A DNA stretch of 64,000 nucleotides. It comes from Ancylobacter aquaticus (GTDB lineage: Bacteria > Pseudomonadota > Alphaproteobacteria > Rhizobiales > Xanthobacteraceae). The position numbers and the translations under genes are program-made. The notes below the pieces were generated by a model. It was not told the origin of the DNA and made no database searches. It worked only from the letters and a program-made list of their open reading frames with translations. Below, piece by piece: positions 1-64,000 of the stretch. The stretch is from assembly GCF_004339465.1 (NCBI RefSeq), contig NZ_SMFY01000003.1:186001-250000 (forward strand), given 5' to 3'. Positions within the stretch are counted from its first letter, which is position 1; each line of letters starts with the position of its first letter.

Positions 1-1
1 C

Positions 2-631
2 GACCCGTCCGACCCGAACAAGATCTGGGTTGGCATCTCGGCCGCCGGGGTGTTCGCCAGCGAGGATGGCGGCGCCACCTGGGAGGCCCGCAATCGCGGC
101 ACCCGCGCCGACTTCATGCCGGAGGGGCAGAATTATCCCGAATTCGGCCAGTGCGTGCACTGCCTCGTCATGGCGCCGGGCCGGCGCGGCCGGCTCTACC
201 AGCAGAACCATTGCGGCATGTACCGTTCCGACGATGGCGGCCGCAGCTGGGAGAGCATCGAAGAGGGCCTGCCCTCCTCCTTCGGCTTCCCGGCGGCGGT
301 GCATCCGCACGACCCCGATGGCCTCTACCTCATTCCGCTGAACGGCGACATCAAGGGGCGCTTCATGCCGGAGGGCAACGCTGCTGTCTGGCGCACGCGC
401 GATGCCGGCGCCAGCTGGCAGGCGAACCGCACCGGCCTGCCGCAGGGTGGCGCCTATTTCAACGTACTGCGCCAGGCCATGGCGACCGACACGCTGGAAC
501 CGGCCGGGGTGTATTTCGGCAGCAATGCCGGCGGCCTCTACGCCAGCGCCGACGAGGGTGCGAGCTGGGACTGCGTAGCGCCGCACCTGCCGACCATCAC
601 CTCGGTCGAGACGCTGGTACTGGAGCGGTGA
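2..631 (+). CDS. BNR/Asp-box beta-propeller protein (sialidase/YCF48-like), 3' part only
   Basis: The reading frame is open from the first bases, so the start lies upstream of the window. The visible 209 residues contain at least four Asp-box motifs (S/T-x-D-x-G-x-x-W, e.g. SEDGGATW, SDDGGRSW, TRDAGASW, SADEGASW). These mark the blades of a beta-propeller of the WD40/YVTN/BNR type. Such proteins are often annotated as exo-alpha-sialidase or glycosyl hydrolase, but nothing visible shows sialidase catalytic residues, so the activity is unknown. The next gene, a MoaD/ThiS-like protein, follows after 5 bp on the same strand, so the two are probably co-transcribed. The fold is well supported; the function is not. 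Confidence 0.75.
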   Translation, partial: DPSDPNKIWVGISAAGVFASEDGGATWEARNRGTRADFMPEGQNYPEFGQCVHCLVMAPGRRGRLYQQNHCGMYRSDDGGRSWESIEEGLPSSFGFPAAVHPHDPDGLYLIPLNGDIKGRFMPEGNAAVWRTRDAGASWQANRTGLPQGGAYFNVLRQAMATDTLEPAGVYFGSNAGGLYASADEGASWDCVAPHLPTITSVETLVLER

Positions 632-636
632 AGGCC

Positions 637-942
637 ATGGACGAGGCTGGCGAGAAGATGGAGGCGGCGCGGCCCGCACCCGTCCTCGTGCGCCTGCCGG
701 CGCATCTCGTCGTGCTGTTTCCCGGCGCCGACCGGCTGGTGCCGCTTCATGCTGCCAGCGTCGCGGAAATGGTGGAGGGGCTCGACGCGCTCTGGCCCGG
801 CATGCGCGAGCGCATCTGCGACGAGACGCCGGCGATAAGGCGCCATATCAACGTCTTCGTCGACGGGAGGCGTGCGCGACTCGCAACCCCGCTCACGCCC
901 GGCGCCGACGTGTTCGTCATCACCGCGATCAGCGGCGGCTGA
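637..942 (+). CDS. MoaD/ThiS family sulfur-carrier-like protein
   Basis: A 101-residue protein ending in Gly-Gly (AISGG). A C-terminal diglycine is the hallmark of ubiquitin-fold sulfur carriers (MoaD, ThiS), whose C-terminus is adenylated and thiocarboxylated. The core has a beta-grasp-like pattern: an N-terminal strand (PVLVRLPAHLVVLF), a helix around residues 35-55, then the segment HINVFVDGRRARLATPL and the terminal VFVITAISGG. The ATG at 637 follows a GGAG-type site; an in-frame ATG at 658 is an alternative. It sits directly behind the Asp-box protein gene, and no molybdopterin or thiamine gene is nearby. It may therefore serve a different sulfur-transfer or conjugation role. The family call is good; the pathway is unknown. 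Confidence 0.75.
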   Translation: MDEAGEKMEAARPAPVLVRLPAHLVVLFPGADRLVPLHAASVAEMVEGLDALWPGMRERICDETPAIRRHINVFVDGRRARLATPLTPGADVFVITAISGG

Positions 943-967
943 TCCCTCCCTCGCGAAAGGTCCTTCC

Positions 968-1339
968 ATGTTCTACGCCCTGCTCTGCTACCACCAGGAA
1001 GACGTCGTCTGCGCCTGGACCAAGGAAGAGGACGACGCGGTGATGCAGAAACTCGCCGTGGTGCAGGAGCGGCTCGCCAAGGCGGGCAAGCTCGGGCCGG
1101 TGGCGCGGCTGCTGCCGACAACCGCCGCCACCACGCTGCGCAAGGACCAGGACCCGCCTCTGGTGCTCGACGGCCCCTTCGCCGAGACCAAGGAGCAGCT
1201 GCTGGGCTTCTACCTCCTCGACTGCGCCGATCTGGAGGAGGCGCTCGGCATCGCGCGCGAACTCGGCGCCGCCAATCCCGGTGGCTCCTATGAGATCCGC
1301 CCGGTCGGCCTGTTCGTCGATGGCGGCGCGCGGCCCTGA
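968..1339 (+). CDS. YciI/DGPF family protein, partner of the following ECF sigma factor
   Basis: A 123-residue protein starting MFYALLCYHQ and containing LVLDGPFAETKEQLLGFYLLDC. That is the DGPF motif followed by the K-E-Q-L-x-G-F-Y/Y-L signature of the YCII-related (DGPF) family. The start at 968 is preceded by GCGAAAGG about 8 bases upstream. Its stop codon shares one base with the ATG of the sigma factor gene (TGATG at 1337-1341), indicating translational coupling. In the literature DGPF proteins are the conserved genomic partners of ECF42 sigma factors. Their biochemical role is unresolved; a redox or signalling accessory role is conjecture. Confidence 0.88.
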   Translation: MFYALLCYHQEDVVCAWTKEEDDAVMQKLAVVQERLAKAGKLGPVARLLPTTAATTLRKDQDPPLVLDGPFAETKEQLLGFYLLDCADLEEALGIARELGAANPGGSYEIRPVGLFVDGGARP

Positions 1340-2589
1340 TGGACGAGGCGCGCGCGATCGGCACCACGCTCACGGCCGCGCGCCCGCAGGCTCTGGCGGC
1401 GCTGCTGCGCTATTTCCGCGACCTCGACCTCGCCGAGGAAGCCTTCCAGGAGGCGTGCCTGCGGGCGCTGCGGACCTGGCCGCAGAACGGCCCGCCGCGC
1501 GACCCGGCCGCCTGGCTCATCTTCGTTGGCCGCAATGTCGCGCTCGATAGCGTGCGCCGTCGGGCGAGGCAGACCGAGCTGCCGCCGGAAGAAATCCTTT
1601 CCGACACCGAAGACGCCGAGGCGGACGTCGTCGCACGCATGGATGGCGCGCATTACCGCGACGACGTGCTGCGCCTCCTGTTCATCTGCTGCCATCCCGA
1701 ACTGCCGGCGACGCAGCAGATCGCGCTCGCCTTGCGGATCGTCTCCGGGCTCTCCATCGGCCAGATCGCCCGCGCCTTCCTGGTCAGCGAGGCGGCGATG
1801 GAACAGCGCATCACTCGGGCCAAGGCCCGCATCGCCCGTGCGCAAAGCGGGGAGGGCGGGGTGCCCTTCGAGCCGCCCGGCCCGGTGGAGCGGGCGGAGC
1901 GGCTCGGCGTGGTCGCGGCCATGCTCTACCTCGTCTTCAACGAGGGCTATTCCGCCGCCGGCGACCAGACGCAGGCCCGCGAGCCGCTGTGCGAGGAGGC
2001 GATCCGCCTCGCCCGGCTGCTGCTGCGGCTGTTCCCGGCCGAGCCGGAGATCATGGGCCTTGCCGCGCTCATGCTGCTGCAACATGCCCGCGCCGCCGCC
2101 CGGTTCGACACTGACGGCGCGGTCATCCTGCTCGACCGGCAGGACCGCGCCCAGTGGAACCGTGCGATGATTGCCGAAGGGCTCGCGCTTCTCGACAAGG
2201 CGATGCGCCACCGCCGGCCCGGCCCTTATCAGGTGCAGGCGGCGATCGCGGCGCTGCACGCGCGGGCGGAAAAGCCGGAGGACACCGACTGGGCGCAGAT
2301 CGATCTTCTCTATGGCACGCTGGAAATCCTGCAACCTTCGCCGGTGGTGACGCTCAACCGCGCGGTGGCGATCTCCAAGCTGCGCGGGCCGGAAGCGGCG
2401 CTCGCGATGGTGGAACCGCTGGGCGACCGGCTGGGGGGCTACTTCCACTATCACGGCCTGCGCGGTGCGCTGCTGATGCAACTCGGCCGCACGAGGGAGG
2501 CGCGCGAGGGCTTCATGACCGCGATCAGCCTCGCCACCACGCCCGCCGAAGCGGCGCATATCCGCAGTCATCTCGACGGGTTGAAATGA
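1339..2589 (+). CDS. ECF sigma factor with long C-terminal extension (ECF42 type)
   Basis: A 416-residue RNA polymerase sigma factor. Region 2 lies around residues 15-80 (ALLRYFRDLDLAEEAFQEACLRALRTW, then AWLIFVGRNVALDSVRRR). Region 4 lies around 105-165 (LLFICCHPELPATQQIALALRIVSGLSIGQIARAFLVSEAAMEQRITRAKARI). The remaining 230 or so residues form a helical, TPR-like extension containing VFNEGYSA and the signature LNRAVAISKLRGPEAAL. Sigma2 plus sigma4 plus this extension, with an adjacent DGPF gene, is the ECF42 layout, in which the C-terminal part is needed for activity and no classical anti-sigma factor is present. None is seen here either. It is expected to transcribe its own DGPF gene; I could not identify a convincing promoter. 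Confidence 0.9.
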   Translation: MDEARAIGTTLTAARPQALAALLRYFRDLDLAEEAFQEACLRALRTWPQNGPPRDPAAWLIFVGRNVALDSVRRRARQTELPPEEILSDTEDAEADVVARMDGAHYRDDVLRLLFICCHPELPATQQIALALRIVSGLSIGQIARAFLVSEAAMEQRITRAKARIARAQSGEGGVPFEPPGPVERAERLGVVAAMLYLVFNEGYSAAGDQTQAREPLCEEAIRLARLLLRLFPAEPEIMGLAALMLLQHARAAARFDTDGAVILLDRQDRAQWNRAMIAEGLALLDKAMRHRRPGPYQVQAAIAALHARAEKPEDTDWAQIDLLYGTLEILQPSPVVTLNRAVAISKLRGPEAALAMVEPLGDRLGGYFHYHGLRGALLMQLGRTREAREGFMTAISLATTPAEAAHIRSHLDGLK

Positions 2590-2628
2590 GCGGCGCGTGC
2601 TCACTCTTGGAGTTGGAGGGCGATTTGG

Positions 2629-2663
2629 CGATCTGATTGATTCAATCTGATCGGATCGCACTC
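2629..2663. repeat. Palindromic intergenic repeat, copy 1 (probable bidirectional terminator)
   Basis: A near-perfect dyad at 2629-2653 has 12-base arms with one mismatched pair and a single central base. It lies between the convergent sigma factor and exonuclease III genes and overlaps the last codons and stop of the latter. Read on the minus strand it contains GAGTGCGATCCGATCAG (2647-2663), a 17-base block found identically at 35400-35416. It is therefore a copy of a dispersed repeat family. Its position between convergent genes fits a terminator role, though no long T-run follows on the plus side. Confidence 0.6.
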
Positions 2664-3475
2664 GAGCGCGCGGCTTTCCGCCGGGCCGGGCGGGCGGGCG
2701 CCAGCTCGATCCAGACCGGGGCGTGGTCGCTCGCCTTCTCCCACCCGCGCACGGCGCGGTCGACGCCGGCGGCGATCAAGCGGGGCGCAACGGTCGGGCT
2801 GAGCAGCAGATGATCGAGCCGCAGCCCGGCGTCGCGCTCGAAGGCGTGGCGGAGATAATCCCAGAAGGTATAGAGCCGCGCCTCCGGGTGCAGAGCGCGC
2901 AGCGCATCGGTCCAGCCCTGCGCGGCCAGCGCGTGAAACGCTGCTCGCACCTCGGGCCGGAACAGCGCGTCGTCGACCCAGCGCTCGGGCTTGTAGACGT
3001 CGAGCGCGGTAGGCATGACATTGTAGTCGCCGGCGAGGATCACCGGCACGTCGAGCGCCAGCAGTTCCGCCGCATGCGCCGCCAGCCGCGCGAACCAGCG
3101 CAGCTTGTAGTCGAGCTTGGCCCCCGGCGCGGGATTGCCGTTCGGCAGATAGAGGCAGGCGATCACCATGCCCTCGACCGCCGCCTCGATATAGCGGGCC
3201 TGCGCGTCGTCAGGATCGCCCGGCAGTCCGCGCCTTGTCTCGATGGGCTCGCGCCCCCGGGCAAGGATGGCGACGCCGTTCCAGCTTTTCTGGCCGTGCC
3301 AGATGGCGCCATAGCCGGCCTGCTCGATGGCGCGGATCGGAAAGCGCGCGTCCGGCGCTTTCAGCTCCTGCAGGCACACGACATCCGGGCGCGCCTCCTC
3401 CAGCCAGCGCAGCAGCACCGGCAGGCGGCCATTGATGCCGTTGACGTTGAAAGTGGCGATCTTCATGGGTCGCAC
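2642..3475 (-). CDS. xthA: Exodeoxyribonuclease III (AP endonuclease family)
   Basis: A 277-residue exonuclease III/APE-type nuclease acting in base-excision repair, cleaving at abasic sites and removing 3' blocking groups. Family motifs appear in order: KIATFNVNGINGRLP at the N-terminus, DVVCLQELKAPD with the metal-binding Glu, a LPNGNP-type segment, LAGDYNVMPTALDVY with the catalytic Asp and Asn, LRLDHLLLSP, and the terminal SDHAPVW with the catalytic Asp-His. Length is normal. The last residues (RSSAIRSD) and the TGA are encoded inside the palindromic repeat that follows, so the repeat appears to have been captured as the gene's end. The neighbouring catalase and glycosylase genes make a loose DNA/oxidative-damage group. 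Confidence 0.93.
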   Translation of the reverse strand: MRPMKIATFNVNGINGRLPVLLRWLEEARPDVVCLQELKAPDARFPIRAIEQAGYGAIWHGQKSWNGVAILARGREPIETRRGLPGDPDDAQARYIEAAVEGMVIACLYLPNGNPAPGAKLDYKLRWFARLAAHAAELLALDVPVILAGDYNVMPTALDVYKPERWVDDALFRPEVRAAFHALAAQGWTDALRALHPEARLYTFWDYLRHAFERDAGLRLDHLLLSPTVAPRLIAAGVDRAVRGWEKASDHAPVWIELAPARPARRKAARSSAIRSD

Positions 3476-3527
3476 GCGTCACCGGGGCGAAACGCTTCCG
3501 TCACGGTCCGCCCCGGTGCGCTTTTCC

Positions 3528-5639
3528 TCAAAGTTTGACGGCACCTTCCCGCGCCCACAGGCGCAGCGATCGGCAGCTTTCGATGAAGGCGTCGACCGAC
3601 GCGCCATCCTTTAGCGCGATCAGCCCCTCGTCTTCATCCGGAGCGACGCCGGCCTTGGCCATCAGCGGCACGGCGGCGGCGGTGAAGCCGATGAACTTGC
3701 AGTGGGCGAAGGCGTCCGCCACGAAATCGCGCGCCGCCGCCTCGCCGGCGAGCCGCTCGGCCCCTTCCTCGGACAGCAAGAGCGCCACCGCGTCGAACAG
3801 CACGGAGGGCCCGCCGTCGATCATGTGATGGGCCGGAAGCTTGCTGCCGTCGGCGGTCTCTACGCCGCCGACCTTGGGCGCCACCAGCTCCATCGTCGCC
3901 CCTTCCGCCGCCAGCGCTTCTTGCAGTGCCTTCAGCAGCTTCCCGTCGCAGCCATTACTGACCAGAACGCCCACCTTGCGGCCCTTGAAGCTCTTCGGCC
4001 CGTTCTCGATGATACTGAGCGCGGGCGAGGCCGGCAGGTCGTCACGCGGGGTCACGGCCGCGTCGGCGGGCTTGGGCAGCTTCTCGATGCCGAGCTTGTC
4101 GGCCACCGTGGCGCCCAGCGCCTCGTCGATGTTGAGCAGATGCGCCACCATCCGCTCGCGAATGACCACGTCCTCTACCTTGCTCAGCTCGAAGGTCAGT
4201 GCCATGGCGATGTGCTTCTGCTCCGGCCCGGTCTGGCTGTTGAAGAACTGCCGCGCCTGGCTGTAATGGTCGGCGAAGCTCTCGGGCCGCAGCCGCACCT
4301 TCGGCGCGTCGATCTCTTCGGCAAAGGAGCGGAAGCCGCGCGCCGGGTCGGGGCGCGGGCCTTCGCCGCGCGAATTGGGCTGGTAGTTGGTGCGCCCCAC
4401 CGGGTTGCGCATCGCCATATGCCCGTCCTGCTGGAAATGCGCGAAGGGGCATTTGGGCGCGTTGATCGGGATATGGGTGAAGTTCGGGCTGCCGAGGCGC
4501 TTCAGCTGGGTGTCGAGATAGGAGAAGTTGCGGCCCTGCAGCAGCGGGTCGTTGGAGAAGTCGATGCCCGGCGGCACGTTCTGGGTCATGAACGCCACCT
4601 GCTCGGTCTCGGCGAAGAAATTATCCGGCATCCGGTCCAGCACCAGCCGGCCGACGGGCACCGGCTTGATGATCTCCTCGGGGATCAGCTTGGTGGGGTC
4701 GAGCAAATCGAAATCGAAGCTGTCGGCAAACTTCTGGTCGAATAGCTGCACGCACAGTTCCCATTCCGGGAAATTGCCGGACTGGATCGCCTCCCACAGG
4801 TCGCGCCGATGGAAATCCGGGTCGGCGCCGTTGATCTTCACCGCCTCGTTCCAGACGACGGATTGCAGGCCGAGCTTGGGCTTCCAGATGAACTTGACGA
4901 AGGTGGATTCGTCCTTCGCGTTGAGGAGGCGGAAGGTGTGGACGCCGAAGCCTTCCATGAAGCGGAAGGAGCGCGGGATCGCCCGGTCGGACATGACCCA
5001 CATGATCATGTGCATGGATTCCGGGGTCAGCGAGATGAAGTCCCAGAAATTGTCGTGCGCCGACTGCGCCTGCGGGAAGCCGCGGTCGGGCTCGGGCTTT
5101 ACCGCGTGGATGACATCAGGAAATTTGATGGCGTCCTGGATAAAGAACACCGGGATGTTATTGCCGACGAGGTCCCAGTTGCCCTCCTGCGTGTAGATCT
5201 TCACCGCGAAGCCGCGCACGTCGCGGGCGAGGTCGAAGGAGCCCTTGGAACCCGCCACTGTCGAGAAGCGGACAAAGGCCGGCGTCTTCTCGCCGGGGCG
5301 CTGGAACAGGTCGGCGCGGGTGTATTTGGCCAGCGATTCGTAAGTCTCGAAATAACCGTGGGCGCCATAGCCGCGGGCGTGCACCACGCGCTCGGGAATC
5401 CGCTCATGGTCGAAATGGAACATCTTCTCGCGGAAGTGGAAGTCCTCGATGAGGGCCGGGCCGCGCGCGCCGACCTTCAGCGTGTTCTGGTCGTCGGCGA
5501 CGGGTCCGCCCTGGGCGGTGGTGAGGACCGGCGTGTCGCCTTGCGCGAACTGATGCAGCTCGCCGCCATTCCCGCGCGAAAGCGTCTGGTCGTGGATCGT
5601 CGCGGTGGAACCTGCTGCCCCCTTGGCCTTGCGTGCCAT
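3528..5639 (-). CDS. katE: Large-subunit catalase HPII type with C-terminal flavodoxin-like domain
   Basis: A clade-2 catalase of about 703 residues (2 H2O2 to 2 H2O + O2; heme enzyme). The catalytic His lies near residue 87 in [16 protein letters not shown]. The distal Asn segment is [16 protein letters not shown], and the heme-ligand Tyr lies in [17 protein letters not shown]-terminal DJ-1/flavodoxin-like domain starts near residue 560 ([13 protein letters not shown]) and is typical of HPII. I chose the ATG at 5639, which has GGGAG upstream; a longer start at 5681 would add 14 unlikely residues. It is transcribed alone. Large-subunit catalases are usually stationary-phase or general-stress controlled, but I did not find a clear stress promoter. 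Confidence 0.95.
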
Positions 5640-5792
5640 ATGTGCGCTCCCTCGGCATGTGAGTGTGATCCGGCGTCCCACTAACCCGAGGCGCCGGGTT
5701 TCGTTGCCGCCGAGAGCGTCACGGCAGTCAGGATTCGCGCCGGTCGGCGCGTCAGCTTCGCCGGCTACCGGCCGGGGGTATTCCTGTGGAGG

Positions 5793-6326
5793 TCAGGCGA
5801 AGCGCCGGCTGAGGAAGGGCGAGCCGCGCAGGCCGAAGCGCCAGGGTTCAGCCACGGCCTTCGAGATGCCGATGCGGGGCCCGCTGACAATGTCGGGCGT
5901 GCCGTCGCGGTCGCACCAGTCGAAGGGCGGCCCATCGAGCGGGGCGCCATCGAGGGCGCCGGTGATGGCGAGCGCCTGGGTGAGCCGCCCGGGCCCGGAG
6001 CAAAGCCCGGCCGCGCCCCCGCGCCGCGCCGTCATGCGCTCCAGCCCGATCAGCGGCGCCAGCGCCCGCACCAGCACGGCGCCATGGTCTTCCGCCACGA
6101 TGTTGAAGCACCAGTGCAGGCCGTAGGAGCGGTAGACATAGGCGTGAAAGGGCGGCCCGAACATCGCGGCATTGCGCCGTCCCGGGCCGGAAAAACTGTG
6201 CGAGGCGGGGTCGTCGCGTAGATAGGCCTCGGTCTCGACGATGACGCCGCCGACCCCATCGACCAGCAGCGTCACGCCGATCAGCCGGGGGGCGAGCGCG
6301 AGCGCGTCGCCGTCGAAAAGCGTCAT
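5793..6326 (-). CDS. DNA-3-methyladenine glycosylase (AAG/MPG family)
   Basis: A 177-residue protein of the alkyladenine DNA glycosylase family, which excises alkylated purines in base-excision repair. Recognisable family segments are ARLIGVTLLVDG-like ALAPRLIGVTLL, VIVETEAYLRDDPASHSF (catalytic Glu in ETEAY, then D-x-A-S-H-S), GRRNAAMFGPPFHAYVYRSYGLHWCFNIV, VLVRALAPLIG, and LCSGPGRLTQALAIT. The length fits the compact bacterial form. The start at 6326 has only a weak ribosome site. It lies upstream of the catalase on the same strand with a 153-base gap, so it probably has its own transcript. Confidence 0.92.
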   Translation of the reverse strand: MTLFDGDALALAPRLIGVTLLVDGVGGVIVETEAYLRDDPASHSFSGPGRRNAAMFGPPFHAYVYRSYGLHWCFNIVAEDHGAVLVRALAPLIGLERMTARRGGAAGLCSGPGRLTQALAITGALDGAPLDGPPFDWCDRDGTPDIVSGPRIGISKAVAEPWRFGLRGSPFLSRRFA

Positions 6327-6399
6327 GGAGCGTCGTCAGATTATGCGGGCCAGGAGGAGGGGGCGCGCGGCCCCCTCCGGAGCGCGTATGGTGGAGCCC

Positions 6400-7365
6400 T
6401 TAGAACGGGCTGTCCGGGAAGTAGAACTGCGCCGCATTCTCCGGCGTGATCAGTGTCGAGCCGATGATGAAGCGGCCATAGACCGGGGTGTCGGAGACGA
6501 AGCGCAGCGCGGTGACTTCCAGCGCCGTGGCGATCTGCCCCGGGGTGTAGGACACGTCGACCGGAATCTGCGGGTCCTTGTCCATGACGCGCTTGATCAT
6601 CTCCTTCATGCCGGCGCCGCCGACGATCCACATCTCCTTCTGCCGGCCGGCCTGGGCGATGGCCTCCATGACGCCGATCGCCATGTCGTCATCGGCCGCC
6701 CACACGGCGTCGATCTGCTTGTGCTTGGACAGGTAGTCCTGCATCACCGAGAACGCCTTGTCGCGGTTCCAGTTGCCGTGCTGCATGTCGAGGATCTCGA
6801 TCCCCGAGCCGGCAATGGCGGCCTGGAACGCGTCGACGCGCTCATTGTCGAGCGTGGTCGGGATGCCGCGCAGCACCACGATCTTGGCGCCGGACTTCAG
6901 ATTGGCCTTGAAGTACTCGCCCGAGACCCGGCCGAAGGCGGTGTTGTCGCCGGCGACATAGAGGTCCTCGATGCCGGGCTGCGACAGGCCGCGATCGACC
7001 ACCGTCACCCATTTGCCGGCGTCCTTCACCGCCTTGACCGGGCTGGTCAGCGGCTCGGATTCGAACGGCAGTACCACCAGTGCGTCGATGTTGCGGGTCG
7101 CCACCATGTCCTCGATGTCGTTGACCTGCTTGCCGACATTGCCGGCGGTTGCGAGCACGAATTCGAGGTTGGGATAGGTCGCCTTCAGCCGCGTGATGGC
7201 CTGCTGCGCGTGCCAGTTCAGCCCGCCCATGTAGCCGTGGGTGGCGGAGGGGATCGAGACGCCGATCACCGCCTTCTTGCCCTGCGCCATGGCGGGCAGG
7301 GAAAGGCCGGCGGCGGCGGTGGCGGTGCCAATGGCAGCCGTGGTGAGAAATGTCCTGCGTTCCAT
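6400..7365 (-). CDS. Sugar ABC transporter periplasmic binding protein (ribose/RbsB type)
   Basis: A 321-residue periplasmic binding protein of the Peripla_BP_4 family. The N-terminus MERRTFLTTAAIG...LSLPAMAQG is a signal peptide with a twin-arginine-like start and cleavage near AMAQ. The mature domain opens with KKAVIGVSIPSATHGYMGGLNWHAQQA, and later segments (IDALVVLPFESEPLTSPVKA, VWAADDDMAIGVMEA) are typical of ribose/xylose/inositol receptors. A strong GGGAGGAAA site precedes the ATG. It is the last gene of a five-gene minus-strand operon, 27 bases behind the permease gene. The sugar cannot be told from sequence; a dehydrogenase and an epimerase in the operon point to a cyclic polyol or oxidised sugar. 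Confidence 0.9.
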   Translation of the reverse strand: MERRTFLTTAAIGTATAAAGLSLPAMAQGKKAVIGVSIPSATHGYMGGLNWHAQQAITRLKATYPNLEFVLATAGNVGKQVNDIEDMVATRNIDALVVLPFESEPLTSPVKAVKDAGKWVTVVDRGLSQPGIEDLYVAGDNTAFGRVSGEYFKANLKSGAKIVVLRGIPTTLDNERVDAFQAAIAGSGIEILDMQHGNWNRDKAFSVMQDYLSKHKQIDAVWAADDDMAIGVMEAIAQAGRQKEMWIVGGAGMKEMIKRVMDKDPQIPVDVSYTPGQIATALEVTALRFVSDTPVYGRFIIGSTLITPENAAQFYFPDSPF

Positions 7366-7392
7366 GTGTGTTTCCTCCCGTTATTTCCGCTC

Positions 7393-8430
7393 TCAGGCGG
7401 ATGATTTGCTGCGCTGGAGAACCACCGCGAGCACGATGATGACGCCCTGGATCGTCCCGTTGAGATAGGGCGAGACGAGGTCGGCCAGGATCAGGATGTT
7501 GTCGATCAGGCTGAGGATCAGCACGCCGATCACCGTGCCCCACACCCGGCCATAGCCGCCCTTGAGCGCGGTGCCGCCGATGATGACGGCGGCGATCGCC
7601 TCCAGCTCCCACAGCATGCCCGTGGTGCCGGAAGCCGAGCCGAGACGCGGCACATACATGACGGTAGCCAGCCCGACGAGCAGGCCGAGCAGCACATAGG
7701 TCATCAACCTTATGCGCTCGACATTCACCGCCGAATACAGCGCGACCTTGTCATTGGAGCCGATAGCCTCGCAGTAGCGGCCGAAGCGCGTGTGGCGCAT
7801 GGCGATCTGCCCGGCGATGGCGACCAGCGCAAAGACGATGATCGGCCAGGCGATGCCGAACAGGCCGGAATAATAGACCGGCCGGTAGAGCTGGCGGACG
7901 GCGAAATCGAGGCTGATCGTGCCGCCATCGGCCAGCCACGTCACCAGCGAGCGGAAGATGCCCATGGTGCCGAGCGTGACGATGAACGGCTCGATCCGCG
8001 CCTTTGTCACCAGAAGCCCGTTGCCGAGCCCGGCCAGCAGCCCGGCGCCGAGGGCGATGGCCATGCCGGCGAGGATCAACGGCACGCCGACGCCCATCGT
8101 CGGTAGCAGCGCGTTCATGGCGAGGATCATCACCCCGGCGATGAACGCCGCCATCGAGCCGACCGAGAGGTCGAGCCCGCCGGAGGTGATGACGAAGGTC
8201 ATCCCCACCGCGATCATGCCGATGAACGCGGAGCGGGCCAGCACGTTGGTGACGTTGCCGGCGGAGAGGAAGTTCTCGTTGAGGTAGGCGCCGAGCGCCA
8301 CCAGCAGGATGAGCGCCAGCAGCGGGCCGAGCGCGGAGAGGCCCGGCAGGCGCGCGGTGAGGGACGGAGCAGCGGCAGCCTGCTTTGCAAGGTCGGCCCG
8401 CGCGGTGTCGGGGCGCGTTGTGTCAGACAT
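7393..8430 (-). CDS. Sugar ABC transporter permease (RbsC type)
   Basis: A 345-residue integral membrane permease of the ribose/xylose/arabinose (BPD_transp_2) family. After a roughly 30-residue cytoplasmic tail come about 8-10 hydrophobic segments. The diagnostic GMTFVITSGGLDLSVGSMAAF lies at about 75-95, and IAAVIIGGTALKGGYGRVWGTVIGVLIL near the C-terminus. It forms the membrane channel with the ATPase encoded immediately upstream, whose stop overlaps this start by 8 bases (8423-8430). That overlap indicates translational coupling and equimolar production. Confidence 0.92.
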   Translation of the reverse strand: MSDTTRPDTARADLAKQAAAAPSLTARLPGLSALGPLLALILLVALGAYLNENFLSAGNVTNVLARSAFIGMIAVGMTFVITSGGLDLSVGSMAAFIAGVMILAMNALLPTMGVGVPLILAGMAIALGAGLLAGLGNGLLVTKARIEPFIVTLGTMGIFRSLVTWLADGGTISLDFAVRQLYRPVYYSGLFGIAWPIIVFALVAIAGQIAMRHTRFGRYCEAIGSNDKVALYSAVNVERIRLMTYVLLGLLVGLATVMYVPRLGSASGTTGMLWELEAIAAVIIGGTALKGGYGRVWGTVIGVLILSLIDNILILADLVSPYLNGTIQGVIIVLAVVLQRSKSSA

Positions 8431-9952
8431 GGGCGGCGCTTCCTGAAGTCTGTTCGTTGGTGCCCATGACGAGGCGCACCACGGCGTTCTCGGTGAGGCG
8501 CTCGCCGTACAGCTCGCCGGCGATCCGGCCGTGGCGCATCACCAGCACACGGTCGGACAGCCCGAGAATTTCCGGCATGTCGGAGGAGATGACGATGACG
8601 CTGCGCCCCTCGGCGGCGAGCGCGTCGATGAAGGCGTAGATCTGGCTCTTGGTGCCGACATCGATGCCGCGTGTCGGCTCGTCGATGATCACCACTTCGG
8701 GGTCGCCGAGCATGGTCTTGGCGAGCAGCAGCTTCTGCTGGTTGCCGCCCGAGAGATTGCCCACCTTCATGTCGCGGCGCGGGGCGCGAATGTCGAATTC
8801 GCCGATCGCCCGTGTCAGCGCCGCTTCCTCGCGTCCGGAATCGATGAAGACCGTGCCGAAGCGGGCCAGCGTGGAGAGGGTGAGGTTATCCGTCAGGTTC
8901 TTGTCGAGCAGGAGCCCGTGCTCCTTGCGGTCCTCGGTGAGGTAGGCCATGCCGCGCGCTGCGGCCTCGCGCACCGAGCCGACATGCACGGGCACGCCAT
9001 GGCGCAAAATCTCGCCGGTAGCGGCGCGAAGGCCTACCAGCCCTTCCGCGAGCTCGGTACGGCCCGAGCCGACGAGGCCGGAAATGCCCAGCACCTCGCC
9101 GCGCCGCAGGGTGAAGGAAATGTCCCTCACCAGGGGCGGCACGGAAAAGCCGCGCACCTCCAGCGCCACCGCGCCGGCATGGTGGCGCTTGGGCGGGTAG
9201 ATGTCCTCCAGCTTGCGCCCGACCATGGCGGTGGCCATGCCGTCCTCGGTCAGTTCGCCGCGCCCGGCCTGCCGCACCACCGCGCCGTCGCGCAGCACGG
9301 TGACGCGGTCGGCGAGGCGGGTAATCTCCTCCAGCCGATGCGAGGTGTAGAGCAGCGCCACGCCCTGCGCCCGCAGCCGCTCGATCTGGCGGAAGAGCAC
9401 CTCGACCTCTTTATGGGTGAGCACGGCCGAAGGCTCATCCATGATCAGCACCCGCGCCTTGCGGGCGAGCGCCTTGGCGATCTCCACCATCTGACGGTCG
9501 GAAACGGGCAGGTCGCGGATGCGGCTGTCCGGACGGATCGGGCTGTCGAGTTCATCGAGCAGCGCCTGCGTCCCCGCCCGCATCGCCCGATGGTCGAGGA
9601 AAAGCCCGCCCAGCTCGCGCCCGAGAAAAATGTTCTCGGTGACGGTGAGGTCGGGGGCAAGGTTGAACTCCTGGTGGATCACCACCACGCCCACAGCTTC
9701 CGCCTGCGCGCCGCTGGCGTAGGGTGCGGGCTTGCCGTCGAGCCGCACCGCGCCGGAGGTGGGGGCGAGGAACCCGCCGAGGATTTTCATGATCGTCGAC
9801 TTGCCGGCGCCGTTCTCGCCGATCAGCGCGTGCACCTCGCCGGCGTGGAGCGCGAAGTCGATGCCGTGCAGTATCTCGATCGGCCCGAAGCTCTTGCGCA
9901 CATCGACGAGTTCGAGCACCGGGGCGTCTACGCGCTCCGGGGCGGCGCTCAT
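8423..9952 (-). CDS. Sugar ABC transporter ATP-binding protein (RbsA/MglA type, two ABC domains)
   Basis: A 509-residue double ATPase. The first nucleotide-binding domain has Walker A GENGAGKST near residue 43, a signature region replaced by LPVSDRQMVEIAKAL, and Walker B VLIMDEPSAVL. The second has a degenerate P-loop (ISGLVGSGRTEL), a good signature LSGGNQQKLLLAK and Walker B VVIIDEPTRGID. This asymmetry is normal for the RbsA/MglA class. The start overlaps the stop of the upstream oxidoreductase gene (ATGA at 9949-9952), and the end overlaps the permease start. It energises the sugar importer of this operon. Confidence 0.93.
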   Translation of the reverse strand: MSAAPERVDAPVLELVDVRKSFGPIEILHGIDFALHAGEVHALIGENGAGKSTIMKILGGFLAPTSGAVRLDGKPAPYASGAQAEAVGVVVIHQEFNLAPDLTVTENIFLGRELGGLFLDHRAMRAGTQALLDELDSPIRPDSRIRDLPVSDRQMVEIAKALARKARVLIMDEPSAVLTHKEVEVLFRQIERLRAQGVALLYTSHRLEEITRLADRVTVLRDGAVVRQAGRGELTEDGMATAMVGRKLEDIYPPKRHHAGAVALEVRGFSVPPLVRDISFTLRRGEVLGISGLVGSGRTELAEGLVGLRAATGEILRHGVPVHVGSVREAAARGMAYLTEDRKEHGLLLDKNLTDNLTLSTLARFGTVFIDSGREEAALTRAIGEFDIRAPRRDMKVGNLSGGNQQKLLLAKTMLGDPEVVIIDEPTRGIDVGTKSQIYAFIDALAAEGRSVIVISSDMPEILGLSDRVLVMRHGRIAGELYGERLTENAVVRLVMGTNEQTSGSAAHV

Positions 9953-11100
9953 AGCGTCACCCAGCCGGCATTGCGGCGGGAGGACTGCACGCAGGCCTCC
10001 ACGAATCGCATGCCCGCCAACCCGTCCGCCAGCGTCGGGTAAATCACGCCTTCCGGCGCCGGCTCACCCGCCTGATGGGCGCGGATGGCGCGGGCGGCCT
10101 CGGCATAGATGTTGGCGAAGCCTTCCAGATAACCTTCCGGGTGGCCGGGCGGAATGCGCGAGACCCGGCCCGCTTCCGGCCCCGCCCCCGCGCCGTTGCG
10201 GGTGATGCGGCGCTTGGGTTCGCCGAAGGGGGTGAACCAGAGGGAGTTCGGTTCCTCCTGCGCCCATTCCAGCCCGCCCTTGTCGCCATAGAGGCGCAGG
10301 CGCAGGCCGTTCTCGTTCCCGGGCGCCACCTGGCTCGCCCACAGCATGCCGCGTGCGCCGCCCGCAAAGCGCAGCAGCACATGGGCGTTGTCGTCCAGCG
10401 CCCGGCCGGGAACGAAGGTCTGGAGGTCCGCCGCCAGCGCTTCCGCCGTCAGGCCGGAGACGAAGCCGGCGAGGTTGTAGGCATGGGTGCCGATATCGCC
10501 GGTCGCCCCGCCGGCGCCGGAACGTTCCGGGTCGGTGCGCCATTCCGCCTGCTTGGAGCCGGTCTTCTCCGCCGCCTCGGTCAGCCACTCCTGGACATAT
10601 TCGACCTGCACCAGACGGAGGCGGCCGAGGTCTCGCGCCGCCACCATGGCGCGGGCCTGCCGGATCATCGGGTAGCCGGTGTAGTTGTGGGTGAGAATGA
10701 ACAGCGCCTTGGATGCCTCCGCCACCTTGGCCAGCTTCTTCGCCTCGGCCATGGTCGCGGTCAGCGGCTTGTCGCAGATGACGTGGATGCCGCGCTTGAG
10801 GAACTCGATGGCCGGGCCGGCATGCATGTGGTTGGGGGTGACGATGGCCACCGCCTCGACGCCGTCCTTGCGCCGCGCCTCGCCTTTCGCCATGGCGAGA
10901 TAGTCGTCATAGGCGCGGGCGATCCCCAGCGCCTGCGCCGAGGCGCGGGACTTCTCCGGGGTGGAGGAAAGCGCGCCGGCAATGAGGGTGAATTCACCGT
11001 CGAGCCGGGCGGCGATGCGATGCACGGCGCCGATGAAGGCGCCCGAGCCGCCGCCGACCATGCCCAGCCGCAGGGGGGCTTTCGCGACGGGGCCGCTCAT
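9949..11100 (-). CDS. Gfo/Idh/MocA family NAD(P)-dependent sugar/polyol dehydrogenase
   Basis: A 383-residue oxidoreductase with an N-terminal Rossmann fold, starting with the glycine-rich [24 protein letters not shown]. The family signature [32 protein letters not shown] carries the conserved Lys of the DKP motif. [14 protein letters not shown] segment with the D-x-G-x-H substrate-binding pair follows near residue 205. Such enzymes oxidise or reduce ring hydroxyls of inositols, glucosides or anhydrosugars. With the TIM-barrel isomerase/epimerase next to it (ATGA overlap at 11097-11100), it probably performs the first intracellular step after uptake. The exact substrate is not readable; inositol-like or 3-keto-sugar chemistry is an inference. 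Confidence 0.9.
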
Positions 11101-12155
11101 CGGTCCAGCCCCAGCAAGGCGCGATTGGCGGCGCGGTCGGTGGCGCCGGCTGCGAAGTCGTCGAACGCCTTCTCGGTCACGCGAATGATGTGGTTCTTGA
11201 CGAACTCAGCCCCCTCGCGCGCGCCGTCCTCGGGGTGCTTGAGGCAGCATTCCCACTCGACCACCGCCCAGCCGTCGAAATTCATCTCGGCGAATTTGGA
11301 GAAGATGGCGCCGAAATCGACCTGCCCGTCGCCCGGGCTGCGGAAGCGGCCGGCGCGCTTCAGCCAAGGCTGGTAGCCGCCATACACGCCCTTGCGGCCG
11401 GTCGGGTTGAACTCGGCATCCTTCACATGGAACATGCCGATGCGTTCGGCATAGATGTCGAGATGGTCGAGATAATCGAGCTGCTGCAGCACGTAATGCG
11501 AGGGGTCGTAGAGCATTTTCGCGCGCGGGTGATTATCGATGCGCTCCAGGAACATCTCGAACGTGTCGCCGTCGTGCAAATCTTCGCCGGGGTGGATCTC
11601 GAAGCAGAGGTCGACGCCGCAGGAATCGGCATGGTCGAGCAGCGGGCGCCAGCGCCGCGCCAGTTCGTCGAACGCCTCTTCCACCAGCCCGGCCGGGCGC
11701 TGCGGCCACGGGTACACATAGGGCCAAGCCAGCGCGCCGGAGAACGTGACCATTGCGGTGAGGCCCAGATGCTTCGAGGCGGTGAGCGCCTTCTTCATCT
11801 GGTCGACCGCCCATTCCTGCCGCGCGGCCGGATTGCCGCGCACCTCAGGTGCCGCGAAACCGTCGAACATCGCGTCATAGGCGGGATGCACCGCGACCAG
11901 CTGACCCTGCAAATGGGTGGACAGTTCGGTGACGACGACCCCGTTCTGCGAGCCCTGCCCGGCCCATTCCGAGCACCAGTCGCGCGAGGCGGCGGCCTTG
12001 TCGAGATCGAGAATGCGCGGGTCGTTGGTCGGCACCTGCACGCCGGCATAGCCGCACTCGGCGGCCCAGCGTGTGATGTTGTGCCAGCTGTCGAAGGGCG
12101 CGTCTGTCCCGATGAACTGGGCCAGAAACAGGCCCGGCCCCTTGATGGTCCGCAT
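11097..12155 (-). CDS. Sugar phosphate isomerase/epimerase (TIM barrel, AP_endonuc_2 family)
   Basis: A 352-residue xylose-isomerase-like TIM-barrel protein, first gene of the sugar operon. Metal-site style segments are visible: DLCFEIHPGEDLHDGDTFEMFL (Glu and His), AKMLYDPSHYVLQQLDYLDHLDIY, IGMFHVKDAEFNP, VDFGAIFSKFAEMNFDGWAVVEWECC. I chose the ATG at 12155 because a GGGAGG site lies 6-7 bases upstream; a longer reading from 12185 lacks one. The family includes inosose dehydratase, tagatose 3-epimerase and lactonase-like enzymes acting on keto-sugars. Its pairing with a Gfo/Idh/MocA dehydrogenase is a recurrent catabolic module. Confidence 0.88.
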   Translation of the reverse strand: MRTIKGPGLFLAQFIGTDAPFDSWHNITRWAAECGYAGVQVPTNDPRILDLDKAAASRDWCSEWAGQGSQNGVVVTELSTHLQGQLVAVHPAYDAMFDGFAAPEVRGNPAARQEWAVDQMKKALTASKHLGLTAMVTFSGALAWPYVYPWPQRPAGLVEEAFDELARRWRPLLDHADSCGVDLCFEIHPGEDLHDGDTFEMFLERIDNHPRAKMLYDPSHYVLQQLDYLDHLDIYAERIGMFHVKDAEFNPTGRKGVYGGYQPWLKRAGRFRSPGDGQVDFGAIFSKFAEMNFDGWAVVEWECCLKHPEDGAREGAEFVKNHIIRVTEKAFDDFAAGATDRAANRALLGLDR

Positions 12156-12250
12156 GTTTTCCTCCCGACCGCCGCAGCGGCCCACCGTTGTGCTTTTATC
12201 GTTGGCTGTCCGCAGCGTAACGCAGTTCGGTTACGCATCAAGGGCAATCA

Positions 12251-12266
12251 TGATGTACGTATGTCA
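12251..12266. promoter_or_regulatory. Operator-like dyad TGATGTACGTATGTCA
   Basis: A 16-base imperfect palindrome with outer arms TGA/TCA and central TACGTA, about 95 bases upstream of the sugar operon start on the minus strand. It shares the pattern TGATGT-R-CG-Y-A-Y-GTCA with the site at 12472-12487. The size and even spacing fit a dimeric regulator such as a LacI-family protein, but the cognate protein is not in the window. Confidence 0.45.
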
Positions 12267-12471
12267 ATTCTCCCCGACGTCCGGGAACCCTTGGCAGGGC
12301 GGGGGTCGCGCCTGCCGACACACGGCAGAGCGCGGTAAATTAATACGACGTCCGGGCGCTCCTCGCTGGATTCGCACCCAGTCTCGATGCTCGGCAAGGC
12401 CGCGCGCCGCGCGTCGCGTTGAGGGCGCGGGGATGGCAATAGCGGCTGGCGGGCGCGGTGCCGAGGTAGCT

Positions 12472-12487
12472 TGATGTGCGCACGTCA
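12472..12487. promoter_or_regulatory. Operator-like dyad TGATGTGCGCACGTCA
   Basis: A 16-base palindrome that is perfect except for one T/G pair. It shares 13 of 16 positions with the dyad at 12251-12266 and the following bases are also similar (ATTCTC). It lies about 190 bases upstream of the glucoamylase start. Two matching sites, one near each divergent operon, suggest one regulator acting on both, possibly by looping. This is inference. Confidence 0.45.
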
Positions 12488-12678
12488 TTCTCTATCGGTT
12501 GAGACCGGGCCAATCTCGCGTTGCGGCGGCATTAAAGACCCGCCCGCCATGCCCGATTGACCGCACCGGAAATCTCTCGCAGGTTCCCCGATGGGGCACG
12601 GGAGGCGCGCGCGCCGGGCTGGCCCGGCCCGCCAAGCAAGGATCGCCCGTCTTCAAGGGCGCGTGAGTGGGGAAAACG

Positions 12679-15177
12679 ATGAGCACGGATGGAGAACTCA
12701 CACCGCCCGGCGGCCCCGGCGGGCCGGCGCGCTGGACATCGAGCGCCAAGGTCGGCGTCGGCACGGCGCGCACGGCGGCGAGCCGGCTGTGGTTCACGCT
12801 GAGCCACGGCATCCTCAACGAGATCTACTATCCCCGCGTCGACACCGCCTGCACCCGCGATTTCGGCTTTCTCGTCACTGGGCCCGACGGCTATTTCGCC
12901 GAGGAAAAGCGGGATGCCGAGCACGAAGTGGGCGTGCTCGAACATGGCGTGCCGGCCTATCACCTGCTCAACACCGCCAATGACGGGCGCTGGCGCATCC
13001 AGAAGCAGATTCTCACCGATCCGCGCCGGGAAGTGCTGATCCAGAAGGTCACCTTCGAGGCGCTGATCGGCGACATCTCGGACTACCGTCTGTTCGTGCT
13101 GCTGGCGCCGCATCTGCTCAATGCGGGTGCTGACAACACCGGCTGGGTCGGCGAGTACAAGGGCACGCCGATGGTGTTCGCCTCCGGCCGTCGCGGCCAG
13201 TCGCTCGCAGTGGCGTGCTCGGTGCCGTGGAAAGCGCGTTCCGTCGGCTATGTCGGCACCTCGGATGGCTGGCAGCAACTGAACGAGAGCGGCGAGCTCA
13301 ATGAGCGCTACCAGCGGGCGGAATGCGGCAACATCGCGCTCAGCGCGGAAATCGACCTTGCCGCCTGCGATGGCGAAATGCTGGTTGCGCTCGGCTTCGG
13401 CGCCCGGCCGGAGGAGGCCGGCTTCCGCGCCGTCTCCAGCCTGCAGGAGGGCTTCGAGGAGTTGCGCCGCACCTATGTGCAGGGCTGGCGCGCCTGGCAG
13501 GGGGCGCTGCTGCCGCTCGACCATCCGCAGAACCGCTCGAACATCAATGCCTATCGCGCCAGCACCATCGTGCTCGCCACCCACCAGCCCAGCTCCGTGC
13601 CTGGCGCCATCATCGCCAGCCTTTCGATTCCGTGGGGCTTCAACAAGGGCGACGAGGACCTCGGCGGCTATCACCTCGTCTGGCCGCGCGACCTGGTGGA
13701 GAACGCCGGCGGCCTGCTCGCGGCCGGCGCCTCCGACGAGGCGAAGTCGGTGCTGGGCTATCTGCGCTCCATCCAGGAGACAGACGGCCATTGGTCGCAG
13801 AATGTCTGGCTCGACGGCGCGCCCTATTGGGGCGGCGTGCAGATGGACGAATGCGCCTTCCCCATCCTGCTGGCCGACATGATCCGCCGCGGCGGCCACT
13901 TCGCCCGTGGCGAGCTCGACAGCTACATGGACATGATCGCGCGCGCCGCGCGCTTCATCGTGCTCAACGGCCCCGTCACCGGGCAGGACCGCTGGGAGGA
14001 GGATGCCGGCTATTCGCCGTTCACCCTGGCGGCGGAAATCTCCGCCCTGCTCGCCGCCGCCGAGATGATGGACCTGTTCGGCCGCAAGGACGAGGCGCAG
14101 TATCTGCGCGAGAAGGCGGATGCGTGGAACGACTCGATCGAGCACTGGACCTTCGCCACCGGCACGGATCTGGCGGACAAGCTGGGGGTGGAGGGCTATT
14201 ATGTGCGCGTCGCCCCGCCGGAGACGGCGGACGCGGCGTCCCCGCTGGATGGCTTCGTGCCGGTGAAGAACCGCCCGCCGGGCGACAGCGACCGGCCGGC
14301 GGCGCAGCTCATCTCGCCGGACGCGCTGGCGCTGGTCCGCTTCGGCCTGCGCGCGCCGGACGACCCGCGCATCCTCGCCACCATCAAGGCGATCGACGCC
14401 ATCCTCAAGGTCGAGCTGCCGCAGGGCCCGGTCTGGTACCGCTACAATGGCGACGGCTATGGTGAGCACGAGGACGGTTCGCCCTTCGACGGCACCGGCA
14501 TCGGCCGCGCCTGGCCGCTGCTCACCGGCGAGCGCGCCCATTACGAGATCGCCGCCGGGAATCTGGTGCGGGCCGGGCAACTGCTGGTCACGCTGGAGGA
14601 CTGCGCCGGGCCGGGCGGGCTGCTGCCCGAACAGGTGTGGGACCAGGACGACATTCCCGAGCGGGAGCTGTTCAAGGGTCGCCCGTCGGGCAGCGCCATG
14701 CCTTTGGTCTGGGCCCATTCCGAGCACATCAAGCTCATGCGCTCGCTGCGGGACGGCAAGGTGTTCGACACGCCGCCGCAGACCGTGCAGCGCTATCTCG
14801 TGGACAAGGTGACATCGCCGCGCCGCCTCTGGCATTTCAACCAGAAACTGCGCTCGCTGCCCGCCGGGCTTGCCTTACGTATCGAGCTACAGGCGCCGGC
14901 CACCATCCACTGGTCGCTCGACGGCTGGGCCACTACGCACGACACGTCCACGCACCCCAACCCCTTCGGCCTCCACATCGCCGACCTGCCGACCACCGGC
15001 GCGCACCATGGCGGGCACCTGCGGTTCACCTTCTTGTGGACCGAGTCGGGCACCTGGGAGGGCGAGGATTTCACCGTCACCATCGACGGCGAGCACCCGC
15101 TCTTCCACGCCAGTGCCGACGAGGACGATCACGAGGTGAGCCGGCGGGTCGCCGAGCCCGCGCAAGCGTCGAGTTGA
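12679..15177 (+). CDS. GH15 glucan 1,4-alpha-glucosidase (glucoamylase)
   Basis: An 832-residue glycoside hydrolase family 15 enzyme that releases glucose from alpha-glucans. An N-terminal beta-sandwich (about 1-290, starting near TSSAKVGVGTA) precedes the (alpha/alpha)6 barrel. Both catalytic acids are visible: the general acid in DRWEED near residues 439-441 and the base Glu651 in LLPEQVWD. A C-terminal beta-domain (LPAGLALRIELQAPATIHW...) ends the protein. No signal peptide is evident, so it is probably cytoplasmic and could act on glycogen or imported maltodextrins. The ATG at 12679 is preceded by GTGGGGAAAACG, a good ribosome site; an in-frame GTG at 12667 is less likely. A glucokinase gene follows after 4 bases. 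Confidence 0.93.
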   Translation: MSTDGELTPPGGPGGPARWTSSAKVGVGTARTAASRLWFTLSHGILNEIYYPRVDTACTRDFGFLVTGPDGYFAEEKRDAEHEVGVLEHGVPAYHLLNTANDGRWRIQKQILTDPRREVLIQKVTFEALIGDISDYRLFVLLAPHLLNAGADNTGWVGEYKGTPMVFASGRRGQSLAVACSVPWKARSVGYVGTSDGWQQLNESGELNERYQRAECGNIALSAEIDLAACDGEMLVALGFGARPEEAGFRAVSSLQEGFEELRRTYVQGWRAWQGALLPLDHPQNRSNINAYRASTIVLATHQPSSVPGAIIASLSIPWGFNKGDEDLGGYHLVWPRDLVENAGGLLAAGASDEAKSVLGYLRSIQETDGHWSQNVWLDGAPYWGGVQMDECAFPILLADMIRRGGHFARGELDSYMDMIARAARFIVLNGPVTGQDRWEEDAGYSPFTLAAEISALLAAAEMMDLFGRKDEAQYLREKADAWNDSIEHWTFATGTDLADKLGVEGYYVRVAPPETADAASPLDGFVPVKNRPPGDSDRPAAQLISPDALALVRFGLRAPDDPRILATIKAIDAILKVELPQGPVWYRYNGDGYGEHEDGSPFDGTGIGRAWPLLTGERAHYEIAAGNLVRAGQLLVTLEDCAGPGGLLPEQVWDQDDIPERELFKGRPSGSAMPLVWAHSEHIKLMRSLRDGKVFDTPPQTVQRYLVDKVTSPRRLWHFNQKLRSLPAGLALRIELQAPATIHWSLDGWATTHDTSTHPNPFGLHIADLPTTGAHHGGHLRFTFLWTESGTWEGEDFTVTIDGEHPLFHASADEDDHEVSRRVAEPAQASS

Positions 15178-15181
15178 GAGG

Positions 15182-15913
15182 ATGAACCAGATGACAGAGA
15201 AGACGGCCGCGAGCGGCACGGCGGGCATTCTCGCGGTCGATGTCGGCGGCACCGGGCTGAAATGCGCGGTGATCGACGACCACGGAACCATGATTTCCGA
15301 GCGCGAGAAGGTCGAGACGCCCCATCCCTGCCACCCCGACGCACTGCTCGACGCCTATGCCGGCATGGCGGCCAAGCACCCGGCCTTCGACCGTATCTCC
15401 ATCGGTTTCCCCGGCGTGGTGCGCAACGGCAAGGTGCTGACCGCGCCCAATCTCGGCACCGAGCTGTGGGAGGGCTTCGCGCTGGCCGACGCGATGGCGA
15501 AGCGCCTCGGCGCGCCGGCGCGGCTGATCAACGACGCTGAAATGCAGGGCTATGGCATCATCTCCGGCAAGGGGCTGGAGATGGTGATGACGCTGGGCAC
15601 CGGCGCCGGCACCGCGCTGTTCCGCGACGGCGAACTGATGCCGCACATGGAACTGGCGCACCATCCGGTGCACGACAACCTGACCTATGACGAATATCTC
15701 GGCGTCGCCGCTTATGAGAAGCACGGCAAGAAGCACTGGAACCACCACGTGAAGCGAGTGATCGAGCTGCTCTACGTGCTGCTGCACTATGACCATCTCT
15801 ATCTCGGCGGCGGCAATGCCAAGCATGTCGAGATCGACCTGCCGGCCAATGTGAGCCTCGCCAATAACGATGCCGGCCTCACCGGCGGCGCCGCGCTCTG
15901 GCGGAAGGGCTGA
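15182..15913 (+). CDS. ROK-family glucokinase, polyphosphate glucokinase-like
   Basis: A 243-residue sugar kinase. The phosphate-binding motif AVDVGGTGLKCAVID lies at about 19-33, followed by ISIGFPGVVRNGKVLTAPNL, a substrate segment RLINDAEMQGYG with the catalytic Asp, and the glycine-rich MTLGTGAGTALF. Length and the HHVKRVIELLYVLLHYDHLYLGGGNAKH region resemble polyphosphate/ATP glucokinases rather than long NagC-like ROK repressors, and there is no HTH domain. It starts 4 bases after the glucoamylase stop, so glucose freed by that enzyme is presumably phosphorylated at once. Phosphate-donor preference (ATP or polyP) cannot be decided from sequence alone. Confidence 0.9.
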   Translation: MNQMTEKTAASGTAGILAVDVGGTGLKCAVIDDHGTMISEREKVETPHPCHPDALLDAYAGMAAKHPAFDRISIGFPGVVRNGKVLTAPNLGTELWEGFALADAMAKRLGAPARLINDAEMQGYGIISGKGLEMVMTLGTGAGTALFRDGELMPHMELAHHPVHDNLTYDEYLGVAAYEKHGKKHWNHHVKRVIELLYVLLHYDHLYLGGGNAKHVEIDLPANVSLANNDAGLTGGAALWRKG

Positions 15914-15998
15914 GGGCGGGGGGAACCCGGGCTTGGCCGGGGACCCAGTCATTCGGTGCTTTCAAGCCTGATCGCCAAAACCCGTGCCACGCCGCTTC

Positions 15999-16025
15999 GC
16001 ATGCCCGGCACGGGCCCGGGCATGC
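15999..16025. terminator. Perfect 10-bp hairpin between convergent genes
   Basis: The arms GCATGCCCGG (15999-16008) and CCGGGCATGC (16016-16025) are perfectly complementary around a 7-base loop. The hairpin sits between the glucokinase gene (ending 15913) and the convergent hydrolase gene (ending 16041). A bidirectional terminator role is likely, although no T-run accompanies it. Confidence 0.5.
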
Positions 16026-16040
16026 GGGTGCGCGGCGCGG

Positions 16041-17291
16041 CTATTCCACCACCTCGGCGGCCTGCAGCACGGCCTGCAGCAGCACATCCGTGCCGGCGCC
16101 GGCCCATTCCGGGCTGATCTCCTCCGCCTCATTGTGGCTGAGCCCGTCGACACAGGGGCAGAAGATCATGGCGGAGGGCATGGTCTTCGCCACCCAGCAC
16201 GCGTCGTGCCCCGCGCCCGACACCATGTCGCGGTGCGAATAGCCCAGCCGTCCCGCACCGGCGCGCAAATCCGCCAGCAGCGCCTCGTCGAAGGCGGTAG
16301 GGTCGAAGGCGCCCACTTCCTCGATCGCCACCCCGATGCCGAGGTCCGCCGCCACCTCCCGCGCCGCCTGCTTCACCTGATCCGACATCGACGTCAGCAC
16401 GGCCAGCTCGGGATGGCGCAGATCGGCGGTGAACACCACCGTGCCCGGCAGGATGTTGCGCGAGTTCGGTGCGAAGACGATCTGCCCCACCGCGCCGACC
16501 GCCTTCGGCCCATGGGCGCGGGTGATGCTCTCGATGCGGTCGATGATGCGGGCCGCGCCGAGGCTGGCATTCAGCCGCCGGTCCATCGGCGTGGTGCCGG
16601 TGTGGGCCGCGCGCCCGGTCAGCGTCACCTCGACCCAGCGCAGCCCCTGGCCATGGGTGACGATGCCGATATCCACCCCTTCCTCTTCGAGGATGGGTCC
16701 CTGCTCGATATGCAGCTCGAAATAGGCGTGGCCCTTGCGCTGGCCCACCGGCTCCTCGCCTTTGAACCCGATGCGCTCCAACTCGTCGCCAAGACGCAGG
16801 CCGTCGGCGTCGGTGCGGTCATAGGCCCAGTCCAGCGCGTGGACGCCGGCATAGACGCCGGAGGCGACCATGGCGGGGGGAAAGCGCGAGCCTTCCTCAT
16901 TGGTCCAGTTCACCACCTCCACCGGCCGGCGGGTGCGCAGGCCGAGATCGTTCAGGGTCCGCACCACTTCCAGCGCCGCCAGCACGCCGAGTACGCCGTC
17001 ATATTTGCCGCCGGTCGGCTGGGTGTCGAGATGCGAGCCGATCAGGATGGGCAGGGCGTCCGGGTCGGTCCCCTCGCGGCGGGCGAACATCGAGCCCATG
17101 GCGTCGACCCCCACCTTCATGCCCGCCGCCTCGCACCAGCGCTGGAACAGCAGGCGTCCCTCGCGGTCGGCATCGGTCAGCGCCTGCCGGTTGTTGCCGC
17201 CCGCAATGCCGGGACCGATCTGCGCCATCTCCATCAGGCTGCCCCACAGCCGCCCGCCATCGACGCGCATATTGCCGGTCTGCTGGTTCAT
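16041..17291 (-). CDS. M20-family Zn-dependent amidohydrolase (N-carbamoyl-L-amino acid / allantoate amidohydrolase type)
   Basis: A 416-residue M20 hydrolase of the hydantoinase/carbamoylase (HyuC/AllC) subfamily. Metal-site features are LPILIGSHLDTQPTGGKYDGVLG (His and Asp), WTNEEGSRFPPAM with the Glu-Glu pair, FELHIEQGPILEEE with a His ligand, and the C-terminal VSGAGHDACWVAK. The dimerisation domain contains GRAAHTGTTPMDRR. Substrates are N-carbamoyl amino acids, allantoate or ureidoglycolate-like compounds and cannot be resolved by eye. AGGAGA lies about 10 bases before the ATG. It is divergent from another M20 gene, with 214 bases between them. Confidence 0.88.
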   Translation of the reverse strand: MNQQTGNMRVDGGRLWGSLMEMAQIGPGIAGGNNRQALTDADREGRLLFQRWCEAAGMKVGVDAMGSMFARREGTDPDALPILIGSHLDTQPTGGKYDGVLGVLAALEVVRTLNDLGLRTRRPVEVVNWTNEEGSRFPPAMVASGVYAGVHALDWAYDRTDADGLRLGDELERIGFKGEEPVGQRKGHAYFELHIEQGPILEEEGVDIGIVTHGQGLRWVEVTLTGRAAHTGTTPMDRRLNASLGAARIIDRIESITRAHGPKAVGAVGQIVFAPNSRNILPGTVVFTADLRHPELAVLTSMSDQVKQAAREVAADLGIGVAIEEVGAFDPTAFDEALLADLRAGAGRLGYSHRDMVSGAGHDACWVAKTMPSAMIFCPCVDGLSHNEAEEISPEWAGAGTDVLLQAVLQAAEVVE

Positions 17292-17505
17292 CCGCTCGCT
17301 CTCCTACAAAGCCTTGTTGGGTGCGCATGTTAGGGGTGCCGCCTCCGGCGTCCAAGGCTTCTGGGACTAATTTTCCGGCAGGCCCGTTTTGGCGCCAGCT
17401 TCGGCTTTTCCGATCCAGACAATGCCAAATTAATGGTTTGCCAATGGCCCGCCGCCCGTCATCCTGCCGGCACGATACCCCGTTCTCCTCCTTGCCGGCC
17501 CGCTC

Positions 17506-18660
17506 ATGACCGCCTCCCGACCGATCGAGATCCTGGAACGGCTGATCGCCTTTCCCACTGTCAGCCGCGAGTCCAATCTCGCTCTCATCGACTATGTCCG
17601 CGATCTTCTGGCACCGCTCGGCGCGCGGTTGACGCTGGTGCACAACGAGGCCGGCACCAAGGCCAATCTTCACGCCGTGCTCGGTCCGCCGGGCGGTGGC
17701 GGCGTGCTGCTCTCCGGCCATACCGACGTGGTGCCGGTGGAGGGACAGGCGTGGACCAGCGACCCGTTCCGCCTCACCGCGCGCGGCGACCATCTGCTCG
17801 GGCGCGGCAGCTGCGACATGAAGGGGTTTCTCGCCTGCGTGCTGGCGGCCGCCGAGACGGCGGCGACACGGCGCCTCGCGCGCCCGCTGCACATGGCGTT
17901 CAGCTATGACGAGGAGATCGGCTGCGTCGGCGTGCGCGGGCTGATCGAGCGGCTGGTGGGCAGCGCAGACCTGCCGGCGCTGTGTGTCATCGGCGAGCCG
18001 ACGATGTTGGAGACCGTCGTCGCCCATAAGGGCAAGCTGGCGGCGCGCGTCACCTGCCGGGGGCGGGAATGCCATTCCAGCCACGCCCCCGAGGGGCTGA
18101 ACGCGATCCACCTCGCCGCCGATATGCTGGGCGAGATGCGGTCGATGCAGGACGAGCTCACTGCGGGGCCACGCGATGACGCCTATGCCGTGCCCTTCAC
18201 CACGGTGCATGCCGGCACCATCCATGGCGGCACCGCGCTCAACATCGTGCCCAATGGCTGCACGGTGGAATTCGAGATCCGCAACCTGCCGGGCGACGAT
18301 CCCGCCCTTGTGATGGACCGGCTGTTCGACAAGGCGGCCGAACTCACCCGGCAGTCTCAGGCGCGCTTTCCCGGCACCGGCGTGGAAATCGACCTCGTCA
18401 ACGCCTATCCCGGTCTGGAGACCCCGCCCGAGGCCGAGGTGGTGGCGATGATGCGCCGGCTGAACGGTGAGGGTCCGCTGCGCAAAATCGCCTTCGGTAC
18501 CGAGGGCGGCCTGTTCCGCGAAAGGCTCGGCATTCCCACCGTCGTGTGCGGGCCGGGCGACATACGCGACGCCCACAAGCCGGACGAATATGTCAGCCGC
18601 GACCAGCTCGCCCGCTGCGCGGTGATGCTGGGCCGGCTGGTGGACGAGATCAGCGCCTGA
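17506..18660 (+). CDS. argE: Acetylornithine deacetylase-like M20 peptidase
   Basis: A 384-residue M20 deacylase. It carries LLSGHTDVVPVEGQAWTSDPF (first metal His-x-Asp), GRGSCDMKGFLACVLAA (bridging Asp), FSYDEEIGCVGVRGLIE (catalytic and metal Glu-Glu), CVIGEPTMLETVVAHKGKL, and a late His in the C-terminal metal-binding segment near GPGDIRDAHKPDEYV. These segments are characteristic of bacterial ArgE and related N-acyl amino acid deacylases. Whether it serves arginine biosynthesis or peptide/acyl-amino acid salvage is not clear, because no other arg gene is nearby. The ATG at 17506 has only a weak upstream purine stretch. Confidence 0.87.
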   Translation: MTASRPIEILERLIAFPTVSRESNLALIDYVRDLLAPLGARLTLVHNEAGTKANLHAVLGPPGGGGVLLSGHTDVVPVEGQAWTSDPFRLTARGDHLLGRGSCDMKGFLACVLAAAETAATRRLARPLHMAFSYDEEIGCVGVRGLIERLVGSADLPALCVIGEPTMLETVVAHKGKLAARVTCRGRECHSSHAPEGLNAIHLAADMLGEMRSMQDELTAGPRDDAYAVPFTTVHAGTIHGGTALNIVPNGCTVEFEIRNLPGDDPALVMDRLFDKAAELTRQSQARFPGTGVEIDLVNAYPGLETPPEAEVVAMMRRLNGEGPLRKIAFGTEGGLFRERLGIPTVVCGPGDIRDAHKPDEYVSRDQLARCAVMLGRLVDEISA

Positions 18661-18849
18661 ACGGGCGCGCCCGCAGGTCCTGCCACGGCATCGTGAACGG
18701 CGGCGGCCGTGCACCGTTCAAAAGGGATAAACAATTGCAGTCCCGGCTCCTCTGCTGCGGGGCCGTCGGTCCGTTGCCGGAATGGCGCGTCAGTTCGCGC
18801 GCCCGGCGTGACGGATCGCGTGTGGCCTCTTACCCGGGAGCTCCTTTCA

Positions 18850-19983
18850 ATGATCTCGAAACCACCCGATCGCAGCCGTTACCGGCTGTGGCCGCCAAGC
18901 ACCGGTGTCCTCGCCGGGCTGGGGGTGACCGGCCTGGTACTGGCCGGCGTGGCCGGCGCCTTTGCTTATACGGTCGGCCTCCTCTCGCCCGGCGCGCTTA
19001 CCCAGACGCGCATCGTCGACCGTTTCCAGGCCGTCAACGGCATTCATCCCGGCTTCAGGCGCAACCACGCGAAGGGCGTCTGCGTCACCGGCACCTTCGC
19101 CGGCAATGGCGCCGGCGCCCGCCTTTCCCGGGCCGCCGTCTTCGGGTCGGGCGCCGTTCCGGTTGTCGGCCGCTTCGCGGTCGGCATCGGCAAGCCTTTT
19201 TTGCCCGACACCGGGGCCGAGGTGCGCAGTCTCGCGCTCAGCTTCCGCCCGGCCAGCGGGGGCGAGTGGCGCACGGGCATGAACGACATTCCGGTGTTTC
19301 CGGTGAACACGGCGGACGGCTTCTACGGGCTCCTCGCCGCCTCGGCCGCCGACCCCGCGACCGGCAAGCCGGACCCGGCGCAGATGACGGCCTTCCTCGG
19401 CACCCATCCCGAAACGGCGCGGGCGCTCGGCCTCATCAAGGCGCGGCCGGTCTCATCCGGCTTCGCCGATGCGCGCTATAATGGCTTGAACGCCTTCCGC
19501 TTCGTCGACAGTTCAGGTGCTTCCACGCCCGTGCGCTGGTCGATGGTGGCGCTCGATCCTTTCGTCGCGCAGGTGCCACCGTCCGGCGCGGCACGCGAAC
19601 CCAACTACCTTTTCGACGGCCTCGTCGCCCGCCTCCAGCAAGGCCCGCTGCGCTACCGCCTCGTCATCACCGTGGGCCAGCCCGGCGACCCGACGAACGA
19701 CGCGACCCTGCCCTGGCCGGCCGGGCGCGAGGAGATCGATGCCGGCACGCTGACCCTCGACCATGTGGAGGCCGAAGGCCCCGGCAATTGCCGCGACATC
19801 AATTACGACCCGCTGGTGCTGCCCGACGGTATCGCCACTTCCAACGACCCGCTGCTGAGCGCCCGCTCCGCGGCCTATTCGGTTTCCTTCACCCGCCGCG
19901 CCGGCGAGCCGAAGACGCCGAGCGAGGTTCAAGTGCCGGCGCGCCCGCCAGCGACGCCCGGCGTCCCGGCGACGGGAGGTTGA
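18850..19983 (+). CDS. Membrane-anchored catalase-family peroxidase (SrpA-like)
   Basis: A 377-residue small catalase-fold heme protein. Residues about 15-38 (GVLAGLGVTGLVLAGVAGAFAYTVGLL) form one N-terminal membrane anchor, so the catalase domain is probably periplasmic. The active-site His lies in HPGFRRNHAKGVCVTGTF, and the proximal RSAAYSVSF segment near the end may carry the heme-ligand Tyr. Sequence between them (FPVNTADGFYGLLAAS) is typical of this short peroxidase-like family. The ATG at 18850 follows GGGAG. The cytochrome b561 gene starts 3 bases after the stop, so the pair is co-transcribed. The cytochrome is likely to feed quinol electrons to the heme domain, making a quinol-dependent peroxidase; that is inference from context. 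Confidence 0.85.
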   Translation: MISKPPDRSRYRLWPPSTGVLAGLGVTGLVLAGVAGAFAYTVGLLSPGALTQTRIVDRFQAVNGIHPGFRRNHAKGVCVTGTFAGNGAGARLSRAAVFGSGAVPVVGRFAVGIGKPFLPDTGAEVRSLALSFRPASGGEWRTGMNDIPVFPVNTADGFYGLLAASAADPATGKPDPAQMTAFLGTHPETARALGLIKARPVSSGFADARYNGLNAFRFVDSSGASTPVRWSMVALDPFVAQVPPSGAAREPNYLFDGLVARLQQGPLRYRLVITVGQPGDPTNDATLPWPAGREEIDAGTLTLDHVEAEGPGNCRDINYDPLVLPDGIATSNDPLLSARSAAYSVSFTRRAGEPKTPSEVQVPARPPATPGVPATGG

Positions 19984-19986
19984 ACG

Positions 19987-20544
19987 ATGGATACCCCGCG
20001 TTTCGCCCTTTTCTCGCGCCTGCTGCACTGGCTGATGGCGCTGATGATCCTCGCCATGCTGTTCATCGGCATCGGCATGGTTGCCTCGCTCGCCGACTAT
20101 CACTGGCTGCTGTCGATCCACCGCCCGCTCGGCATCGCTATCCTGGCGCTCGTCGCGGTGCGTCTGGTGAACCGCCAGCTGAACCCGCCCCCGCCGCTGC
20201 CGGCGGACATGCCGCCCGTGCTGCGGTTCGCGGCGCATGCCTCGCATGTCGCGCTCTACGCGCTGATGCTGGCCGTGCCGCTGGTCGGCTGGGCGATGCT
20301 CTCGGCCGGCCGCCTGCCGGTCGTGCTGTACGGCGGGTTGGAGCTTCCGCCGATCGTGCCGCAGGACGTCATGCTCTACGCCTGGCTGAGGGCGGCCCAC
20401 ACGGCGCTGGCGCTCGCGCTGTTCGCCACGTTCCTCCTCCACCTCGCTGCCGCGCTGATGCACGGGCTGGTGTTCCGCGATGGCGTGTTCGCCAGCATGG
20501 CCTCGCTGCGGGCCAGGCGCGGCACGCCCGGCCGACCGGGCTGA
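19987..20544 (+). CDS. Cytochrome b561 family membrane protein, partner of the catalase-like peroxidase
   Basis: A 185-residue four-helix di-heme cytochrome b561-type protein. Conserved heme-ligand histidines are seen in FSRLLHWLMALM, YHWLLSIHRPLGI, FAAHASHVALYALML and LFATFLLHLAAALMHGL. It directly follows the peroxidase gene with a GGGAGG site inside the junction. This arrangement recurs with SrpA-like catalases and suggests an electron-donating subunit. A second b561-type gene is at 29548. Confidence 0.9.
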   Translation: MDTPRFALFSRLLHWLMALMILAMLFIGIGMVASLADYHWLLSIHRPLGIAILALVAVRLVNRQLNPPPPLPADMPPVLRFAAHASHVALYALMLAVPLVGWAMLSAGRLPVVLYGGLELPPIVPQDVMLYAWLRAAHTALALALFATFLLHLAAALMHGLVFRDGVFASMASLRARRGTPGRPG

Positions 20545-20583
20545 GGCGGCGGCCAAAGGCGGCGACTTCGGGGGCGAAGCCGG

Positions 20584-21351
20584 TCACATCAGCGCGCGCA
20601 GGCCCTGCACGATGAGCACCAGCCCGCCGACCACCACCACGCCGTCGAGGACGCGGATATGGGCGCCCTCGGACAGGGTGCCCACCAGCCGCTTGGCCAC
20701 AAACACCCCGGGGGTCGCCGAAACCCCGATCAGAAGCGCCATCATCCAGGAGGCGGGGGGTAGTGCCCCGGCCGCCTGGAACACCCCCACCTTCACCACG
20801 CCGAGCACCAGGGAGATGCCGGCATCGGTGGCGATCACCGCCGCGCCGTTGAGCCCGGCGGCCAGCAGGATCGACAGCAGCACCACGCCCGTGCCCGCCG
20901 TGCCGCCCATCAGCAGCCCGAAGCCGGCGCCCGCCGCCATCAGCCCCGGCCCTTTGAGGTGGCCGTTCAGCCGGGAGAGCCAGTGGCGGACCGGAATCGC
21001 CAGCATCAGCACGGCGCCGATCACCACCGACACCCCGGCTCCCGACAGGCGGGTATAGCCATAGGCCCCCAGTGCCGAGGTCGGCAGCGCCACCGCGACG
21101 ATGAGCGCGGCGCGGCGCGTATCGAACGCGCGGCGGAAGGCGAATAGCCGGCTGGTGTTGGACAGCATGGCGGAGACGGCGATGACAGGCACCACCGCCT
21201 CGGCGCCGATGATCGGCAGCAGGATGGGCGGCATCAGCAGGCCCGGCCCATAGCCGGTGACGCCCCCGGCGATGCCGGCCACGAAAGCGACGGCCGCCAC
21301 CAGCGCGTAATGCAGCAGGCTCACATCACCGAACATGGCAGCACCGAACAT
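20584..21351 (-). CDS. TauE/SafE family putative anion exporter
   Basis: A 255-residue polytopic membrane protein with about seven or eight hydrophobic segments. The N-terminal GGVTGYGPGLLMPPILLPIIGAEAVVPVIAVSAMLSNTSR matches the TauE/SafE (sulfite exporter) family signature, and the mirrored repeat appears near GLLMGGTAGTGVVLLSILLAAGLNGAAVIATDA. The family moves sulfite, sulfoacetate, carboxylates or other anions; the substrate here is unknown. It lies 39 bases downstream of the SDR gene on the same strand, so it probably belongs to the Tct-MmgE-SDR operon. An in-frame ATG at 21336 is an alternative start. Confidence 0.85.
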   Translation of the reverse strand: MFGAAMFGDVSLLHYALVAAVAFVAGIAGGVTGYGPGLLMPPILLPIIGAEAVVPVIAVSAMLSNTSRLFAFRRAFDTRRAALIVAVALPTSALGAYGYTRLSGAGVSVVIGAVLMLAIPVRHWLSRLNGHLKGPGLMAAGAGFGLLMGGTAGTGVVLLSILLAAGLNGAAVIATDAGISLVLGVVKVGVFQAAGALPPASWMMALLIGVSATPGVFVAKRLVGTLSEGAHIRVLDGVVVVGGLVLIVQGLRALM

Positions 21352-21390
21352 GACGGCTTGGCTTCGCGGAGGGCGGAGGGGTCGCCCGGG

Positions 21391-22158
21391 CTAGGGCAGG
21401 AAAGCGCCGCCATTGACGTGCAGGGTCTGGCCGGTGAGGAAGCGGGCGGCTGGGCCGGCGAGATAGGCCACCATCGCGGCCACCTCCTCAGGCGTACCCT
21501 CCCGCCCCAGTAAGGTCTGGTTGCGGGCGTGGTGGGCCGGGTTCTTCTCGGCCGAGGCGTGGCTGCGGTCGGTGCCGATGCGGCCGGGCGAGACGAGGTT
21601 CACCGTGATGCCGCGCGGCGCCAGCTCCACCGCCAGCGCCTTGGTCAGCCCGTCCAGCCCCGCCTTGGCGGCGACCACATGGGCGCGATTTGGCGCGCCG
21701 GTATAGGCGGTAAGCCCGCCGATGTTGACGATGGCGCCGGCCGGCGAGGCAGCGAGATGGGGAATGGCAGCGCGGCTGAGCAGGAAGGCGCCGTCGAGAC
21801 AGATGGCCAGAATCTCTCGCCACTCGGCAAAGCTCATCGCCTCCACCGGCTTTTCGCGGCGGATGGCGGCATTGTTGACCAGAATGTCGAGCCGGCCGAA
21901 ACGCTCCAGCGCGTGCTCGACGATGAGGTCGGCGGAGGCTTCGCGGGCGACATCGGCCAGCATCAGCGTCGCCTGCGTGCCGAGCGCCTCCAGCTCGCGC
22001 ACCACCGTTTCGGCCGCATCGCGATCGCTGCGGGCGACGATGACCACCGCCATGCCCGCCGCGCCCAGCGCCAGCGCGATGGCGCGACCGATATTGCGCG
22101 AGCCGCCGGTGACGATGGCGACGGGGCGGGAGGTGCTCTCGCGGTCGGGCGTGCTCAT
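21391..22158 (-). CDS. Short-chain dehydrogenase/reductase (SDR)
   Basis: A 255-residue classical SDR. The cofactor motif is VAIVTGGSRNIGRAIALAL (a T-G-x3-G-x-G variant with Asn), followed by LVNNAAIRR and a catalytic-region Thr-Ala-Tyr-Thr in NIGGLTAYTGAPNRAHVVAAKAGLDG. The canonical S-x12-Y-x3-K is modified: the YxxxK position reads AHVVAAK, with His where Tyr is expected (KAG retained). Activity may therefore be altered. It ends with the usual TGQTLHVNGGAFLP. The ATG overlaps the stop of the upstream MmgE/PrpD gene (22155-22158). It probably oxidises or reduces a hydroxyacid intermediate in this operon's pathway. Confidence 0.87.
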   Translation of the reverse strand: MSTPDRESTSRPVAIVTGGSRNIGRAIALALGAAGMAVVIVARSDRDAAETVVRELEALGTQATLMLADVAREASADLIVEHALERFGRLDILVNNAAIRREKPVEAMSFAEWREILAICLDGAFLLSRAAIPHLAASPAGAIVNIGGLTAYTGAPNRAHVVAAKAGLDGLTKALAVELAPRGITVNLVSPGRIGTDRSHASAEKNPAHHARNQTLLGREGTPEEVAAMVAYLAGPAARFLTGQTLHVNGGAFLP

Positions 22159-23525
22159 GCGCTCTCTCCCAGCCGCACCGGTCCGCCGGCCGCAATCGAG
22201 TCGATGGCGGCGCGCAAGCCTTGCGCCACGCCCGCATCGCCGCCGCCAAAGGCCACATTGGCGTCGAACTTGGCCACGAGCTCGGCATCGGAAAGCGGCT
22301 CGCGCGCGCCGCCGCGCATGTGCGGCTGGCGGATTTCGCGCACCGAGCCGTCGGTCAGCGTCGCCCGGAGATGGCCGGTGAAGTTGCGGGGATATTCGTC
22401 GGCGGGGTCGATCTCGTAGGAAATCTTCGCCGCCAGCGCCTGCACGTCCGGGCGCCGTGTCTGCGCGTCGGCGAACTGCACCAGCCCGGCCGCTCCGTCG
22501 AGAAAGCCGACCGCCATGCAGAAGGGCGTGGAGAATTTTCCCGCATAGCCGTTCGGCACCGCCTGCTTGGCGGCGAGCGGTTCCCAGAGCCGGTGCACCG
22601 TGCCTTCGCCCGCCCGGCACACCAGGCTGACGATCTCCTCGGCGCGCACCCCTTGACCGGCGAGCGCGATGGCGCAGTCGATGAAGGGCTGGGTCATGGT
22701 TCCGCAGGCATAAGGCTTGAAGGCGATGGTCGGCATGATCCAGCTCTCCCCCAGCCCGTCCAGCAGCGGGGCGAAATTCGCCGCCTTGGAGGGAGCGAAG
22801 GCGCGGAAGAAGCCGTGGTCGCCCTCGAACACGCTGGCCGGCCCGATGAAGCCGGCCTCCGCCAGCAGCGCCGCCCGCAGCCCTGCCTGCGCCGCCGCGC
22901 CGGGGTGCAGCCGCTTGGTCCATGAGCCGTCGGCGAGATATTCGATGATGCCGGAGGCGAGGCTCCCCGCAATGCCCAGCGCATTGGCCAGCCGCGCGCG
23001 GTCGAGCCCGAGGGCCGCCCCCGTTGCCGCCGCCGCCGCCATGGCGCCGATCACGCCCGTGGGGTGGAAGCCGGCCTTATGGATCGCCTGCGGCGCCACG
23101 AGACTTAGCCGGCTCATCAGTTCGGCACCAACGGCAATGGCGCGCATCACTGCCGCGCCATCGAGCCCGCGATGCTGGGCGATGGCGAGCGCGGCCGGCA
23201 CCACCACCACCCCGGCATGCACCGGCCCGCCCTCGAAGGTGTCGTCATAGTCCTCGCCATGCGCCGCCGTGCCGTTGGCGAGCGCGGCGTCGTAGAGGTT
23301 CAGGCCCTGGGCGTGGCCGATGGCGGTGCAGGGACCCGTGCCGGCCGCGCTGGCCAGTGCGGCGCGCGTATAGGGCTCGTAGCGGGCGGCGAAGGCGAGG
23401 CCGCAAATGTCGAGCAGCAGGCGCCGGCTCACCGCCTCGGCGGCCGGCGGGGGGGCGGCGCTGGCCGCAAAGACTGCGAGCCGGCCGGCGACGGTTTCCT
23501 CGGAGATCGCGCTGTGCTGGTTCAC
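22155..23525 (-). CDS. MmgE/PrpD family protein (2-methylcitrate dehydratase-like)
   Basis: A 456-residue protein of the MmgE/PrpD superfamily, which contains 2-methylcitrate dehydratase, cis-aconitate decarboxylase and tartrate-type dehydratases. Typical segments are LDICGLAFAARYEPYTRAALA, NGTAAHGEDYDDTFEGGPVHAGVVVVPAALA (the family H-x-x-D-x-D-D patch) and HPTGVIGAMAAAAATGAALGL. The start is a GTG whose first three bases overlap the TGA of tctA (GTGA at 23522-23525), with AGGAAA upstream; this coupling strongly favours it over longer readings. Together with the tricarboxylate transporter it implies import and dehydration of a tricarboxylate or branched acid. Confidence 0.9.
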   Translation of the reverse strand: MNQHSAISEETVAGRLAVFAASAAPPPAAEAVSRRLLLDICGLAFAARYEPYTRAALASAAGTGPCTAIGHAQGLNLYDAALANGTAAHGEDYDDTFEGGPVHAGVVVVPAALAIAQHRGLDGAAVMRAIAVGAELMSRLSLVAPQAIHKAGFHPTGVIGAMAAAAATGAALGLDRARLANALGIAGSLASGIIEYLADGSWTKRLHPGAAAQAGLRAALLAEAGFIGPASVFEGDHGFFRAFAPSKAANFAPLLDGLGESWIMPTIAFKPYACGTMTQPFIDCAIALAGQGVRAEEIVSLVCRAGEGTVHRLWEPLAAKQAVPNGYAGKFSTPFCMAVGFLDGAAGLVQFADAQTRRPDVQALAAKISYEIDPADEYPRNFTGHLRATLTDGSVREIRQPHMRGGAREPLSDAELVAKFDANVAFGGGDAGVAQGLRAAIDSIAAGGPVRLGESA

Positions 23526-25027
23526 GAATGGGTTTCCTGCAGCTTGGTGCGGCGCGCCTCGCGGTATTCGCGCGCCAGCGAGAAGACGATGAAGAACAGG
23601 GCGGCGCCGAGCAGGCCGACGGCGATCGGGTCCTCGACGAAGATGTGGAAGTCGCCGCCCGACAGCACCAGCGAGCGGCGATAGCTCGATTCGACCATGT
23701 GGCCGAGCACGACGCCGAGGATCATCGGCAGCACCGGGAAGCGGGCGAGCCGCATCAAATAGCCCATGAGCCCAAGGGCAAGGGCGAGGCCGAGGTCGAA
23801 CGGGCTGTTGTTGAGCGTGTACAGGCCCGACAGGATGAGCGCGAGGATGAAGCCGGCGCGGTAGGGGCGCGGCCGGTTCACCAGCCACACGCAGGCCGGC
23901 AGAATGAGCACGCCCACCCCGATCTGGGCGATGATGGCGATGAGCGAGCCGACATACAGGCTGTCGATCACCTGCGGGTTCTGCTCGAACAGGCGCGGGC
24001 CCGGCAGCAGTCCGTGCATCAGCAGGCCGCCCAGCAGCACGGCGGTGGAGTTCGAGCTCGGAATGCCGAAGCTCAGCAGCGGGATCAGCGCGGTGGAGGC
24101 GACGGTGTTGTTGGCGGCCTCTGGCGCGGCGATGCCCTCCTCCGAGCCCTTGCCGAATTTTTCCGGCGTCTTCGACCAGCGACGGGCCTCGTTATAGGAC
24201 ATGAAGGCGGCGACCGAGCCGCCCCCGCCCGGGGTCAGCCCCTCGAACAGGCCGAGGAAGCAGCCGATGGCCTGCGAGCGCCGCAGCTTGCGCATCATCT
24301 CCCAGCCCGGCAGGCGGATGCGGATGGAGCCGCCGAGCTGGGTGACGGCGGTGGAGCCGGACTGGCTCATCAGCTCGGTCAGCGCGAACAGGCCGACCAT
24401 CACCACCACGGGCTCGACGCCGCTGAGCAGGTCCGCCACGTCGAAAGTGAAGCGGGTGACGCCGGAAATCGGGTCGGTGCCAACCGTGGCGATCATCAGC
24501 CCGACCACCGCCGAGGCGAGGCCCTTGAGCAGGGAATCGCCGCTCATCGAGGCGATGACGCTGAGGCCGAGTACGCCAAGAGCGAAATAGGAGGTGGGCC
24601 GGAACGCCAGCGCCAGCCAAGACAGCGGCTCGGTCAGCAGCGCGAGCATGGCGAGGCCGAACAGGCTGCCCACCACGCCCGACATCAGCGAGATGCCCAG
24701 CGCCTCGCCGGCCCGCCCCTGCCGGTTCAGCTCATAGCCGTCAATGACGGTGGCCGCCGAGGAGTTGGTGCCCGGGGTGCGGATCAGGATGGCCGGGATC
24801 GAGCCGCCATATTCGGCGCCGATATAGACGCAGGCGAGCAGCGCGATCGCCATCGCCGGGTCCATCGTGTAGGTGAACGGCAGCACCAGCGCCATGGTGA
24901 TCGAGGCCGAAATGCCCGGCAGCGCGCCGCCGAGAATGCCCCAGGTCAACCCGAGTATCGCGACCGGCACCAGCGGCGTGGCGGTGAGAAGATGCAGGAT
25001 GTCCCAGAAGGTTGTCACAGGAGCCAT
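23522..25027 (-). CDS. tctA: Tripartite tricarboxylate transporter, large permease subunit
   Basis: A 501-residue, roughly 12-helix membrane protein of the TctA family. Diagnostic segments are WGILGGALPGISASITMALVLPFTY near residue 30, the repeated G-x-x-P-G motif region SIPAILIRTPGTNSSAATVIDGY, and FGIPSSNSTAVLLGGLLMHGLLPGPRLF in the second half. It forms the solute channel of a TctCBA secondary importer. The start overlaps the tctB stop by 13 bases. It is downstream of the binding protein and small subunit, the usual C-B-A order. Confidence 0.95.
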   Translation of the reverse strand: MAPVTTFWDILHLLTATPLVPVAILGLTWGILGGALPGISASITMALVLPFTYTMDPAMAIALLACVYIGAEYGGSIPAILIRTPGTNSSAATVIDGYELNRQGRAGEALGISLMSGVVGSLFGLAMLALLTEPLSWLALAFRPTSYFALGVLGLSVIASMSGDSLLKGLASAVVGLMIATVGTDPISGVTRFTFDVADLLSGVEPVVVMVGLFALTELMSQSGSTAVTQLGGSIRIRLPGWEMMRKLRRSQAIGCFLGLFEGLTPGGGGSVAAFMSYNEARRWSKTPEKFGKGSEEGIAAPEAANNTVASTALIPLLSFGIPSSNSTAVLLGGLLMHGLLPGPRLFEQNPQVIDSLYVGSLIAIIAQIGVGVLILPACVWLVNRPRPYRAGFILALILSGLYTLNNSPFDLGLALALGLMGYLMRLARFPVLPMILGVVLGHMVESSYRRSLVLSGGDFHIFVEDPIAVGLLGAALFFIVFSLAREYREARRTKLQETHS

Positions 25028-25506
25028 CCCTGAAAAAGGGTGCCGGCGGGCTGGTGGACGCCCAGCAGCTTGACGAAAATCGCCCAGTACAGCGTCGCCC
25101 CGCCCAGCGCGGCGGCCGGCACCACCCAGCTGCGGGCGGCGCCCTCGTAAAGCGCCACGCCGGCGATCAGCAAAGCGACGGCGAGGAAATAGCCGATGAA
25201 GGGCAGCAGCACGACATAGGCGCCGCCGATCAGCAGCAAGCCGATGGCGCGGGGCAGCGGGGCGCCTTCCTCCTCTTCCGCCGGAGCCTCCGCCGGCACG
25301 CGCGCCCGGCGGGCCGAGAGGGCGACAAATGCCGTGCGGGCGATCAGCGCAACCCCGATGAGGGCGAGCAGCATGGCCAGCAGCCGGGGCAGGCCGGTGG
25401 CGCCGATCTCGTCCGACAGCGTGCTCTCGGCGATCGAGCCGCTGGCGGCGTAATAGGCGGCTGCGAGGGCGACGAGCACGCCGCCGCTCAGGAAGTCCTG
25501 TTTCAT
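25015..25506 (-). CDS. tctB: Tripartite tricarboxylate transporter, small membrane subunit
   Basis: A 163-residue protein with about four hydrophobic segments (residues 7-25, 37-62, 88-122, 127-150) and an acidic linker (EAPAEEEEGAP). It matches the poorly conserved TctB family in size, topology and position between tctC and tctA. The assignment rests mainly on context, which is unambiguous. Confidence 0.9.
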   Translation of the reverse strand: MKQDFLSGGVLVALAAAYYAASGSIAESTLSDEIGATGLPRLLAMLLALIGVALIARTAFVALSARRARVPAEAPAEEEEGAPLPRAIGLLLIGGAYVVLLPFIGYFLAVALLIAGVALYEGAARSWVVPAAALGGATLYWAIFVKLLGVHQPAGTLFQGWLL

Positions 25507-25575
25507 GGTGCGTTCCTCGGGGGCGGAGGGGCAGCGGGCGGCGCCGGAGTGTTCCCGGCGCCGCGGGCGGTCCGG

Positions 25576-26535
25576 CTATTTGACCGCGCCGGTCTCCTTC
25601 AGGAACGCTTCGGTGGTATCGGCGAAATTGGTGATGAAGGCCTGGTACTGGGCGTGCGGGATAAAGTTCGGCACCAGAACTTCTTCCGTGTAGCGGGCCT
25701 TGTAGTCGGGGTCGGCGAGCACGTTCTTGATCGCCACGTCCCAGACCTTGGTGACATCCTCCGGCAGCCCCTTGGGCCCGGCGAGGCCACGGAACTTCAC
25801 CAGCGTCACGTCGAAGCCGCTCTCCTTCACGGTCGGTACGTCAGGCTTTTCGGGAATGCGCTCGGGGTTGAAGGTGGCGAGCAGGCGGATCGTGCCGGCG
25901 GCGAGCTGCGAGCGCAGTTCCTGGATTTCGCCGATGCCGATGTCGAGCGTGCCGTTCATCACGTTGAGCATCATGTCGCCGCCGCCCTCATGGGTGACGA
26001 TGGCGGCATTGACGCCGGCGGCGCGCTTGAGCTGCTCGGCCGCCTGGCGCTCCAGCGAGGCCGGGTTGGCGGCGCCCCACCGGCCGCGGTCCTTCTTGGC
26101 CTTGTCGATCACGTCCTGCAGCGTTTTGTAGGGGCCGTCCGTGCGGGTGTAGATCACCTCGCTGTCGGCGAACAAATTCACCAGCGGCTCCAGGTCCTTG
26201 TAAGTCGCGGAGGGCTTGGAGAGCAGCGAGGTGTAGATGTAGGTCGGCGTGGTGGCGTAGAACACGCTGCCATCGGCCGGCGCGCCGGCAACGCGGGCCA
26301 CCGCTTTGGCGCCGCTGCCGCCCTGCACGTTCTCCACGATGAAGGTGGCGCCGATATACTTGCCGAGATATTTCGACAGTTCGCGCAGGAACACGTCGCT
26401 GCCGCCACCGGGGCTGGAATGGGTGACGAGGGTGACGACCTTGTGCGGGTAGGCGAGCGGTTCGGCGTTGAGGCTGAGCGTACCGAGCCCAACGGCGAGT
26501 GCGGCGGCCAGCAGGCCGGTCAGGGTCTTTCGCAT
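25576..26535 (-). CDS. tctC: Tripartite tricarboxylate transporter receptor (TctC/Bug family)
   Basis: A 319-residue periplasmic binding protein with a signal peptide (MRKTLTGLLAAALAVGLGTLSLNAEP). The mature part starts YPHKVVTLVTHSSPGGGSDVFLREL and contains ATFIVENVQGGSGAKAVARVAGAPADG, the conserved Bug-family ligand-carboxylate loops. A GGGAGGAAG site precedes the ATG. It delivers the substrate (tricarboxylate or another carboxylated compound) to TctAB. The GntR-type regulator gene lies 111 bases upstream on the same strand. Confidence 0.93.
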   Translation of the reverse strand: MRKTLTGLLAAALAVGLGTLSLNAEPLAYPHKVVTLVTHSSPGGGSDVFLRELSKYLGKYIGATFIVENVQGGSGAKAVARVAGAPADGSVFYATTPTYIYTSLLSKPSATYKDLEPLVNLFADSEVIYTRTDGPYKTLQDVIDKAKKDRGRWGAANPASLERQAAEQLKRAAGVNAAIVTHEGGGDMMLNVMNGTLDIGIGEIQELRSQLAAGTIRLLATFNPERIPEKPDVPTVKESGFDVTLVKFRGLAGPKGLPEDVTKVWDVAIKNVLADPDYKARYTEEVLVPNFIPHAQYQAFITNFADTTEAFLKETGAVK

Positions 26536-26646
26536 GGACTTCCTCCCAGGGTGCGGGGTCGCCTCTGCCGGGCGGTCTCCCGATGATGCTGTGACGGCTT
26601 AAAAGCGCGGCCTCCCCTTGGCGCGGGAGGGGCGCGTCGTCGTCGG

Positions 26647-27351
26647 TCAGGCGCGGCGCTCTTCGGGCCGGGCGGTGGACATGGAGCGAGCCAGAAGCCG
26701 CTCCTTGCCGCGCTCGACATGGTCGAAGCTCGTCTGATAGGCGGTGGCGGCGTCGCGGCGGGCGATCGCCTCGACGATGCGGGCATGCTCTTCGTTGGAA
26801 AGCTCCAGCGTGTTGCCGGTCATCAGATTGCCGGCACGATAGAGCCGCAATTGCTTCACCAGCCCTCGATATTGCGCGGTGAGCACGCCATTGCCGGCCT
26901 GCTCGACGATGAAGTCGTGGAAGGCGAAATTGAGCGGGTAGTAGCGGTCGAAATCATGGGCCCGCGCCGCCTCGGTCATCTCGTCGAGCATGGCGCGCAG
27001 CCGGTCGACCTCGCCGGCCTCGGTGCGGCTGGCGAGAAGCTGCGCGGCGTAGCCGAACAGCGCGGCCCGCACCCCGTACATCTCCACCACCTGCGAGATA
27101 TCGAGGCTGCGGATGAACACGCCGCGATTGGGCAGCAGTTCAACCAGGCCCAGCGCCTCCAGCGAGCGCAACGCCTCGCGCACCGGCCCCCGGCTGACGC
27201 CGAAAGTGGCGGCGAGCTGGTTCTCGTTGATGCGCCCGCCAATGCTGAGCCGGCCGTCGAGGATCATGCTCTCGATCTCGCGCTCCAGCAGCATGGGCAG
27301 CGAGGTGAGGCGCAGGAAGCTGACATCATGGGCGGCGGAGGAGGACGACAT
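26647..27351 (-). CDS. GntR-family transcriptional regulator, FadR/FCD subgroup
   Basis: A 234-residue regulator. The winged HTH spans about residues 15-80 (IESMILDGRLSIGGRINENQLAATFGVSRGPVREALRSLEALGLVELLPNRGVFI), with the canonical VSRGPVREALR recognition element. The C-terminal all-helical FCD ligand domain (about 85-220) contains the metal/effector residues in RAHDFDRYYPLNFAFHDFIVEQAGN and SNEEHARIVEAIARRD. It heads the tctCBA-MmgE-SDR block and is the likely local repressor, responding to the transported acid. The ribosome site is weak, so the exact start is uncertain. Confidence 0.92.
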   Translation of the reverse strand: MSSSSAAHDVSFLRLTSLPMLLEREIESMILDGRLSIGGRINENQLAATFGVSRGPVREALRSLEALGLVELLPNRGVFIRSLDISQVVEMYGVRAALFGYAAQLLASRTEAGEVDRLRAMLDEMTEAARAHDFDRYYPLNFAFHDFIVEQAGNGVLTAQYRGLVKQLRLYRAGNLMTGNTLELSNEEHARIVEAIARRDAATAYQTSFDHVERGKERLLARSMSTARPEERRA

Positions 27352-27370
27352 GGGGAGAGACTACCCGGCG

Positions 27371-27389
27371 ATTGTAAAGTGTCAACAAT
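27371..27389. promoter_or_regulatory. Dyad ATTGT-N9-ACAAT upstream of the GntR-type gene
   Basis: The inverted repeat ATTGT (27371-27375) and ACAAT (27385-27389) lies 20-38 bases upstream of the regulator start. On the minus strand it overlaps a possible -10 element (TACAAT) and a TTGACA sequence. FCD-type GntR proteins bind TnGT/ACnA dyads, so this is a reasonable autoregulatory operator. Not proven. Confidence 0.4.
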
Positions 27390-27441
27390 TTAATGTCGCC
27401 ATCCTTCAATCGACAGGCACCCGCGTTTTGGCGAGGCCGAC

Positions 27442-27472
27442 AAAGAAAAACCCCGGCTCGGAAGAGCCGGGG
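27442..27472 (-). terminator. Rho-independent terminator of the RibA-like gene
   Basis: A 9-bp perfect hairpin (CCCCGGCTC / GAGCCGGGG, loop GGAA) at 27451-27472. On the minus strand it is followed by TTTTTCTTT. It lies 60 bases past the stop of the GTP cyclohydrolase II gene. This is a textbook intrinsic terminator and separates it from the GntR-Tct block. Confidence 0.85.
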
Positions 27473-27532
27473 TCGAGGCGGGCCTTCGAGGCGGAAGGCC
27501 AGGGGAACGCGGGTAAAGTGAGTGGGGAAACT

Positions 27533-28702
27533 TCAGCCGCAGGAGGTCGGCGCGTGATGGTCCAGCGCGTCGAGGTCGAGGAAATGCCCGGCCCGGTCGC
27601 GCTTGGCGGCGAGGTAGCGGATATTGTCGGCCCCGCGCCGGCCATAGAGCCGTTCGACCCCTGTGACGTCGAGCCCCGCCCGGCGTAGGGCGCCGATCTT
27701 CTCGGGGTTGTTGGTCATCAGGATAACCCTGTCATAGCCGAGCTGGCGCAGCATGGCGGCGGCGAAGTCGAAGCGGCGGCCGTCGAGATCGAAGCCGAGC
27801 GTCTCGTCCGCCTCATAGGTGTCGAGCCCGTCGCTCTGCAGGCGATAGGCGCGCATCTTGTTGGCGATGCCGTTGCCCCGGCCTTCCTGGTCGAGATAGA
27901 GCAGCACCCCGCCGCCGGCCTGCGCCATGGAGGCAACCGTGGCGCGCAGCTGGTCGCCGCAGTCGCAGCGCAGCGAGCCGAACAGGTCGCCGGTCAGGCA
28001 GGCCGAATGCAGCCGCACCAGCACCGGGCGCGCCGGATCGGGCGCGCCGACAATCACCGCCACCTGTTCGCGCATGCCCTCGCCGCCGCGAAACACCACG
28101 AATTCGCAGTCGCGGGCGCTGATCAGCGGCACCGGCGCGCGCGAGACAATCTCCACGTGGGTTGCGCGGTCCTCGCCGAAGCCGGCGATCGCCTCGGCCC
28201 GCACGGTCAGCGCCGGCAGGGTCAGCGCCGCCGGGGCGAGCGGGCCCATCAGCACAGCCGGCAGCATCAAGGCGAGGGTAGCGAGCTGCAGCGCCGCCGC
28301 GCCAGCCGGGCCGGGCTCGACCAGCTCTTCGCGCAGCTCCGCCTTGGCCTGTCCATTCATATCCCGTGCGCTCAGCTCCTGGGCGATCAGCGCCTGAACC
28401 CGCTCCGAGCCGAGCGCCGAGGCCGGGATCGCCATTGGCTGGGTATATTCCGGCCGGCCAAGCGCGCGCAGGCGCGCGGGGGTCAGCACCAGCTGCAGTG
28501 CGCCGCCCGCCAGTTCGTTCAATGCCGACAGGCGTTCGGCATCGGCGAATTCGGCGCTGGCGACCAGGAACAGCCGGCCCGCCTGCGCGAGGATGACCGG
28601 GCGCCCGGCGCGCATCTCGGCGATGGCACGTTCCGCCTCGGTCAGGGAGGCGTCGCCGAAGAGGCTTGCAATCGTGCCGGCGGCCATCACGCTGTTGGTC
28701 AT
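27533..28702 (-). CDS. ribA: GTP cyclohydrolase II with degenerate N-terminal RibB-like domain
   Basis: A protein of about 389 residues. The C-terminal half is a complete RibA: VLVRLHSACLTGDLFGSLRCDCGDQL supplies the zinc cysteines (C-x-S-L-R-C-D-C), LLYLDQEGRGNGIANKMRAY the catalytic region, and DRVILMTNNPEKIGAL the GTP-binding end. RibA converts GTP to the 2,5-diamino pyrimidinone 5'-phosphate, formate and PPi. The N-terminal ~170 residues (AIAEMRAGRPVILAQAGRLFLVASAEFAD) look like a decayed DHBP-synthase domain lacking the acidic EDRENEGD motif. That domain is probably inactive. The ATG at 28702 has AGAGGA upstream; an in-frame GTG at 28717 is possible. It is divergent from a RibD-type reductase gene, not embedded in a rib operon. 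Confidence 0.9.
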   Translation of the reverse strand: MTNSVMAAGTIASLFGDASLTEAERAIAEMRAGRPVILAQAGRLFLVASAEFADAERLSALNELAGGALQLVLTPARLRALGRPEYTQPMAIPASALGSERVQALIAQELSARDMNGQAKAELREELVEPGPAGAAALQLATLALMLPAVLMGPLAPAALTLPALTVRAEAIAGFGEDRATHVEIVSRAPVPLISARDCEFVVFRGGEGMREQVAVIVGAPDPARPVLVRLHSACLTGDLFGSLRCDCGDQLRATVASMAQAGGGVLLYLDQEGRGNGIANKMRAYRLQSDGLDTYEADETLGFDLDGRRFDFAAAMLRQLGYDRVILMTNNPEKIGALRRAGLDVTGVERLYGRRGADNIRYLAAKRDRAGHFLDLDALDHHAPTSCG

Positions 28703-28803
28703 TTGAATCCTCTTCACTGCACCGTTTTGGCGTTTCGCACGTAGTAGCTACGGATGTAGGGCGCCAACGGACCAGCAACGCCGGGCGCTCGCGCATCGTT
28801 CAG

Positions 28804-28813
28804 TGTGTACACA
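28804..28813. promoter_or_regulatory. Perfect palindrome TGTGTACACA in the ribA/ribD-like divergent region
   Basis: A perfect 10-base palindrome between the divergent RibA-like and RibD-type reductase genes. It resembles dimeric-regulator half-sites (TGTnnACA). A second palindrome, GTAGCTAC, lies about 60 bases upstream, near 28743-28750. The TGTGTACACA element overlaps the outermost possible GTG start (28803) of the reductase gene, which argues that translation starts further downstream. Confidence 0.4.
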
Positions 28814-28835
28814 GGCAAGCAGCGGGGGGCTGTCG

Positions 28836-29561
28836 TTGAATCGTCGCGAGATACCCATCGATCCCTTGGCCGCGCTCTACGCGCCGATCGCGCGGCCGCG
28901 CACAACGCCTTTCATCGTCGCCCAGCTCGGCCAGTCGCTGGATGGACGGATCGCGACGCCGACAGGAAAATCGCGCGATATCAATGGGCTGTGCGGTCTC
29001 GACCATCTACACCGGCTGCGTTCTCTGGCCGATGTGGTGGTGGTCGGCGTCGGCACGGTGGTGGCCGACGACCCTCGGCTCACCACGCGCCGCGTCCCCG
29101 GCCGCAGCCCGGCGCGGGCAGTCATCGACCGCACCGGCCGCTCGCCGCGCGATGCCAAATGGCTTGAGGCGGATGGCTGTCACAGAATTGTGTTCACCCA
29201 CAACGGCGCAGGCTGGCCGGACGATGTCGACCGCATCGGCCCGGAGAGCGAGCCCGACATCTTCGAGCCGGCAAGGCTCATTGCCGCGCTGGCGGCGCGC
29301 GGCCACCGCACCATTCTCATCGAGGGCGGGGCGTCGACCATTTCCCGCTTCATCGATGCCGGGCTGGTCGATCGCCTGCATGTCTGCGTGGCGCCGATCA
29401 TTCTCGGCTCCGGCCGTCCGGGCCTCGCGCTGCGGCCGATAGACGGGCTGGAGGGCGCGCTGCGCCCGCATGTCGATACCTATCTGCTCGACGACGGCAA
29501 TATTCTTTGCGACTGTGACCTGCGACGAACCGGCGAGGGAGGGACGCATGTCGGCTTCTGA
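28836..29561 (+). CDS. Stand-alone RibD C-terminal-domain reductase
   Basis: A dihydrofolate-reductase-fold protein of about 241 residues matching the RibD_C (pyrimidine reductase) domain. Visible segments are PFIVAQLGQSLDGRIATPTGKSRDINGLCGLDHLHRLRSLADVVVVGVGTVVADDPRLTTR (NADPH and substrate), ARAVIDRTGR, HRTILIEGGASTISRFIDAGLVDRLHVCVAPIILGSG. The N-terminal deaminase domain of bifunctional RibD is absent. Monofunctional reductases act before deamination in the fungal/archaeal riboflavin order, or in other pyrimidine/pterin routes. The start is uncertain: TTG 28836 has GGGGGG upstream, while GTG 28803 sits inside a palindrome. The downstream cytochrome gene overlaps the stop by 14 bases, so they are co-transcribed. 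Confidence 0.85.
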   Translation: MNRREIPIDPLAALYAPIARPRTTPFIVAQLGQSLDGRIATPTGKSRDINGLCGLDHLHRLRSLADVVVVGVGTVVADDPRLTTRRVPGRSPARAVIDRTGRSPRDAKWLEADGCHRIVFTHNGAGWPDDVDRIGPESEPDIFEPARLIAALAARGHRTILIEGGASTISRFIDAGLVDRLHVCVAPIILGSGRPGLALRPIDGLEGALRPHVDTYLLDDGNILCDCDLRRTGEGGTHVGF

Positions 29562-30117
29562 TCGGGACGTGCCGTCCACGCCGGTCCGGTATGGCCCCAC
29601 CGCCCGCGCCCTGCACTGGGTGGTCGCGCTGATCGTGCTCGTCCTCATCCCCCTCGGCCTCTACATGGTGGCGCGCGGCGAGGCGACAGGGTTCGACGCG
29701 CTGACCGGCTCGCTCTACAGCCTGCACAAGTTCATCGGCTTCCTCGCGCTGTGGCTCATCGTGCTGCGGGTGCTGGTCCGCCTGCGGCGAGGCGCGCCGC
29801 CGCCGGAGGCGTCGCTCACCCCGTTGGAGCGCGTGGCCTCGGCCACCGTGCACGCCGCGCTTTATCTGCTGCTGCTCGCCGTGCCGGTGCTGGGCTGGGC
29901 CGGGGTGTCGGCCTATCCGGCGCTGAACGTGTTCGGGCTGTTCGATCTTCCGGCCCTGCTCTCGCCGGATGAAGGGCTCGCCAAGCGGATTCTCGGCCTG
30001 CACGGGTTGCTGGCGCAGATCCTCGGCGTGCTGGCGCTGGCGCATATCGCGGCGGCGCTCTACCACCGCTTCCTCAAGCGCGACGGGGTGATGGCGCGGA
30101 TGTGGCCGCCGTTCTGA
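29548..30117 (+). CDS. Cytochrome b561 family membrane protein
   Basis: A 189-residue four-helix b-type cytochrome. Candidate heme ligands are the His residues in TARALHWVVALIVLV, YSLHKFIGFLALWLIVLRVL, ASATVHAALYLLLLAVPVLGWAG and GLLAQILGVLALAHIAAALYHRF. The ATG at 29548 has GGAGGGA upstream and lies inside the end of the reductase gene. Coupling of a quinol-linked cytochrome to a RibD-type reductase is unusual. It may supply or drain electrons for whatever redox product the neighbouring pterin-like genes make (inference). Confidence 0.88.
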   Translation: MSASDRDVPSTPVRYGPTARALHWVVALIVLVLIPLGLYMVARGEATGFDALTGSLYSLHKFIGFLALWLIVLRVLVRLRRGAPPPEASLTPLERVASATVHAALYLLLLAVPVLGWAGVSAYPALNVFGLFDLPALLSPDEGLAKRILGLHGLLAQILGVLALAHIAAALYHRFLKRDGVMARMWPPF

Positions 30118-30137
30118 GGCGGCGCCACCGGCGCGCG

Positions 30138-30974
30138 TCAGGCATGGCCGAACACGTCGCGATGGCCGATCGTCACCTTCTCCGCCGCCGCCCGTGCGCG
30201 CGCCCACGCGGCGAACTCGGCCTTTCGTGCCGGCTCGATTTCGCCGGCCGCCTGGGCGAAGCCATTCGTCAGCGCGCCGATGAGCGCGGCATGGGCGGGG
30301 CCGAGCACCCATGGGCTGGTGAAGGACCCGTACGTGTAGCCGTGCTGGCGCAGCAACTGCGCGAGGGCCTCGCTTGAGGCCGGCCCGAGCGCCGGCCCAA
30401 ATCCCTTGTCGCCGCGCTGGTGGCGGTTGAAGGCGGCGATCACCCTTCCGTCCAGCGGCTCGGCGGGCTGCCACTCGGCCTCGCCGTCATAGTTCAGCAC
30501 GGCATAGATCGGCAGCTTCCGGGCGACCAGCCGGGCGACGAGACGCTCCAGCCAGTCCTCGGAGACGAGGTCGAACAGCGCGGCCGCCGTCACCAGCTCC
30601 GCCCCGACATCGGTGAAATCGAGGTCGCGGACGGTGAGATCCGCGCGCTCAAAGCTCACCTCGATCACCCGCCCGTCGCGGTGCAGCACAAGGCGCTCGC
30701 CGGCCGGCTCGGCACGTTCCGCCCACGCGGCGAGGTCTTCGCGCGCCCGCTTCAGCAGTGCCGCGTCCCCATCGATCAGGTGCCAATGCTGGCGGGGCGG
30801 CAGGTCGCCGGCGAGGCCGCGCAGATTGGAGCCGGTGCCGCAGCCGAGATCGACGATGGTCAGCGCGTCGCGGCCGGCGAAATGCGCCCGCATCCGGGCC
30901 GCCAGCGTCGGGTTGCGGGAAGCGTGGTCCACTGGCTCGCGCAGGGCCAGCCAGTCGGCAGCAAAACCGCTCAT
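30138..30974 (-). CDS. Class I SAM-dependent methyltransferase
   Basis: A 278-residue Rossmann-fold methyltransferase. Motif I is LTIVDLGCGTGSNLRGLAG near residues 40-58, an acidic post-I residue lies in WHLIDGDAALLKRA, and motif IV/V lie around LVTAAALFDLVSEDWLERLV. The rest includes EWQPAEPLDGRVIAAFNRHQRGDKGFGPALG, which I do not recognise from a characterised family. Start and stop are coupled to the glycosyltransferase (ATGA at 30971-30974), and GGAGAT precedes the ATG. It is the last gene of the dehydrogenase-PTPS-glycosyltransferase-methyltransferase operon and probably methylates that pathway's product. Confidence 0.82.
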   Translation of the reverse strand: MSGFAADWLALREPVDHASRNPTLAARMRAHFAGRDALTIVDLGCGTGSNLRGLAGDLPPRQHWHLIDGDAALLKRAREDLAAWAERAEPAGERLVLHRDGRVIEVSFERADLTVRDLDFTDVGAELVTAAALFDLVSEDWLERLVARLVARKLPIYAVLNYDGEAEWQPAEPLDGRVIAAFNRHQRGDKGFGPALGPASSEALAQLLRQHGYTYGSFTSPWVLGPAHAALIGALTNGFAQAAGEIEPARKAEFAAWARARAAAEKVTIGHRDVFGHA

Positions 30975-32017
30975 CGGGGCATCTCCTTCAGGGCGGCCAG
31001 AAGCACCGCCGCGGTCTGCATCCATGTCGGCAGGGATTGACCATGGTGCCACGCCGCCTGCGCCAGAACGGCGCGGCGGTCGGGTTCATCGAAAAGCAGG
31101 CGGAGCGCCTCGGCGAGGCTCGCCACATCGCCGGGCTCCGCCAGCAGCGAGGCTTCCGCCGGCACGGTGTCGGGGATGGCGCCGGCGCGGGTGGCGACGA
31201 TCGGCAGTCCATGCGCGAGTGCTTCGGTCAGCCCCATCCCATAGCCCTCGAACAGCGAGGCGGTGACGAAAAGGTCGGCGGCGTCGAATTCGCCGGCCAG
31301 CCGCTCGGGCGAGAGCGCGCCGGTAAGGCGGACGCGCGCGCCCAGCCCATGCGTCGCGATGCGCGCCGCGACCCGGGCGGTCTCGTCGGGGTCGCGATCG
31401 GTGGCGCCGACAATGTGGCAGGTCCAGTCGTGCGCGTTCAAGCCCGCGAGCGCCTCGACCAGCACGCCATGGGCCTTGCGCGGGATCACCGCGCCCACCG
31501 CCAGCAGCCGCAGCGGCCGGCCGGTGCCGGAAGCGCGGAGGCCGGGGTCGGTGCCGGGCACGGCGACGCTCAGCCGTTCGGCGGGCACGCCATATTCCCG
31601 CGCGAGGCATCGGGCGGTGGAAGGGCTGGTGGCGATCACCGCCGACACTTGCGCCAGCGCCGCCCTTTCGCTGGCGAAAAGCTCCGCCCGCTGGCCCTCG
31701 TTCAGCCCGCTCTCCAGCGCCAGCGGGTGATGCACCAGCGCCGCCAGCGGCCGCTCCACCCCCCGCAGCAGCGGCGCCGGCAGCGCGCCGAGCGCGAGGC
31801 CGTCGATCAGCACGGGCTGGCCGGGCGGCAGCGCGCGCAGGATCTCCGCGCTGCGCTCCAGCTCCGTCGGGGAGGGGAAGGGGAAGCCGCCCGGCAGGGC
31901 GACATGGGTCAACGCACCGCCGGCGCGGGGTGCCTCTGCCATCACCCGGCGGTCATAGGCATAGCCGCCCGTGGGAAGGGAGATATCGCCGGGAATGGCG
32001 AAGGCGAAGGCGCTCAC
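30971..32017 (-). CDS. GT4-family glycosyltransferase
   Basis: A 348-residue GT-B-fold glycosyltransferase. The N-terminal part starts GDISLPTGGYAYDRR with a glycine-rich acceptor loop. The C-terminal half contains LLAVGAVIPRKAHGVLVEAL, a variant of the usual GR-x-x-x-x-K motif, and the E-x7-E region ASLFEGYGMGLTEALAHGLPIVATRAGAIPDTVP. The start is GTG with GAGGA upstream, 10 bases after the PTPS-like gene. In this operon it may glycosylate the pterin- or flavin-like product, by analogy to pterin glucosyltransferases of cyanobacteria, but sugar and acceptor are not readable. Confidence 0.87.
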   Translation of the reverse strand: MSAFAFAIPGDISLPTGGYAYDRRVMAEAPRAGGALTHVALPGGFPFPSPTELERSAEILRALPPGQPVLIDGLALGALPAPLLRGVERPLAALVHHPLALESGLNEGQRAELFASERAALAQVSAVIATSPSTARCLAREYGVPAERLSVAVPGTDPGLRASGTGRPLRLLAVGAVIPRKAHGVLVEALAGLNAHDWTCHIVGATDRDPDETARVAARIATHGLGARVRLTGALSPERLAGEFDAADLFVTASLFEGYGMGLTEALAHGLPIVATRAGAIPDTVPAEASLLAEPGDVASLAEALRLLFDEPDRRAVLAQAAWHHGQSLPTWMQTAAVLLAALKEMPR

Positions 32018-32027
32018 GCGGCCATCC

Positions 32028-32441
32028 TCAGCCGAGACCGGCTTCGTAGCTGGCGCGGGCGAGGTCGGTCTCGTGCAGGGTGACGCGGATCTTCGCCAGC
32101 CCCCGCCCTTCCTCGCCCAGCGCCCCGGCGCCGGCAGCGGTGGCCATCGCGTCGAAAATATGCCGGGCGAGAAATTCCGTGGTGGTGAGCTTTCCGGCGA
32201 ATTCCGGCAGCGTGTCGAGGTTCTGGTAGGCGAGGGGCGCCAGCGTCTTCTTCAGCACGTCGAGCGCGGCGCCGATGTCGACCACCACGTTCTGCGCCGT
32301 CAGCGCCGCGCGGAAGAACGCGACATCGACCACGAAGGTGGCGCCGTGCAGGCCCTGCGCCGGGCCGAAGAACGGGTCGGGCAGCGAATGGGCGATCATG
32401 ATGCGATCGCGGACTTCGACACAGTACATGGCATCCCTCAT
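32028..32441 (-). CDS. 6-pyruvoyltetrahydropterin synthase / QueD-like protein
   Basis: A 137-residue PTPS/QueD (T-fold) family protein. Recognisable are RIMIAHSLPDPFFGPAQGLHGATFVVDV, where the His residues before and in LHGATF correspond to the zinc-binding H...H-x-H set, VVVDIGAALDVLKKTLAPLAYQNLDTLPEF (the D-x-x-x-L and LD-x-x pattern with the catalytic-acid region), and the late ETDLARASYE. The classical C-x3-H-x-H at the active site is altered: no Cys is seen at the catalytic position, so it may not be a true PTPS or CPH4 synthase. The ATG overlaps the stop of the dehydrogenase (ATGA), fixing the start. No other queuosine genes are present. Confidence 0.85.
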   Translation of the reverse strand: MRDAMYCVEVRDRIMIAHSLPDPFFGPAQGLHGATFVVDVAFFRAALTAQNVVVDIGAALDVLKKTLAPLAYQNLDTLPEFAGKLTTTEFLARHIFDAMATAAGAGALGEEGRGLAKIRVTLHETDLARASYEAGLG

Positions 32442-33421
32442 CGGTAATCGAGCAGGATCGCCAGCGCGTCCTCCCCTTCGGTCAGCAGTGCCGGCAGCCT
32501 CGCCGGCGCCTCGCCGAACGGCACGATATGCGTGACCAGACGGTCGAGCCGTACATCGTCCAGCAAAGCGAGGGCCTTGGCGAGCCGGCGCGCATGCGGC
32601 CAGCGTGGCCGACGCGATGCGGATACGGAACCCACCTGCGAGCCGATCAGTTGCAGCCGCCGGCTGTGAAAACTCTCCCCCAGCGGCACGGAGGGCGCTC
32701 GCCCGCCATACCAACTCACCTCGACCACTTTCGCCTCGAACGCCGCCGCCGCCAGCGCCGTGGCCAGCCCGGCGGCGCTGGCGCTGGTGTGGAACACGAT
32801 GTCGGCATCATCGGTGATCTCGGCCGGCAGCGCAAAGGCGGCGCCGAAGCTGCGCGCCAGTTCCGCCCGCTTCGGGTTTACGTCGACCAGCGTCACCTCG
32901 GCACCGGGAAGCCGGGCGGCGAGCGCGGTCAGCAAGAGGCCGATCACTCCGCCTCCCACGATGGTGATGCGGTCTCCCGGCCCGGCGCCGGAATCCCACA
33001 GCGCGTTGAGCGCGGTTTCCATGTTCGCCGCCAGCGTGGCGCGCTCGGGGGGCAGCGCGTCCGGCACCGGCATCGCCGCCGCCACCGGCAGGCGATAGAG
33101 ATCCTGATGCGGATGCAGCGCGAAGACCGTGCGGCCGAGCCATTCCGCCGGCCCGGCCTCGACCACGCCGACGCTCTGATAGCCATACTGGACGGGAAAC
33201 GGAAAATCGCCGTTCTGGAACGGCGCGCGCATGCGCTGGTGCTCGCTGTGCGGCACCGCGCCTTCCAGCACGAGGCGTTCCGTGCCCCGGCTAACCGCCG
33301 AGGCGAGGGCGCGCACGGTCAGCATGTCGTCGCCGCTCCGGTCGAGCGGGGCACGGCGCAGTTCGTAGCCTCCCGGCGTCACGCACCAGAGCTGCGTACA
33401 TGTGTCCGATGCTTCAATCAT
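32438..33421 (-). CDS. Medium-chain (zinc-type) dehydrogenase/reductase
   Basis: A 327-residue MDR-family oxidoreductase, first gene of the four-gene operon. The N-terminal half contains ALASAVSRGTERLVLEGAVP and FPVQYGYQSVGVVEAG; the cofactor motif is RITIVGGGVIGLLLTALAARLPGAEVTLVDVNPKRAELARSFGA near residues 160-205. The structural zinc lobe is missing and catalytic zinc ligands are not obvious. It resembles the BchC-like/alcohol dehydrogenase-like subset often labelled zinc-binding. The ATG at 33421 is preceded by a weak G-rich stretch; an in-frame ATG at 33445 is an alternative. Its stop overlaps the PTPS-like start. Confidence 0.83.
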   Translation of the reverse strand: MIEASDTCTQLWCVTPGGYELRRAPLDRSGDDMLTVRALASAVSRGTERLVLEGAVPHSEHQRMRAPFQNGDFPFPVQYGYQSVGVVEAGPAEWLGRTVFALHPHQDLYRLPVAAAMPVPDALPPERATLAANMETALNALWDSGAGPGDRITIVGGGVIGLLLTALAARLPGAEVTLVDVNPKRAELARSFGAAFALPAEITDDADIVFHTSASAAGLATALAAAAFEAKVVEVSWYGGRAPSVPLGESFHSRRLQLIGSQVGSVSASRRPRWPHARRLAKALALLDDVRLDRLVTHIVPFGEAPARLPALLTEGEDALAILLDYR

Positions 33422-33571
33422 TGTGGATGCTACCCCCTGCCACATTCGCGTGCATAACAGCATCACGGTCGGGTTAGATCCCCAAAACCGCGTGAACCGC
33501 CGGCGTTGCGCTGCGTACAAGCTCAGCGAGGTGCCGCAGGGGTAGTTCGCTTGCGTCGAGCCGAGGACTGC

Positions 33572-35386
33572 ATGAGTCTGGATGAGAAGGTCGCCGAAGG
33601 GCGTTTCATTTCCGCCGAACAGGCGGAGCCCCGGACGCCGACCGGCGTGCAGTCGCTGCGGCAGCTGGCGGGACGGCGGGCTCTGGTGTTCACGCTCATC
33701 GGCGTGACCTATGCCGGGCTCGTCGCCTTGTTCGCCCATCTGCTCGGCCATGGCGGGTTCACCGTGCTGGACGGCTTCCTGCTGCTGGCGTTCTGCCTCT
33801 CCACGCCCTGGACCATTCTGGGCTTCTGGAACGCGGCGATCGGCCTGTGGCTGCTGCACGGCCCGGGCGATGCGTCGCGCTCGGTCTATCCCTATGCCGG
33901 CCGTGCGGCCGACGACGCGCCGATCACCGCGCGCGTCGCCATGGTGATGACGCTGCGCAACGAGGACCCGGCCCGCGCCTTCGCCCGCCTGCGCGCCATG
34001 CAGAATGAACTCGCGTCCACAGGCAATGGGGCGAACTTTGCCTGGTTCGTGCTGTCCGACACCACCCAGCCCGACATCGCCGTTGCCGAGGAGGCGCTTT
34101 TCGCTGCGTGGCAGGCCGAGCTTGGCGAGGGGGCGGCGCTGCACTACCGCCGCCGCAGCAGCAATGAAGGTTTCAAGGCCGGCAATATCCGCGACTTTCT
34201 CGACCGCTGGGGCGATGAGCACGATTTGATGCTGGCGCTCGATGCCGACAGCTTCCTCGGCGCCTCCGCTACGCTGCGCCTCATCCGCATCATGCAGGCC
34301 AATCCGCGCCTCGGCATCCTGCAGAGCCTCGTGGTCGGCCTGCCCTCGCGCTCGCCTTTCGCGCGCATCTTCCAGTTCGGCATGCGCCACGGCATGCGCT
34401 CCTACACGATGGGCGCGTCCTGGTGGGCGGGCGATTGCGGGCCCTATTGGGGGCACAACGCGGTCATCCGCATCGCCCCGTTCAAGGCGCATTGCCACCT
34501 TCCCGTCCTGCCGGGCACCGGGCCGCTCGCCGGGCACATCCTCTCGCACGACCAGATCGAGGCGGTGCTGATGCGCCGCGCCGGCTATGAGGTGCGGGTG
34601 CTGCCGGAGGAGATGGACAGTTTCGAGGAGAACCCGCCCCACCTCACCGAATTCACCCGCCGCGACCTGCGCTGGTGCCAGGGCAACATGCAGTATTGGC
34701 GGCTCATCGCCTTGCCGGGCCTCAAGCCGATGAGCCGGTTCCAGATCGCCTGGGCGATGCTGATGTATGTCGGCGCTCTCGCCTGGATGGCCTTCATCGC
34801 CCTCGCCGCGCTGAAGGTGTTCGACGCCGAGCAGGCCGATGGCCCGTTTCCCGCCGCGCTCGGGCTGGGCCTGTTCGCCACCATGTTCGCGATGAGCCTC
34901 GCCCCGAAGGCCGCCGGCTTTCTGGACGTGCTGCTGCGGGCGGGGGAGCGGAAGCGCTATGGCGGCACGGGGCGGCTGGTGGGCGGGGCGCTGTCGGAAT
35001 TCGTCTTCTCGGTGCTGCTGGGCCCGGTTGTCGCCTTCCGCATCGCGCTGTTCATGGTCGGGCTGGTCTTCGGCCGCACCGTGACCTGGGAGGCGCAGTC
35101 GCGCGACGCCCAGCGCCTGTCCTGGCGCACCGCCATGGCCGGGCTGTGGCCGCAATTCCTGTTTGGCGGGGTGCTGGGCGCGCTGCTCCTCGGGTTCGCG
35201 CCCGGTGCGCTGCCCTGGGCGCTGCCGGTGCTGGTCGGCCTCATGGGCGCCGTGCCCTTCGCGGTGCTGACCGCCGAGCCGGCGCTCGGGCGCTGGCTGG
35301 CCCGGCGGGGCCTGTGCGCGACGCCGGAGGAGGTCTCTCCCACCGGCAGCCTTCTCGCGCTGGAAGCCGCGCACCGCGCCGCCTGA
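33572..35386 (+). CDS. opgH: Membrane glucan glucosyltransferase, OpgH/MdoH-like (GT2)
   Basis: A 604-residue processive GT2 enzyme. Two N-terminal helices (about 35-58 and 65-92) precede the cytoplasmic catalytic domain. It carries VAMVMTLRNEDPARAFARL, the D-x-D in LMLALDADSFLGASATLRLI, a WAGDCGPYWGHNAVIRI segment, the TED-like base region LSHDQIEAVLMRRAGYEV and the Q/RxxRW-type RRDLRWCQGNMQYWRLI. Several C-terminal helices follow. This is the OpgH layout for osmoregulated periplasmic beta-glucan backbones; the length fits alphaproteobacterial forms. No opgG is adjacent, so an alternative beta-glucan product is possible. It is divergent from the MDR dehydrogenase operon. Confidence 0.88.
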   Translation: MSLDEKVAEGRFISAEQAEPRTPTGVQSLRQLAGRRALVFTLIGVTYAGLVALFAHLLGHGGFTVLDGFLLLAFCLSTPWTILGFWNAAIGLWLLHGPGDASRSVYPYAGRAADDAPITARVAMVMTLRNEDPARAFARLRAMQNELASTGNGANFAWFVLSDTTQPDIAVAEEALFAAWQAELGEGAALHYRRRSSNEGFKAGNIRDFLDRWGDEHDLMLALDADSFLGASATLRLIRIMQANPRLGILQSLVVGLPSRSPFARIFQFGMRHGMRSYTMGASWWAGDCGPYWGHNAVIRIAPFKAHCHLPVLPGTGPLAGHILSHDQIEAVLMRRAGYEVRVLPEEMDSFEENPPHLTEFTRRDLRWCQGNMQYWRLIALPGLKPMSRFQIAWAMLMYVGALAWMAFIALAALKVFDAEQADGPFPAALGLGLFATMFAMSLAPKAAGFLDVLLRAGERKRYGGTGRLVGGALSEFVFSVLLGPVVAFRIALFMVGLVFGRTVTWEAQSRDAQRLSWRTAMAGLWPQFLFGGVLGALLLGFAPGALPWALPVLVGLMGAVPFAVLTAEPALGRWLARRGLCATPEEVSPTGSLLALEAAHRAA

Positions 35387-35394
35387 GGGGGTGC

Positions 35395-35449
35395 CTCTAG
35401 AGTGCGATCCGATCAGCTTGCGGTGCAAGTCGATCGGCGCGTGCTCTAG
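35395..35449. repeat. Palindromic intergenic repeat, copy 2
   Basis: A 55-base element bounded by CTCTAG at each end, with inner arms CCGATC-AG-CTTG / CAAG-TC-GATCGG around a 5-base loop. Bases 35400-35416 (GAGTGCGATCCGATCAG) are identical to the reverse complement of 2647-2663. It lies 8 bases after the opgH-like stop, where it could terminate transcription or stabilise the message. Confidence 0.65.
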
Positions 35450-35482
35450 CCATTTTGCGGCGTCGCGCCGATAAGGAGGGGA

Positions 35483-36079
35483 ATGGAACCCCCCGCCCCG
35501 CCTCGCGTGCCCCTTGCTCCAACCGGGCCCCCTCCCGCCGCCGGCGAGGGCGCCCGTCCGCGCGCGCGGCGTCGCGCCCGTTTCCGCGAACGCCCGGTGC
35601 GGGTGGCGCTCGGCTTTCTGTTCCGGCTGCTGTGCGCGCCTCTCATCCTGCTCGACGAGCTGGTGCGCCCGCTCTACCGCCCGCTCATCGCCCGCCTCGC
35701 CGCGCTGAAGATCATGCACGCCTTCGAGCGCTGGATCGCCGCCCGCTCAGTGTGGACCATCCTGGTGCTGCTGGTCATTCCCTATATCACCATCGAGCCA
35801 CTGAAATTCGTCGCGTTGCTGTGGATCGCCGGCGGCTGGCCCAAGGCCGGCACGGTGCTGTTCCTGCTCGCCTATCTCCTGAGCTTCGTCATCATCGAGC
35901 GCATTTATTCCGCCGGCCGGCCCAAGCTGATGAGCCTGCCCTGGATGGCGTGGGTGATCCTGACCCTCACCGCCCTGCGCGACCGTGTGGTGGCGGCGCT
36001 GCGGCTCGACCGCCTCAAGGCCGGCCTGCGCCGCACGGCGCGCGACCTGCGGCGCCGGCTGGCGTTGCTCATTCGCTGA
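35483..36079 (+). CDS. Membrane protein of unknown function
   Basis: A 198-residue protein I do not recognise. It has a proline- and arginine-rich N-terminus (residues 1-40) and an amphipathic segment with LLCAPLILLDELVRPLYRPLI. Two or three hydrophobic helices follow, around residues 90-110 (VWTILVLLVIPYITIEPLKFVALLWIAGG) and 122-140 (VLFLLAYLLSFVIIERIY), with a basic C-terminal tail (LRRTARDLRRRLALLIR). An almost ideal ribosome site (AAGGAGGGGA) precedes the ATG, so it is surely translated. It may be an inner-membrane scaffold or small transport accessory; no function can be assigned. Confidence 0.75.
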   Translation: MEPPAPPRVPLAPTGPPPAAGEGARPRARRRARFRERPVRVALGFLFRLLCAPLILLDELVRPLYRPLIARLAALKIMHAFERWIAARSVWTILVLLVIPYITIEPLKFVALLWIAGGWPKAGTVLFLLAYLLSFVIIERIYSAGRPKLMSLPWMAWVILTLTALRDRVVAALRLDRLKAGLRRTARDLRRRLALLIR

Positions 36080-36252
36080 GCGCAGGCGTCGCTGATGCCA
36101 ATGGTGGGAGACATCATCCCATGGCATAGGTTCGCCGACATCAATGGGTGCATCCGCGAAGCCCATGTGTGATTTTGGGAAAAGGGGCGGGCGCCTAGCG
36201 TGTCCGGGTGATCGAGGCCGCATCCCGCGGCGCGGAAATCCGGAGAAGCCCC

Positions 36253-36456
36253 ATGAACAAGATCCTTGCCCTGGCCGTCCTGTCCTCCACCCTGGCCCTT
36301 GGTGCCGTGTCGGCCGAGGCCGCCGCCCGCCACGCGGCGCCCGCTTCTGTCCAGACCCTCGTCGAGGGCCGCAATGCCGCCGACAATATCGCCGCGCGCA
36401 ACGCCGCTGTTGCCATCCGCGAGCAGGTCGAAGGCAACATGCGCTCCAGCAACTGA
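36253..36456 (+). CDS. Small secreted protein of unknown function
   Basis: A 67-residue protein with a clear Sec signal peptide (MNKILALAVLSSTLALGAVSAEAA, cleavage after about residue 24). The mature part has only ~43 residues, is alanine- and asparagine-rich, and carries balanced charges (LVEGRNAADNIAARNAAVAIREQVEGNMRSSN). It has no cysteines. The ATG at 36253 follows GGAGAAG. A hairpin terminator follows at 36480, so it is a monocistronic gene. It is unrecognised; such small periplasmic proteins are often stress-induced. Confidence 0.65.
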   Translation: MNKILALAVLSSTLALGAVSAEAAARHAAPASVQTLVEGRNAADNIAARNAAVAIREQVEGNMRSSN

Positions 36457-36479
36457 GCGCCTCTGCCGTCTCTGCGTTC

Positions 36480-36510
36480 ATCTCGGCTCGGTCAACGGCC
36501 GGGCCGAGAT
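36480..36510 (+). terminator. Hairpin downstream of the small secreted protein gene
   Basis: The arms ATCTCGGCTCGG and CCGGGCCGAGAT pair over 12 positions (one T-G pair) around a 7-base loop, 24 bases after the stop codon. A T-run is missing, so this is a probable but not classical terminator. Confidence 0.55.
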
Positions 36511-36661
36511 TGCTTGCGGGGTGCAATCCTTCTCCGCGAAAGGCCGCCATCGCCCCGGCGCCGTCGCCATCCGCACAGCACTGCCCTACGTGTCGGCGCA
36601 TGTACGGCGCCGGTTTTCGGCCCTAGCCTGAACGTGGTCGGTCGGGAGACGGGAGCGTAAA

Positions 36662-37579
36662 ATGGGCGGGTGCGTGCCGCGCGAGGTGAGTATCGCGTGC
36701 CGGGATGGCCTCGTGCTCGGCGGGCACATCTGGGCGGCGGGCGGCCCGGCGCCGGCCCCGCATGGCGCGGTGGTCATCAACCCGGCCACCGGGGTGGCGG
36801 CACGCTATTATCACCGCTACGCCCGTTTTCTCGCCGGCCACGGTTTCGATGTGCTGACCTTCGACTATCGCGGCATCGGCCTGTCGCGGCCGGCGCGCCT
36901 GCGCGGCTCACCCATTCGCTGGCGCCACTGGGGCGAGCGTGATGTCGACGCGGCGCTGCGCTTCATGGCGGCGCGCTCAGCCGGCCCGCTCATGCTGGTC
37001 GGCCATTCCATCGGCGGATTTTTGCCCGGCCTTGCGGAGAGCGGCGCCGGCATCGCCCGTATGCTGACCATGGGCGCGCAATATGCGTGGTGGATGGACT
37101 ATGCCCCGCGCCAGCGTGCCGGCCTGTTCCTGAAATGGCATGTCGCCATGCCGGCCCTCACCGTGCTTTTCGGCTATTTTCCCGGCCGGCGGCTCGGCTG
37201 GCTGGAGGACCTGCCGGCCGGCGTCGCCCATGAATGGAGCTTTCGCGGCCCCCGCTTCGAGACCAGCCATCCCCGCACCGAGCGCGAGGCGGTGCGTGCC
37301 CGCATGGCGGCCGTGCATGCCGACATCCTCGCCGTGGCGATGAGCGACGATCCGCTCGGCACCGTGCCGGCGCTCACCCGCACGCTCGGCTACTACACCG
37401 GCGCCCGGCGGACGCTGGTGCGCCTCGCCCCCGCTGATTACGGGCGGCAGGCGATCGGCCATTTCAGCCTGTTCCACGACAGCCACGCGGAAGGCTTCTG
37501 GCGTGACACGCTGGTGTTCCTGCGTGAGGGGCGCAACCCGTGGCCGGGCCATGTGGTGGAGGCGCCGCCGGGGCGATGA
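36662..37579 (+). CDS. Alpha/beta hydrolase
   Basis: A 305-residue alpha/beta-hydrolase-fold protein. It has a YheT/lysophospholipase-like N-terminus, VVINPATGVAARYYHRYARFLAGHGFDVLTFDYRGIGLSR, and a nucleophile elbow GHSIGG with Ser116. Candidate Asp and His lie toward the C-terminus (HADILAVAMSDDPLG and IGHFSLFHDSHAEGFWRD). There is no signal peptide. GGGAG lies about 7 bases before the ATG. Family members of this shape hydrolyse esters or lipids, but the substrate is unknown. It converges on the phosphomannomutase gene with 3 bases between stops. Confidence 0.85.
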   Translation: MGGCVPREVSIACRDGLVLGGHIWAAGGPAPAPHGAVVINPATGVAARYYHRYARFLAGHGFDVLTFDYRGIGLSRPARLRGSPIRWRHWGERDVDAALRFMAARSAGPLMLVGHSIGGFLPGLAESGAGIARMLTMGAQYAWWMDYAPRQRAGLFLKWHVAMPALTVLFGYFPGRRLGWLEDLPAGVAHEWSFRGPRFETSHPRTEREAVRARMAAVHADILAVAMSDDPLGTVPALTRTLGYYTGARRTLVRLAPADYGRQAIGHFSLFHDSHAEGFWRDTLVFLREGRNPWPGHVVEAPPGR

Positions 37580-37582
37580 GCC

Positions 37583-38944
37583 TCAGCCGCCCTCGACCAG
37601 CGCGGTAATCTGCGCCACCTTCTGCGCCAAAAGCTCCGGCGCGCCCTTGGCCTCGACATTCAGCCGCAGCAGCGGCTCGGTGTTGGAGCGGCGCAGATTG
37701 AGCCGCCAGTCGCTGAAATCGAGCGAGAGCCCGTCGGTCTCGTCGCGCGCCGGGCTCTCCGCGGCAAACGCCGCCTCCACCCGTGCCACCGCGCCGGCAG
37801 GGTCGGTGAGGCGGAAATTGATCTCGCCGGAGGAGGGGAAGGCCGCCATGCGCGCCGACACCAGCTCACTCAGCGTCGCGCCGCTGCGCCCCATCAGCTC
37901 CGCCACCAGCAGCCACGGGATCATGCCGGAATCGCAGCACATGAAGTCGCGGAAGTAATGGTGCGCCGACATTTCCCCGCCATAGACCGCGCCGGTATCG
38001 CGCAGCGCCTGCTTGAGGAAGGCGTGGCCGGTGCGCGCCTGAATCGCGCGCCCGCCGGCGTGGGCTACCTGGTCCTGCGTGTTCCACACCACGCGCGGGT
38101 CGTGGACGATGGCGGCGCCCGGCTCCTTGGCGAGGAACACCTGTGCCAGCAGGCCGACGATATACTCGCCGGGAATGAAGCGCCCGGTCTCGTCGAACAG
38201 GAAGCAGCGGTCGAAATCGCCGTCCCAGGCGACGCCCATGTCGGCCCCGGCCGTCCGCACCGCCTCCGATGTCACCGGCTGGTTCTCGGGGAGCAGCGGG
38301 TTGGGAATCCCGTTGGGGAAACTGCCGTCCGGCTCATGGTGCAGGCGCACGAAGGTCAGCGGCGCGCCGCGCGCCTCCAGCGCCTGCGCCAGCGCGTCGA
38401 AGGTCGGCCCGGCCGCGCCATTGCCGGCATTGACCAGCACGGTGAGCGGGCGCAGCGCGCTCACATCGACAAAGGAGAGCACGCGCGCGACATAGGCCGC
38501 ACACGCGCCTTCCGCCGGTGTGACGTGCCCGCCCGCGCGGTCCGGCAGCTCGGGCCCTTCCGCCAGCGCCTGGATCGCCGCCAGCCCGGTCGCGGTGTCG
38601 AGCGGGGCAGAGCCGGCGCGCACGAGCTTCATGCCGTTATAGTCCATCGGGTTGTGCGAGGCCGTTACCTCGATGCCGCCATCGGCGTCGAAGTCGGTCA
38701 CGGCGGCATACATTTCCTCGGTGCCGCACAGGCCGAGGTCGAGCACCTCCGCTCCGCCGGCCACCAGCCCTTCGGTGCAGGCCGCCGCCAACGAGGCTGA
38801 TGAGGCGCGGCAGTCGCGCCCGATCACCACGCGCTTGGCGCCGAGCCCTTCGACAAAGGCCCGCCCGATGCGGCGGGCGATGGCTTCGTTCAATTCCTCG
38901 CCGAGCCGTCCGCGAATGTCATAAGCCTTGAAGCAGGTGAGCAT
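37583..38944 (-). CDS. manB: Phosphomannomutase/phosphoglucomutase
   Basis: A 453-residue alpha-D-phosphohexomutase. Domain 1 starts MLTCFKAYDIRGRLGEELNEAIA and contains the phospho-Ser loop VTASHNPMDYNGMK. Domain 2 has the metal loop VAWDGDFDRCFLFDE (D-x-D-x-D), and domain 3 the sugar-binding GEMSAHHYF. The C-terminal phosphate-binding loop is RRSNTEPLLRLNVEA. It interconverts mannose-6-P and mannose-1-P (or the glucose equivalents). The ATG at 38944 has GGAGG 8 bases upstream. It is divergent from the ManC gene, whose GDP-mannose synthesis it feeds. Confidence 0.93.
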   Translation of the reverse strand: MLTCFKAYDIRGRLGEELNEAIARRIGRAFVEGLGAKRVVIGRDCRASSASLAAACTEGLVAGGAEVLDLGLCGTEEMYAAVTDFDADGGIEVTASHNPMDYNGMKLVRAGSAPLDTATGLAAIQALAEGPELPDRAGGHVTPAEGACAAYVARVLSFVDVSALRPLTVLVNAGNGAAGPTFDALAQALEARGAPLTFVRLHHEPDGSFPNGIPNPLLPENQPVTSEAVRTAGADMGVAWDGDFDRCFLFDETGRFIPGEYIVGLLAQVFLAKEPGAAIVHDPRVVWNTQDQVAHAGGRAIQARTGHAFLKQALRDTGAVYGGEMSAHHYFRDFMCCDSGMIPWLLVAELMGRSGATLSELVSARMAAFPSSGEINFRLTDPAGAVARVEAAFAAESPARDETDGLSLDFSDWRLNLRRSNTEPLLRLNVEAKGAPELLAQKVAQITALVEGG

Positions 38945-39109
38945 GGCGTGAGCCTCCATGTGTGCGGGCGCGCAGGGGGGCGGCGCGCCATCTTCGGCGA
39001 TACGGATTTCGGGTGAAGAGATCAAGACGATTGATCCGCCTTGCCTTTCGCCACCGTGCCGCCCACACTTCGTCTGTTCAGGATACCTCCCTGCGAACGA
39101 ACAGGCTTC

Positions 39110-40552
39110 ATGGCACATCTTTATCCCGTTCTTCTCTGCGGAGGCTCCGGCACCCGCCTCTGGCCGCTGTCCCGCAAGAGTTTCCCCAAGCAGTTCGTCA
39201 AGCTCGGCGAAGGCGAGACGCTGTTCCAGGCCGCCGCCCGTCGGTTGTCCGGCCCGGATGTGCGCCCGCCAATCATCGTCACCAATGCCGATTTCCGCTT
39301 CATCGTCACCGAGCAGCTCGGCGAGGCCGGCATTCCGCCCGGCGCGGTGCTGATCGAGCCCAGTGCGCGCAACACCGCCCCCGCCATCCTCGCCGCCGTG
39401 CAGTATCTGGCGGCGCGCGATCCGAAGGCGTTGCTGCTGGTGATGCCCTCCGACCAGGTGGTGCCCGACAGCGCGGCGTTTTCCGCCGCCATACGCGCCG
39501 GCCTGCCCGCCGCCGAGGGAGGGCGCATCGTCACGTTCGGCATCCGCCCGACCCGGCCGGAAACCGGCTATGGCTGGCTGGAGCTCGCCCATGCGCCGGA
39601 GGGCGAGGCCCTCGCCCCGGTGCCGCTCCGCTGCTTCGTCGAGAAGCCCGATGCCGGGCGCGCCACCGTCATGCTGGCGGACGGCCACTATCTCTGGAAC
39701 GCCGGCATCTTCCTGTTTTCGGTCGAAACCGCGCTGAAGGCGTTCGAGGCCCACGCGCCTGATATGCTCGCTCCGGTGCGGCAGGCGGTGGAGGAGGCGG
39801 CGAGCGACCTCGGCTTCCTGCGCCTCGCCCCGGAGCCGTGGCAGCGGGCGCAGGACATCTCCATCGACTACGCCATCATGGAGCGTTCCGACAATCTCGA
39901 CGTGGTGCCCTTTGCCGGCGACTGGTCCGACCTTGGCGACTGGGCTTCCGTCATGCGCGAGGGCGTGGCCGATGGCGCCAATGTCGTCGCCCACGGGCCG
40001 GTCACGGCGATCGACTGCGCCGATTCGCTGCTGCGCTCGGAGGCCGAGGGGCTGGAACTGGTCGGCATCGGCCTCACCAACATGCTGGTGGTGGCGATGC
40101 CGGACGCGGTGCTGGTGGCCGATCGTTCCCGCTCGCAGGAGGTGAAGCAGGCGGTGACGGCGCTCAAGGCGCGCGGCGCCCGCCAGGCCGAGCATTTTCC
40201 TAGGGACCACCGGCCCTGGGGCTGGTTCGAGACGCTGGCGCTGGGCGATCGTTTCCAGGTCAAGCGCATCGTCGTCCATCCCGGCGCAGCGCTGTCGCTG
40301 CAGAGCCATTATCACCGCTCCGAACACTGGATCGTGGTCTCGGGCACGGCGCGCGTCATCATCGACGGCGAACCGCGCCTGCTCACCGAGAACCAGTCGG
40401 TCTATATCCCGCTCGGCGCCGTGCACCGCATGGAGAATCCCGGCAAGGTGCCGATGGTGCTGATCGAGGTGCAGACCGGCACCTATCTCGGCGAGGACGA
40501 CATCATCCGCTACGAGGATGTCTATGCGCGCGGGCAGGGTGCCAAGGGCTGA
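39110..40552 (+). CDS. manC: Mannose-1-phosphate guanylyltransferase / mannose-6-phosphate isomerase (ManC/XanB type)
   Basis: A 480-residue bifunctional enzyme. The N-terminal nucleotidyltransferase domain begins YPVLLCGGSGTRLWPLSRKSFPKQF (GTP-binding signature) and includes ETGYGWLEL and FVEKPDAGRA. The C-terminal cupin isomerase domain starts near residue 370 (HRPWGWFETLALGDRFQVKRIVVHPGAALSLQSHYHRSEHWIVVSGTARV) with the metal-binding HYHRSEHW and QSVYIPLGAVHRMENPG. It makes GDP-mannose for surface polysaccharide. A glycosyltransferase gene follows 73 bases later. Confidence 0.95.
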   Translation: MAHLYPVLLCGGSGTRLWPLSRKSFPKQFVKLGEGETLFQAAARRLSGPDVRPPIIVTNADFRFIVTEQLGEAGIPPGAVLIEPSARNTAPAILAAVQYLAARDPKALLLVMPSDQVVPDSAAFSAAIRAGLPAAEGGRIVTFGIRPTRPETGYGWLELAHAPEGEALAPVPLRCFVEKPDAGRATVMLADGHYLWNAGIFLFSVETALKAFEAHAPDMLAPVRQAVEEAASDLGFLRLAPEPWQRAQDISIDYAIMERSDNLDVVPFAGDWSDLGDWASVMREGVADGANVVAHGPVTAIDCADSLLRSEAEGLELVGIGLTNMLVVAMPDAVLVADRSRSQEVKQAVTALKARGARQAEHFPRDHRPWGWFETLALGDRFQVKRIVVHPGAALSLQSHYHRSEHWIVVSGTARVIIDGEPRLLTENQSVYIPLGAVHRMENPGKVPMVLIEVQTGTYLGEDDIIRYEDVYARGQGAKG

Positions 40553-40625
40553 CGCGCCGCACCACGGCCGTGCCGGCGTAAAGACCTGCGAACGCACGCT
40601 TTCCGACCCCGACAGGCGAGGCTCG

Positions 40626-41795
40626 ATGGCGAAACGCAGTCTCATCGGCCTGATGCGCAGGGTGCTGCGCGTGCCGGCCAATTGTCCGCCCCGCGTCGTG
40701 ACGCCCTGCTGGCTGCATGGAGGGCGGCTGCCGTTCGGACTCGACGTCGTCGGCTATCTCCGCGCGGAGATAGGGCTGGGCGAGGCCGCCCGCCTGATCG
40801 TTCGTGCCGTCGATGCGGCCGGGCTGCCGACCAGCCCGGTCGATATCCGGCTCCCCGGCCGCTGCTCCGACCGCTCGCTCGACGCGCGCATCGGGCAGCC
40901 CACTCGCCACGCGGCGACGCTGACGGTTTCCAGCGTGCTCTACCTGCCCGACATGGCCAAGCGGCTTTGCCGGGGGCGCACCAACATCCACTACACGTCC
41001 TGGGAATTGCGGAAGACGCCCGAGGATCTGCGGCCCGCCTTCGACCGTTTCGACGCCTACTGGGCGCCATCGGTCTTCGTGCGCGACGTGCTGGTCGCCT
41101 CGCAGAAGCGCCCGGTCCATCTCGTGCCGCAGCCCTTGGCGTTGCCGGACGCGCCGCCCGCGCCGCCCGACTTTCGCGGACCGCTCCGCATCCTGACCTT
41201 CTTCGACTATGAATCTGTCGTGGCGCGGAAGAACCCGCAGGCAGCCATCGAGGCGTTCCGGCTGGCCTTTCCGGTCGGGCGCGAGGATGCGCGGCTGCTC
41301 GTCAAGGCGCGCGGCATGTCGGGTCCGCAGGCCCGCGCCGATCTGGCCCGGCTCGCGGCGCAGGACCCCCGGATCACTGTCATCGACAGCACCGTCTCCC
41401 GCGAGGAGATGGCGGCGCTGATGCAAGCATGCGACGTCTTCCTCTCGCTGCACCGCGCGGAGGGCTTCGGGCTCGGCGGAGCCGAGGCGCTCGCCCGGGG
41501 CAAGGCGGTCGTCACCACCGATTTCGGCGGAACCCGCGATTTCATCACGCCCGAGACCGGCTATCCCGTCGACTACCGGACCGTGCCAGTGCCCCCCGGT
41601 GCCTATCCGGCCGCGGATGGCAACCACTGGGCCGAGCCCAGCGTCGCTCATGCCGCCCAGATGCTGCGGCACATCCATGACGACCCGGCCGCCGCCGCAC
41701 GCCGCGCGCTGGCCGGCTACCGGCTTCTCCAGCGCAACCACTCCTTCGCCGCCGTCGGCGCGCGCATTGCCGAATTGATGGAGCCGCTCCGCTGA
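40626..41795 (+). CDS. GT4-like glycosyltransferase
   Basis: A 389-residue glycosyltransferase with a GT-B-type architecture. The N-terminal part contains LPFGLDVVGYLRAEIGLGEAARLIVRAVDAAG, a motif seen in exopolysaccharide/LPS glycosyltransferases of this subgroup. The C-terminal half has LRILTFFDYESVVARKNPQAAIEAFRLAF and the E-x7-E-like SLHRAEGFGLGGAEALARGKAVVTTDFGGTRDFITPE. It lies downstream of manC and presumably uses GDP-mannose or a related donor. The ATG at 40626 is preceded by AGGCGAGG. It converges with the allophanate hydrolase gene (7 bases between stops). Confidence 0.87.
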   Translation: MAKRSLIGLMRRVLRVPANCPPRVVTPCWLHGGRLPFGLDVVGYLRAEIGLGEAARLIVRAVDAAGLPTSPVDIRLPGRCSDRSLDARIGQPTRHAATLTVSSVLYLPDMAKRLCRGRTNIHYTSWELRKTPEDLRPAFDRFDAYWAPSVFVRDVLVASQKRPVHLVPQPLALPDAPPAPPDFRGPLRILTFFDYESVVARKNPQAAIEAFRLAFPVGREDARLLVKARGMSGPQARADLARLAAQDPRITVIDSTVSREEMAALMQACDVFLSLHRAEGFGLGGAEALARGKAVVTTDFGGTRDFITPETGYPVDYRTVPVPPGAYPAADGNHWAEPSVAHAAQMLRHIHDDPAAAARRALAGYRLLQRNHSFAAVGARIAELMEPLR

Positions 41796-41802
41796 GCGCC
41801 CG

Positions 41803-43572
41803 TTAGAGCGCGGCCGCCTGCGCCGCCCGCCAGCCGCCGCTGGCGGTAATGTCGCGCCCGCCCGCGAGCCCGTGCGGCTCGCACAGGAAACCCTTCACGG
41901 CAAGGCCGTCCTCCAGCGCCACCGTGCCGATGGCGAGCGGGGCGGGAATGCCGGCGAGGAAGTCGCCGAACGCGACGCGCGGCAGCGCCCAAATCTCCAG
42001 CGCGATGGCCGCGCCTTGCCCGTCCCTCGCGCGCACCAGTCCCGGCCGGGCCGGCGGCCCTCCGGGCAGGGCGAAGAGCTGGTAGGCCGGGCTGGTGCGG
42101 GCTTCGCGCAGAAAGCGCCCGCCACGCGAGGTGAGTTCGCCATTGAGCGGCAGCCCGGCCATGTGGGCCCCGCAGACGGCGATGGCGATTTCATCCCCGG
42201 CGATGTCGTCTTCCACGGGCGCGTCGGCCAGAGACGGCGCCGCCCCGCGCTCGACCCGCAACGCCAGCGCCGCCGCGCGGGCATCCTCGCCCTTGCGCGC
42301 AAGGACGGTGACGCTGCCGGGGCGCCCGTCGGGACGCGGCCCGGTCGGCACGGCGATGCCGCACATATCCAGCAGATTGACGAAATTGGTGTAGGTGCCG
42401 AGCCGGCTATTGGGACCGAACGGATCGGCCGCCACCTCGTCCAGCGTGACGAAGCAGGGAATGGTCGGCACGCAGAGGAAATCGAACCCCTCCAGCGCCT
42501 GCGCGCACACGCGCCGCAGTTCCTCCAGCCGGTACAGCCCTTTGAAGGCGTCGACGGCGGAGAGCTTCAGCCCCGGCGCGAGGATGGCGCGCGTCACCTC
42601 GTGCAGCGTGTCGGGCGACACCGTCAGCCGCGCGCCCACCGCCGCCACCCGCTCGGCCACCCAGGGGCCGGCATAGAGCAGATCCGCCACCGCGTAGAAC
42701 GGTGCGAGGTCGATCTCGCGGACACTCGCCCCGTCGGCGCGCAGCCGCTCCACCGTGGCGCGGAAATCGCGCTCCTGTACCTCGTCGCCGAAAGTGCGCA
42801 GGCTCGCCGCGTCCGGCACCGCCACCGCGATGCCGCGCGGCAGGGGCGAGAGACGCTGGCGCGGCAGCGGGCGGGAGTAAGGGTCGGCCGGGTCGAAGCC
42901 GGCGCAATGGCCGAACAGCTCCCACGCCTCGCCCACGCTGTGGGCGAACAGCGACACGGTGTCGAGCGTTCGGCAGGCCGGCACCATGCCGGCGGAGGAC
43001 AGCGCCCCGAGGCTCGGCTTCAGCCCGACAATATCATTGAGCGCGGCCGGCACCCGCCCGGAGCCGGCGGTGTCGGTGCCGAGGCTGAAGGCCACCAGCC
43101 CGCGCGCCACCGCCACCGCCGAGCCGGAGGAGGAGCCGCCCGGGACCAGTTCGGGGTCAATCGCGTTGCGCGGCACCGGGTAGGGCGTGCGCACTCCCAC
43201 CAGCCCGGTGGCGAACTGGTCGAGATTGGCCTTGCCGAGGCAAATCGCGCCCAGGGCCCGCAGCCGCGCCACCGCTGCCGCGTCCATTTCCGCGCGATAG
43301 AGGAAATCCGGGCAGGCCGCCGTGGTCGGCATGTCGGCGACGTCGATATTGTCCTTCACCGCATAGGGAATGCCCCAGAGCGGCCGGCCATCGGGCGCCC
43401 CCAGCGCCCGTGCTTCCGCCAGCGCCGTCTCGCGCGCCTCGAACAAGAAGATGCCGGGATCGTCGAGCGCGTCGAGCCGGGCGAAGGCCTCAGCGATCAC
43501 CGCTTCCGGCCGCAGTCCCCCGGCATAGGCGGCTCGGAGCGCGGGGAGGGTGAAGGCGAGATCGCGCGGCAT
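41803..43572 (-). CDS. atzF: Allophanate hydrolase
   Basis: A 589-residue amidase-signature enzyme that cleaves allophanate to ammonia and CO2, the second step of the ATP-dependent urea amidolyase route. Catalytic residues are visible: Lys73 in YAVKDNID, the cis-Ser in VPGGSSSGSAVAVARG (about 147-149) and Ser171 in GTDTAGSGRVPAAL. The C-terminal ~150-residue domain (DEIAIAVCGAHMAGLPLNGELTSRGGRF...) is typical of AtzF/DUR1,2. I use the ATG at 43572; a TTG at 43614 would add 14 residues. Urea carboxylase is absent from the window. A TTGTATACA element lies in its upstream region. Confidence 0.93.
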   Translation of the reverse strand: MPRDLAFTLPALRAAYAGGLRPEAVIAEAFARLDALDDPGIFLFEARETALAEARALGAPDGRPLWGIPYAVKDNIDVADMPTTAACPDFLYRAEMDAAAVARLRALGAICLGKANLDQFATGLVGVRTPYPVPRNAIDPELVPGGSSSGSAVAVARGLVAFSLGTDTAGSGRVPAALNDIVGLKPSLGALSSAGMVPACRTLDTVSLFAHSVGEAWELFGHCAGFDPADPYSRPLPRQRLSPLPRGIAVAVPDAASLRTFGDEVQERDFRATVERLRADGASVREIDLAPFYAVADLLYAGPWVAERVAAVGARLTVSPDTLHEVTRAILAPGLKLSAVDAFKGLYRLEELRRVCAQALEGFDFLCVPTIPCFVTLDEVAADPFGPNSRLGTYTNFVNLLDMCGIAVPTGPRPDGRPGSVTVLARKGEDARAAALALRVERGAAPSLADAPVEDDIAGDEIAIAVCGAHMAGLPLNGELTSRGGRFLREARTSPAYQLFALPGGPPARPGLVRARDGQGAAIALEIWALPRVAFGDFLAGIPAPLAIGTVALEDGLAVKGFLCEPHGLAGGRDITASGGWRAAQAAAL

Positions 43573-43647
43573 AAGCAACACCTGGGCAAACGGCAGGGGA
43601 AAGGGCAGAGACAAAAGATGGCGAGAAAAAGGGCGACAGACAGCGCA

Positions 43648-43656
43648 TTGTATACA
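43648..43656. promoter_or_regulatory. TTGTATACA palindromic element upstream of allophanate hydrolase
   Basis: TGTATACA (43649-43656) is a perfect 8-base palindrome 76 bases upstream of the allophanate hydrolase start. Urea amidolyase genes are often controlled by GntR-family regulators that recognise similar TGTATACA-like dyads. The site is plausible, but no regulator gene is adjacent. Confidence 0.35.
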
Positions 43657-43717
43657 CCGTCACGGCCCTCCGCCATGCGCTATCTCTGCACGTTGCAACT
43701 CGTGGAAGCAGCAGTGC

Positions 43718-44218
43718 CTACAGCGGCCGGGCGCGCGAGCCCAGCGTGTCAAACTGCCCTCCGGCATAGATCAGCGGGTGCAGCGGCCCCTCCGGCAGAT
43801 GCAGCGCGACCACCCTGCCCAGAAAGATGCTGTGGCTGTGCACGCTCACCGTTTCCGCCAACTCGCAGTCGAAGCTGGCCAGCGCCCCCACCAGCGCCGG
43901 CGCCCCGGTGGCGAGCGCTCGCCATTCATGGGTGCTGAAGCGCAGATGCCGGTTGGCGGAGGAGGAGAACGCCTTGGCAAGTTCCAACTCCGGCTCGGCC
44001 AGCAGATTGACGCAGAACGAACGTGAAGCGCCGATCACGTCGTGGCAGGAGACATTGCGATTGACGCAGACCAGCAGTGTCGGCGTCGGATCTGCAGCCA
44101 CCGAGGTGACGGATGTCGCGACAAACCCGTGGGGCTGCCCGTTCTCCATCGTGGTGATGACGGACACGCCGGCGGCGAGGCGCCGCATGCCCTGCTTGAA
44201 ATCTGTCGGGTCGATCAT
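43718..44218 (-). CDS. Flavin reductase (FMN-binding split-barrel, HpaC/RutF-like)
   Basis: A 166-residue flavin reductase-like protein. It starts with FKQGMRRLAAGVSVITTMENGQPHGFVATSVTSVAADPTPTLLVCVNRN, the family signature for FMN binding, followed by FCVNLLAEPELELAKAFSS. Such proteins supply FMNH2 to two-component monooxygenases. An LLM-class monooxygenase is encoded at 49863 and shares the same promoter type. The ATG at 44218 has AGGTGGAG upstream, and a perfect sigma-54 -24/-12 element lies 48-62 bases before it on the minus strand. Co-function with the LLM enzyme is inferred. Confidence 0.9.
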   Translation of the reverse strand: MIDPTDFKQGMRRLAAGVSVITTMENGQPHGFVATSVTSVAADPTPTLLVCVNRNVSCHDVIGASRSFCVNLLAEPELELAKAFSSSANRHLRFSTHEWRALATGAPALVGALASFDCELAETVSVHSHSIFLGRVVALHLPEGPLHPLIYAGGQFDTLGSRARPL

Positions 44219-44265
44219 GGCGAACTCCACCTCGCGGCACGCGTGGCCGCGTCGGGGAGAGAACC

Positions 44266-44280
44266 GCAAGCGCCGTGCCA
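44266..44280 (-). promoter_or_regulatory. Sigma-54 promoter of the flavin reductase gene
   Basis: Read on the minus strand this is TGGCACGGCGCTTGC, an exact match to TGGCACG-N4-TTGC with the GG-N10-GC core. It lies 48 bases upstream of the flavin reductase start. It shares its upstream activator region with the aldehyde dehydrogenase promoter. Confidence 0.85.
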
Positions 44281-44331
44281 GCCGCGCCCAGCCTGCATTT
44301 GACAGCCCATCTCCCCGGCCGGCGCCCGTCC

Positions 44332-44371
44332 GTCTCGCGCCGCGCTGCGACAGATGTCGCCGATCTGAGAC
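44332..44371. promoter_or_regulatory. Upstream activator region with TGTCGC/GTCTC half-sites
   Basis: The block contains GTCTCG (44332), the dyad GCGACA-GA-TGTCGC (44347-44360) and TGAGAC (44366-44371). The stretch GCGCCGCGCTGCGACA recurs next to the same half-sites at 54590-54605. It lies between two divergent sigma-54 promoters, about 55-75 bases from one -24 box and 135-170 from the other, as expected for an enhancer-type activator site. Confidence 0.65.
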
Positions 44372-44503
44372 GCGCGCGGCCCATTGTGCCAGCCGCCGCG
44401 AGCCACCGTCGACGGGCCGGAACTCAGCGCCGGCAACGCTTTTCCTGGCGCCATCCGCCCGCGCGCCCCCGGGCGAACCCTTGCCCGTGCCGCATGCAGG
44501 TGC

Positions 44504-44518
44504 TGGCACAAGCCTTGC
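44504..44518 (+). promoter_or_regulatory. Sigma-54 promoter of the aldehyde dehydrogenase gene
   Basis: TGGCACAAGCCTTGC matches TGGCAC-N5-TTGC with correct GG-N10-GC spacing. It lies 40 bases before the ATG at 44558. Confidence 0.85.
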
Positions 44519-44557
44519 GGCATCGTCCACATCCCTTTCGTTGCCGAAAGCCCTGCC

Positions 44558-46045
44558 ATGACCCTCTCCGTGAACCCCATCGCCGACATCATCGCCCCGC
44601 TGCCCAAGGGGCTGTTGATCGACGGGGCCTTCGTCCCCGCGCTCTCGGGCAAGACCTTCAAGACCTTCAACCCGGCGACCGGCGAGGTGCTGGCCGAGAT
44701 TGCCGAGGGCGACGCCGCCGATATCGACCTCGCGGTGGCCGCCGCACGGCGCGCCTTCAACGGGCCGTGGAGCCGCTTCACGCCGTTCCAGCGCCAGCAA
44801 TGCCTGCTGCGCTTCGCCGATCTGGTGGAAAAGCACTTCGACACGCTGGCGCTCATCGACGTGCTCGACATGGGCGCACCGATCACCGCCATGCAGTCCC
44901 GCCGCCAGCGCGCGCTCGGCCTGCCGCGCTTCTATGCCGGCATGTGCACCGTCATCGCGGGCGGCACGCTGCCCAATTCGCTGCCCGGCGAGGTGTTCAC
45001 CTACACGCTGAAGGAGCCGGTCGGCGTGGTTGGCGCCATCACCCCGTGGAACGCGCCGCTGACCTCAACGATCTGGAAGATCGGCCCAGTGCTCGCCACC
45101 GGCTGCACCATGGTGCTCAAGCCCGCCGAAGATGCCCCGCTCACCGCGCTGCGGCTCGGCGAATTGCTGCTGGAAGCCGGCGTGCCGGCGGGCGTGGTCA
45201 ATATCGTGCCCGGCTTCGGTCCCACCGCCGGCGATGCGCTGGCCCGGCATATGGATGTTGACAAGGTGGCCTTTACCGGCTCGGACGTCACCGGCCGCAA
45301 GATCGTCGAGGCCTCGAAGACCAATCTCAAGCGGGTGACGCTGGAACTGGGCGGCAAGTCGCCGGACATCATCTTCGCCGATTGCGACATGGAGGCTGCG
45401 GTGGCCGGCGCCGGCATGGGCGTGTTCGCCAATAGCGGCCAGATCTGCGTCGCCGGGACCCGTCTGCTGGTCGAGCGCCCGATCTACGAGGAATTCGTCG
45501 CCCGCGTCTCCGCCTATGCCCGCTCGCTCAAGGTTGGCAACGGCCTCGATCCGGCGACGCAGATCGGCCCGATCGTCAACGCGAGGCAACTGGAGCGCAT
45601 CACCTCCTACATGGAGATCGGCATCAGCGAGGGCGTCACCGCCACGGCTGGCGGCCGGCGGCTCACCGAAGGGGCGCTGGGGGACGGCCATTTCTTCGAG
45701 CCGACCGTGCTCTCCGGCGTGACCAACGCCATGCGGATCGCCCGCGAGGAAATCTTCGGGCCGGTCGCCACCGCCATCCCCTTCGACACGCCGGAGGAGG
45801 CGGCGGCCATTGCCAATGACACGCCCTTCGGCCTCGGCGGCGGGGTGTGGACAAGCAACCTTTCCACCGCGCACCGCATGGCCAAGGCGATCCGCGCCGG
45901 CACGGTGTGGGTCAACACCTATGGCGGGCTCGACCCTGTGGTGCCCTTCGGCGGCTACAAGGCCAGCGGCTATGGCCGCGAGTCCGGCACCGAGCATCTC
46001 GACGCCTATCTGGAGACCAAGTCGGTGGTGATGAAGCTGAGCTGA
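44558..46045 (+). CDS. NAD(P)-dependent aldehyde dehydrogenase
   Basis: A 495-residue member of the ALDH superfamily. The cofactor and oxyanion segment is GVVGAITPWNAPLTSTIWKIGPVLATG, the general base Glu263 lies in LELGGKSPDI, and the catalytic Cys297 lies in NSGQICVAGTR. The C-terminal PFGGYKASGYGRESGTEHLDAYLETKSV is typical of betaine/amino-aldehyde and aromatic aldehyde dehydrogenases. The start lies 40 bases behind the sigma-54 promoter. In this island it may oxidise the aldehyde formed by the monooxygenase or amine oxidase (inference). Confidence 0.92.
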   Translation: MTLSVNPIADIIAPLPKGLLIDGAFVPALSGKTFKTFNPATGEVLAEIAEGDAADIDLAVAAARRAFNGPWSRFTPFQRQQCLLRFADLVEKHFDTLALIDVLDMGAPITAMQSRRQRALGLPRFYAGMCTVIAGGTLPNSLPGEVFTYTLKEPVGVVGAITPWNAPLTSTIWKIGPVLATGCTMVLKPAEDAPLTALRLGELLLEAGVPAGVVNIVPGFGPTAGDALARHMDVDKVAFTGSDVTGRKIVEASKTNLKRVTLELGGKSPDIIFADCDMEAAVAGAGMGVFANSGQICVAGTRLLVERPIYEEFVARVSAYARSLKVGNGLDPATQIGPIVNARQLERITSYMEIGISEGVTATAGGRRLTEGALGDGHFFEPTVLSGVTNAMRIAREEIFGPVATAIPFDTPEEAAAIANDTPFGLGGGVWTSNLSTAHRMAKAIRAGTVWVNTYGGLDPVVPFGGYKASGYGRESGTEHLDAYLETKSVVMKLS

Positions 46046-46058
46046 ACGTGCCGGGTGT

Positions 46059-47237
46059 TCAGTGGCGCAAAGCGCGGGGAATGACCACGCGCACCGCCAC
46101 GACGATCGCCAGCGCACCGACGGTGAGCATCGCGAAGGCGGCACGCAGGTCCAGCGCATGGGCGACAAAGCCGATCAGTGGCGGGCCGAGGAGGCCGCCG
46201 CTGTAGGCGATCGTCACCGTCATGGCGATGCCGGCATTGGGCGGGATGCCCGGCATGCGCCCGCTCAGCGAGAACAGGATCGGCACCAGATTGGCGATGC
46301 CGAGCCCGGCAATGGCGAAGCCCGGCAGCGCCGCCAGCGTGGTTGGCGCCAGCACGACCAGCGCCACGCCGGTAAAGGCGATGGCGGCGGAAATCTGGAT
46401 CGTCGTCACCGCTCCCAGCGCGCGGGTGATGCGGTCGCCAAGCAGCCGGCCGGTGGTCATCGCCACCGAGAAGGCGGCGACGCCCGAGGCGGCCTGCGCG
46501 GGGCCCGAGCCGGTCGCCTGCACCAGATAGAGCGCGCCCCAGTCGATCAGCGCCAGTTCGATGACGAAGGCGAGCACGGTGAGCACGCCGATCCCCAGCA
46601 TGGTGCGGTTGGGCAGGCGGAAGATCGAGGTGTCGGCGGCCTCCCGCACATGTCGTTCGGGCAGCCACAGCCAGGGCATCGCGGCCAGCGCAAGCGCCAC
46701 CAGCGCCACGCTGGCGAGGCCGAGCCCGAGGGGCGGGGCGAAGCCGAAGCCGATCAGCGTGCCGCCGGCCAGCGCCCCGGCAACGGTGCCGAGGCTGAAG
46801 AAGGCATGCGCCGAGGACATGATCGGCCGGCCGACCTCGCGTTCCAGCGCCGAGACATGCGCGTTCATGCACACGTCGAGAAAGCCGAAGCACAGGCCGA
46901 AGACGGCGGCCGACAGCGCCAGCAGCGGCAGGGTGACGCCCAGCGCCGGCCCGAAGCTGGCGGCGGCGAAGGCGATGCCGGCCAGCGCGCCCGCGCGCAG
47001 CGGGCCGAGCCTCGGGCGCAGGAACCCCGCCGCCGGCATGCCGCAAAGGCAGCCGAGCGAGACGCACATCAGCACCAGCCCGATCTGCGCATCGTCCAAG
47101 CCGGCCCGCGCCTTGAGGATCGGGATATAGGTCGCCCAGAGCGTCAGCCCGCAGCCGCCGACGAAGAACACGGCACTCACGGCCACGCGCGAGGCGAACA
47201 GCGCACGCCGCGCGCCCGCGACCGACAACTCACTCAT
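46059..47237 (-). CDS. MFS transporter
   Basis: A 392-residue major facilitator superfamily protein with about 12 hydrophobic segments (first helix VAVSAVFFVGGCGLTLWATYIPILKA). It carries cytoplasmic-loop motifs such as GFLRPRLGPLRAGAL and GDRITRALG between helices 2-3 and 8-9. It resembles the YbjJ/fucose-permease-like group. It could import or export the island's substrate or intermediates. GGAAGAAG precedes the ATG. A sigma-54-like element (one mismatch) lies 88 bases upstream on the minus strand, suggesting co-regulation with its neighbours. Confidence 0.88.
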   Translation of the reverse strand: MSELSVAGARRALFASRVAVSAVFFVGGCGLTLWATYIPILKARAGLDDAQIGLVLMCVSLGCLCGMPAAGFLRPRLGPLRAGALAGIAFAAASFGPALGVTLPLLALSAAVFGLCFGFLDVCMNAHVSALEREVGRPIMSSAHAFFSLGTVAGALAGGTLIGFGFAPPLGLGLASVALVALALAAMPWLWLPERHVREAADTSIFRLPNRTMLGIGVLTVLAFVIELALIDWGALYLVQATGSGPAQAASGVAAFSVAMTTGRLLGDRITRALGAVTTIQISAAIAFTGVALVVLAPTTLAALPGFAIAGLGIANLVPILFSLSGRMPGIPPNAGIAMTVTIAYSGGLLGPPLIGFVAHALDLRAAFAMLTVGALAIVVAVRVVIPRALRH

Positions 47238-47324
47238 GCTTCTTCCAACACCACTTCCGCCGGGCGGCCCCGCAGCAGGCTTTCGCGGCGAACTTTTGCG
47301 CCGAGCTTTGTAACCAGCCTCGGG

Positions 47325-47339
47325 GCACGAGGCGTGCCA
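47325..47339 (-). promoter_or_regulatory. Sigma-54-like promoter of the MFS gene (one mismatch)
   Basis: On the minus strand the sequence is TGGCACGCCTCGTGC, with the GG-N10-GC core intact and G instead of T at the first position of the TTGC box. It lies 88 bases upstream of the MFS start, next to a GTCTCA half-site at 47358. Weaker than the other five sites. Confidence 0.6.
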
Positions 47340-47357
47340 ACGCGCCGTCCAAGGGTC

Positions 47358-47497
47358 GTCTCATCGCCCGGATGGGCCCGGCCGGCAAGGGGGGGGGGGA
47401 GAAGGGGGGCAAGGGGGCAAGGGGGCAAGGGGGCCCCAGCCGCCCGTCTCATCCGCGCGTCTCAATCGTGCGCCGGTCTCACCGCCGGTGTGTCTCG
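47358..47497. promoter_or_regulatory. Five GTCTC(A/G) half-sites upstream of ridA-like and MFS genes
   Basis: GTCTCA occurs at 47358, 47446, 47459 and 47476, and GTCTCG at 47492, all in the same direction. The segment GTCTCA-N4-TGCGCCG at 47464-47474 and preceding bases is also found at 54579-54595. The cluster lies between divergent sigma-54-type promoters, 18-33 bases from one and 60-200 from the other, so it may be the activator-binding array. Confidence 0.5.
47389..47434 (+). repeat. G-rich tandem tract (11-G run plus AAGGGGGC repeats)
   Basis: An 11-base G run at 47389-47399 is followed by a 6-G run and three copies of AAGGGGGC. Four or more G-tracts of at least 5 on one strand could form a G-quadruplex. 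It lies between the divergent MFS and RidA-like promoters and is also a likely site for slippage or length variation. Confidence 0.7.
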
Positions 47498-47557
47498 TCC
47501 CGTATTCACCGCGCCGCATGCCCTTGGCAGAACGCTGACGGCGCAACGCCTACATGT

Positions 47558-47572
47558 TGGCACGGGCATTGC
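47558..47572 (+). promoter_or_regulatory. Sigma-54 promoter of the RidA-like gene
   Basis: TGGCACGGGCATTGC is an exact match to the -24/-12 consensus. It lies 59 bases before the ATG at 47631 and about 60 bases after the GTCTC array. Confidence 0.88.
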
Positions 47573-47630
47573 GCAGGGCGGGCACGACGGGCGCGGCACG
47601 CGTGCCCGTCGTCATCTTTGCTCCAGCCTC

Positions 47631-48002
47631 ATGGTTGCCATGCCTCCCGATCCGTCCATCCAGCGCCTGTCCTCCAATGGCCGACTCGCGCGCGTCGTCG
47701 TGCATGCTGGCACCGTCTATCTCGCCGGCGTTGTCGCGCGGGAGAAGACGCCCGACGTCGCAGCCCAGACCGCCGACGTGCTTGCCCAGATCGACGCGCT
47801 TCTCACGGACGCCGGCACCGACAAGAGCCGGCTGCTGCGCGTCACCATCTGGCTGCACGACATGGCCGATTTCGCCGCCATGAACACGGTGTGGGACGGC
47901 TGGGTCGACGCCGCCAATGCCCCGGCGCGTGCCACGGTCGAATCCCGCCTTGCCGGGCAGGGCGCCAACCTCGTCGAGATGATGGCCACCGCCGCCCTGT
48001 GA
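47631..48002 (+). CDS. RidA family (YjgF/YER057c/UK114) protein
   Basis: A 123-residue RidA-superfamily protein with GTVYLAGVVAREKTPDVAAQTADVLAQIDALLTDAGTDKSRLLRVTIWLHDMADFAAMNTVWDGW and the C-terminal PARATVESRLAGQGANLVEMMATAA. The conserved Arg of the P-A-R-x-x-V-E motif is present, the residue needed for imine/enamine hydrolysis. It probably detoxifies or hydrolyses the imine released by the amine/D-amino acid oxidase encoded downstream. The ribosome site is weak; an ATG at 47640 is an alternative start. It is expressed from a sigma-54 promoter. Confidence 0.9.
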   Translation: MVAMPPDPSIQRLSSNGRLARVVVHAGTVYLAGVVAREKTPDVAAQTADVLAQIDALLTDAGTDKSRLLRVTIWLHDMADFAAMNTVWDGWVDAANAPARATVESRLAGQGANLVEMMATAAL

Positions 48003-48414
48003 ACCGGGCGGGGCCGGCAGCCGTATACCCGGCATGTGCGCCCGTCAGAGGCGCCATCCGGGCTGTCGGTGGCGCCCCCGGGGCCAGCCCGACGCAGGCG
48101 CCAGCGAGGGGAGCACCCGCCCCAGCCCACCCCTCGCTGGCGCTGCGCGCGCCGGGTCCGCCTCCCTTCCCCAGCCGCGCATGGCTACGTCTCACACCTG
48201 AGACGTTGCCGTCTCAGGTGTGAGAAAAGAGCGAAGTTTATTTTTAATCTATACTTGAAGATACCAAGGCACTATCGAATATATAGCGTATACCGCTTCC
48301 GGTGGCGCGTTCAGGCGCAGTTGTCGACGGAGTCCGATAGCGTCATCGGCGCACCCTGCGCAGGGCATCACTCGCGGCGCACGCTGCGCCGGTTGCATCA
48401 AGGCGGCCTGATCC
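48003..48414. other. Intergenic region with strong hairpin and AT-rich promoter-like patch (412 bp)
   Basis: No gene is supported. The first half is GC-rich. A 16-bp hairpin lies at 48190-48225 (separate entry). Right after it comes the most AT-rich stretch nearby (about 48225-48295), with a possible sigma-70-like promoter (TTGAAG, then AATATA 17 bases later, around 48258-48286) that could drive the DadA-like gene at 48415. I found no sigma-54 element here. Confidence 0.5.
48190..48225. repeat. Perfect 16-bp inverted repeat with TGAGAC/GTCTCA core
   Basis: The left arm runs 48190-48205 and the right arm 48210-48225, fully complementary around a 4-base loop. The stem contains CTCACACCTGAGAC and its mirror GTCTCAGGTGTGAG, so it embeds the same TGAGAC/GTCTCA half-sites found at the island's sigma-54 promoters. 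It could be an operator, a terminator for the ridA-like transcript (followed by AAAAGAGCGAAGTTTATTTTT), or both. Confidence 0.7.
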
Positions 48415-49689
48415 ATGACATCTTCCAGCAAACCCGGCACCGCGCGCACCGTTGCCGTCATCGGCGGCGGCGCGGTCGGCGTTGCCACCGCCAGCTTTCT
48501 CCTGCGCGAGGGGTTTGACGTGGTGCTGATCGAGCGCGGCGGCCTCGGCGAGGGCGCCTCCTTCGGCAATGCCGGCGTGCTCGCCCCTTCCTCCGTGGTG
48601 CCCATGTCGATGCCGGGCACGCTGATGAAGGTGCCGGGCTATCTGCTCGACCCGCTCGGCCCGCTCTCCATCCGCTGGAGCTATCTGCCGACGCTGGCGC
48701 CGTGGCTCGCCCGCTTCGTCAGATCCGGCACGCGGGAGCGCGTGCAGGCGCAAGCGCGGGCGCTGAAGCCGCTGCTCGACGATTCCTTCAGCGCCTGGCT
48801 GCCGCTGGTGCGCCATGCCGGCAACGAGGTGCTGATCCAGCGCGACGGCTTTCTCGCCGTCTACCGCAGCGAGGCGGATTTCGCCGGCGACGCGCTGGGC
48901 TTCCAACTGCGCCGCGACAACGACATCCCATTCGAGGTGATGCGTGGGGCGGATTTGTGGGCGTTCGAGCCCAGCATTTCGCGCGACTACACGGTCGGCG
49001 TCCTGTTCCGCCAATGCGGCCACACGATCAACCCCAACCGGCTGGTGCGCACGGTTGCCGATGCCTTCCTTCGCGATGGCGGGCGGGTCGTGCAGGCCCG
49101 GGCGCTCGGTTTTGCCCATGCGGGCGGGGCGCTTCAGGGCGTTCAGACCGATGCCGGCCTCATCCCCGCCAGCGCGGCGGTGGTCGCCTGCGGCGCGCAT
49201 TCGCGTCCGCTCGCGGCCGGCCTCGGCGACGACGTGCCGCTCGACACCGAGCGCGGCTATCACGTGCTGATCGCCGATCCCGAGACGCGCCCCTTGCGGC
49301 CGATCCTCGATGCCAGCGCCAAATTCGTCTCGACGCCGATGGAGACCGGGCTGCGCATGGCCGGCACGGTCGAGTTCGCCGGGCTGGACGCCCCGCCGGA
49401 CTGGAAGCGCGCGGCGCATCTGTTCACCCTCGGCCGGCGGCTGTTTCCCGGCCTCGCCCCGCATCATCCGGAGGCGCGGGTCTCGCGCTGGATGGGGTTC
49501 CGGCCGAGCATGCCGGATTCGCTCCCCGTCATCGGCCGGGCGAGCGCCTGCCCCGCCGTGGTCTACGCCTTCGGCCATGGCCATGTCGGCCTCGCCTCCG
49601 CCGCCCGCACCGGCATGGCGGTGGCCGATCTCGTCGCCGGGCGCCCGCCCGCCCTCGACCTCGCCCCTTTCGCCCCCACGCGGTTCTGA
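48415..49689 (+). CDS. FAD-dependent amine/D-amino acid oxidoreductase (DadA-like)
   Basis: A 424-residue DAO-family flavoprotein. The dinucleotide-binding motif VAVIGGGAVGVATASFLLREGFDVVLIERGGLGEGASFGNAGVL lies at about 13-55; the GASFGNAG segment is typical of DadA. Further features are HTINPNRLVRTVADAFLRDGGRVV, AAVVACGAHSRPLA and the C-terminal WMGFRPSMPDSLPVIGRAS...YAFGHGHVGLASAARTG. It oxidatively deaminates an amine or D-amino acid to an imine, which the adjacent RidA-like protein would hydrolyse. The start at 48415 has only a weak ribosome site. Confidence 0.88.
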   Translation: MTSSSKPGTARTVAVIGGGAVGVATASFLLREGFDVVLIERGGLGEGASFGNAGVLAPSSVVPMSMPGTLMKVPGYLLDPLGPLSIRWSYLPTLAPWLARFVRSGTRERVQAQARALKPLLDDSFSAWLPLVRHAGNEVLIQRDGFLAVYRSEADFAGDALGFQLRRDNDIPFEVMRGADLWAFEPSISRDYTVGVLFRQCGHTINPNRLVRTVADAFLRDGGRVVQARALGFAHAGGALQGVQTDAGLIPASAAVVACGAHSRPLAAGLGDDVPLDTERGYHVLIADPETRPLRPILDASAKFVSTPMETGLRMAGTVEFAGLDAPPDWKRAAHLFTLGRRLFPGLAPHHPEARVSRWMGFRPSMPDSLPVIGRASACPAVVYAFGHGHVGLASAARTGMAVADLVAGRPPALDLAPFAPTRF

Positions 49690-49728
49690 GAGCGGCGTTT
49701 CGCAGCCGCGCGCCGGCTTTCTCCGCAA

Positions 49729-49735
49729 TGAGACA
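49729..49735. promoter_or_regulatory. TGAGACA half-site upstream of the LLM monooxygenase promoter
   Basis: TGAGACA is the complement of the TGTCTCA half-site found upstream of the transporter promoter. It lies about 63 bases upstream of the -24 box at 49798. Only one half-site is seen here. Confidence 0.4.
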
Positions 49736-49797
49736 GGCCGACGCGGCGGTGACGGGTCCATCGTGAAGAGTGGTGTCAGATCAGTGGGTTAAGTCTC

Positions 49798-49812
49798 TGG
49801 CACGGGCCTTGC
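49798..49812 (+). promoter_or_regulatory. Sigma-54 promoter of the LLM monooxygenase operon
   Basis: TGGCACGGGCCTTGC is an exact -24/-12 match. It lies 51 bases before the GTG start at 49863. Its position rules out the longer reading frame that would begin at 49770. Confidence 0.88.
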
Positions 49813-49862
49813 CGAAGGGTGCGTTGCCGGCACGTTGCCGGTCGCAGTCAAGGGAGACCGTC

Positions 49863-51002
49863 GTGCTGCTTTCCTTCTTCATGATGCCGCTTCATTCGGT
49901 AAACAGGCACTATCCCACCGCCCTGGCCGAGGACATCGAGGCGTTCAAGCTGGCGGACGAACTGGGCTTCGAGGAAGCGTGGATCGGCGAGCACTATTCG
50001 GCGGAGATCGAGCAGATTTCCTCGCCGCTGATGTTCCTGGCGCACATGGCGCCGCAGACCAAGCGCATCAAGCTGGGCACCGGCGTGCTGCCGCTGCCGC
50101 TCTACCATCCGGTGATGGCCGCGTCTCACATTGCGCTGCTGGACCACCTCGCCCCCGGCCGCCTGCTGCTGGGCATCGGCACCGGCGGCCTCGGCTCGGA
50201 CTTCGAGGTGTTCGGCACGGAGGACGCGGACCGCAACGCGATGATGCTCGATTCCATCGCCATCATGAAGAAGATCTGGTCCTCCGATCCGCCCTATGAC
50301 ATCGAAGGCAAGTTCTGGAACGTGAAGCTCTCCAAGAGCTACTGGCCGGACCTTGGCGTCGGCATCCTCCCGAAGACGCTGACCAAGCCCCACCCGCCGC
50401 TCGCCGTCTCGGTGTCGAGCCCCAATTCCGGATCCATGCGCGTCGCCGCCCGCAACGACTTCATGCCGATCTCGGCCAATTTCGTCGCCTCCTGGGTGGT
50501 GAAGACCCATTGGGAAACCTATTGCGACGAACTCGGCAAGCTCGGCAAGACGCCGGACGGCACCAAGTGGCGCGTCGCCCGTTCCATCCATGTCGCCGAC
50601 ACGGACGCGGAGGCCGAGCGCGTGGTGAAGAAGGCCGGCGGCGCCTATGATTGGTACTATGACTACATGTTCCAGGTGTATCAGCGCATGGGCGCGGCGG
50701 CGCTGCTCGCCCCCTTCCGCGACACCGATCCCGCCACCATCACGCCGCAGATGGTGCGCGACAATTTCGTGATCTATGGCAGCCCGGAGACGGTGGCGCG
50801 CAAGATCCTCGAACTGCGCGAGGAGGTTGGCCCGTTCGGCACGCTGATGATGACCTCGCATGAATGGGAGGACAAACCCGCCATGCGCCGCTCGATGGAA
50901 CTGCTTGCCACGCGCGTGATGCCCATCGTCAATGCGGCACTGGGCGAGGCGGGGCTCGGGGAGGCGGGACTGGCTGAAGATCTGCCGGCGATCGCGGTCT
51001 GA
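49863..51002 (+). CDS. LLM-class flavin-dependent monooxygenase
   Basis: A 379-residue luciferase-like (TIM-barrel) monooxygenase. The N-terminal FFMMPLHSVNRHYPTALAEDIEAFKLADELGFEEAWIGEHYSAE, then KLGTGVLPLPLYHPVMAASHIALLDHLAPGRLLLGIGTGGLGSDFEVFG, are hallmark segments. It is closest in style to limonene-monooxygenase-like enzymes. It needs reduced FMN, which the sigma-54-linked flavin reductase could provide. The GTG start is supported by AGGGAGA 5-6 bases upstream and by the promoter position. A lactone-oxidase-like flavoprotein gene follows after 19 bases. The substrate is unknown. Confidence 0.88.
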   Translation: MLLSFFMMPLHSVNRHYPTALAEDIEAFKLADELGFEEAWIGEHYSAEIEQISSPLMFLAHMAPQTKRIKLGTGVLPLPLYHPVMAASHIALLDHLAPGRLLLGIGTGGLGSDFEVFGTEDADRNAMMLDSIAIMKKIWSSDPPYDIEGKFWNVKLSKSYWPDLGVGILPKTLTKPHPPLAVSVSSPNSGSMRVAARNDFMPISANFVASWVVKTHWETYCDELGKLGKTPDGTKWRVARSIHVADTDAEAERVVKKAGGAYDWYYDYMFQVYQRMGAAALLAPFRDTDPATITPQMVRDNFVIYGSPETVARKILELREEVGPFGTLMMTSHEWEDKPAMRRSMELLATRVMPIVNAALGEAGLGEAGLAEDLPAIAV

Positions 51003-51021
51003 GCGCGGGAGAGGAAACAAG

Positions 51022-52290
51022 ATGTCGAGCGTCGACACGGCCGGGCTGCTGGAGCCCGGGAAACTCTGGTGGAACTGGTTCGGCGAGCAGTATTTCGTGC
51101 CGCGCTACACCGCCCGCCCCACTAGCGAGGAAGAGGTGTGCGCCATCGTGCGCGAGGCGCGCAGGCTCGGCCTGCCGCTCCGCGCCAGCGGGGCCGGTCA
51201 TTCCAACCCGGCCGTCGTGCCGACGCCGGGCGTGCATGTCGACTTCGACGCCTTCAACCAGGTCGTCTCGGTGGACAGGGAGAAGCTGCAGGTCACGGTG
51301 CGGCCGGGGATGCGCGTCAGCGCGCTGACGAAGTATCTGCGCGAACAGGGCATGTCGCTCAACAACCAGGGCGACATCGACCGGCAGGCGATCGTCGGTG
51401 CGCTGATGACCGGCACCCACGGCGCTGGCAAGACGCTGGCCTGCATGTCGACCCAGCTCATCGGCGCCCGCATCGTCACGGCGGAGGGCGAACTGCGCGA
51501 CCTCTCCGCCGCCGATGGCGAACTGTTCAAGGCGTTCCGCACCTCCATCGGCATGTTCGGCCTCGTCGTGTCGGTGACGCTGCAGGCGGTGCCGTCCTAC
51601 AACATCCACAAGCGCTCGTGGAACACCGACACCGAGGACTGCATCGCCAATCTGCATGAGCTGCTGGATGCCAACCGGACCTTCTGGTTCTTCTGGCTGC
51701 CGCGCCGCGAATCGGCCGATCTCTACGAATTGCCGGGCGGGGCCGTGCCCTCGAAGGCGACGCGGGACTACGATTTCTGCCACATGCGGACCTACAACCC
51801 CGTGCCGGTGGCCGATCCTGCGCCCACGCTGGGGCCGGGGGAGGAATTCGACCATTCCTCCATCATCTACCCCAATGACTACGTGCCGAATTTCCGCGAG
51901 ATCGAATACGCCGTGCCCTTCGGCCGCTTCGAGGAAGCCTTCGGCGAGGTGCGGCACATGTTCCAGACCAAGTACCCGGAGGCCATCTACCCCGTCGAAT
52001 GCCGGGCGGTGAAGGGCGACGACACCTATCTCTCGGCCTATTCCGAGCGCGATGGCTATGCGCTGTCCATTTCCGGCCCGCTGGAGGAGGCGAGCTGGGC
52101 CATGCTGCGCGACGCCGATGCCATTCTCGACCGCTATGACGCGCGCCCCCACTGGGGCAAGCATCATTTCATGACGCCGGAGCGGCTGGAGCGCATCTAC
52201 CCGAAATACGACGCCTTCAAGCGCCTGCGCCGGGAGATGGACCCGGACGGGGTCTTCCTCAACGACCATCTGCGCATGCTCTTCGCCTGA
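51022..52290 (+). CDS. FAD-linked oxidase of the aldonolactone oxidase family (VAO fold)
   Basis: A 422-residue flavoprotein. The N-terminal PCMH FAD-binding domain (about 20-190) has PTSEEEVCAIVREARRLGLPLRASGAGHSNPAVVPTPGVHVDF and QAIVGALMTGTHGAGK. The C-terminal D-arabinono-lactone oxidase-like domain ends HWGKHHFMTPERLERIYPKYDAFKRLRREMDPDGVFLNDHLRMLF. Family members oxidise sugar lactones, alditols or other alcohols with O2. A GAGAGGAAA site precedes the ATG. It shares a transcript with the LLM monooxygenase, and a strong terminator follows immediately. The substrate may be the hydroxylated product of that enzyme (inference). Confidence 0.88.
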   Translation: MSSVDTAGLLEPGKLWWNWFGEQYFVPRYTARPTSEEEVCAIVREARRLGLPLRASGAGHSNPAVVPTPGVHVDFDAFNQVVSVDREKLQVTVRPGMRVSALTKYLREQGMSLNNQGDIDRQAIVGALMTGTHGAGKTLACMSTQLIGARIVTAEGELRDLSAADGELFKAFRTSIGMFGLVVSVTLQAVPSYNIHKRSWNTDTEDCIANLHELLDANRTFWFFWLPRRESADLYELPGGAVPSKATRDYDFCHMRTYNPVPVADPAPTLGPGEEFDHSSIIYPNDYVPNFREIEYAVPFGRFEEAFGEVRHMFQTKYPEAIYPVECRAVKGDDTYLSAYSERDGYALSISGPLEEASWAMLRDADAILDRYDARPHWGKHHFMTPERLERIYPKYDAFKRLRREMDPDGVFLNDHLRMLFA

Positions 52291-52296
52291 GCGAGG

Positions 52297-52321
52297 GGGC
52301 CGGCATTGCCGGCCCTTTTTC
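52297..52321 (+). terminator. Rho-independent terminator of the LLM/oxidase operon
   Basis: An 8-bp GC hairpin (GGGCCGGC-ATT-GCCGGCCC) followed directly by TTTTT, 7 bases after the oxidase stop. It separates the catabolic operon from the regulator gene. Confidence 0.9.
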
Positions 52322-52350
52322 GTTTGTGTCGCGAAGGAGGAGGAAGCGGG

Positions 52351-52380
52351 TTGACGATTAAACTTTGTGCTGCGCACAAT
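52351..52380 (+). promoter_or_regulatory. Sigma-70-like promoter with overlapping dyad for the sigma-54 activator gene
   Basis: TTGACG (52351-52356) and CACAAT (52375-52380) are spaced by 18 bases, about 46 bases upstream of the activator start. The perfect dyad TTGTGC-TGC-GCACAA (52365-52379) covers the spacer and -10 region. It differs from the TGTCTC-type sites, so another regulator, or autoregulation through a distinct site, is possible. Confidence 0.5.
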
Positions 52381-52425
52381 TTAAGCGAGGGCTTGTCAAG
52401 CGGGGGCTCGGAACCGGAGGCCGCG

Positions 52426-54492
52426 ATGCTGGATCTGCGCAGCCATGTCGCGCGCATCGTCACGAGCGCGAACCAGCTTGCGCCTGCCGCCGGCGATTTC
52501 AACGTGCCCCGCGCCGCCGATTCCATGGCCGCCTCGTGGCGGCGCTGCATGGATGGCTACAGCTTCGATCCCGGCGCCAAGTTCCGTATCGAGGCGGTGA
52601 GCGATGCCGAGCTGAGGCGGCAATGCGAGGCCAATGATGAGCTGATCCACTATGCCCGCCCGGAGATCGACGCTCTGTTCGGGGCGGTCTCGGTGTCCGG
52701 CTTCTCCATCAGCCTCGGCAATGTCGACGGCTACATCATCACCGAGCGCGCCAATTACCATCCCGACTTCTACAGCGAGGTCGAGCGGCCGGGCACCGCC
52801 TGGGCCGAGCCCTCCGCCGGCACCAACGCCATCGGCACCTGCCTGGTCGAGCGCCGCCCGGTGGGCGTGCTCACCAATGATCATTTCTTCTACGAATTCT
52901 CCGCGCTTTCCTGTGCCAGCGCGCCGTTGTTCGGGCCGGATGCCGAGCTGATCGGCGCCATCAACATCTCGATCCGCAATCCCGAATTGCAGCGCGAGAC
53001 GTTGAAAGTGGTGCTGGGCCTGTCCTCCAGCCTCGCCGACCGCATCGGCGAGCGCATGTTCCGCCAGGCCTTCCGCCGCTGCTTCATCCTGAAATTCGCC
53101 ATCGGCGCCGTCGACCACGGGCTGATCGCGGTGGATGGCGACTTCCAGCTTGTCGGCCTCAACCACGCCGCCCGCGACATGCTGCGCGACCGCATCCAGC
53201 TTGCCCGCGTGCGCAGCCTGTGGGCGGTGTTCGAGCGCGACCATCGCCTTGCCGACCTGTCCCGCCTCGGCGGCACCGAGCTGACGCTGCACCTGCAAAA
53301 GGGCGGCGACGCCATCTCGGTCTCGCTCAGCGGGCCGCTTGAAGCGCCCGCGCGTGGCGCCAGCGCCGGGTCTCGCCCCGCCGCCACGCCCTTCGCCGCC
53401 GCACCGCCGGCGGGCGAGGCCCGCCCCCGCCCGGCGGCCGCTCCCGCAGCGGCGGCTCTCCCGCCCCGCGCGGCGCCGCGCGTGCTTACCCTTGATGACT
53501 GCGCCGGCAGCGATGCGCGCATGGCGGCCAATGTCCGGCTGGTGCGGCGCGTGCTCGGCGGTTCGCTGCCCATCCTGCTGCTCGGCGAGACCGGAGTGGG
53601 CAAGGACGCGTTCGCCCGCGCCATCCATGAGGAAAGCCCGCGCCGCGCTGCGCCCTTCGTCGCCTTCAACTGCGCCTCGGTGCCGGACACGCTGATCGAC
53701 AGCGAACTGTTCGGCTATGGCAGCGGCGCCTTCACCGGCGCCCGGCGCGAGGGCAATGCCGGCCGGCTGGTGGAGGCCGATGGCGGCACGCTGTTTCTCG
53801 ACGAGATTGGCGACATGCCGGTGAGCCAGCAGACGCGGCTGCTGCATGTGCTCGAATCCGGCGAGGTCACGCCGTTGGGCGCCGGCAAGCCGCGCCGGGT
53901 CGATCTCCAGGTGATTGCCGCCACCAACCAGAATCTGGAAGCCCAGGTCGCCCGCGGCCAGTTCCGGCAGGATTTGTATTACCGGCTCGCCGGCGCGGTG
54001 ATCGACATTCCCGCGCTGCGCGCGCGCACCGACCGCCGGGCGCTGATCGAGAAGGTGCTGTCCGGCCTCGATGCCGGGCGCGGGCTCACCCTGTCGCCGG
54101 AAGCGCTGGCGTTGCTCATGGCCCATGACTGGCCGGGCAATGTGCGCGAGCTGCGCCACGCGCTCAACCGTGCCGTCCATGTCTGCGAGGGCACGGTGCT
54201 CGGCTGCGAGGACATCGCCATCCGCCCGGCTTTTCCGGCGGCGGGCATGGCCATTGGCGGGTGGCCGGTGGCCGGTGGCGTCGAGGCGCCGGCGGGGGAG
54301 GGCGGCATCGCCGAGGCGCAGGCCTCTGCCGACGCCGGCAGTGCCCGCCATGCCATCGCCTCGGCCGAGCGCGAGGCCATCGTCGCCACGCTGGCGCGCT
54401 GCGGCGGCAATGTGAAAGCGGCCGCCGCCGCGCTGCAGCTGAGCCGCGCCACGCTGTACCGCAAGCTGCAGCGCTACGGTATCTCCACCTGA
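52426..54492 (+). CDS. Sigma-54-dependent transcriptional activator (AcoR-like, GAF + AAA+ + Fis HTH)
   Basis: A 688-residue bacterial enhancer-binding protein. The N-terminal part (about 15-200) starts MAASWRRCMDGYSFDP and contains a GAF-like sensor with EPSAGTNAIGTCLVERRPVGVLTNDHFF, as in acetoin-type activators. A Pro/Ala-rich linker (about 304-352) leads to the AAA+ domain: Walker A GETGVGKD from residue 387, the sigma-54 contact loop GAFTGA at 434-439, and Walker B GGTLFLDEIGDMP. The Fis-type HTH is at the C-terminus (GNVKAAAAALQLSRATLYRKLQRYGI). All activator motifs are intact. The ATG at 52426 follows GGAGG. It most likely controls the surrounding sigma-54 promoters in response to the island's substrate. 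Confidence 0.95.
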   Translation: MLDLRSHVARIVTSANQLAPAAGDFNVPRAADSMAASWRRCMDGYSFDPGAKFRIEAVSDAELRRQCEANDELIHYARPEIDALFGAVSVSGFSISLGNVDGYIITERANYHPDFYSEVERPGTAWAEPSAGTNAIGTCLVERRPVGVLTNDHFFYEFSALSCASAPLFGPDAELIGAINISIRNPELQRETLKVVLGLSSSLADRIGERMFRQAFRRCFILKFAIGAVDHGLIAVDGDFQLVGLNHAARDMLRDRIQLARVRSLWAVFERDHRLADLSRLGGTELTLHLQKGGDAISVSLSGPLEAPARGASAGSRPAATPFAAAPPAGEARPRPAAAPAAAALPPRAAPRVLTLDDCAGSDARMAANVRLVRRVLGGSLPILLLGETGVGKDAFARAIHEESPRRAAPFVAFNCASVPDTLIDSELFGYGSGAFTGARREGNAGRLVEADGGTLFLDEIGDMPVSQQTRLLHVLESGEVTPLGAGKPRRVDLQVIAATNQNLEAQVARGQFRQDLYYRLAGAVIDIPALRARTDRRALIEKVLSGLDAGRGLTLSPEALALLMAHDWPGNVRELRHALNRAVHVCEGTVLGCEDIAIRPAFPAAGMAIGGWPVAGGVEAPAGEGGIAEAQASADAGSARHAIASAEREAIVATLARCGGNVKAAAAALQLSRATLYRKLQRYGIST

Positions 54493-54577
54493 CGCTCTCC
54501 CGCCTCGCCCGCGCCCGTTGTCGCGCCCCTGCGACGGGGGCGCTCATCCTTGAAACAGCGTCGCCTTCGCGCGATCC

Positions 54578-54612
54578 TGTCTCACGGTTGCGCCGCGCTG
54601 CGACACTGTCGC
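54578..54612. promoter_or_regulatory. Upstream activator region of the polyamine-type ABC operon
   Basis: TGTCTCA (54578-54584), then TGCGACA and TGTCGC forming the dyad GCGACA-C-TGTCGC (54600-54612). It lies about 130-165 bases upstream of the sigma-54 promoter. The core GCGCCGCGCTGCGACA matches the site at 44341-44352 and flanks, which suggests one activator for both. Confidence 0.65.
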
Positions 54613-54741
54613 GATAATGAGTGGTATTTCGGCCCGATACTCCAGCACTACACGTGAAAGAGACTGATCTACTCTTCGAGTCATCGGCAACAGTCGGACG
54701 AGATTGCTGAAATCAACTTAGAAAATCGACACAAACCCGGG

Positions 54742-54756
54742 TGGCACGAGAGTTGC
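54742..54756 (+). promoter_or_regulatory. Sigma-54 promoter of the polyamine-type ABC operon
   Basis: TGGCACGAGAGTTGC is an exact -24/-12 match, 44 bases before the ATG at 54800. It would drive the binding protein, ATPase and fused permease genes. The 307-base gap upstream otherwise holds only the activator region and AT-rich sequence. Confidence 0.9.
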
Positions 54757-54799
54757 CGAACCGGGTGTCGGCCAGAAAGGCCGAACACAGGGGAAAAAA

Positions 54800-55903
54800 A
54801 TGACCTTCCATACTGGAGATTGGGCGCCTTCGCGGCGCAGCGTCATGAAGGGCATGGGCGCGGCCGCCGCCACGCTGGCCGCCCCCGGCGTTCTGCGCCG
54901 GGCCTATGCGCAGGAGCCGATCGTGCTGCTGACCTGGGAAACCTATCACGATCCCGCTTGGTGCAAGGAATGGAGCGAGGCCAATGGCGTCGAGGTGAAG
55001 CCGGTCACCATCGGCTCGGTCGACGAGCTGTTCTCGCAGCCCTTCTCCGGGGCGGTGCAGCCGGACGTCATGTATATCGAGACCGGCTCGCTGCCGCGCT
55101 TCAAGGAAGCCGGGCTTATCGTGCCGTTCGACACCGCCAAGGTGCCGAACATCGCGAACATCACCCCCAATCTCGCCTGGAAGAAATACACCGATGTCGG
55201 CGGCGAGGTGGTTGCCGTGCCCTACAATTGGGGCACCCAGCCGCTGATGTACAATGCCGACGCGATGTCCACGCCGGACAGCTGGAAGGCGCTGTGGGAC
55301 GAGAAATACCGGGGCAAGGTCAACATCTTCGACGACTGCACCATCTGCTTTCCGATGATCGCGCTCTCGGTCGGTGCCAAGGACCCGTTCAATCTCACGG
55401 ACGCGGATTTCGCCGCCTGCGAGGAAGCGCTGCGCGCGCTGCGCCCGCAGATCCGCACCATCGCCCGCGGCTTCGACGATGCCGTCACCATCTATGCCGC
55501 CGGCGAGGCCGTCATCGGCTATTGCCAAAACATCGCGGTCGTCACCTCGCTGCAGGACAAGGGCAAGAACTTCGCCTATTCGCTGCCGAAGGAGGGCACC
55601 CCCACCTGGATCGACTGCACCGGCGTCTCCAAGAAGGGCGACCGCGACATCGTCTACAAGTTCATCAACGACAATCTCTCCACCAAGTGGCAGGCCCGGT
55701 TCATCGAGGCCTCGACCAATAACGGCGTGCTCGACCTCAGCGAGGCCAAGGCCGGCGGCGTGAGCGAGGCGACGCTCAAGCGCACCAACATTCCCGATTC
55801 GCAGGCCGGCGATTTCTGGGAAAAGCTGGTGATCCTGCAGAAGCCGGAAGATTTCGAGCGGCGGCTGCAGATCTGGAACGACTTCAAGGCCGGCACGCTC
55901 TGA
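54800..55903 (+). CDS. Polyamine-type ABC transporter periplasmic binding protein
   Basis: A 367-residue extracellular solute-binding protein of the PotD/PotF-like group. It has a Tat signal peptide (SRRSVMKGMGAAAATLAAPGVLRRAYAQ). Mature segments include IVLLTWETYHDPAWCKEWSEANGVEVKPVTIGS, PDVMYIETGSLPRFKEAGLIVPFD, VPYNWGTQPLMYN and YCQNIAVVTSLQDKGKNFAYSLPKEGTPTWIDCTGVSKK. An acidic pocket is expected for a cationic amine ligand. GGGGAAAAAA precedes the ATG. With the DadA-like oxidase, RidA-like protein and ALDH, an amine substrate is plausible. Confidence 0.9.
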   Translation: MTFHTGDWAPSRRSVMKGMGAAAATLAAPGVLRRAYAQEPIVLLTWETYHDPAWCKEWSEANGVEVKPVTIGSVDELFSQPFSGAVQPDVMYIETGSLPRFKEAGLIVPFDTAKVPNIANITPNLAWKKYTDVGGEVVAVPYNWGTQPLMYNADAMSTPDSWKALWDEKYRGKVNIFDDCTICFPMIALSVGAKDPFNLTDADFAACEEALRALRPQIRTIARGFDDAVTIYAAGEAVIGYCQNIAVVTSLQDKGKNFAYSLPKEGTPTWIDCTGVSKKGDRDIVYKFINDNLSTKWQARFIEASTNNGVLDLSEAKAGGVSEATLKRTNIPDSQAGDFWEKLVILQKPEDFERRLQIWNDFKAGTL

Positions 55904-55940
55904 TGCGCGCCTGCTGACCTTGCAACTCGGAGCACGAGAG

Positions 55941-57032
55941 ATGGCGAAGACTTCGCAGGCGATCCTGGCGCTCGCCGGCATCGACAAAACCTATGACGGC
56001 GCGGTCCGGCCGGCGCTTGACCGGATTTCCCTCACCGTGGCGCCCGGCGAGTTCTTCTCCATCCTCGGGCCGAGCGGCTCGGGAAAGACCACGCTGCTGC
56101 GCATGATCGCCGGTTTCGAGCGGCCCGATGTCGGGCGCGTGCTCATGGACGGCGCGGACATCACCGATGTCCCGCCGTTCCGCCGCGACGTGCGTACCGT
56201 GTTCCAGTCCTATGCGCTTTTCCCGCATATGAGCGTGCTGGAAAACGTCGCCTATCCCCTGCGCATGGCCGGCGCGCGCAAGGCCGAGCGTCTCGCCAAG
56301 GCGCGCGACTGCCTCGCGCTCGTCAGCATGGGCGATTTCGCCGCCCGGCTGCCGCACCAGCTTTCCGGCGGCCAGCGCCAGCGCGTGGCTCTCGCCCGCG
56401 CCATTGTCTGCCGGCCGCGCGTGCTGCTGCTCGACGAGCCGCTCGGCGCGCTCGACCTGCGGCTGCGCCAGCAGATGCAGCACATGCTGGTCTCGCTGCA
56501 GCGCGAGCTCGGCATCGCCTTCGTCTATGTCACCCACGACCAGGGCGAGGCGCTGTCCATGTCCGACCGGGTGGCTGTCATGAGCGAGGGGCGGATCGCC
56601 CAGCTTGGCACGCCGCGCGAGATCTATTTCGACCCGGCGTCCGAATTCGTCGCCCAGTTCGTCGGCCGCTCCAACCTGCTGCCGATCGAGGGTGCGCCCC
56701 ATGAGGGAAGTCTCACCGCGCTTCTGGGGGGGCGGGCGCTGCCCGGGGTCATGGTGCCGCGCTCCGGCCCGGCGCGGATGGCGATCCGCTTTGAATGCGT
56801 GCGCCTTGCCGATGCCGCCGCCCCCGCCGACCCGACGGGCGGCGAGGCCTGCATGCTCGACGGCACGGTGGAGGATGTGCTGTTCCTCGGCAATGCTCTG
56901 GAGGTAAATGTGCGCTGCGGCGACCACAATATCATCGCCGCCGTGCCCACCATGGGCGGCGAGGGCTTCGTCCCTGGCCGCCCGGTGCGGGTGCTGTTCG
57001 ACCCCGGCCAGGCGACGGTGTTCCATGGCTGA
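55941..57032 (+). CDS. Polyamine-type ABC transporter ATP-binding protein (PotA-like)
   Basis: A 363-residue ABC ATPase with C-terminal TOBE domain. It has Walker A GPSGSGKTT near residue 43, Q-loop VFQSYALFPHMSVLENVAYPL, signature LSGGQRQRVALARAI and Walker B VLLLDEPLGALDLRLR, then the TOBE region around 280-363. The start at 55941 has GGAGCACGAG upstream. The stop lies inside the permease gene (8-base overlap at 57025-57032). It energises import together with the fused permease. Confidence 0.93.
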   Translation: MAKTSQAILALAGIDKTYDGAVRPALDRISLTVAPGEFFSILGPSGSGKTTLLRMIAGFERPDVGRVLMDGADITDVPPFRRDVRTVFQSYALFPHMSVLENVAYPLRMAGARKAERLAKARDCLALVSMGDFAARLPHQLSGGQRQRVALARAIVCRPRVLLLDEPLGALDLRLRQQMQHMLVSLQRELGIAFVYVTHDQGEALSMSDRVAVMSEGRIAQLGTPREIYFDPASEFVAQFVGRSNLLPIEGAPHEGSLTALLGGRALPGVMVPRSGPARMAIRFECVRLADAAAPADPTGGEACMLDGTVEDVLFLGNALEVNVRCGDHNIIAAVPTMGGEGFVPGRPVRVLFDPGQATVFHG

Positions 57033-58761
57033 TATCGCCTCTGACATGTCCCTTTCCGCAACCCGCCCCCTCCGCTTCCTCAAGCTCAGCATCCTCGGCT
57101 GGCCGGTCTATGCCTGGTTCATCGCCCTCGTGCTGGTGCCGAACCTGCTGCTCATCGGCACCAGCTTCCTGCGGACCTCGAATGGCTTCATCGTCTTCGA
57201 TCCGTCCATCGCCAGCTATGTCAGGCTGTGGAAGTCGTCGAGCTTCCAGTTCCTGCTGCTGAAGACGCTCGCCACAAGCTTCGGGGCGGCGGCCATCGGC
57301 TGCCTCATCGCCTATCCCATGGCCTATTATGCCGCGCGGGTGGTGCAGAAGAACCGTTCGGTGCTGGTGCTTCTGGTCATCATCCCGCTGTGGATCAGCC
57401 TGCTGATGCGGGTCTTCGCCTGGCGGATGATTCTTGGCCAGAACGGCATCCTGAACTCGGCGCTGGTCGGCAGCGGCCTTCTCGACCAGCCGAGCGAGGC
57501 CTTCCTCTATACCGGCTTCTCGGTACTGCTGACCTATACCTACATCGCGATTCCCTTCTGCTTCATCGCCATCTTCACCGCGCTGGAGAAAATTCCGCAC
57601 GCGCTGATCGAGGCCTCGCAGGACAGCGGCGCCTCTTCCTGGCAGACCTTCCGCCATGTGGTGTGGCCGCTCTCGCGGCCAAGCGTCGCCATCGGCTTCG
57701 CGCTCGCCTTCCTGATGACGGTGGGCGATTACGTCACCCCTTCCATGGTTGGCGGCATTGACGGCACGATGATCGGCATGGTGATCGCCTCGCAGTTCGG
57801 CATCGCCAATAACTGGCCCTATGGCTCCGCCATCGCGGTGTGCCTGATGGTCAGCGTCGGCCTCATTCTGGCGCTGGTGCTGTGGGCGGGACAGACCAAG
57901 GGCGTGCTGACGGGCGACGAGGGCGCCCGTCCCCCGGTGGCGTCGCGCCGGCTCACCTCCGGCCAGCGCCTGTTGCGGGCGGGCGCGATGGTGCTGTTCG
58001 CGCTGCCCTATCTCTTCCTCTACGCCCCGCTCGCCATCATGGTGCTGATGTCGTTCAACGATTCCTCGGTGCAGGCCTTTCCCCTCAGCGGGGCGACGCT
58101 GCGCTGGTACGCCGAGCTGGCGGGGAACCAGGCGATGCTGGAGGCGGTGCAGCGCAGCCTCATTGTCGGCTTCTGCGTCGTGCTGGTCTCAGGCGTGGCG
58201 GCGACCGGCTTCGCCTTCGCGCTGCATTATGGCCGGGTGCGGCGGGCGCGCTTCTTCGAGTTCGCGCTGGCGATCCCGGTGGCGATTCCCGGCGTCGTGC
58301 TCGGCATCGTCATGGTGCTGGCGACGCAGCTGGCGCAGATCCCTTCTGGCGTCGGGCGCATCGTCATCGGCCAGGCGAGTTTCGTCATGCCTGTTATGCT
58401 GATGATCATCCTCGCCCGGCTGCGCCGGCTGGATGGGGCGCTGCTGGAAGCCTCGATGGATTCAGGCGCCAATCACTGGCAGAGCTTCGTCCATGTGCTG
58501 TTCCCCTCGATAAGGGGTGCGATCATCGGCGGCGCGCTGCTCGGGTTCACGCTGTCGGCCGACGACGTGATGGTGACGCTTTTCCTCGCCGGCACCTCGC
58601 CGACCCTGCCGATCTGGGTGTGGAACCAGATGCGCTTCGGCTTCACCCCCTCGGTCAACGCCATCTTCACCCTGGTGGGGGTGGGCTCGCTGCTGGCGAT
58701 CCTGGTCTGCAACCGGCTGATCTTCCACGCCCAGACGCGCGGCCGGTCCGCCGAGGGATAG
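57025..58761 (+). CDS. Fused double-domain ABC permease (PotB-PotC type in one polypeptide)
   Basis: A 578-residue membrane protein containing two complete BPD_transp_1 permease units. The first (about 1-305) has its EAA-loop in ALIEASQDSGASSWQTFRHVVWPLSRP, with GGIDGTMIGMVIASQFGIANNWPYG after it, as in PotB. A cytoplasmic linker (about 300-320, DEGARPPVASRRLTSGQ) joins the second (about 320-578), whose EAA-loop is LLEASMDSGANHWQSFVHVLFPSIRG, followed by PotC-like SADDVMVTLFLAGTSPTLPIWVWNQMRFG. PotB and PotC are normally separate genes, so this is a natural fusion. No frame break is seen in the sequence. Confidence 0.92.
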   Translation: MADIASDMSLSATRPLRFLKLSILGWPVYAWFIALVLVPNLLLIGTSFLRTSNGFIVFDPSIASYVRLWKSSSFQFLLLKTLATSFGAAAIGCLIAYPMAYYAARVVQKNRSVLVLLVIIPLWISLLMRVFAWRMILGQNGILNSALVGSGLLDQPSEAFLYTGFSVLLTYTYIAIPFCFIAIFTALEKIPHALIEASQDSGASSWQTFRHVVWPLSRPSVAIGFALAFLMTVGDYVTPSMVGGIDGTMIGMVIASQFGIANNWPYGSAIAVCLMVSVGLILALVLWAGQTKGVLTGDEGARPPVASRRLTSGQRLLRAGAMVLFALPYLFLYAPLAIMVLMSFNDSSVQAFPLSGATLRWYAELAGNQAMLEAVQRSLIVGFCVVLVSGVAATGFAFALHYGRVRRARFFEFALAIPVAIPGVVLGIVMVLATQLAQIPSGVGRIVIGQASFVMPVMLMIILARLRRLDGALLEASMDSGANHWQSFVHVLFPSIRGAIIGGALLGFTLSADDVMVTLFLAGTSPTLPIWVWNQMRFGFTPSVNAIFTLVGVGSLLAILVCNRLIFHAQTRGRSAEG

Positions 58762-58774
58762 CCGGCGAGAGCCC

Positions 58775-58808
58775 TTCCCCGATCAGGCGGGATCACCTGA
58801 TCGGGGAA
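58775..58808 (+). terminator. Hairpin terminator after the ABC operon
   Basis: A perfect 13-bp inverted repeat (TTCCCCGATCAGG / CCTGATCGGGGAA, 8-base loop), 14 bases after the permease stop. It shares the CCGATCAG/CTGATCGG core with the palindromic repeat family at 2.6 and 35.4 kb. Following bases contain only short T-runs. Confidence 0.7.
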
Positions 58809-58836
58809 GAAATGCTCTTTAATCAATAGGCGGGAA

Positions 58837-58884
58837 CATTTTCTCGTCGCGAAAGTCTGTCAACTTTCGGGGAAAATGCTCTAG
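58837..58884. repeat. Palindromic intergenic element, ending at the OrfA-like stop codon
   Basis: Nested inverted repeats: outer arms CATTTTC / GAAAATG and inner arms CGAAAGT / ACTTTCG around a 6-base loop, ending in GCTCTAG. The same GCTCTAG end closes the copy at 35395-35449. The TAG of the minus-strand OrfA-like gene is read from its CTAG terminus. It is probably related to, but diverged from, copies 1 and 2. Confidence 0.55.
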
Positions 58885-59246
58885 CGCGTCACCCGCACGG
58901 AGGCGAAGCGGCCGACCACGGCGCCGCCGCAGCGCTCTGCCGCGAGCGCGGAGGCGCGGGCGGCGGGCAAGCGGGGCTCGCCGTCCTTGCGAAAGGCGGC
59001 CTCCGGCGCCGGGCGCTGCTGGCGCGAAAGCGTCTGCAGCAGCGATTTCAGCCGCCGGTTCTCCGCCTGCAGTTCCTTCATCTCCATCACCGCCGCCTCG
59101 TCCAGCCCGCCAAAGCGTCGGCGCCAGCGGTAGAAGGTGCGCAGCGACACCTGCGCGGTGCGGCAGATCTCGGGGATCGACACGCCGGCATCGGCCTCGC
59201 GGATGAGGTGGAGAATTTCGCTGTCGGTGAACTGCGAACGTCGCAT
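58881..59246 (-). CDS. Orphan IS3-type OrfA-like transposase/HTH protein
   Basis: A 121-residue protein. The N-terminal ~70 residues match the helix-turn-helix part of IS3-family OrfA (FTDSEILHLIREADAGVSIPEICRTAQVSLRTFYRWRRRFGGLDEAAVMEMKELQAENRRLKSLLQ), ending in a short leucine-zipper-like helix. The rest is arginine- and alanine-rich and unlike a transposase. No OrfB, no DDE domain and no terminal inverted repeats are present, so this is a remnant or a captured DNA-binding gene. I chose the ATG at 59246; a longer reading from 59303 is possible. Confidence 0.7.
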   Translation of the reverse strand: MRRSQFTDSEILHLIREADAGVSIPEICRTAQVSLRTFYRWRRRFGGLDEAAVMEMKELQAENRRLKSLLQTLSRQQRPAPEAAFRKDGEPRLPAARASALAAERCGGAVVGRFASVRVTR

Positions 59247-59693
59247 CGGCTCGTCCTCAGGCTTCGCACACGGATGGATCTTCGCGAACAGTCCCGTACC
59301 CACGCGCTTTGGCGCGGCCGCCGCCCCGCCGCCCGCATCGGCTGGCGCACATAATTTCAGCGTGCGCTTCTCATGGGCAGCACTATAGACCCGGGACCCG
59401 CCGAGGTGAATGCACTTTCTCGGGTTCCATGCCGTGCCTTCGCGCGAACGCTTGGCGCGCCTTGCTGGGCGCTGCTCCCCGCCGCCGCGCGGGGCGCCCG
59501 CCGCCGCGCCTTCCGCCCGGCCGCGGCCCGTGGCCTGGCACCCTCACAGGGAACTTTCTGGCAATCCTGACAGAAAGCCCTGCCCGGGCCGTTCTCTGGC
59601 GCCGCTTTGGGCAGGGCTGAACATTATATGAAGTTGCGCCGGCGGCCCGCCTCCACACAATCCCCGCACCTTCCGAACATTGAGGTGTGGTCC
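59247..59693. other. Intergenic region upstream of urtA (447 bp)
   Basis: No gene is supported. It contains a short dyad GCGCAC-N9-GTGCGC around 59344-59366 and several G/C-rich stretches. I searched for a -24/-12 element, as expected for nitrogen control of urt genes, and found none with the GG-N10-GC core and TTGC box. Near-matches (e.g. around 59535 and 59600) fail the spacing. Confidence 0.5.
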
Positions 59694-60947
59694 ATGGTCA
59701 ACATCACGCGGCGTTCCCTCCTTCAGGCCAGCGGCCTTGCCGCCGTCGGGCTGGCCTCCCCGCTCAGTGCCCCCGCCTTCCTGCGCAACGCGCAGGCGCA
59801 GTCCGGCCCGGTCAAGCTCGGCTGCCTGTTCTCCTCCTCCGGCACCATGGCCAATCTCGAAGGCCGGCTGAACCATGTCGTCCGGATGGCCGCCGACGAG
59901 ATCAACGCCAAGGGCGGGGTGAACGGGCGCACTATCGACGTGCTGGTCTCCGATCCCGCCTCCGACTGGCCGCTCTACGCCCAGTCCGCCAAGCAGATGC
60001 TGCAGCAGGAGAAGGTGTCCGCCCTGTTCGGCTGCTGGACCTCGGTGTCGCGCAAGACCGTGCTGCCGGTGGTGGAACAGGAGAACGGCCTGCTCTATTA
60101 CCCCCTGCATTTCGAGGGCGACGAGAACTCCAAGAACGTCGTCTATGTGAACTCGCCCCCGGCCAGCTCGGTGCTGCCGGCGGTGGATTATCTGATGGGA
60201 GAGGAAGGCGTTTCCGCCAAGCGCTTCTTCATGCTCGGCTCGGACTATGTGTGGCCGCGCACCATCAACAAGCAGCTCAAGGGCTACTGGAAGTCCAAGG
60301 GCATCCCGGAGAGCGCCTGGAAGGAAGAATATGTCCCCTTCGGCTTCTCCAACTTCCAGACGCTGGTCAACCAGATCCGCGCCTTTGCCGATGAAGGCGG
60401 CGGCCAGCCGGTGGTGGTGCTTACCGTGGTCGGCAATTCGATCCCGGATTTCATGCGCGAATTCGCCAATCAGGGCATTCTCGCCACCGACATTCCGGTG
60501 CTCGGCCTTGACATGGTGGAGGCCGACCTCGAAGGCCTCGACACCGCCAAGCTGGTTGGCCACCTCAATTGCTGGGCCTATCTGCAGAACGCCAAGGGCC
60601 CTGCCAATGAGGCGTTCCTGAAGAACTGGGCCGCCAATGTGAAGGCCAAGAGCGTGCCGTTCTCCGGCACGGTGTCGATCGACCCGATGGTGTCGGCCTA
60701 CGACTCGGTGCATCTGTGGGCGATGGCGGCGGCGAAGGCCGGTTCCTTCGACGTGCCGGAAGTCACCAAGGCCTTTGCCGGCCTTACCTTCGATTGCCCC
60801 TCGGGCTACACCATCTCGATGACCGGCGAGAATAACTATGTCGCGCGCGGCGTGTTCATCGGGTCGGTGAACGACGCGCAGGGCTTCGACATTCTCTGGC
60901 AGTCCAAGGACACGCCCAAGCCCGTGCCCTTCAGCCCCTATGGCTGA
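59694..60947 (+). CDS. urtA: Urea ABC transporter substrate-binding protein
   Basis: A 417-residue periplasmic protein with a Tat-type signal (ITRRSLLQASGLAAVGLASPLSAPAFLRNAQAQ). The mature protein shows UrtA features: VKLGCLFSSSGTMANLEGRLNHVVRMAADEINAKGGVNG, FGCWTSVSRKTVLPVVEQENGLLYYPLHFEGDENS, and FFMLGSDYVWPRTINKQLKGYW. The family also includes short-chain amide receptors (FmdD), so urea is likely but not certain. GAGGTG precedes the ATG. The permease genes follow after a 195-base gap containing a palindromic element. Confidence 0.93.
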   Translation: MVNITRRSLLQASGLAAVGLASPLSAPAFLRNAQAQSGPVKLGCLFSSSGTMANLEGRLNHVVRMAADEINAKGGVNGRTIDVLVSDPASDWPLYAQSAKQMLQQEKVSALFGCWTSVSRKTVLPVVEQENGLLYYPLHFEGDENSKNVVYVNSPPASSVLPAVDYLMGEEGVSAKRFFMLGSDYVWPRTINKQLKGYWKSKGIPESAWKEEYVPFGFSNFQTLVNQIRAFADEGGGQPVVVLTVVGNSIPDFMREFANQGILATDIPVLGLDMVEADLEGLDTAKLVGHLNCWAYLQNAKGPANEAFLKNWAANVKAKSVPFSGTVSIDPMVSAYDSVHLWAMAAAKAGSFDVPEVTKAFAGLTFDCPSGYTISMTGENNYVARGVFIGSVNDAQGFDILWQSKDTPKPVPFSPYG

Positions 60948-60968
60948 ATAGGCCGTGTCCGGCACGCC

Positions 60969-61063
60969 GTCATCCCGGCCGCAGCCGGAGGCGGCGCGCC
61001 GGGATCGCCTACCCTCTCCTTGGCCGATCCCCGGATATGGCCTTTCGGCCAATCCGGGATGAC
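60969..61063. repeat. REP-like palindromic element between urtA and urtB
   Basis: A 95-base block bounded by GTCATCCCGG (60969-60978) and CCGGGATGAC (61054-61063), with internal hairpin-forming sequence (e.g. ATGGCC-TTTC-GGCCAT-like at 61036-61052). GTCATCCCGG...CCGGGATGAC borders are typical of alphaproteobacterial dispersed intergenic repeats. It may stabilise the urtA end of the message and lower read-through into urtBCD. Confidence 0.65.
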
Positions 61064-61142
61064 GCCGGGGTAGACTGTCACAACCGCGTTTCACCTGCCG
61101 CTCGTCGCTTTCCACCGCCGCGAATGGCCGCTTGAGTTCCCG

Positions 61143-62762
61143 ATGAAGCTGGCGCGTTTCGCTCTCCTTCTTGCTGGCCTTCTGGCCGGCGGCCCGTTCC
61201 TCGCCCCTGCGGCGGGGGCGCAGGCGCTCGACCGTGCCGGCCTCATCGGCAATCTGTGCGGCAATGCGGGCGCGATGGGCGAGGCGGCGAGCGTGCTCAC
61301 CGGCCTCGCCATGTCGGGCGACGATGCCGACCGTGCTTTCGCGGCCCCGCTGGCCCGCGCGGTGATCGACCGCAAGCTCGCCTGCGACGATGCCGGCGCC
61401 GTGCTGACCGAGAGCGGTCTCGACGCCGTCACCCGGACGCCGCGCGCGGCGGCGGGAGAGGCGCGCACCCCCGTTCTCAGCCTGAAGAACCGCGCTGTCT
61501 ATGAGCTTGCCGACGCGGCACTGGCCCTGCGCGCAGCGCCCACCGTCACCCAGCGTGCGGCGGCGCTAAAGACGCTGGAGCGCCGGCCGGCGCTGATTCC
61601 CGAGGGGCTGCTCGACATCGCCGCCGAGGCGGAAACCGATGCCGGCCTGAAGGTTGAGATCGAAACCCTCGCCCAGACCGCCGCGCTCAACGCCGCCGAT
61701 CCCGCCGCGCGCATCCGGGCGCTGGCGCGCATTGCCGACAATCCGAGCCGGCGCGCGCTCACCCAGATCAGCGCGCTCACCGCCGATCCCGCCTATGTCG
61801 CCAACCCCGATTTCCGCGCGGCGGTGGATTCCGCCACGGCCCGCGTCGAGCGCGGCATCGCCCTCGGCGACGTGCTGGCGACGCTCTATAACGGCCTGAG
61901 CTTCGCCTCCATCCTGTTCATGGCGGCGATCGGCCTCGCCATCATCTTCGGGCTGATGGGCGTCATCAACCTCGCCCAGGGCGAGCTGATCATGATCGGC
62001 GCCTATGTCACCTGGCTGGTGCAGCAGGGGCTGCGCATCGTGGCACCCTCGCTGCTCGACTGGTATCTGGTGCTCGCCATCCCCGTCGCCTTCCTCGTCA
62101 CCGCCGCCATCGGCATCGCGCTGGAGGCCAGCCTGTTGCGCCATCTCTACAAGCGTCCGCTGATGAGCCTGCTCGCCACCTGGGCGGTCAGCCTGTTTCT
62201 GATGAATCTGGTGCGCGTGGTGTTCGGCACCCAGAACCTGCAATTCGAGACGCCGTTCTATGTCACCGGCGGCGTGCCTGTGATCGGCGACTTCATCTTC
62301 ACCTGGAACCGCATGTTCGCGATTGTCTTCGCCGTGGTGACGCTGGCGCTGACCTGGGGGCTGGTGCGGCGCACGCCGTTCGGCCTCAACATTCGCGCCG
62401 TCACGCAGAACCGCGAAATGGCGGCCTGCATCGGCATCCCGACCCGGCGGGTGGACATGATGGCCTTCGGCCTCGGCTCCGGCCTCGCCGGTCTGGCGGG
62501 CCTCGCTCTGTCGCCGATCTACAGCGTCAACCCGCAAATGGGCCAGAACTTCATCATCGACGCCTTCATGGTGGTGGTGCTGGGCGGGGTCGGCACCATC
62601 GCTGGCACGGTAGTCGCGGCGCTCGGCATCGGCCAGATCAACGTGCTGATCGAGCCGCTCTGGGGCGCGGTGGCGGCGAAGGTGATCGTGCTTTTGATGA
62701 TCATCGCTTTCCTGCAATGGCGGCCCGAGGGCCTATTCGCCGTCAAGGGGCGCCGCAAATGA
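61143..62762 (+). CDS. urtB: Urea ABC transporter permease, UrtB
   Basis: A 539-residue protein with a signal-like first segment (MKLARFALLLAGLLAGGPFLAPAAGAQA). A long extracytoplasmic alpha-helical domain (about 30-240, Ala-rich HEAT-like repeats) follows, then a LivH-type permease domain (about 245-539). The permease part contains IGLAIIFGLMGVINLAQGELIMIGAYVTW and VVVLGGVGTIAGTVVAALGIGQI. The extended N-terminal domain is characteristic of UrtB. The stop overlaps the urtC start (ATGA at 62759-62762). Confidence 0.95.
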   Translation: MKLARFALLLAGLLAGGPFLAPAAGAQALDRAGLIGNLCGNAGAMGEAASVLTGLAMSGDDADRAFAAPLARAVIDRKLACDDAGAVLTESGLDAVTRTPRAAAGEARTPVLSLKNRAVYELADAALALRAAPTVTQRAAALKTLERRPALIPEGLLDIAAEAETDAGLKVEIETLAQTAALNAADPAARIRALARIADNPSRRALTQISALTADPAYVANPDFRAAVDSATARVERGIALGDVLATLYNGLSFASILFMAAIGLAIIFGLMGVINLAQGELIMIGAYVTWLVQQGLRIVAPSLLDWYLVLAIPVAFLVTAAIGIALEASLLRHLYKRPLMSLLATWAVSLFLMNLVRVVFGTQNLQFETPFYVTGGVPVIGDFIFTWNRMFAIVFAVVTLALTWGLVRRTPFGLNIRAVTQNREMAACIGIPTRRVDMMAFGLGSGLAGLAGLALSPIYSVNPQMGQNFIIDAFMVVVLGGVGTIAGTVVAALGIGQINVLIEPLWGAVAAKVIVLLMIIAFLQWRPEGLFAVKGRRK

Positions 62763-63856
62763 GCCGCATCGGTCCCACGAGCCCCATCGCCCTCCTCATC
62801 GGCCTCATCGTTCTCGTCGCGGCGGTCATGGCGGGGCTGTCGGGAACCGAACTCGCCCTGTCGCGCTACCTCGCCAACGCCATCGGCCAGCTTGCCGCCT
62901 TCGCCGTGCTGGCGATCTCGCTGGATCTCATCTGGGGCTATCTCGGTATTCTCTCGCTCGGCCACGGGCTGTTCTTCGCGCTGGGCGGTTATTTCATCGC
63001 CATGTACCTGCTCAAGCATTCCTTTGAAACCACGGGCACGGTGCCGGACTTTCTGCAGTTCATGGGCTGGAAGGATTTTCCTTTCTACTGGGCAGGATTC
63101 GAGTTCTTCCCCTATGCGCTGATTGCCGCCGTGGTCGCCACCACGCTGATCGCGGGCGTGTTTGGCTATGTGTCCTTCCGCTCGCGGGTGGGCGGCGTAT
63201 ACTTTGCCATCATCACGCAGGCGCTGGTCTACGTCGCCATGCTGCTGATGTTCCGCAACGACACCGGCTTCGGCGGCAATAACGGCATGACCGGCTTCAC
63301 GGTCCTGCTCGGTTGGCCGATGGGCACATCCGGCATGATCACGGCGCTGGCCGTCGCCTCGCTTCTGGTGCTGGCGCTTGTGCTGGCGGGCTGCCGGTGG
63401 CTGGTCGGCAGCCGCTTCGGCGCGCTGATGCTGGCCACAAGGGACGATGAAACCCGCCTGCGGACGATGGGTTACGAGACGGTGCGGCTCAAGCTCATCG
63501 TCTGGTGCCTCTCCGCCGTCATCGCCATGCTGGCGGGCATGCTCTACGTCCCCCAGGTCGGCATCATCAATCCCCGCGTGCTCTCGCCCGAGCTGTCGCT
63601 CGAAATCGCGGTCTGGGTCGCCATTGGCGGGCGTGGGCATCTCGTGGGCGCGGTGGTCGGCGCGCTTCTGGTCAATGCGGTGAAGTTCTGGCTGTCCTTC
63701 GCCGCGCCGGACATCTGGCCGTTCATCCTGTCGGGGCTCATCGTCCTGGTGGTATTGGTCTTCCCCAACGGCTTGATGGATCTGGCGAAATTCAAGCTGG
63801 TGCGCCCCATGGGGGCGAAGCGGATCGCCGCCGATATAGGCGAGGCGCGACCATGA
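62759..63856 (+). CDS. urtC: Urea ABC transporter permease, UrtC
   Basis: A 365-residue LivM-type permease with about nine hydrophobic segments. It contains LAAFAVLAISLDLIWGYLGILSLGHGLFFALGGYFIAMYL, VGGVYFAIITQALVYVAMLLMFRN (with a UrtC-like FGGNNGMTGF motif) and AIGGRGHLVGAVVGALLVNAVKFW. It pairs with UrtB in the membrane. Start and stop are both coupled by ATGA overlaps to urtB and urtD. Confidence 0.95.
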   Translation: MSRIGPTSPIALLIGLIVLVAAVMAGLSGTELALSRYLANAIGQLAAFAVLAISLDLIWGYLGILSLGHGLFFALGGYFIAMYLLKHSFETTGTVPDFLQFMGWKDFPFYWAGFEFFPYALIAAVVATTLIAGVFGYVSFRSRVGGVYFAIITQALVYVAMLLMFRNDTGFGGNNGMTGFTVLLGWPMGTSGMITALAVASLLVLALVLAGCRWLVGSRFGALMLATRDDETRLRTMGYETVRLKLIVWCLSAVIAMLAGMLYVPQVGIINPRVLSPELSLEIAVWVAIGGRGHLVGAVVGALLVNAVKFWLSFAAPDIWPFILSGLIVLVVLVFPNGLMDLAKFKLVRPMGAKRIAADIGEARP

Positions 63857-64000
63857 GCCTGACCGCCCTTCTCGTCGACGGCCTCACCGTCCGCTTCGGC
63901 AGCTTCCGCGCCCTGGACGATCTCTCGCTCGCCATCGACTATGGCGAGGTGCGCGCCATTATCGGCCCCAACGGCGCCGGCAAGACGACGCTGCTCGACG
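63853..64000 (+). CDS. urtD: Urea ABC transporter ATP-binding protein UrtD, 5' part only
   Basis: The window ends inside this gene; 49 residues are visible. They include VDGLTVRFGSFRALDDLSLAIDYGEVRAI and the Walker A motif GPNGAGKTT, then LLD. Family and position (urtABCD order, ATGA overlap with urtC at 63853-63856) identify it as the first of two Liv-type ATPases. The rest, and urtE, must lie beyond the window. Confidence 0.92.
   Translation, partial: MSLTALLVDGLTVRFGSFRALDDLSLAIDYGEVRAIIGPNGAGKTTLLD

Follow-up and report, generated by a model that had tools for sequence, protein, structure and literature searches.

A gene block at positions 27533-33421 of the window (the whole 64,000-nucleotide stretch of Ancylobacter aquaticus DNA analysed) encodes a GTP cyclohydrolase II (RibA), a lone RibD-type reductase, a cytochrome b561 and a four-gene operon. 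In our view the block probably constitutes a dedicated, undescribed pathway that starts from GTP and ends in a pyrimidine- or pterin-type metabolite carrying methyl and sugar groups. The block itself is real: gene calls and profile matches confirmed all the members that the initial annotation had grouped, and of that annotation the gene grouping stands, while its PTPS/QueD-like enzyme proves not to be a standard QueD or PTPS.

Genes and layout of the block

The features of the block and the adjoining gene are as follows:

27533..28702, minus strand: RibA, GTP cyclohydrolase II (GCHII) with a RibB-fold N-terminal domain without the DDDDRENEGD loop
28803..29561, plus strand: stand-alone RibD_C-type reductase without a deaminase domain (PF01872)
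29548..30117, plus strand: cytochrome b561, overlapping the end of ribD (PF01292)
30138..30974, minus strand: class I SAM-dependent methyltransferase (MT), last gene of the operon (PF13649)
30971..32017, minus strand: GT4 glycosyltransferase, MshA/PimB-like (PF13692)
32028..32441, minus strand: SCO6650-family PTPS-like protein with a T-fold, lacking the PTPS catalytic triad and having HGA for HGH
32438..33421, minus strand: MDR dehydrogenase (DH), heading the operon and lacking the customary zinc ligands (PF00107)
33422..33574, no strand: stretch between the divergent starts of DH and MdoH, presumably holding both promoters (from gene coordinates only)
33575..35386, plus strand: orphan MdoH-type membrane glucosyltransferase, divergent from DH (NF003963)

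The operon thus comprises DH, the PTPS-like protein, GT4 and MT, with MT and GT4 joined by an ATGA overlap. The dN/dS values of the eight genes range from 0.11 to 0.50 (up to four comparisons). The MdoH gene next to DH had been missed in the initial annotation.

Conservation of the block

We compared 134 loci, comprising 20 + 20 genome stretches, the best 80 of at least 551 relatives, 13 plasmid stretches from 20 plasmid hits, and the window; these were chosen by similarity and some represent the same genome twice (e.g. L057/L061 and L058/L065), so that counts over loci are not independent. One locus (L150, from a 24.7-bit hit) held no PTPS-like copy, leaving 133 copies. Neighbours were counted by tblastn with the cluster proteins, and genes were called by scripts, with false frames possible in GC-rich DNA.

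The order DH-PTPS-GT4-MT was found in 95 of the 110 loci with room for it. Within 7 kb of the PTPS-like gene, RibD was present in 62 of 101 loci, RibA in 45 and at least one of them in 73; of the RibA genes near PTPS (7.5 kb limit), 40 matched the cluster type strongly and 5 less so. Cytochrome b561 was as frequent as RibD (62/101). Spearman correlations of gene distances, calculated with no species-tree control, were 0.67-0.81 between RibD and the operon genes, 0.66-0.84 among the operon genes themselves and mostly 0.31-0.65 for b561; b561 is not the loosest partner by presence, and only its distances track the other genes less. Furthermore, across 61 genomes, cluster-type RibD was found in 31 of 34 PTPS-positive genomes (partial in G001, 67 residues; missing from G032, G055 and G060) and in none of 27 negative ones. 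The corresponding numbers for cluster-type RibA were 17 of 34, the genome under study being among the 34, and 0 of 27, with GCHII of another type (128-154 bits) in three of the negative genomes. These data bear out the initial expectation that the two halves of the block co-occur across relatives.

The PTPS-like gene was detected in 45 of 385 genomes sampled from the class (about 1 in 9), and the block ranges over alpha- and gammaproteobacteria and actinobacteria, including alphaproteobacterial genomes of only 1.4-1.6 Mb. DH-PTPS-GT4-MT together with RibD and RibA occurs in two small-genome lineages (1.4-1.6 Mb; L147-L149) and on plasmids of Streptomyces globisporus, Agrobacterium and Rhizobium. 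Reduced versions were also observed: the S. fungicidicus block is without RibD, the Microbacterium and Thiodictyon stretches are without RibA, and a Neorhizobium stretch (L184) contains neither. In two Rhodobacterales plasmids PTPS has no GT4 as its neighbour (L180 has one about 4 kb away, and none is annotated in the L182 stretch), and two Streptomyces plasmids carry lone SCO6650-type genes without other partners.

Two unrelated modules could have come to lie side by side by chance, considering that RibA and RibD lie on the far side of b561 from the operon and that 56 of 101 loci have no RibA within 7 kb (39 have no RibD). However, the grouping recurs in three distant groups (alphaproteobacteria, gammaproteobacteria and actinobacteria), RibD adjoins DH on the same strand in some lineages (L151-L153, L155 and L157-L159), and RibD separates PTPS-positive from PTPS-negative genomes as described above. 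A chance neighbourhood is already largely refuted, and we regard it as very improbable. Since RibA is missing from many loci and genomes, the precursor there comes from another enzyme or the pathway can do without RibA.

The SCO6650-type protein differs from ordinary PTPS and QueD

The PTPS-like protein matches Streptomyces SCO6650 (3d7j) over its full length by both sequence and fold and has a T-fold; no phage record matches it at 1e-5. Invariant positions of the protein are His18, His32, Tyr72 and Glu124. Databases annotate its relatives as 6-carboxytetrahydropterin synthase, a queuosine enzyme, and it is the only PTPS-family gene found in its genome, as would be expected of a standard QueD or PTPS in the pathways of queuosine, BH4 or folate. 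The residues of these proteins contradict the annotation. HGA replaces HGH in every one of the 133 copies (a pattern search gave 132, and the sequence of L175 was read directly), with HGH in none. Among the 114 of 133 copies with a readable LDH motif, the catalytic His is replaced by Tyr in 111, Phe in 2 and Leu in 1. Where the catalytic Cys is expected, 4-6 residues before HGH, there is Ala-Gln, and no Cys is conserved in 14 aligned copies. The three zinc histidines, which include both of HGH, are accordingly not all present, and the score against TIGR03367 is 27.2, compared with a cut-off of 89.25. Moreover, the signature motifs of COG0720, given as CxxxHGH, CxxxxxHGH and ExxHGH for PTPS-I, II and III in PMC5041015, are absent from the window protein. 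The initial PTPS/QueD-like assignment is corrected in that the Cys and the second HGH histidine are both replaced in the copies examined, as is the LDH histidine wherever it can be read. These catalytic residues rule the protein out as a standard QueD or PTPS, and we give that reading almost no weight.

RibA and RibD may provide a reduced diaminopyrimidine

The GCHII domain of RibA matches PF00925 with 169.6 bits and carries the zinc motif CxTGDx6CxC (CLTGDLFGSLRCDC). RibA scores below the cut-offs of TIGR00505 (ribA; 168.9 vs 205.85 bits) and of the full-length model NF006456 (418.4 vs 464), and above that of the subfamily model NF001591 (207 vs 148). Its N-terminal domain still has the RibB fold, and a reading of this domain as a decaying pseudogene was rejected; in a weak alignment it lacks the DDDDRENEGD loop seen in the RibB of the same genome, suggesting that RibA is probably not a bifunctional RibBA with an active RibB domain. 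By alignment numbering, E. coli Tyr105 falls in NKIRAY, and the window RibA has NKMRAY with Tyr at the same place; its zinc motif and its Tyr switch are both intact. This Tyr, which we take to be the switch position of GCHII, is found in 50 of 53 RibA copies, a set that also counts one RibBA and GCHII genes of a different type. With Tyr rather than Met there, the window RibA is predicted to deformylate by itself.

The RibD reductase matches PF01872 with 134.5 bits (cut-off 24.1), and among solved structures it is closest to a diaminopyrimidine reductase (6p8c) and a putative uracil reductase (2azn). As initially described, it has no deaminase: RibD_C is the sole match, and the HAE...PCxxxC motif, present in the housekeeping RibD, is absent. 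By homology and with its signature residues intact, RibA would convert GTP to 2,5-diamino-6-ribosylamino-4(3H)-pyrimidinone 5'-phosphate, and the reductase, again by homology, would yield the ribitylamino form without deamination, in the archaeal/fungal order. The earlier proposal that these two enzymes give a reduced diaminopyrimidine is supported as far as homology goes.

The same compound could serve riboflavin. The initial annotation had noted no housekeeping rib or queuosine genes beside the block, and the same genome indeed has a ribD-ribE-ribH operon at C2:313 kb and, separately, ribB at C1:608 kb. Near the block, ribB, ribE, ribH or a RibD deaminase was found in only 1 of 134 loci (L161, with ribE-ribB-ribH about 7 kb from PTPS), and the block is thus not the housekeeping riboflavin set. 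The window RibA is, nevertheless, the only riboflavin-type GCHII found in its genome with intact zinc Cys, the GCHII domain of the genome's RibB protein having no Cys at all, and it could therefore also supply riboflavin here. On a wider flavin reading, RibA and the extra reductase would boost diaminopyrimidine for riboflavin, perhaps for a secreted pool, and the operon would modify or export the flavin; L161 fits this, as do the separate internal-use and secretion branches proposed for Sinorhizobium in PMC9478397. However, riboflavin genes stand near the block in that single locus, and cluster-type RibA is missing from all 27 PTPS-negative and 17 of 34 PTPS-positive genomes. We also know of no place for the PTPS-like protein in flavin synthesis, and a role in flavin supply appears rather improbable.

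Proposed later steps and membrane partners

DH matches PF00107 (44.5 bits) and has Cys only at positions 8 and 13 and no GHE motif; the ligands of zinc-dependent MDR alcohol dehydrogenases (C...GHE) are absent, and SRGTE-like and YGY stretches are conserved in their place. GT4 matches PF13692 (92.7 bits), with D-inositol 3-phosphate glycosyltransferase 7qsg as the best solved relative (E 3e-18) and a very weak match to tetrahydrobiopterin glucosyltransferase 9v0l (E 0.00099). MshA glycosylates a polyol phosphate, and PimB a phosphatidyl-polyol. MT matches PF13649 (33.6 bits, cut-off 27) and has no solved relative at E 0.01; b561 matches PF01292 with 103.5 bits.

We propose that the SCO6650-type protein retains a pterin-type pocket without PTPS chemistry, binds the diaminopyrimidine or a pterin derived from it and, with the zinc-free DH, might perform or template a new step, for example ring closure or side-chain isomerisation. 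GT4 would then glycosylate the ribityl phosphate side chain, and MT would cap the product.

The window MdoH exceeds the NF003963 cut-off (948.7 bits vs 884). The genome has an mdoG-mdoH pair elsewhere (C1:1.178 Mb), and the genes flanking the window MdoH gave no MdoG match. Among the 108 loci with DH and room, MdoH is divergent beside DH in 80 and on the same strand in 1, a Neorhizobium in which mdoH directly precedes DH. Within 7 kb of PTPS, MdoH was found in 71 of 101 loci and a CDP-alcohol phosphotransferase in 11, never both, leaving 19 with neither; the phosphotransferase was recognised by Pfam in L165 and by a tblastn match in L166. LPG-synthase-like genes occur in 5 of 134 loci and sulfatase-like genes in 6.

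This distribution, together with the Neorhizobium arrangement, would fit an operon for producing or altering a surface glucan or lipid that MdoH or the CDP-alcohol phosphotransferase builds, the PTPS-like protein having a role unrelated to pterins. We consider such glycan or glycolipid decoration unlikely, because 19 loci have neither partner, among them the small genomes L147-L149, which still keep RibA and RibD, two enzymes for which we know of no role in glycans. On the preferred reading of a GTP-derived metabolite, the neighbouring genes suggest that, in this lineage, MdoH may complete the product or pass it on at the membrane; in others this role would perhaps fall to the CDP-alcohol phosphotransferase, accompanied in some by an LPG-synthase-like membrane protein.

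A bolder and distinctly speculative version sees in the product a redox-active glycoside of a new class, based on a ribityl-pyrimidine or an 8-ribityl-pterin and either membrane-anchored or exported. MdoH would attach or flip it, or else the CDP-alcohol phosphotransferase would, alone or together with the LPG-synthase-like protein; the product would exchange electrons with the quinol pool via b561, and SCO6650 would be a T-fold enzyme with a new chemistry. If so, the product would be a pterin-type cofactor of the membrane or periplasm, made by a GCHII route distinct from those of folate, molybdopterin, biopterin, deazaflavin and flavin.

Relation to known systems

No description of the block or pathway was found in the open-licence literature searched. 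To our knowledge, SCO6650, whose structure was released in 2008 (PDB 3d7j), has been described singly, as a PTPS homolog without an assigned function; here, its family member is part of a conserved multi-gene block with MdoH and b561 as partners. In two phyla, the block links SCO6650 with a riboflavin-type reductase and with GTP cyclohydrolase II, and its spread, down to genomes of 1.4-1.6 Mb, points to a common, unrecognised GTP-derived metabolite with a defined gene set.

Cyanobacterial pterin glycosides (biopterin glucoside, cyanopterin) likewise involve a glycosyltransferase acting beside pterin enzymes. According to a recent review (PMC13259868), most biological pterins start from GTP cyclohydrolase I, in contrast to the GTP cyclohydrolase II entry in the window, and pterin crossing of membranes is unexplained, with no pterin efflux system identified. 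A pathway with adjoining membrane enzymes bears on this question.

As in the window block, DH, GT4, MT and GCHII accompany the SCO6650-type gene in S. fungicidicus and S. globisporus plasmids. PTPS and RibA are five genes apart in S. fungicidicus, matching the numbering of SCO6650 and SCO6655. Spoonamore et al. (2006) are said to have described SCO6655 as a GTP cyclohydrolase II yielding a formylated pyrimidine, and two pieces of the Streptomyces counterpart have reportedly been studied singly. The S. fungicidicus RibA has Met at the switch position, in contrast to Tyr in the window RibA. A creatininase-family gene, reminiscent of the BrbF/ArfB formamidases of PMC9478397, stands beside RibA, DH or RibD in the two Streptomyces blocks, L147-L149 and L165. 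Creatininase matches were found in 7 of 134 loci in total, that of L044 being about 8 kb away with 31% identity and perhaps unrelated; the window block has none, and three lie elsewhere in its genome. A rule pairing Met-type RibA with a creatininase and Tyr-type RibA with its absence fails, since L147-L149 combine Tyr with a creatininase.

Gene content and recurrence of the block

The block at 27533..35386 of the window, carried by a genome of 4.83 Mb, comprises ribA on the minus strand, genes for a stand-alone RibD_C reductase (RibD) and a cytochrome b561 on the plus strand, and a minus-strand operon encoding an MDR dehydrogenase (DH), a PTPS-like protein of the SCO6650 family, a GT4 glycosyltransferase and a methyltransferase (MT), with a divergent mdoH. 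In searches of Pfam and NCBIfam, RibA, RibD_C, prokaryotic b561, class I methyltransferase, GT4, PTPS and MDR dehydrogenase each scored above the curated cut-off of one or more Pfam models; the MdoH glucosyltransferase reached 948.7 bits (NCBIfam). ATGA overlaps join DH to PTPS and GT4 to MT, and 10 bases separate PTPS from GT4. The N-terminal domain of RibA is decayed, as first described.

Co-occurrence was assessed in 61 genomes (the window's own and 60 relatives), 34 of which carry the PTPS-like gene. Cluster-type RibD (at least 85 bits; next-best matches at most 67) was present in 31 of these 34 (one match is partial, covering 67 residues) and in none of the 27 PTPS-negative genomes. Cluster-type RibA (at least 240 bits; next-best at most 154) was found in 17/34 and 0/27, respectively. 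Fisher's test of association with PTPS, uncorrected for kinship, gave 2.6e-14 for cluster-type RibD and 5.2e-6 for cluster-type RibA. Among 133 loci with a PTPS copy, DH lies immediately upstream in 112 of the 123 with room. GT4-MT immediately follows PTPS at 108 of the 118 loci with room, and the full order DH-PTPS-GT4-MT is seen at 95 of 110 with room. Within 7 kb of PTPS (101 loci), RibD was found at 62, RibA at 45 (40 strong and five weaker matches), both at 34 and either at 73; several of the weaker ones, at Hyphomicrobium loci, come from stand-alone genes for a different type of GCHII. At locus L058 (L065 is the same genome), positions 6367-6507 hold a RibA N-domain remnant of 47 matching residues with the rest of RibA gone; ribA was apparently lost recently from an otherwise complete block.

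Riboflavin genes outside the block

In the window's genome, one separate operon holds ribD (deaminase included), ribE and ribH, and ribB, ribE or ribH occurs near the block at only one of 134 loci (L161, ~7 kb from PTPS). Together with the recurrent synteny and the distribution of RibD, this bears out the proposal of the initial annotation that the block genes form one uncharacterised pathway apart from riboflavin housekeeping, and a dedicated pathway is the reading we moderately favour. Its enzyme families are already known, and the two Streptomyces pieces (SCO6650 and SCO6655) have reportedly each been studied singly; no description of the block as a pathway was found in the open-licence papers searched.

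The window RibA is the only riboflavin-type GCHII with intact zinc cysteines found in its genome. Since cluster-type RibA is absent from half of the positive and all of the negative genomes, riboflavin synthesis in the group is evidently independent of it. A third GCHII-like gene, of GTP_CH_N type (contig C1, 724519; L224:3983-7447), adjoins DUF1688 and probably encodes a UTP cyclohydrolase as in 7eev; UTP cyclohydrolase and DUF1688 pair in uracil breakdown, the probable process here. The RibB protein (C1, 608287; L222:5269-6573) has a GCHII domain without any cysteine, so that two RibBA proteins of one genome show complementary decay, in the GCHII of one and in the dead-looking RibB domain of the window RibA. 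The observation is relevant to BrbG, the GTP-opening enzyme still missing from the riboflavin pathway of Rhizobiales; for the BrbF route that PMC9478397 describes in Sinorhizobium, the enzyme opening GTP is likewise still to be found.

Proposed reactions and the Streptomyces counterpart

By homology and with signature residues intact, RibA and RibD_C would catalyse the first and second steps. The best solved relatives of GT4 include enzymes glycosylating polyol phosphate or phosphatidyl-polyol (7qsg, 3oka), which fits a ribityl phosphate acceptor, on which GT4 may act. The PTPS-like protein and the dehydrogenase are assigned putative roles, and a membrane step is postulated. The pigment or cofactor product initially suggested is over-specific, and a membrane redox cofactor seems improbable.

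The block of the Streptomyces fungicidicus plasmid, with a PTPS copy near-identical to SCO6650 (266.7 bits), reads CDP-alcohol phosphotransferase, DH, PTPS, GT4, MT, LPG-synthase-like, creatininase, RibA; its PTPS-RibA spacing of five genes matches the numbering SCO6650/SCO6655. SCO6655 is reportedly a GTP cyclohydrolase II that halts at the formylated product because Met takes the place of Tyr. Met occupies this switch position in both Streptomyces plasmid copies, while among the other 51 RibA copies 50 have Tyr and one RibBA is unreadable there. A creatininase beside Met-type RibA makes sense because BrbF of Sinorhizobium and Brucella, a member of the same family, deformylates the formylated GCHII product (PMC9478397). 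Loci L147-L149, however, combine creatininase with Tyr-type RibA, and the two are therefore not strictly paired.

Taxonomic reach and core

In an even draw of the class, 45/385 genomes gave matches of at least 141 bits to the PTPS profile. All other matches fell below 25 bits, which marks the family as discrete. In a phylum sample of 100 genomes, ten matched at 183 bits or more, four of them outside the class, and the other 12 matches reached at most 44 bits. Matches also occur in 20 plasmid records. The DH-PTPS-GT4-MT core, with varying partners, is present on annotated plasmids of S. fungicidicus, Microbacterium, Thiodictyon, Agrobacterium, Rhizobium, Neorhizobium and Methylosinus; two Rhodobacterales plasmids have part of this core. 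L147-L149, from two lineages with genomes of 1.4-1.6 Mb, keep creatininase, DH, PTPS, GT4, MT, RibD and RibA, and these stretches gave no match to MdoH or b561; we estimate the core as this set minus creatininase.

A PfkB-type sugar kinase adjoins the block in two Rhodobacterales plasmids (L180:11006-11893 and L182:6834-7754), with no GT4 annotated in the L182 stretch. Two Streptomyces plasmids (L174 and L175, both at 9001-9426) place SCO6650-type PTPS genes in a second, different family context, with MEKHLA-domain, cupin and MBL-fold genes nearby and no DH, GT4, MT or RibA annotated near PTPS.

Membrane partners

Within 7 kb of PTPS, MdoH was found at 71 of 101 loci and CDP-alcohol phosphotransferase at 11, never both, with neither at 19, a split that is confounded by taxonomy. 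In Neorhizobium, mdoH immediately precedes DH on the same strand. As an mdoG-mdoH pair lies elsewhere in its genome, the MdoH of the window is an orphan paralog. LPG-synthase-like and sulfatase-like genes occur at five and six of 134 loci, respectively. A CDP-alcohol phosphotransferase and YceI-family gene pair adjoins the block at L165:5885-7263 and L166:12970-14324.

b561 lies within 7 kb of PTPS at 62/101 loci, equal to RibD, but its distances correlate less with those of other block genes (0.31-0.65), suggesting that it is a probable but replaceable partner. Read by eye, another b561-like frame lies at 19987-20544 of the window, and frames resembling a tripartite tricarboxylate-type transporter and a GntR-type regulator adjoin ribA at 23522-27351.
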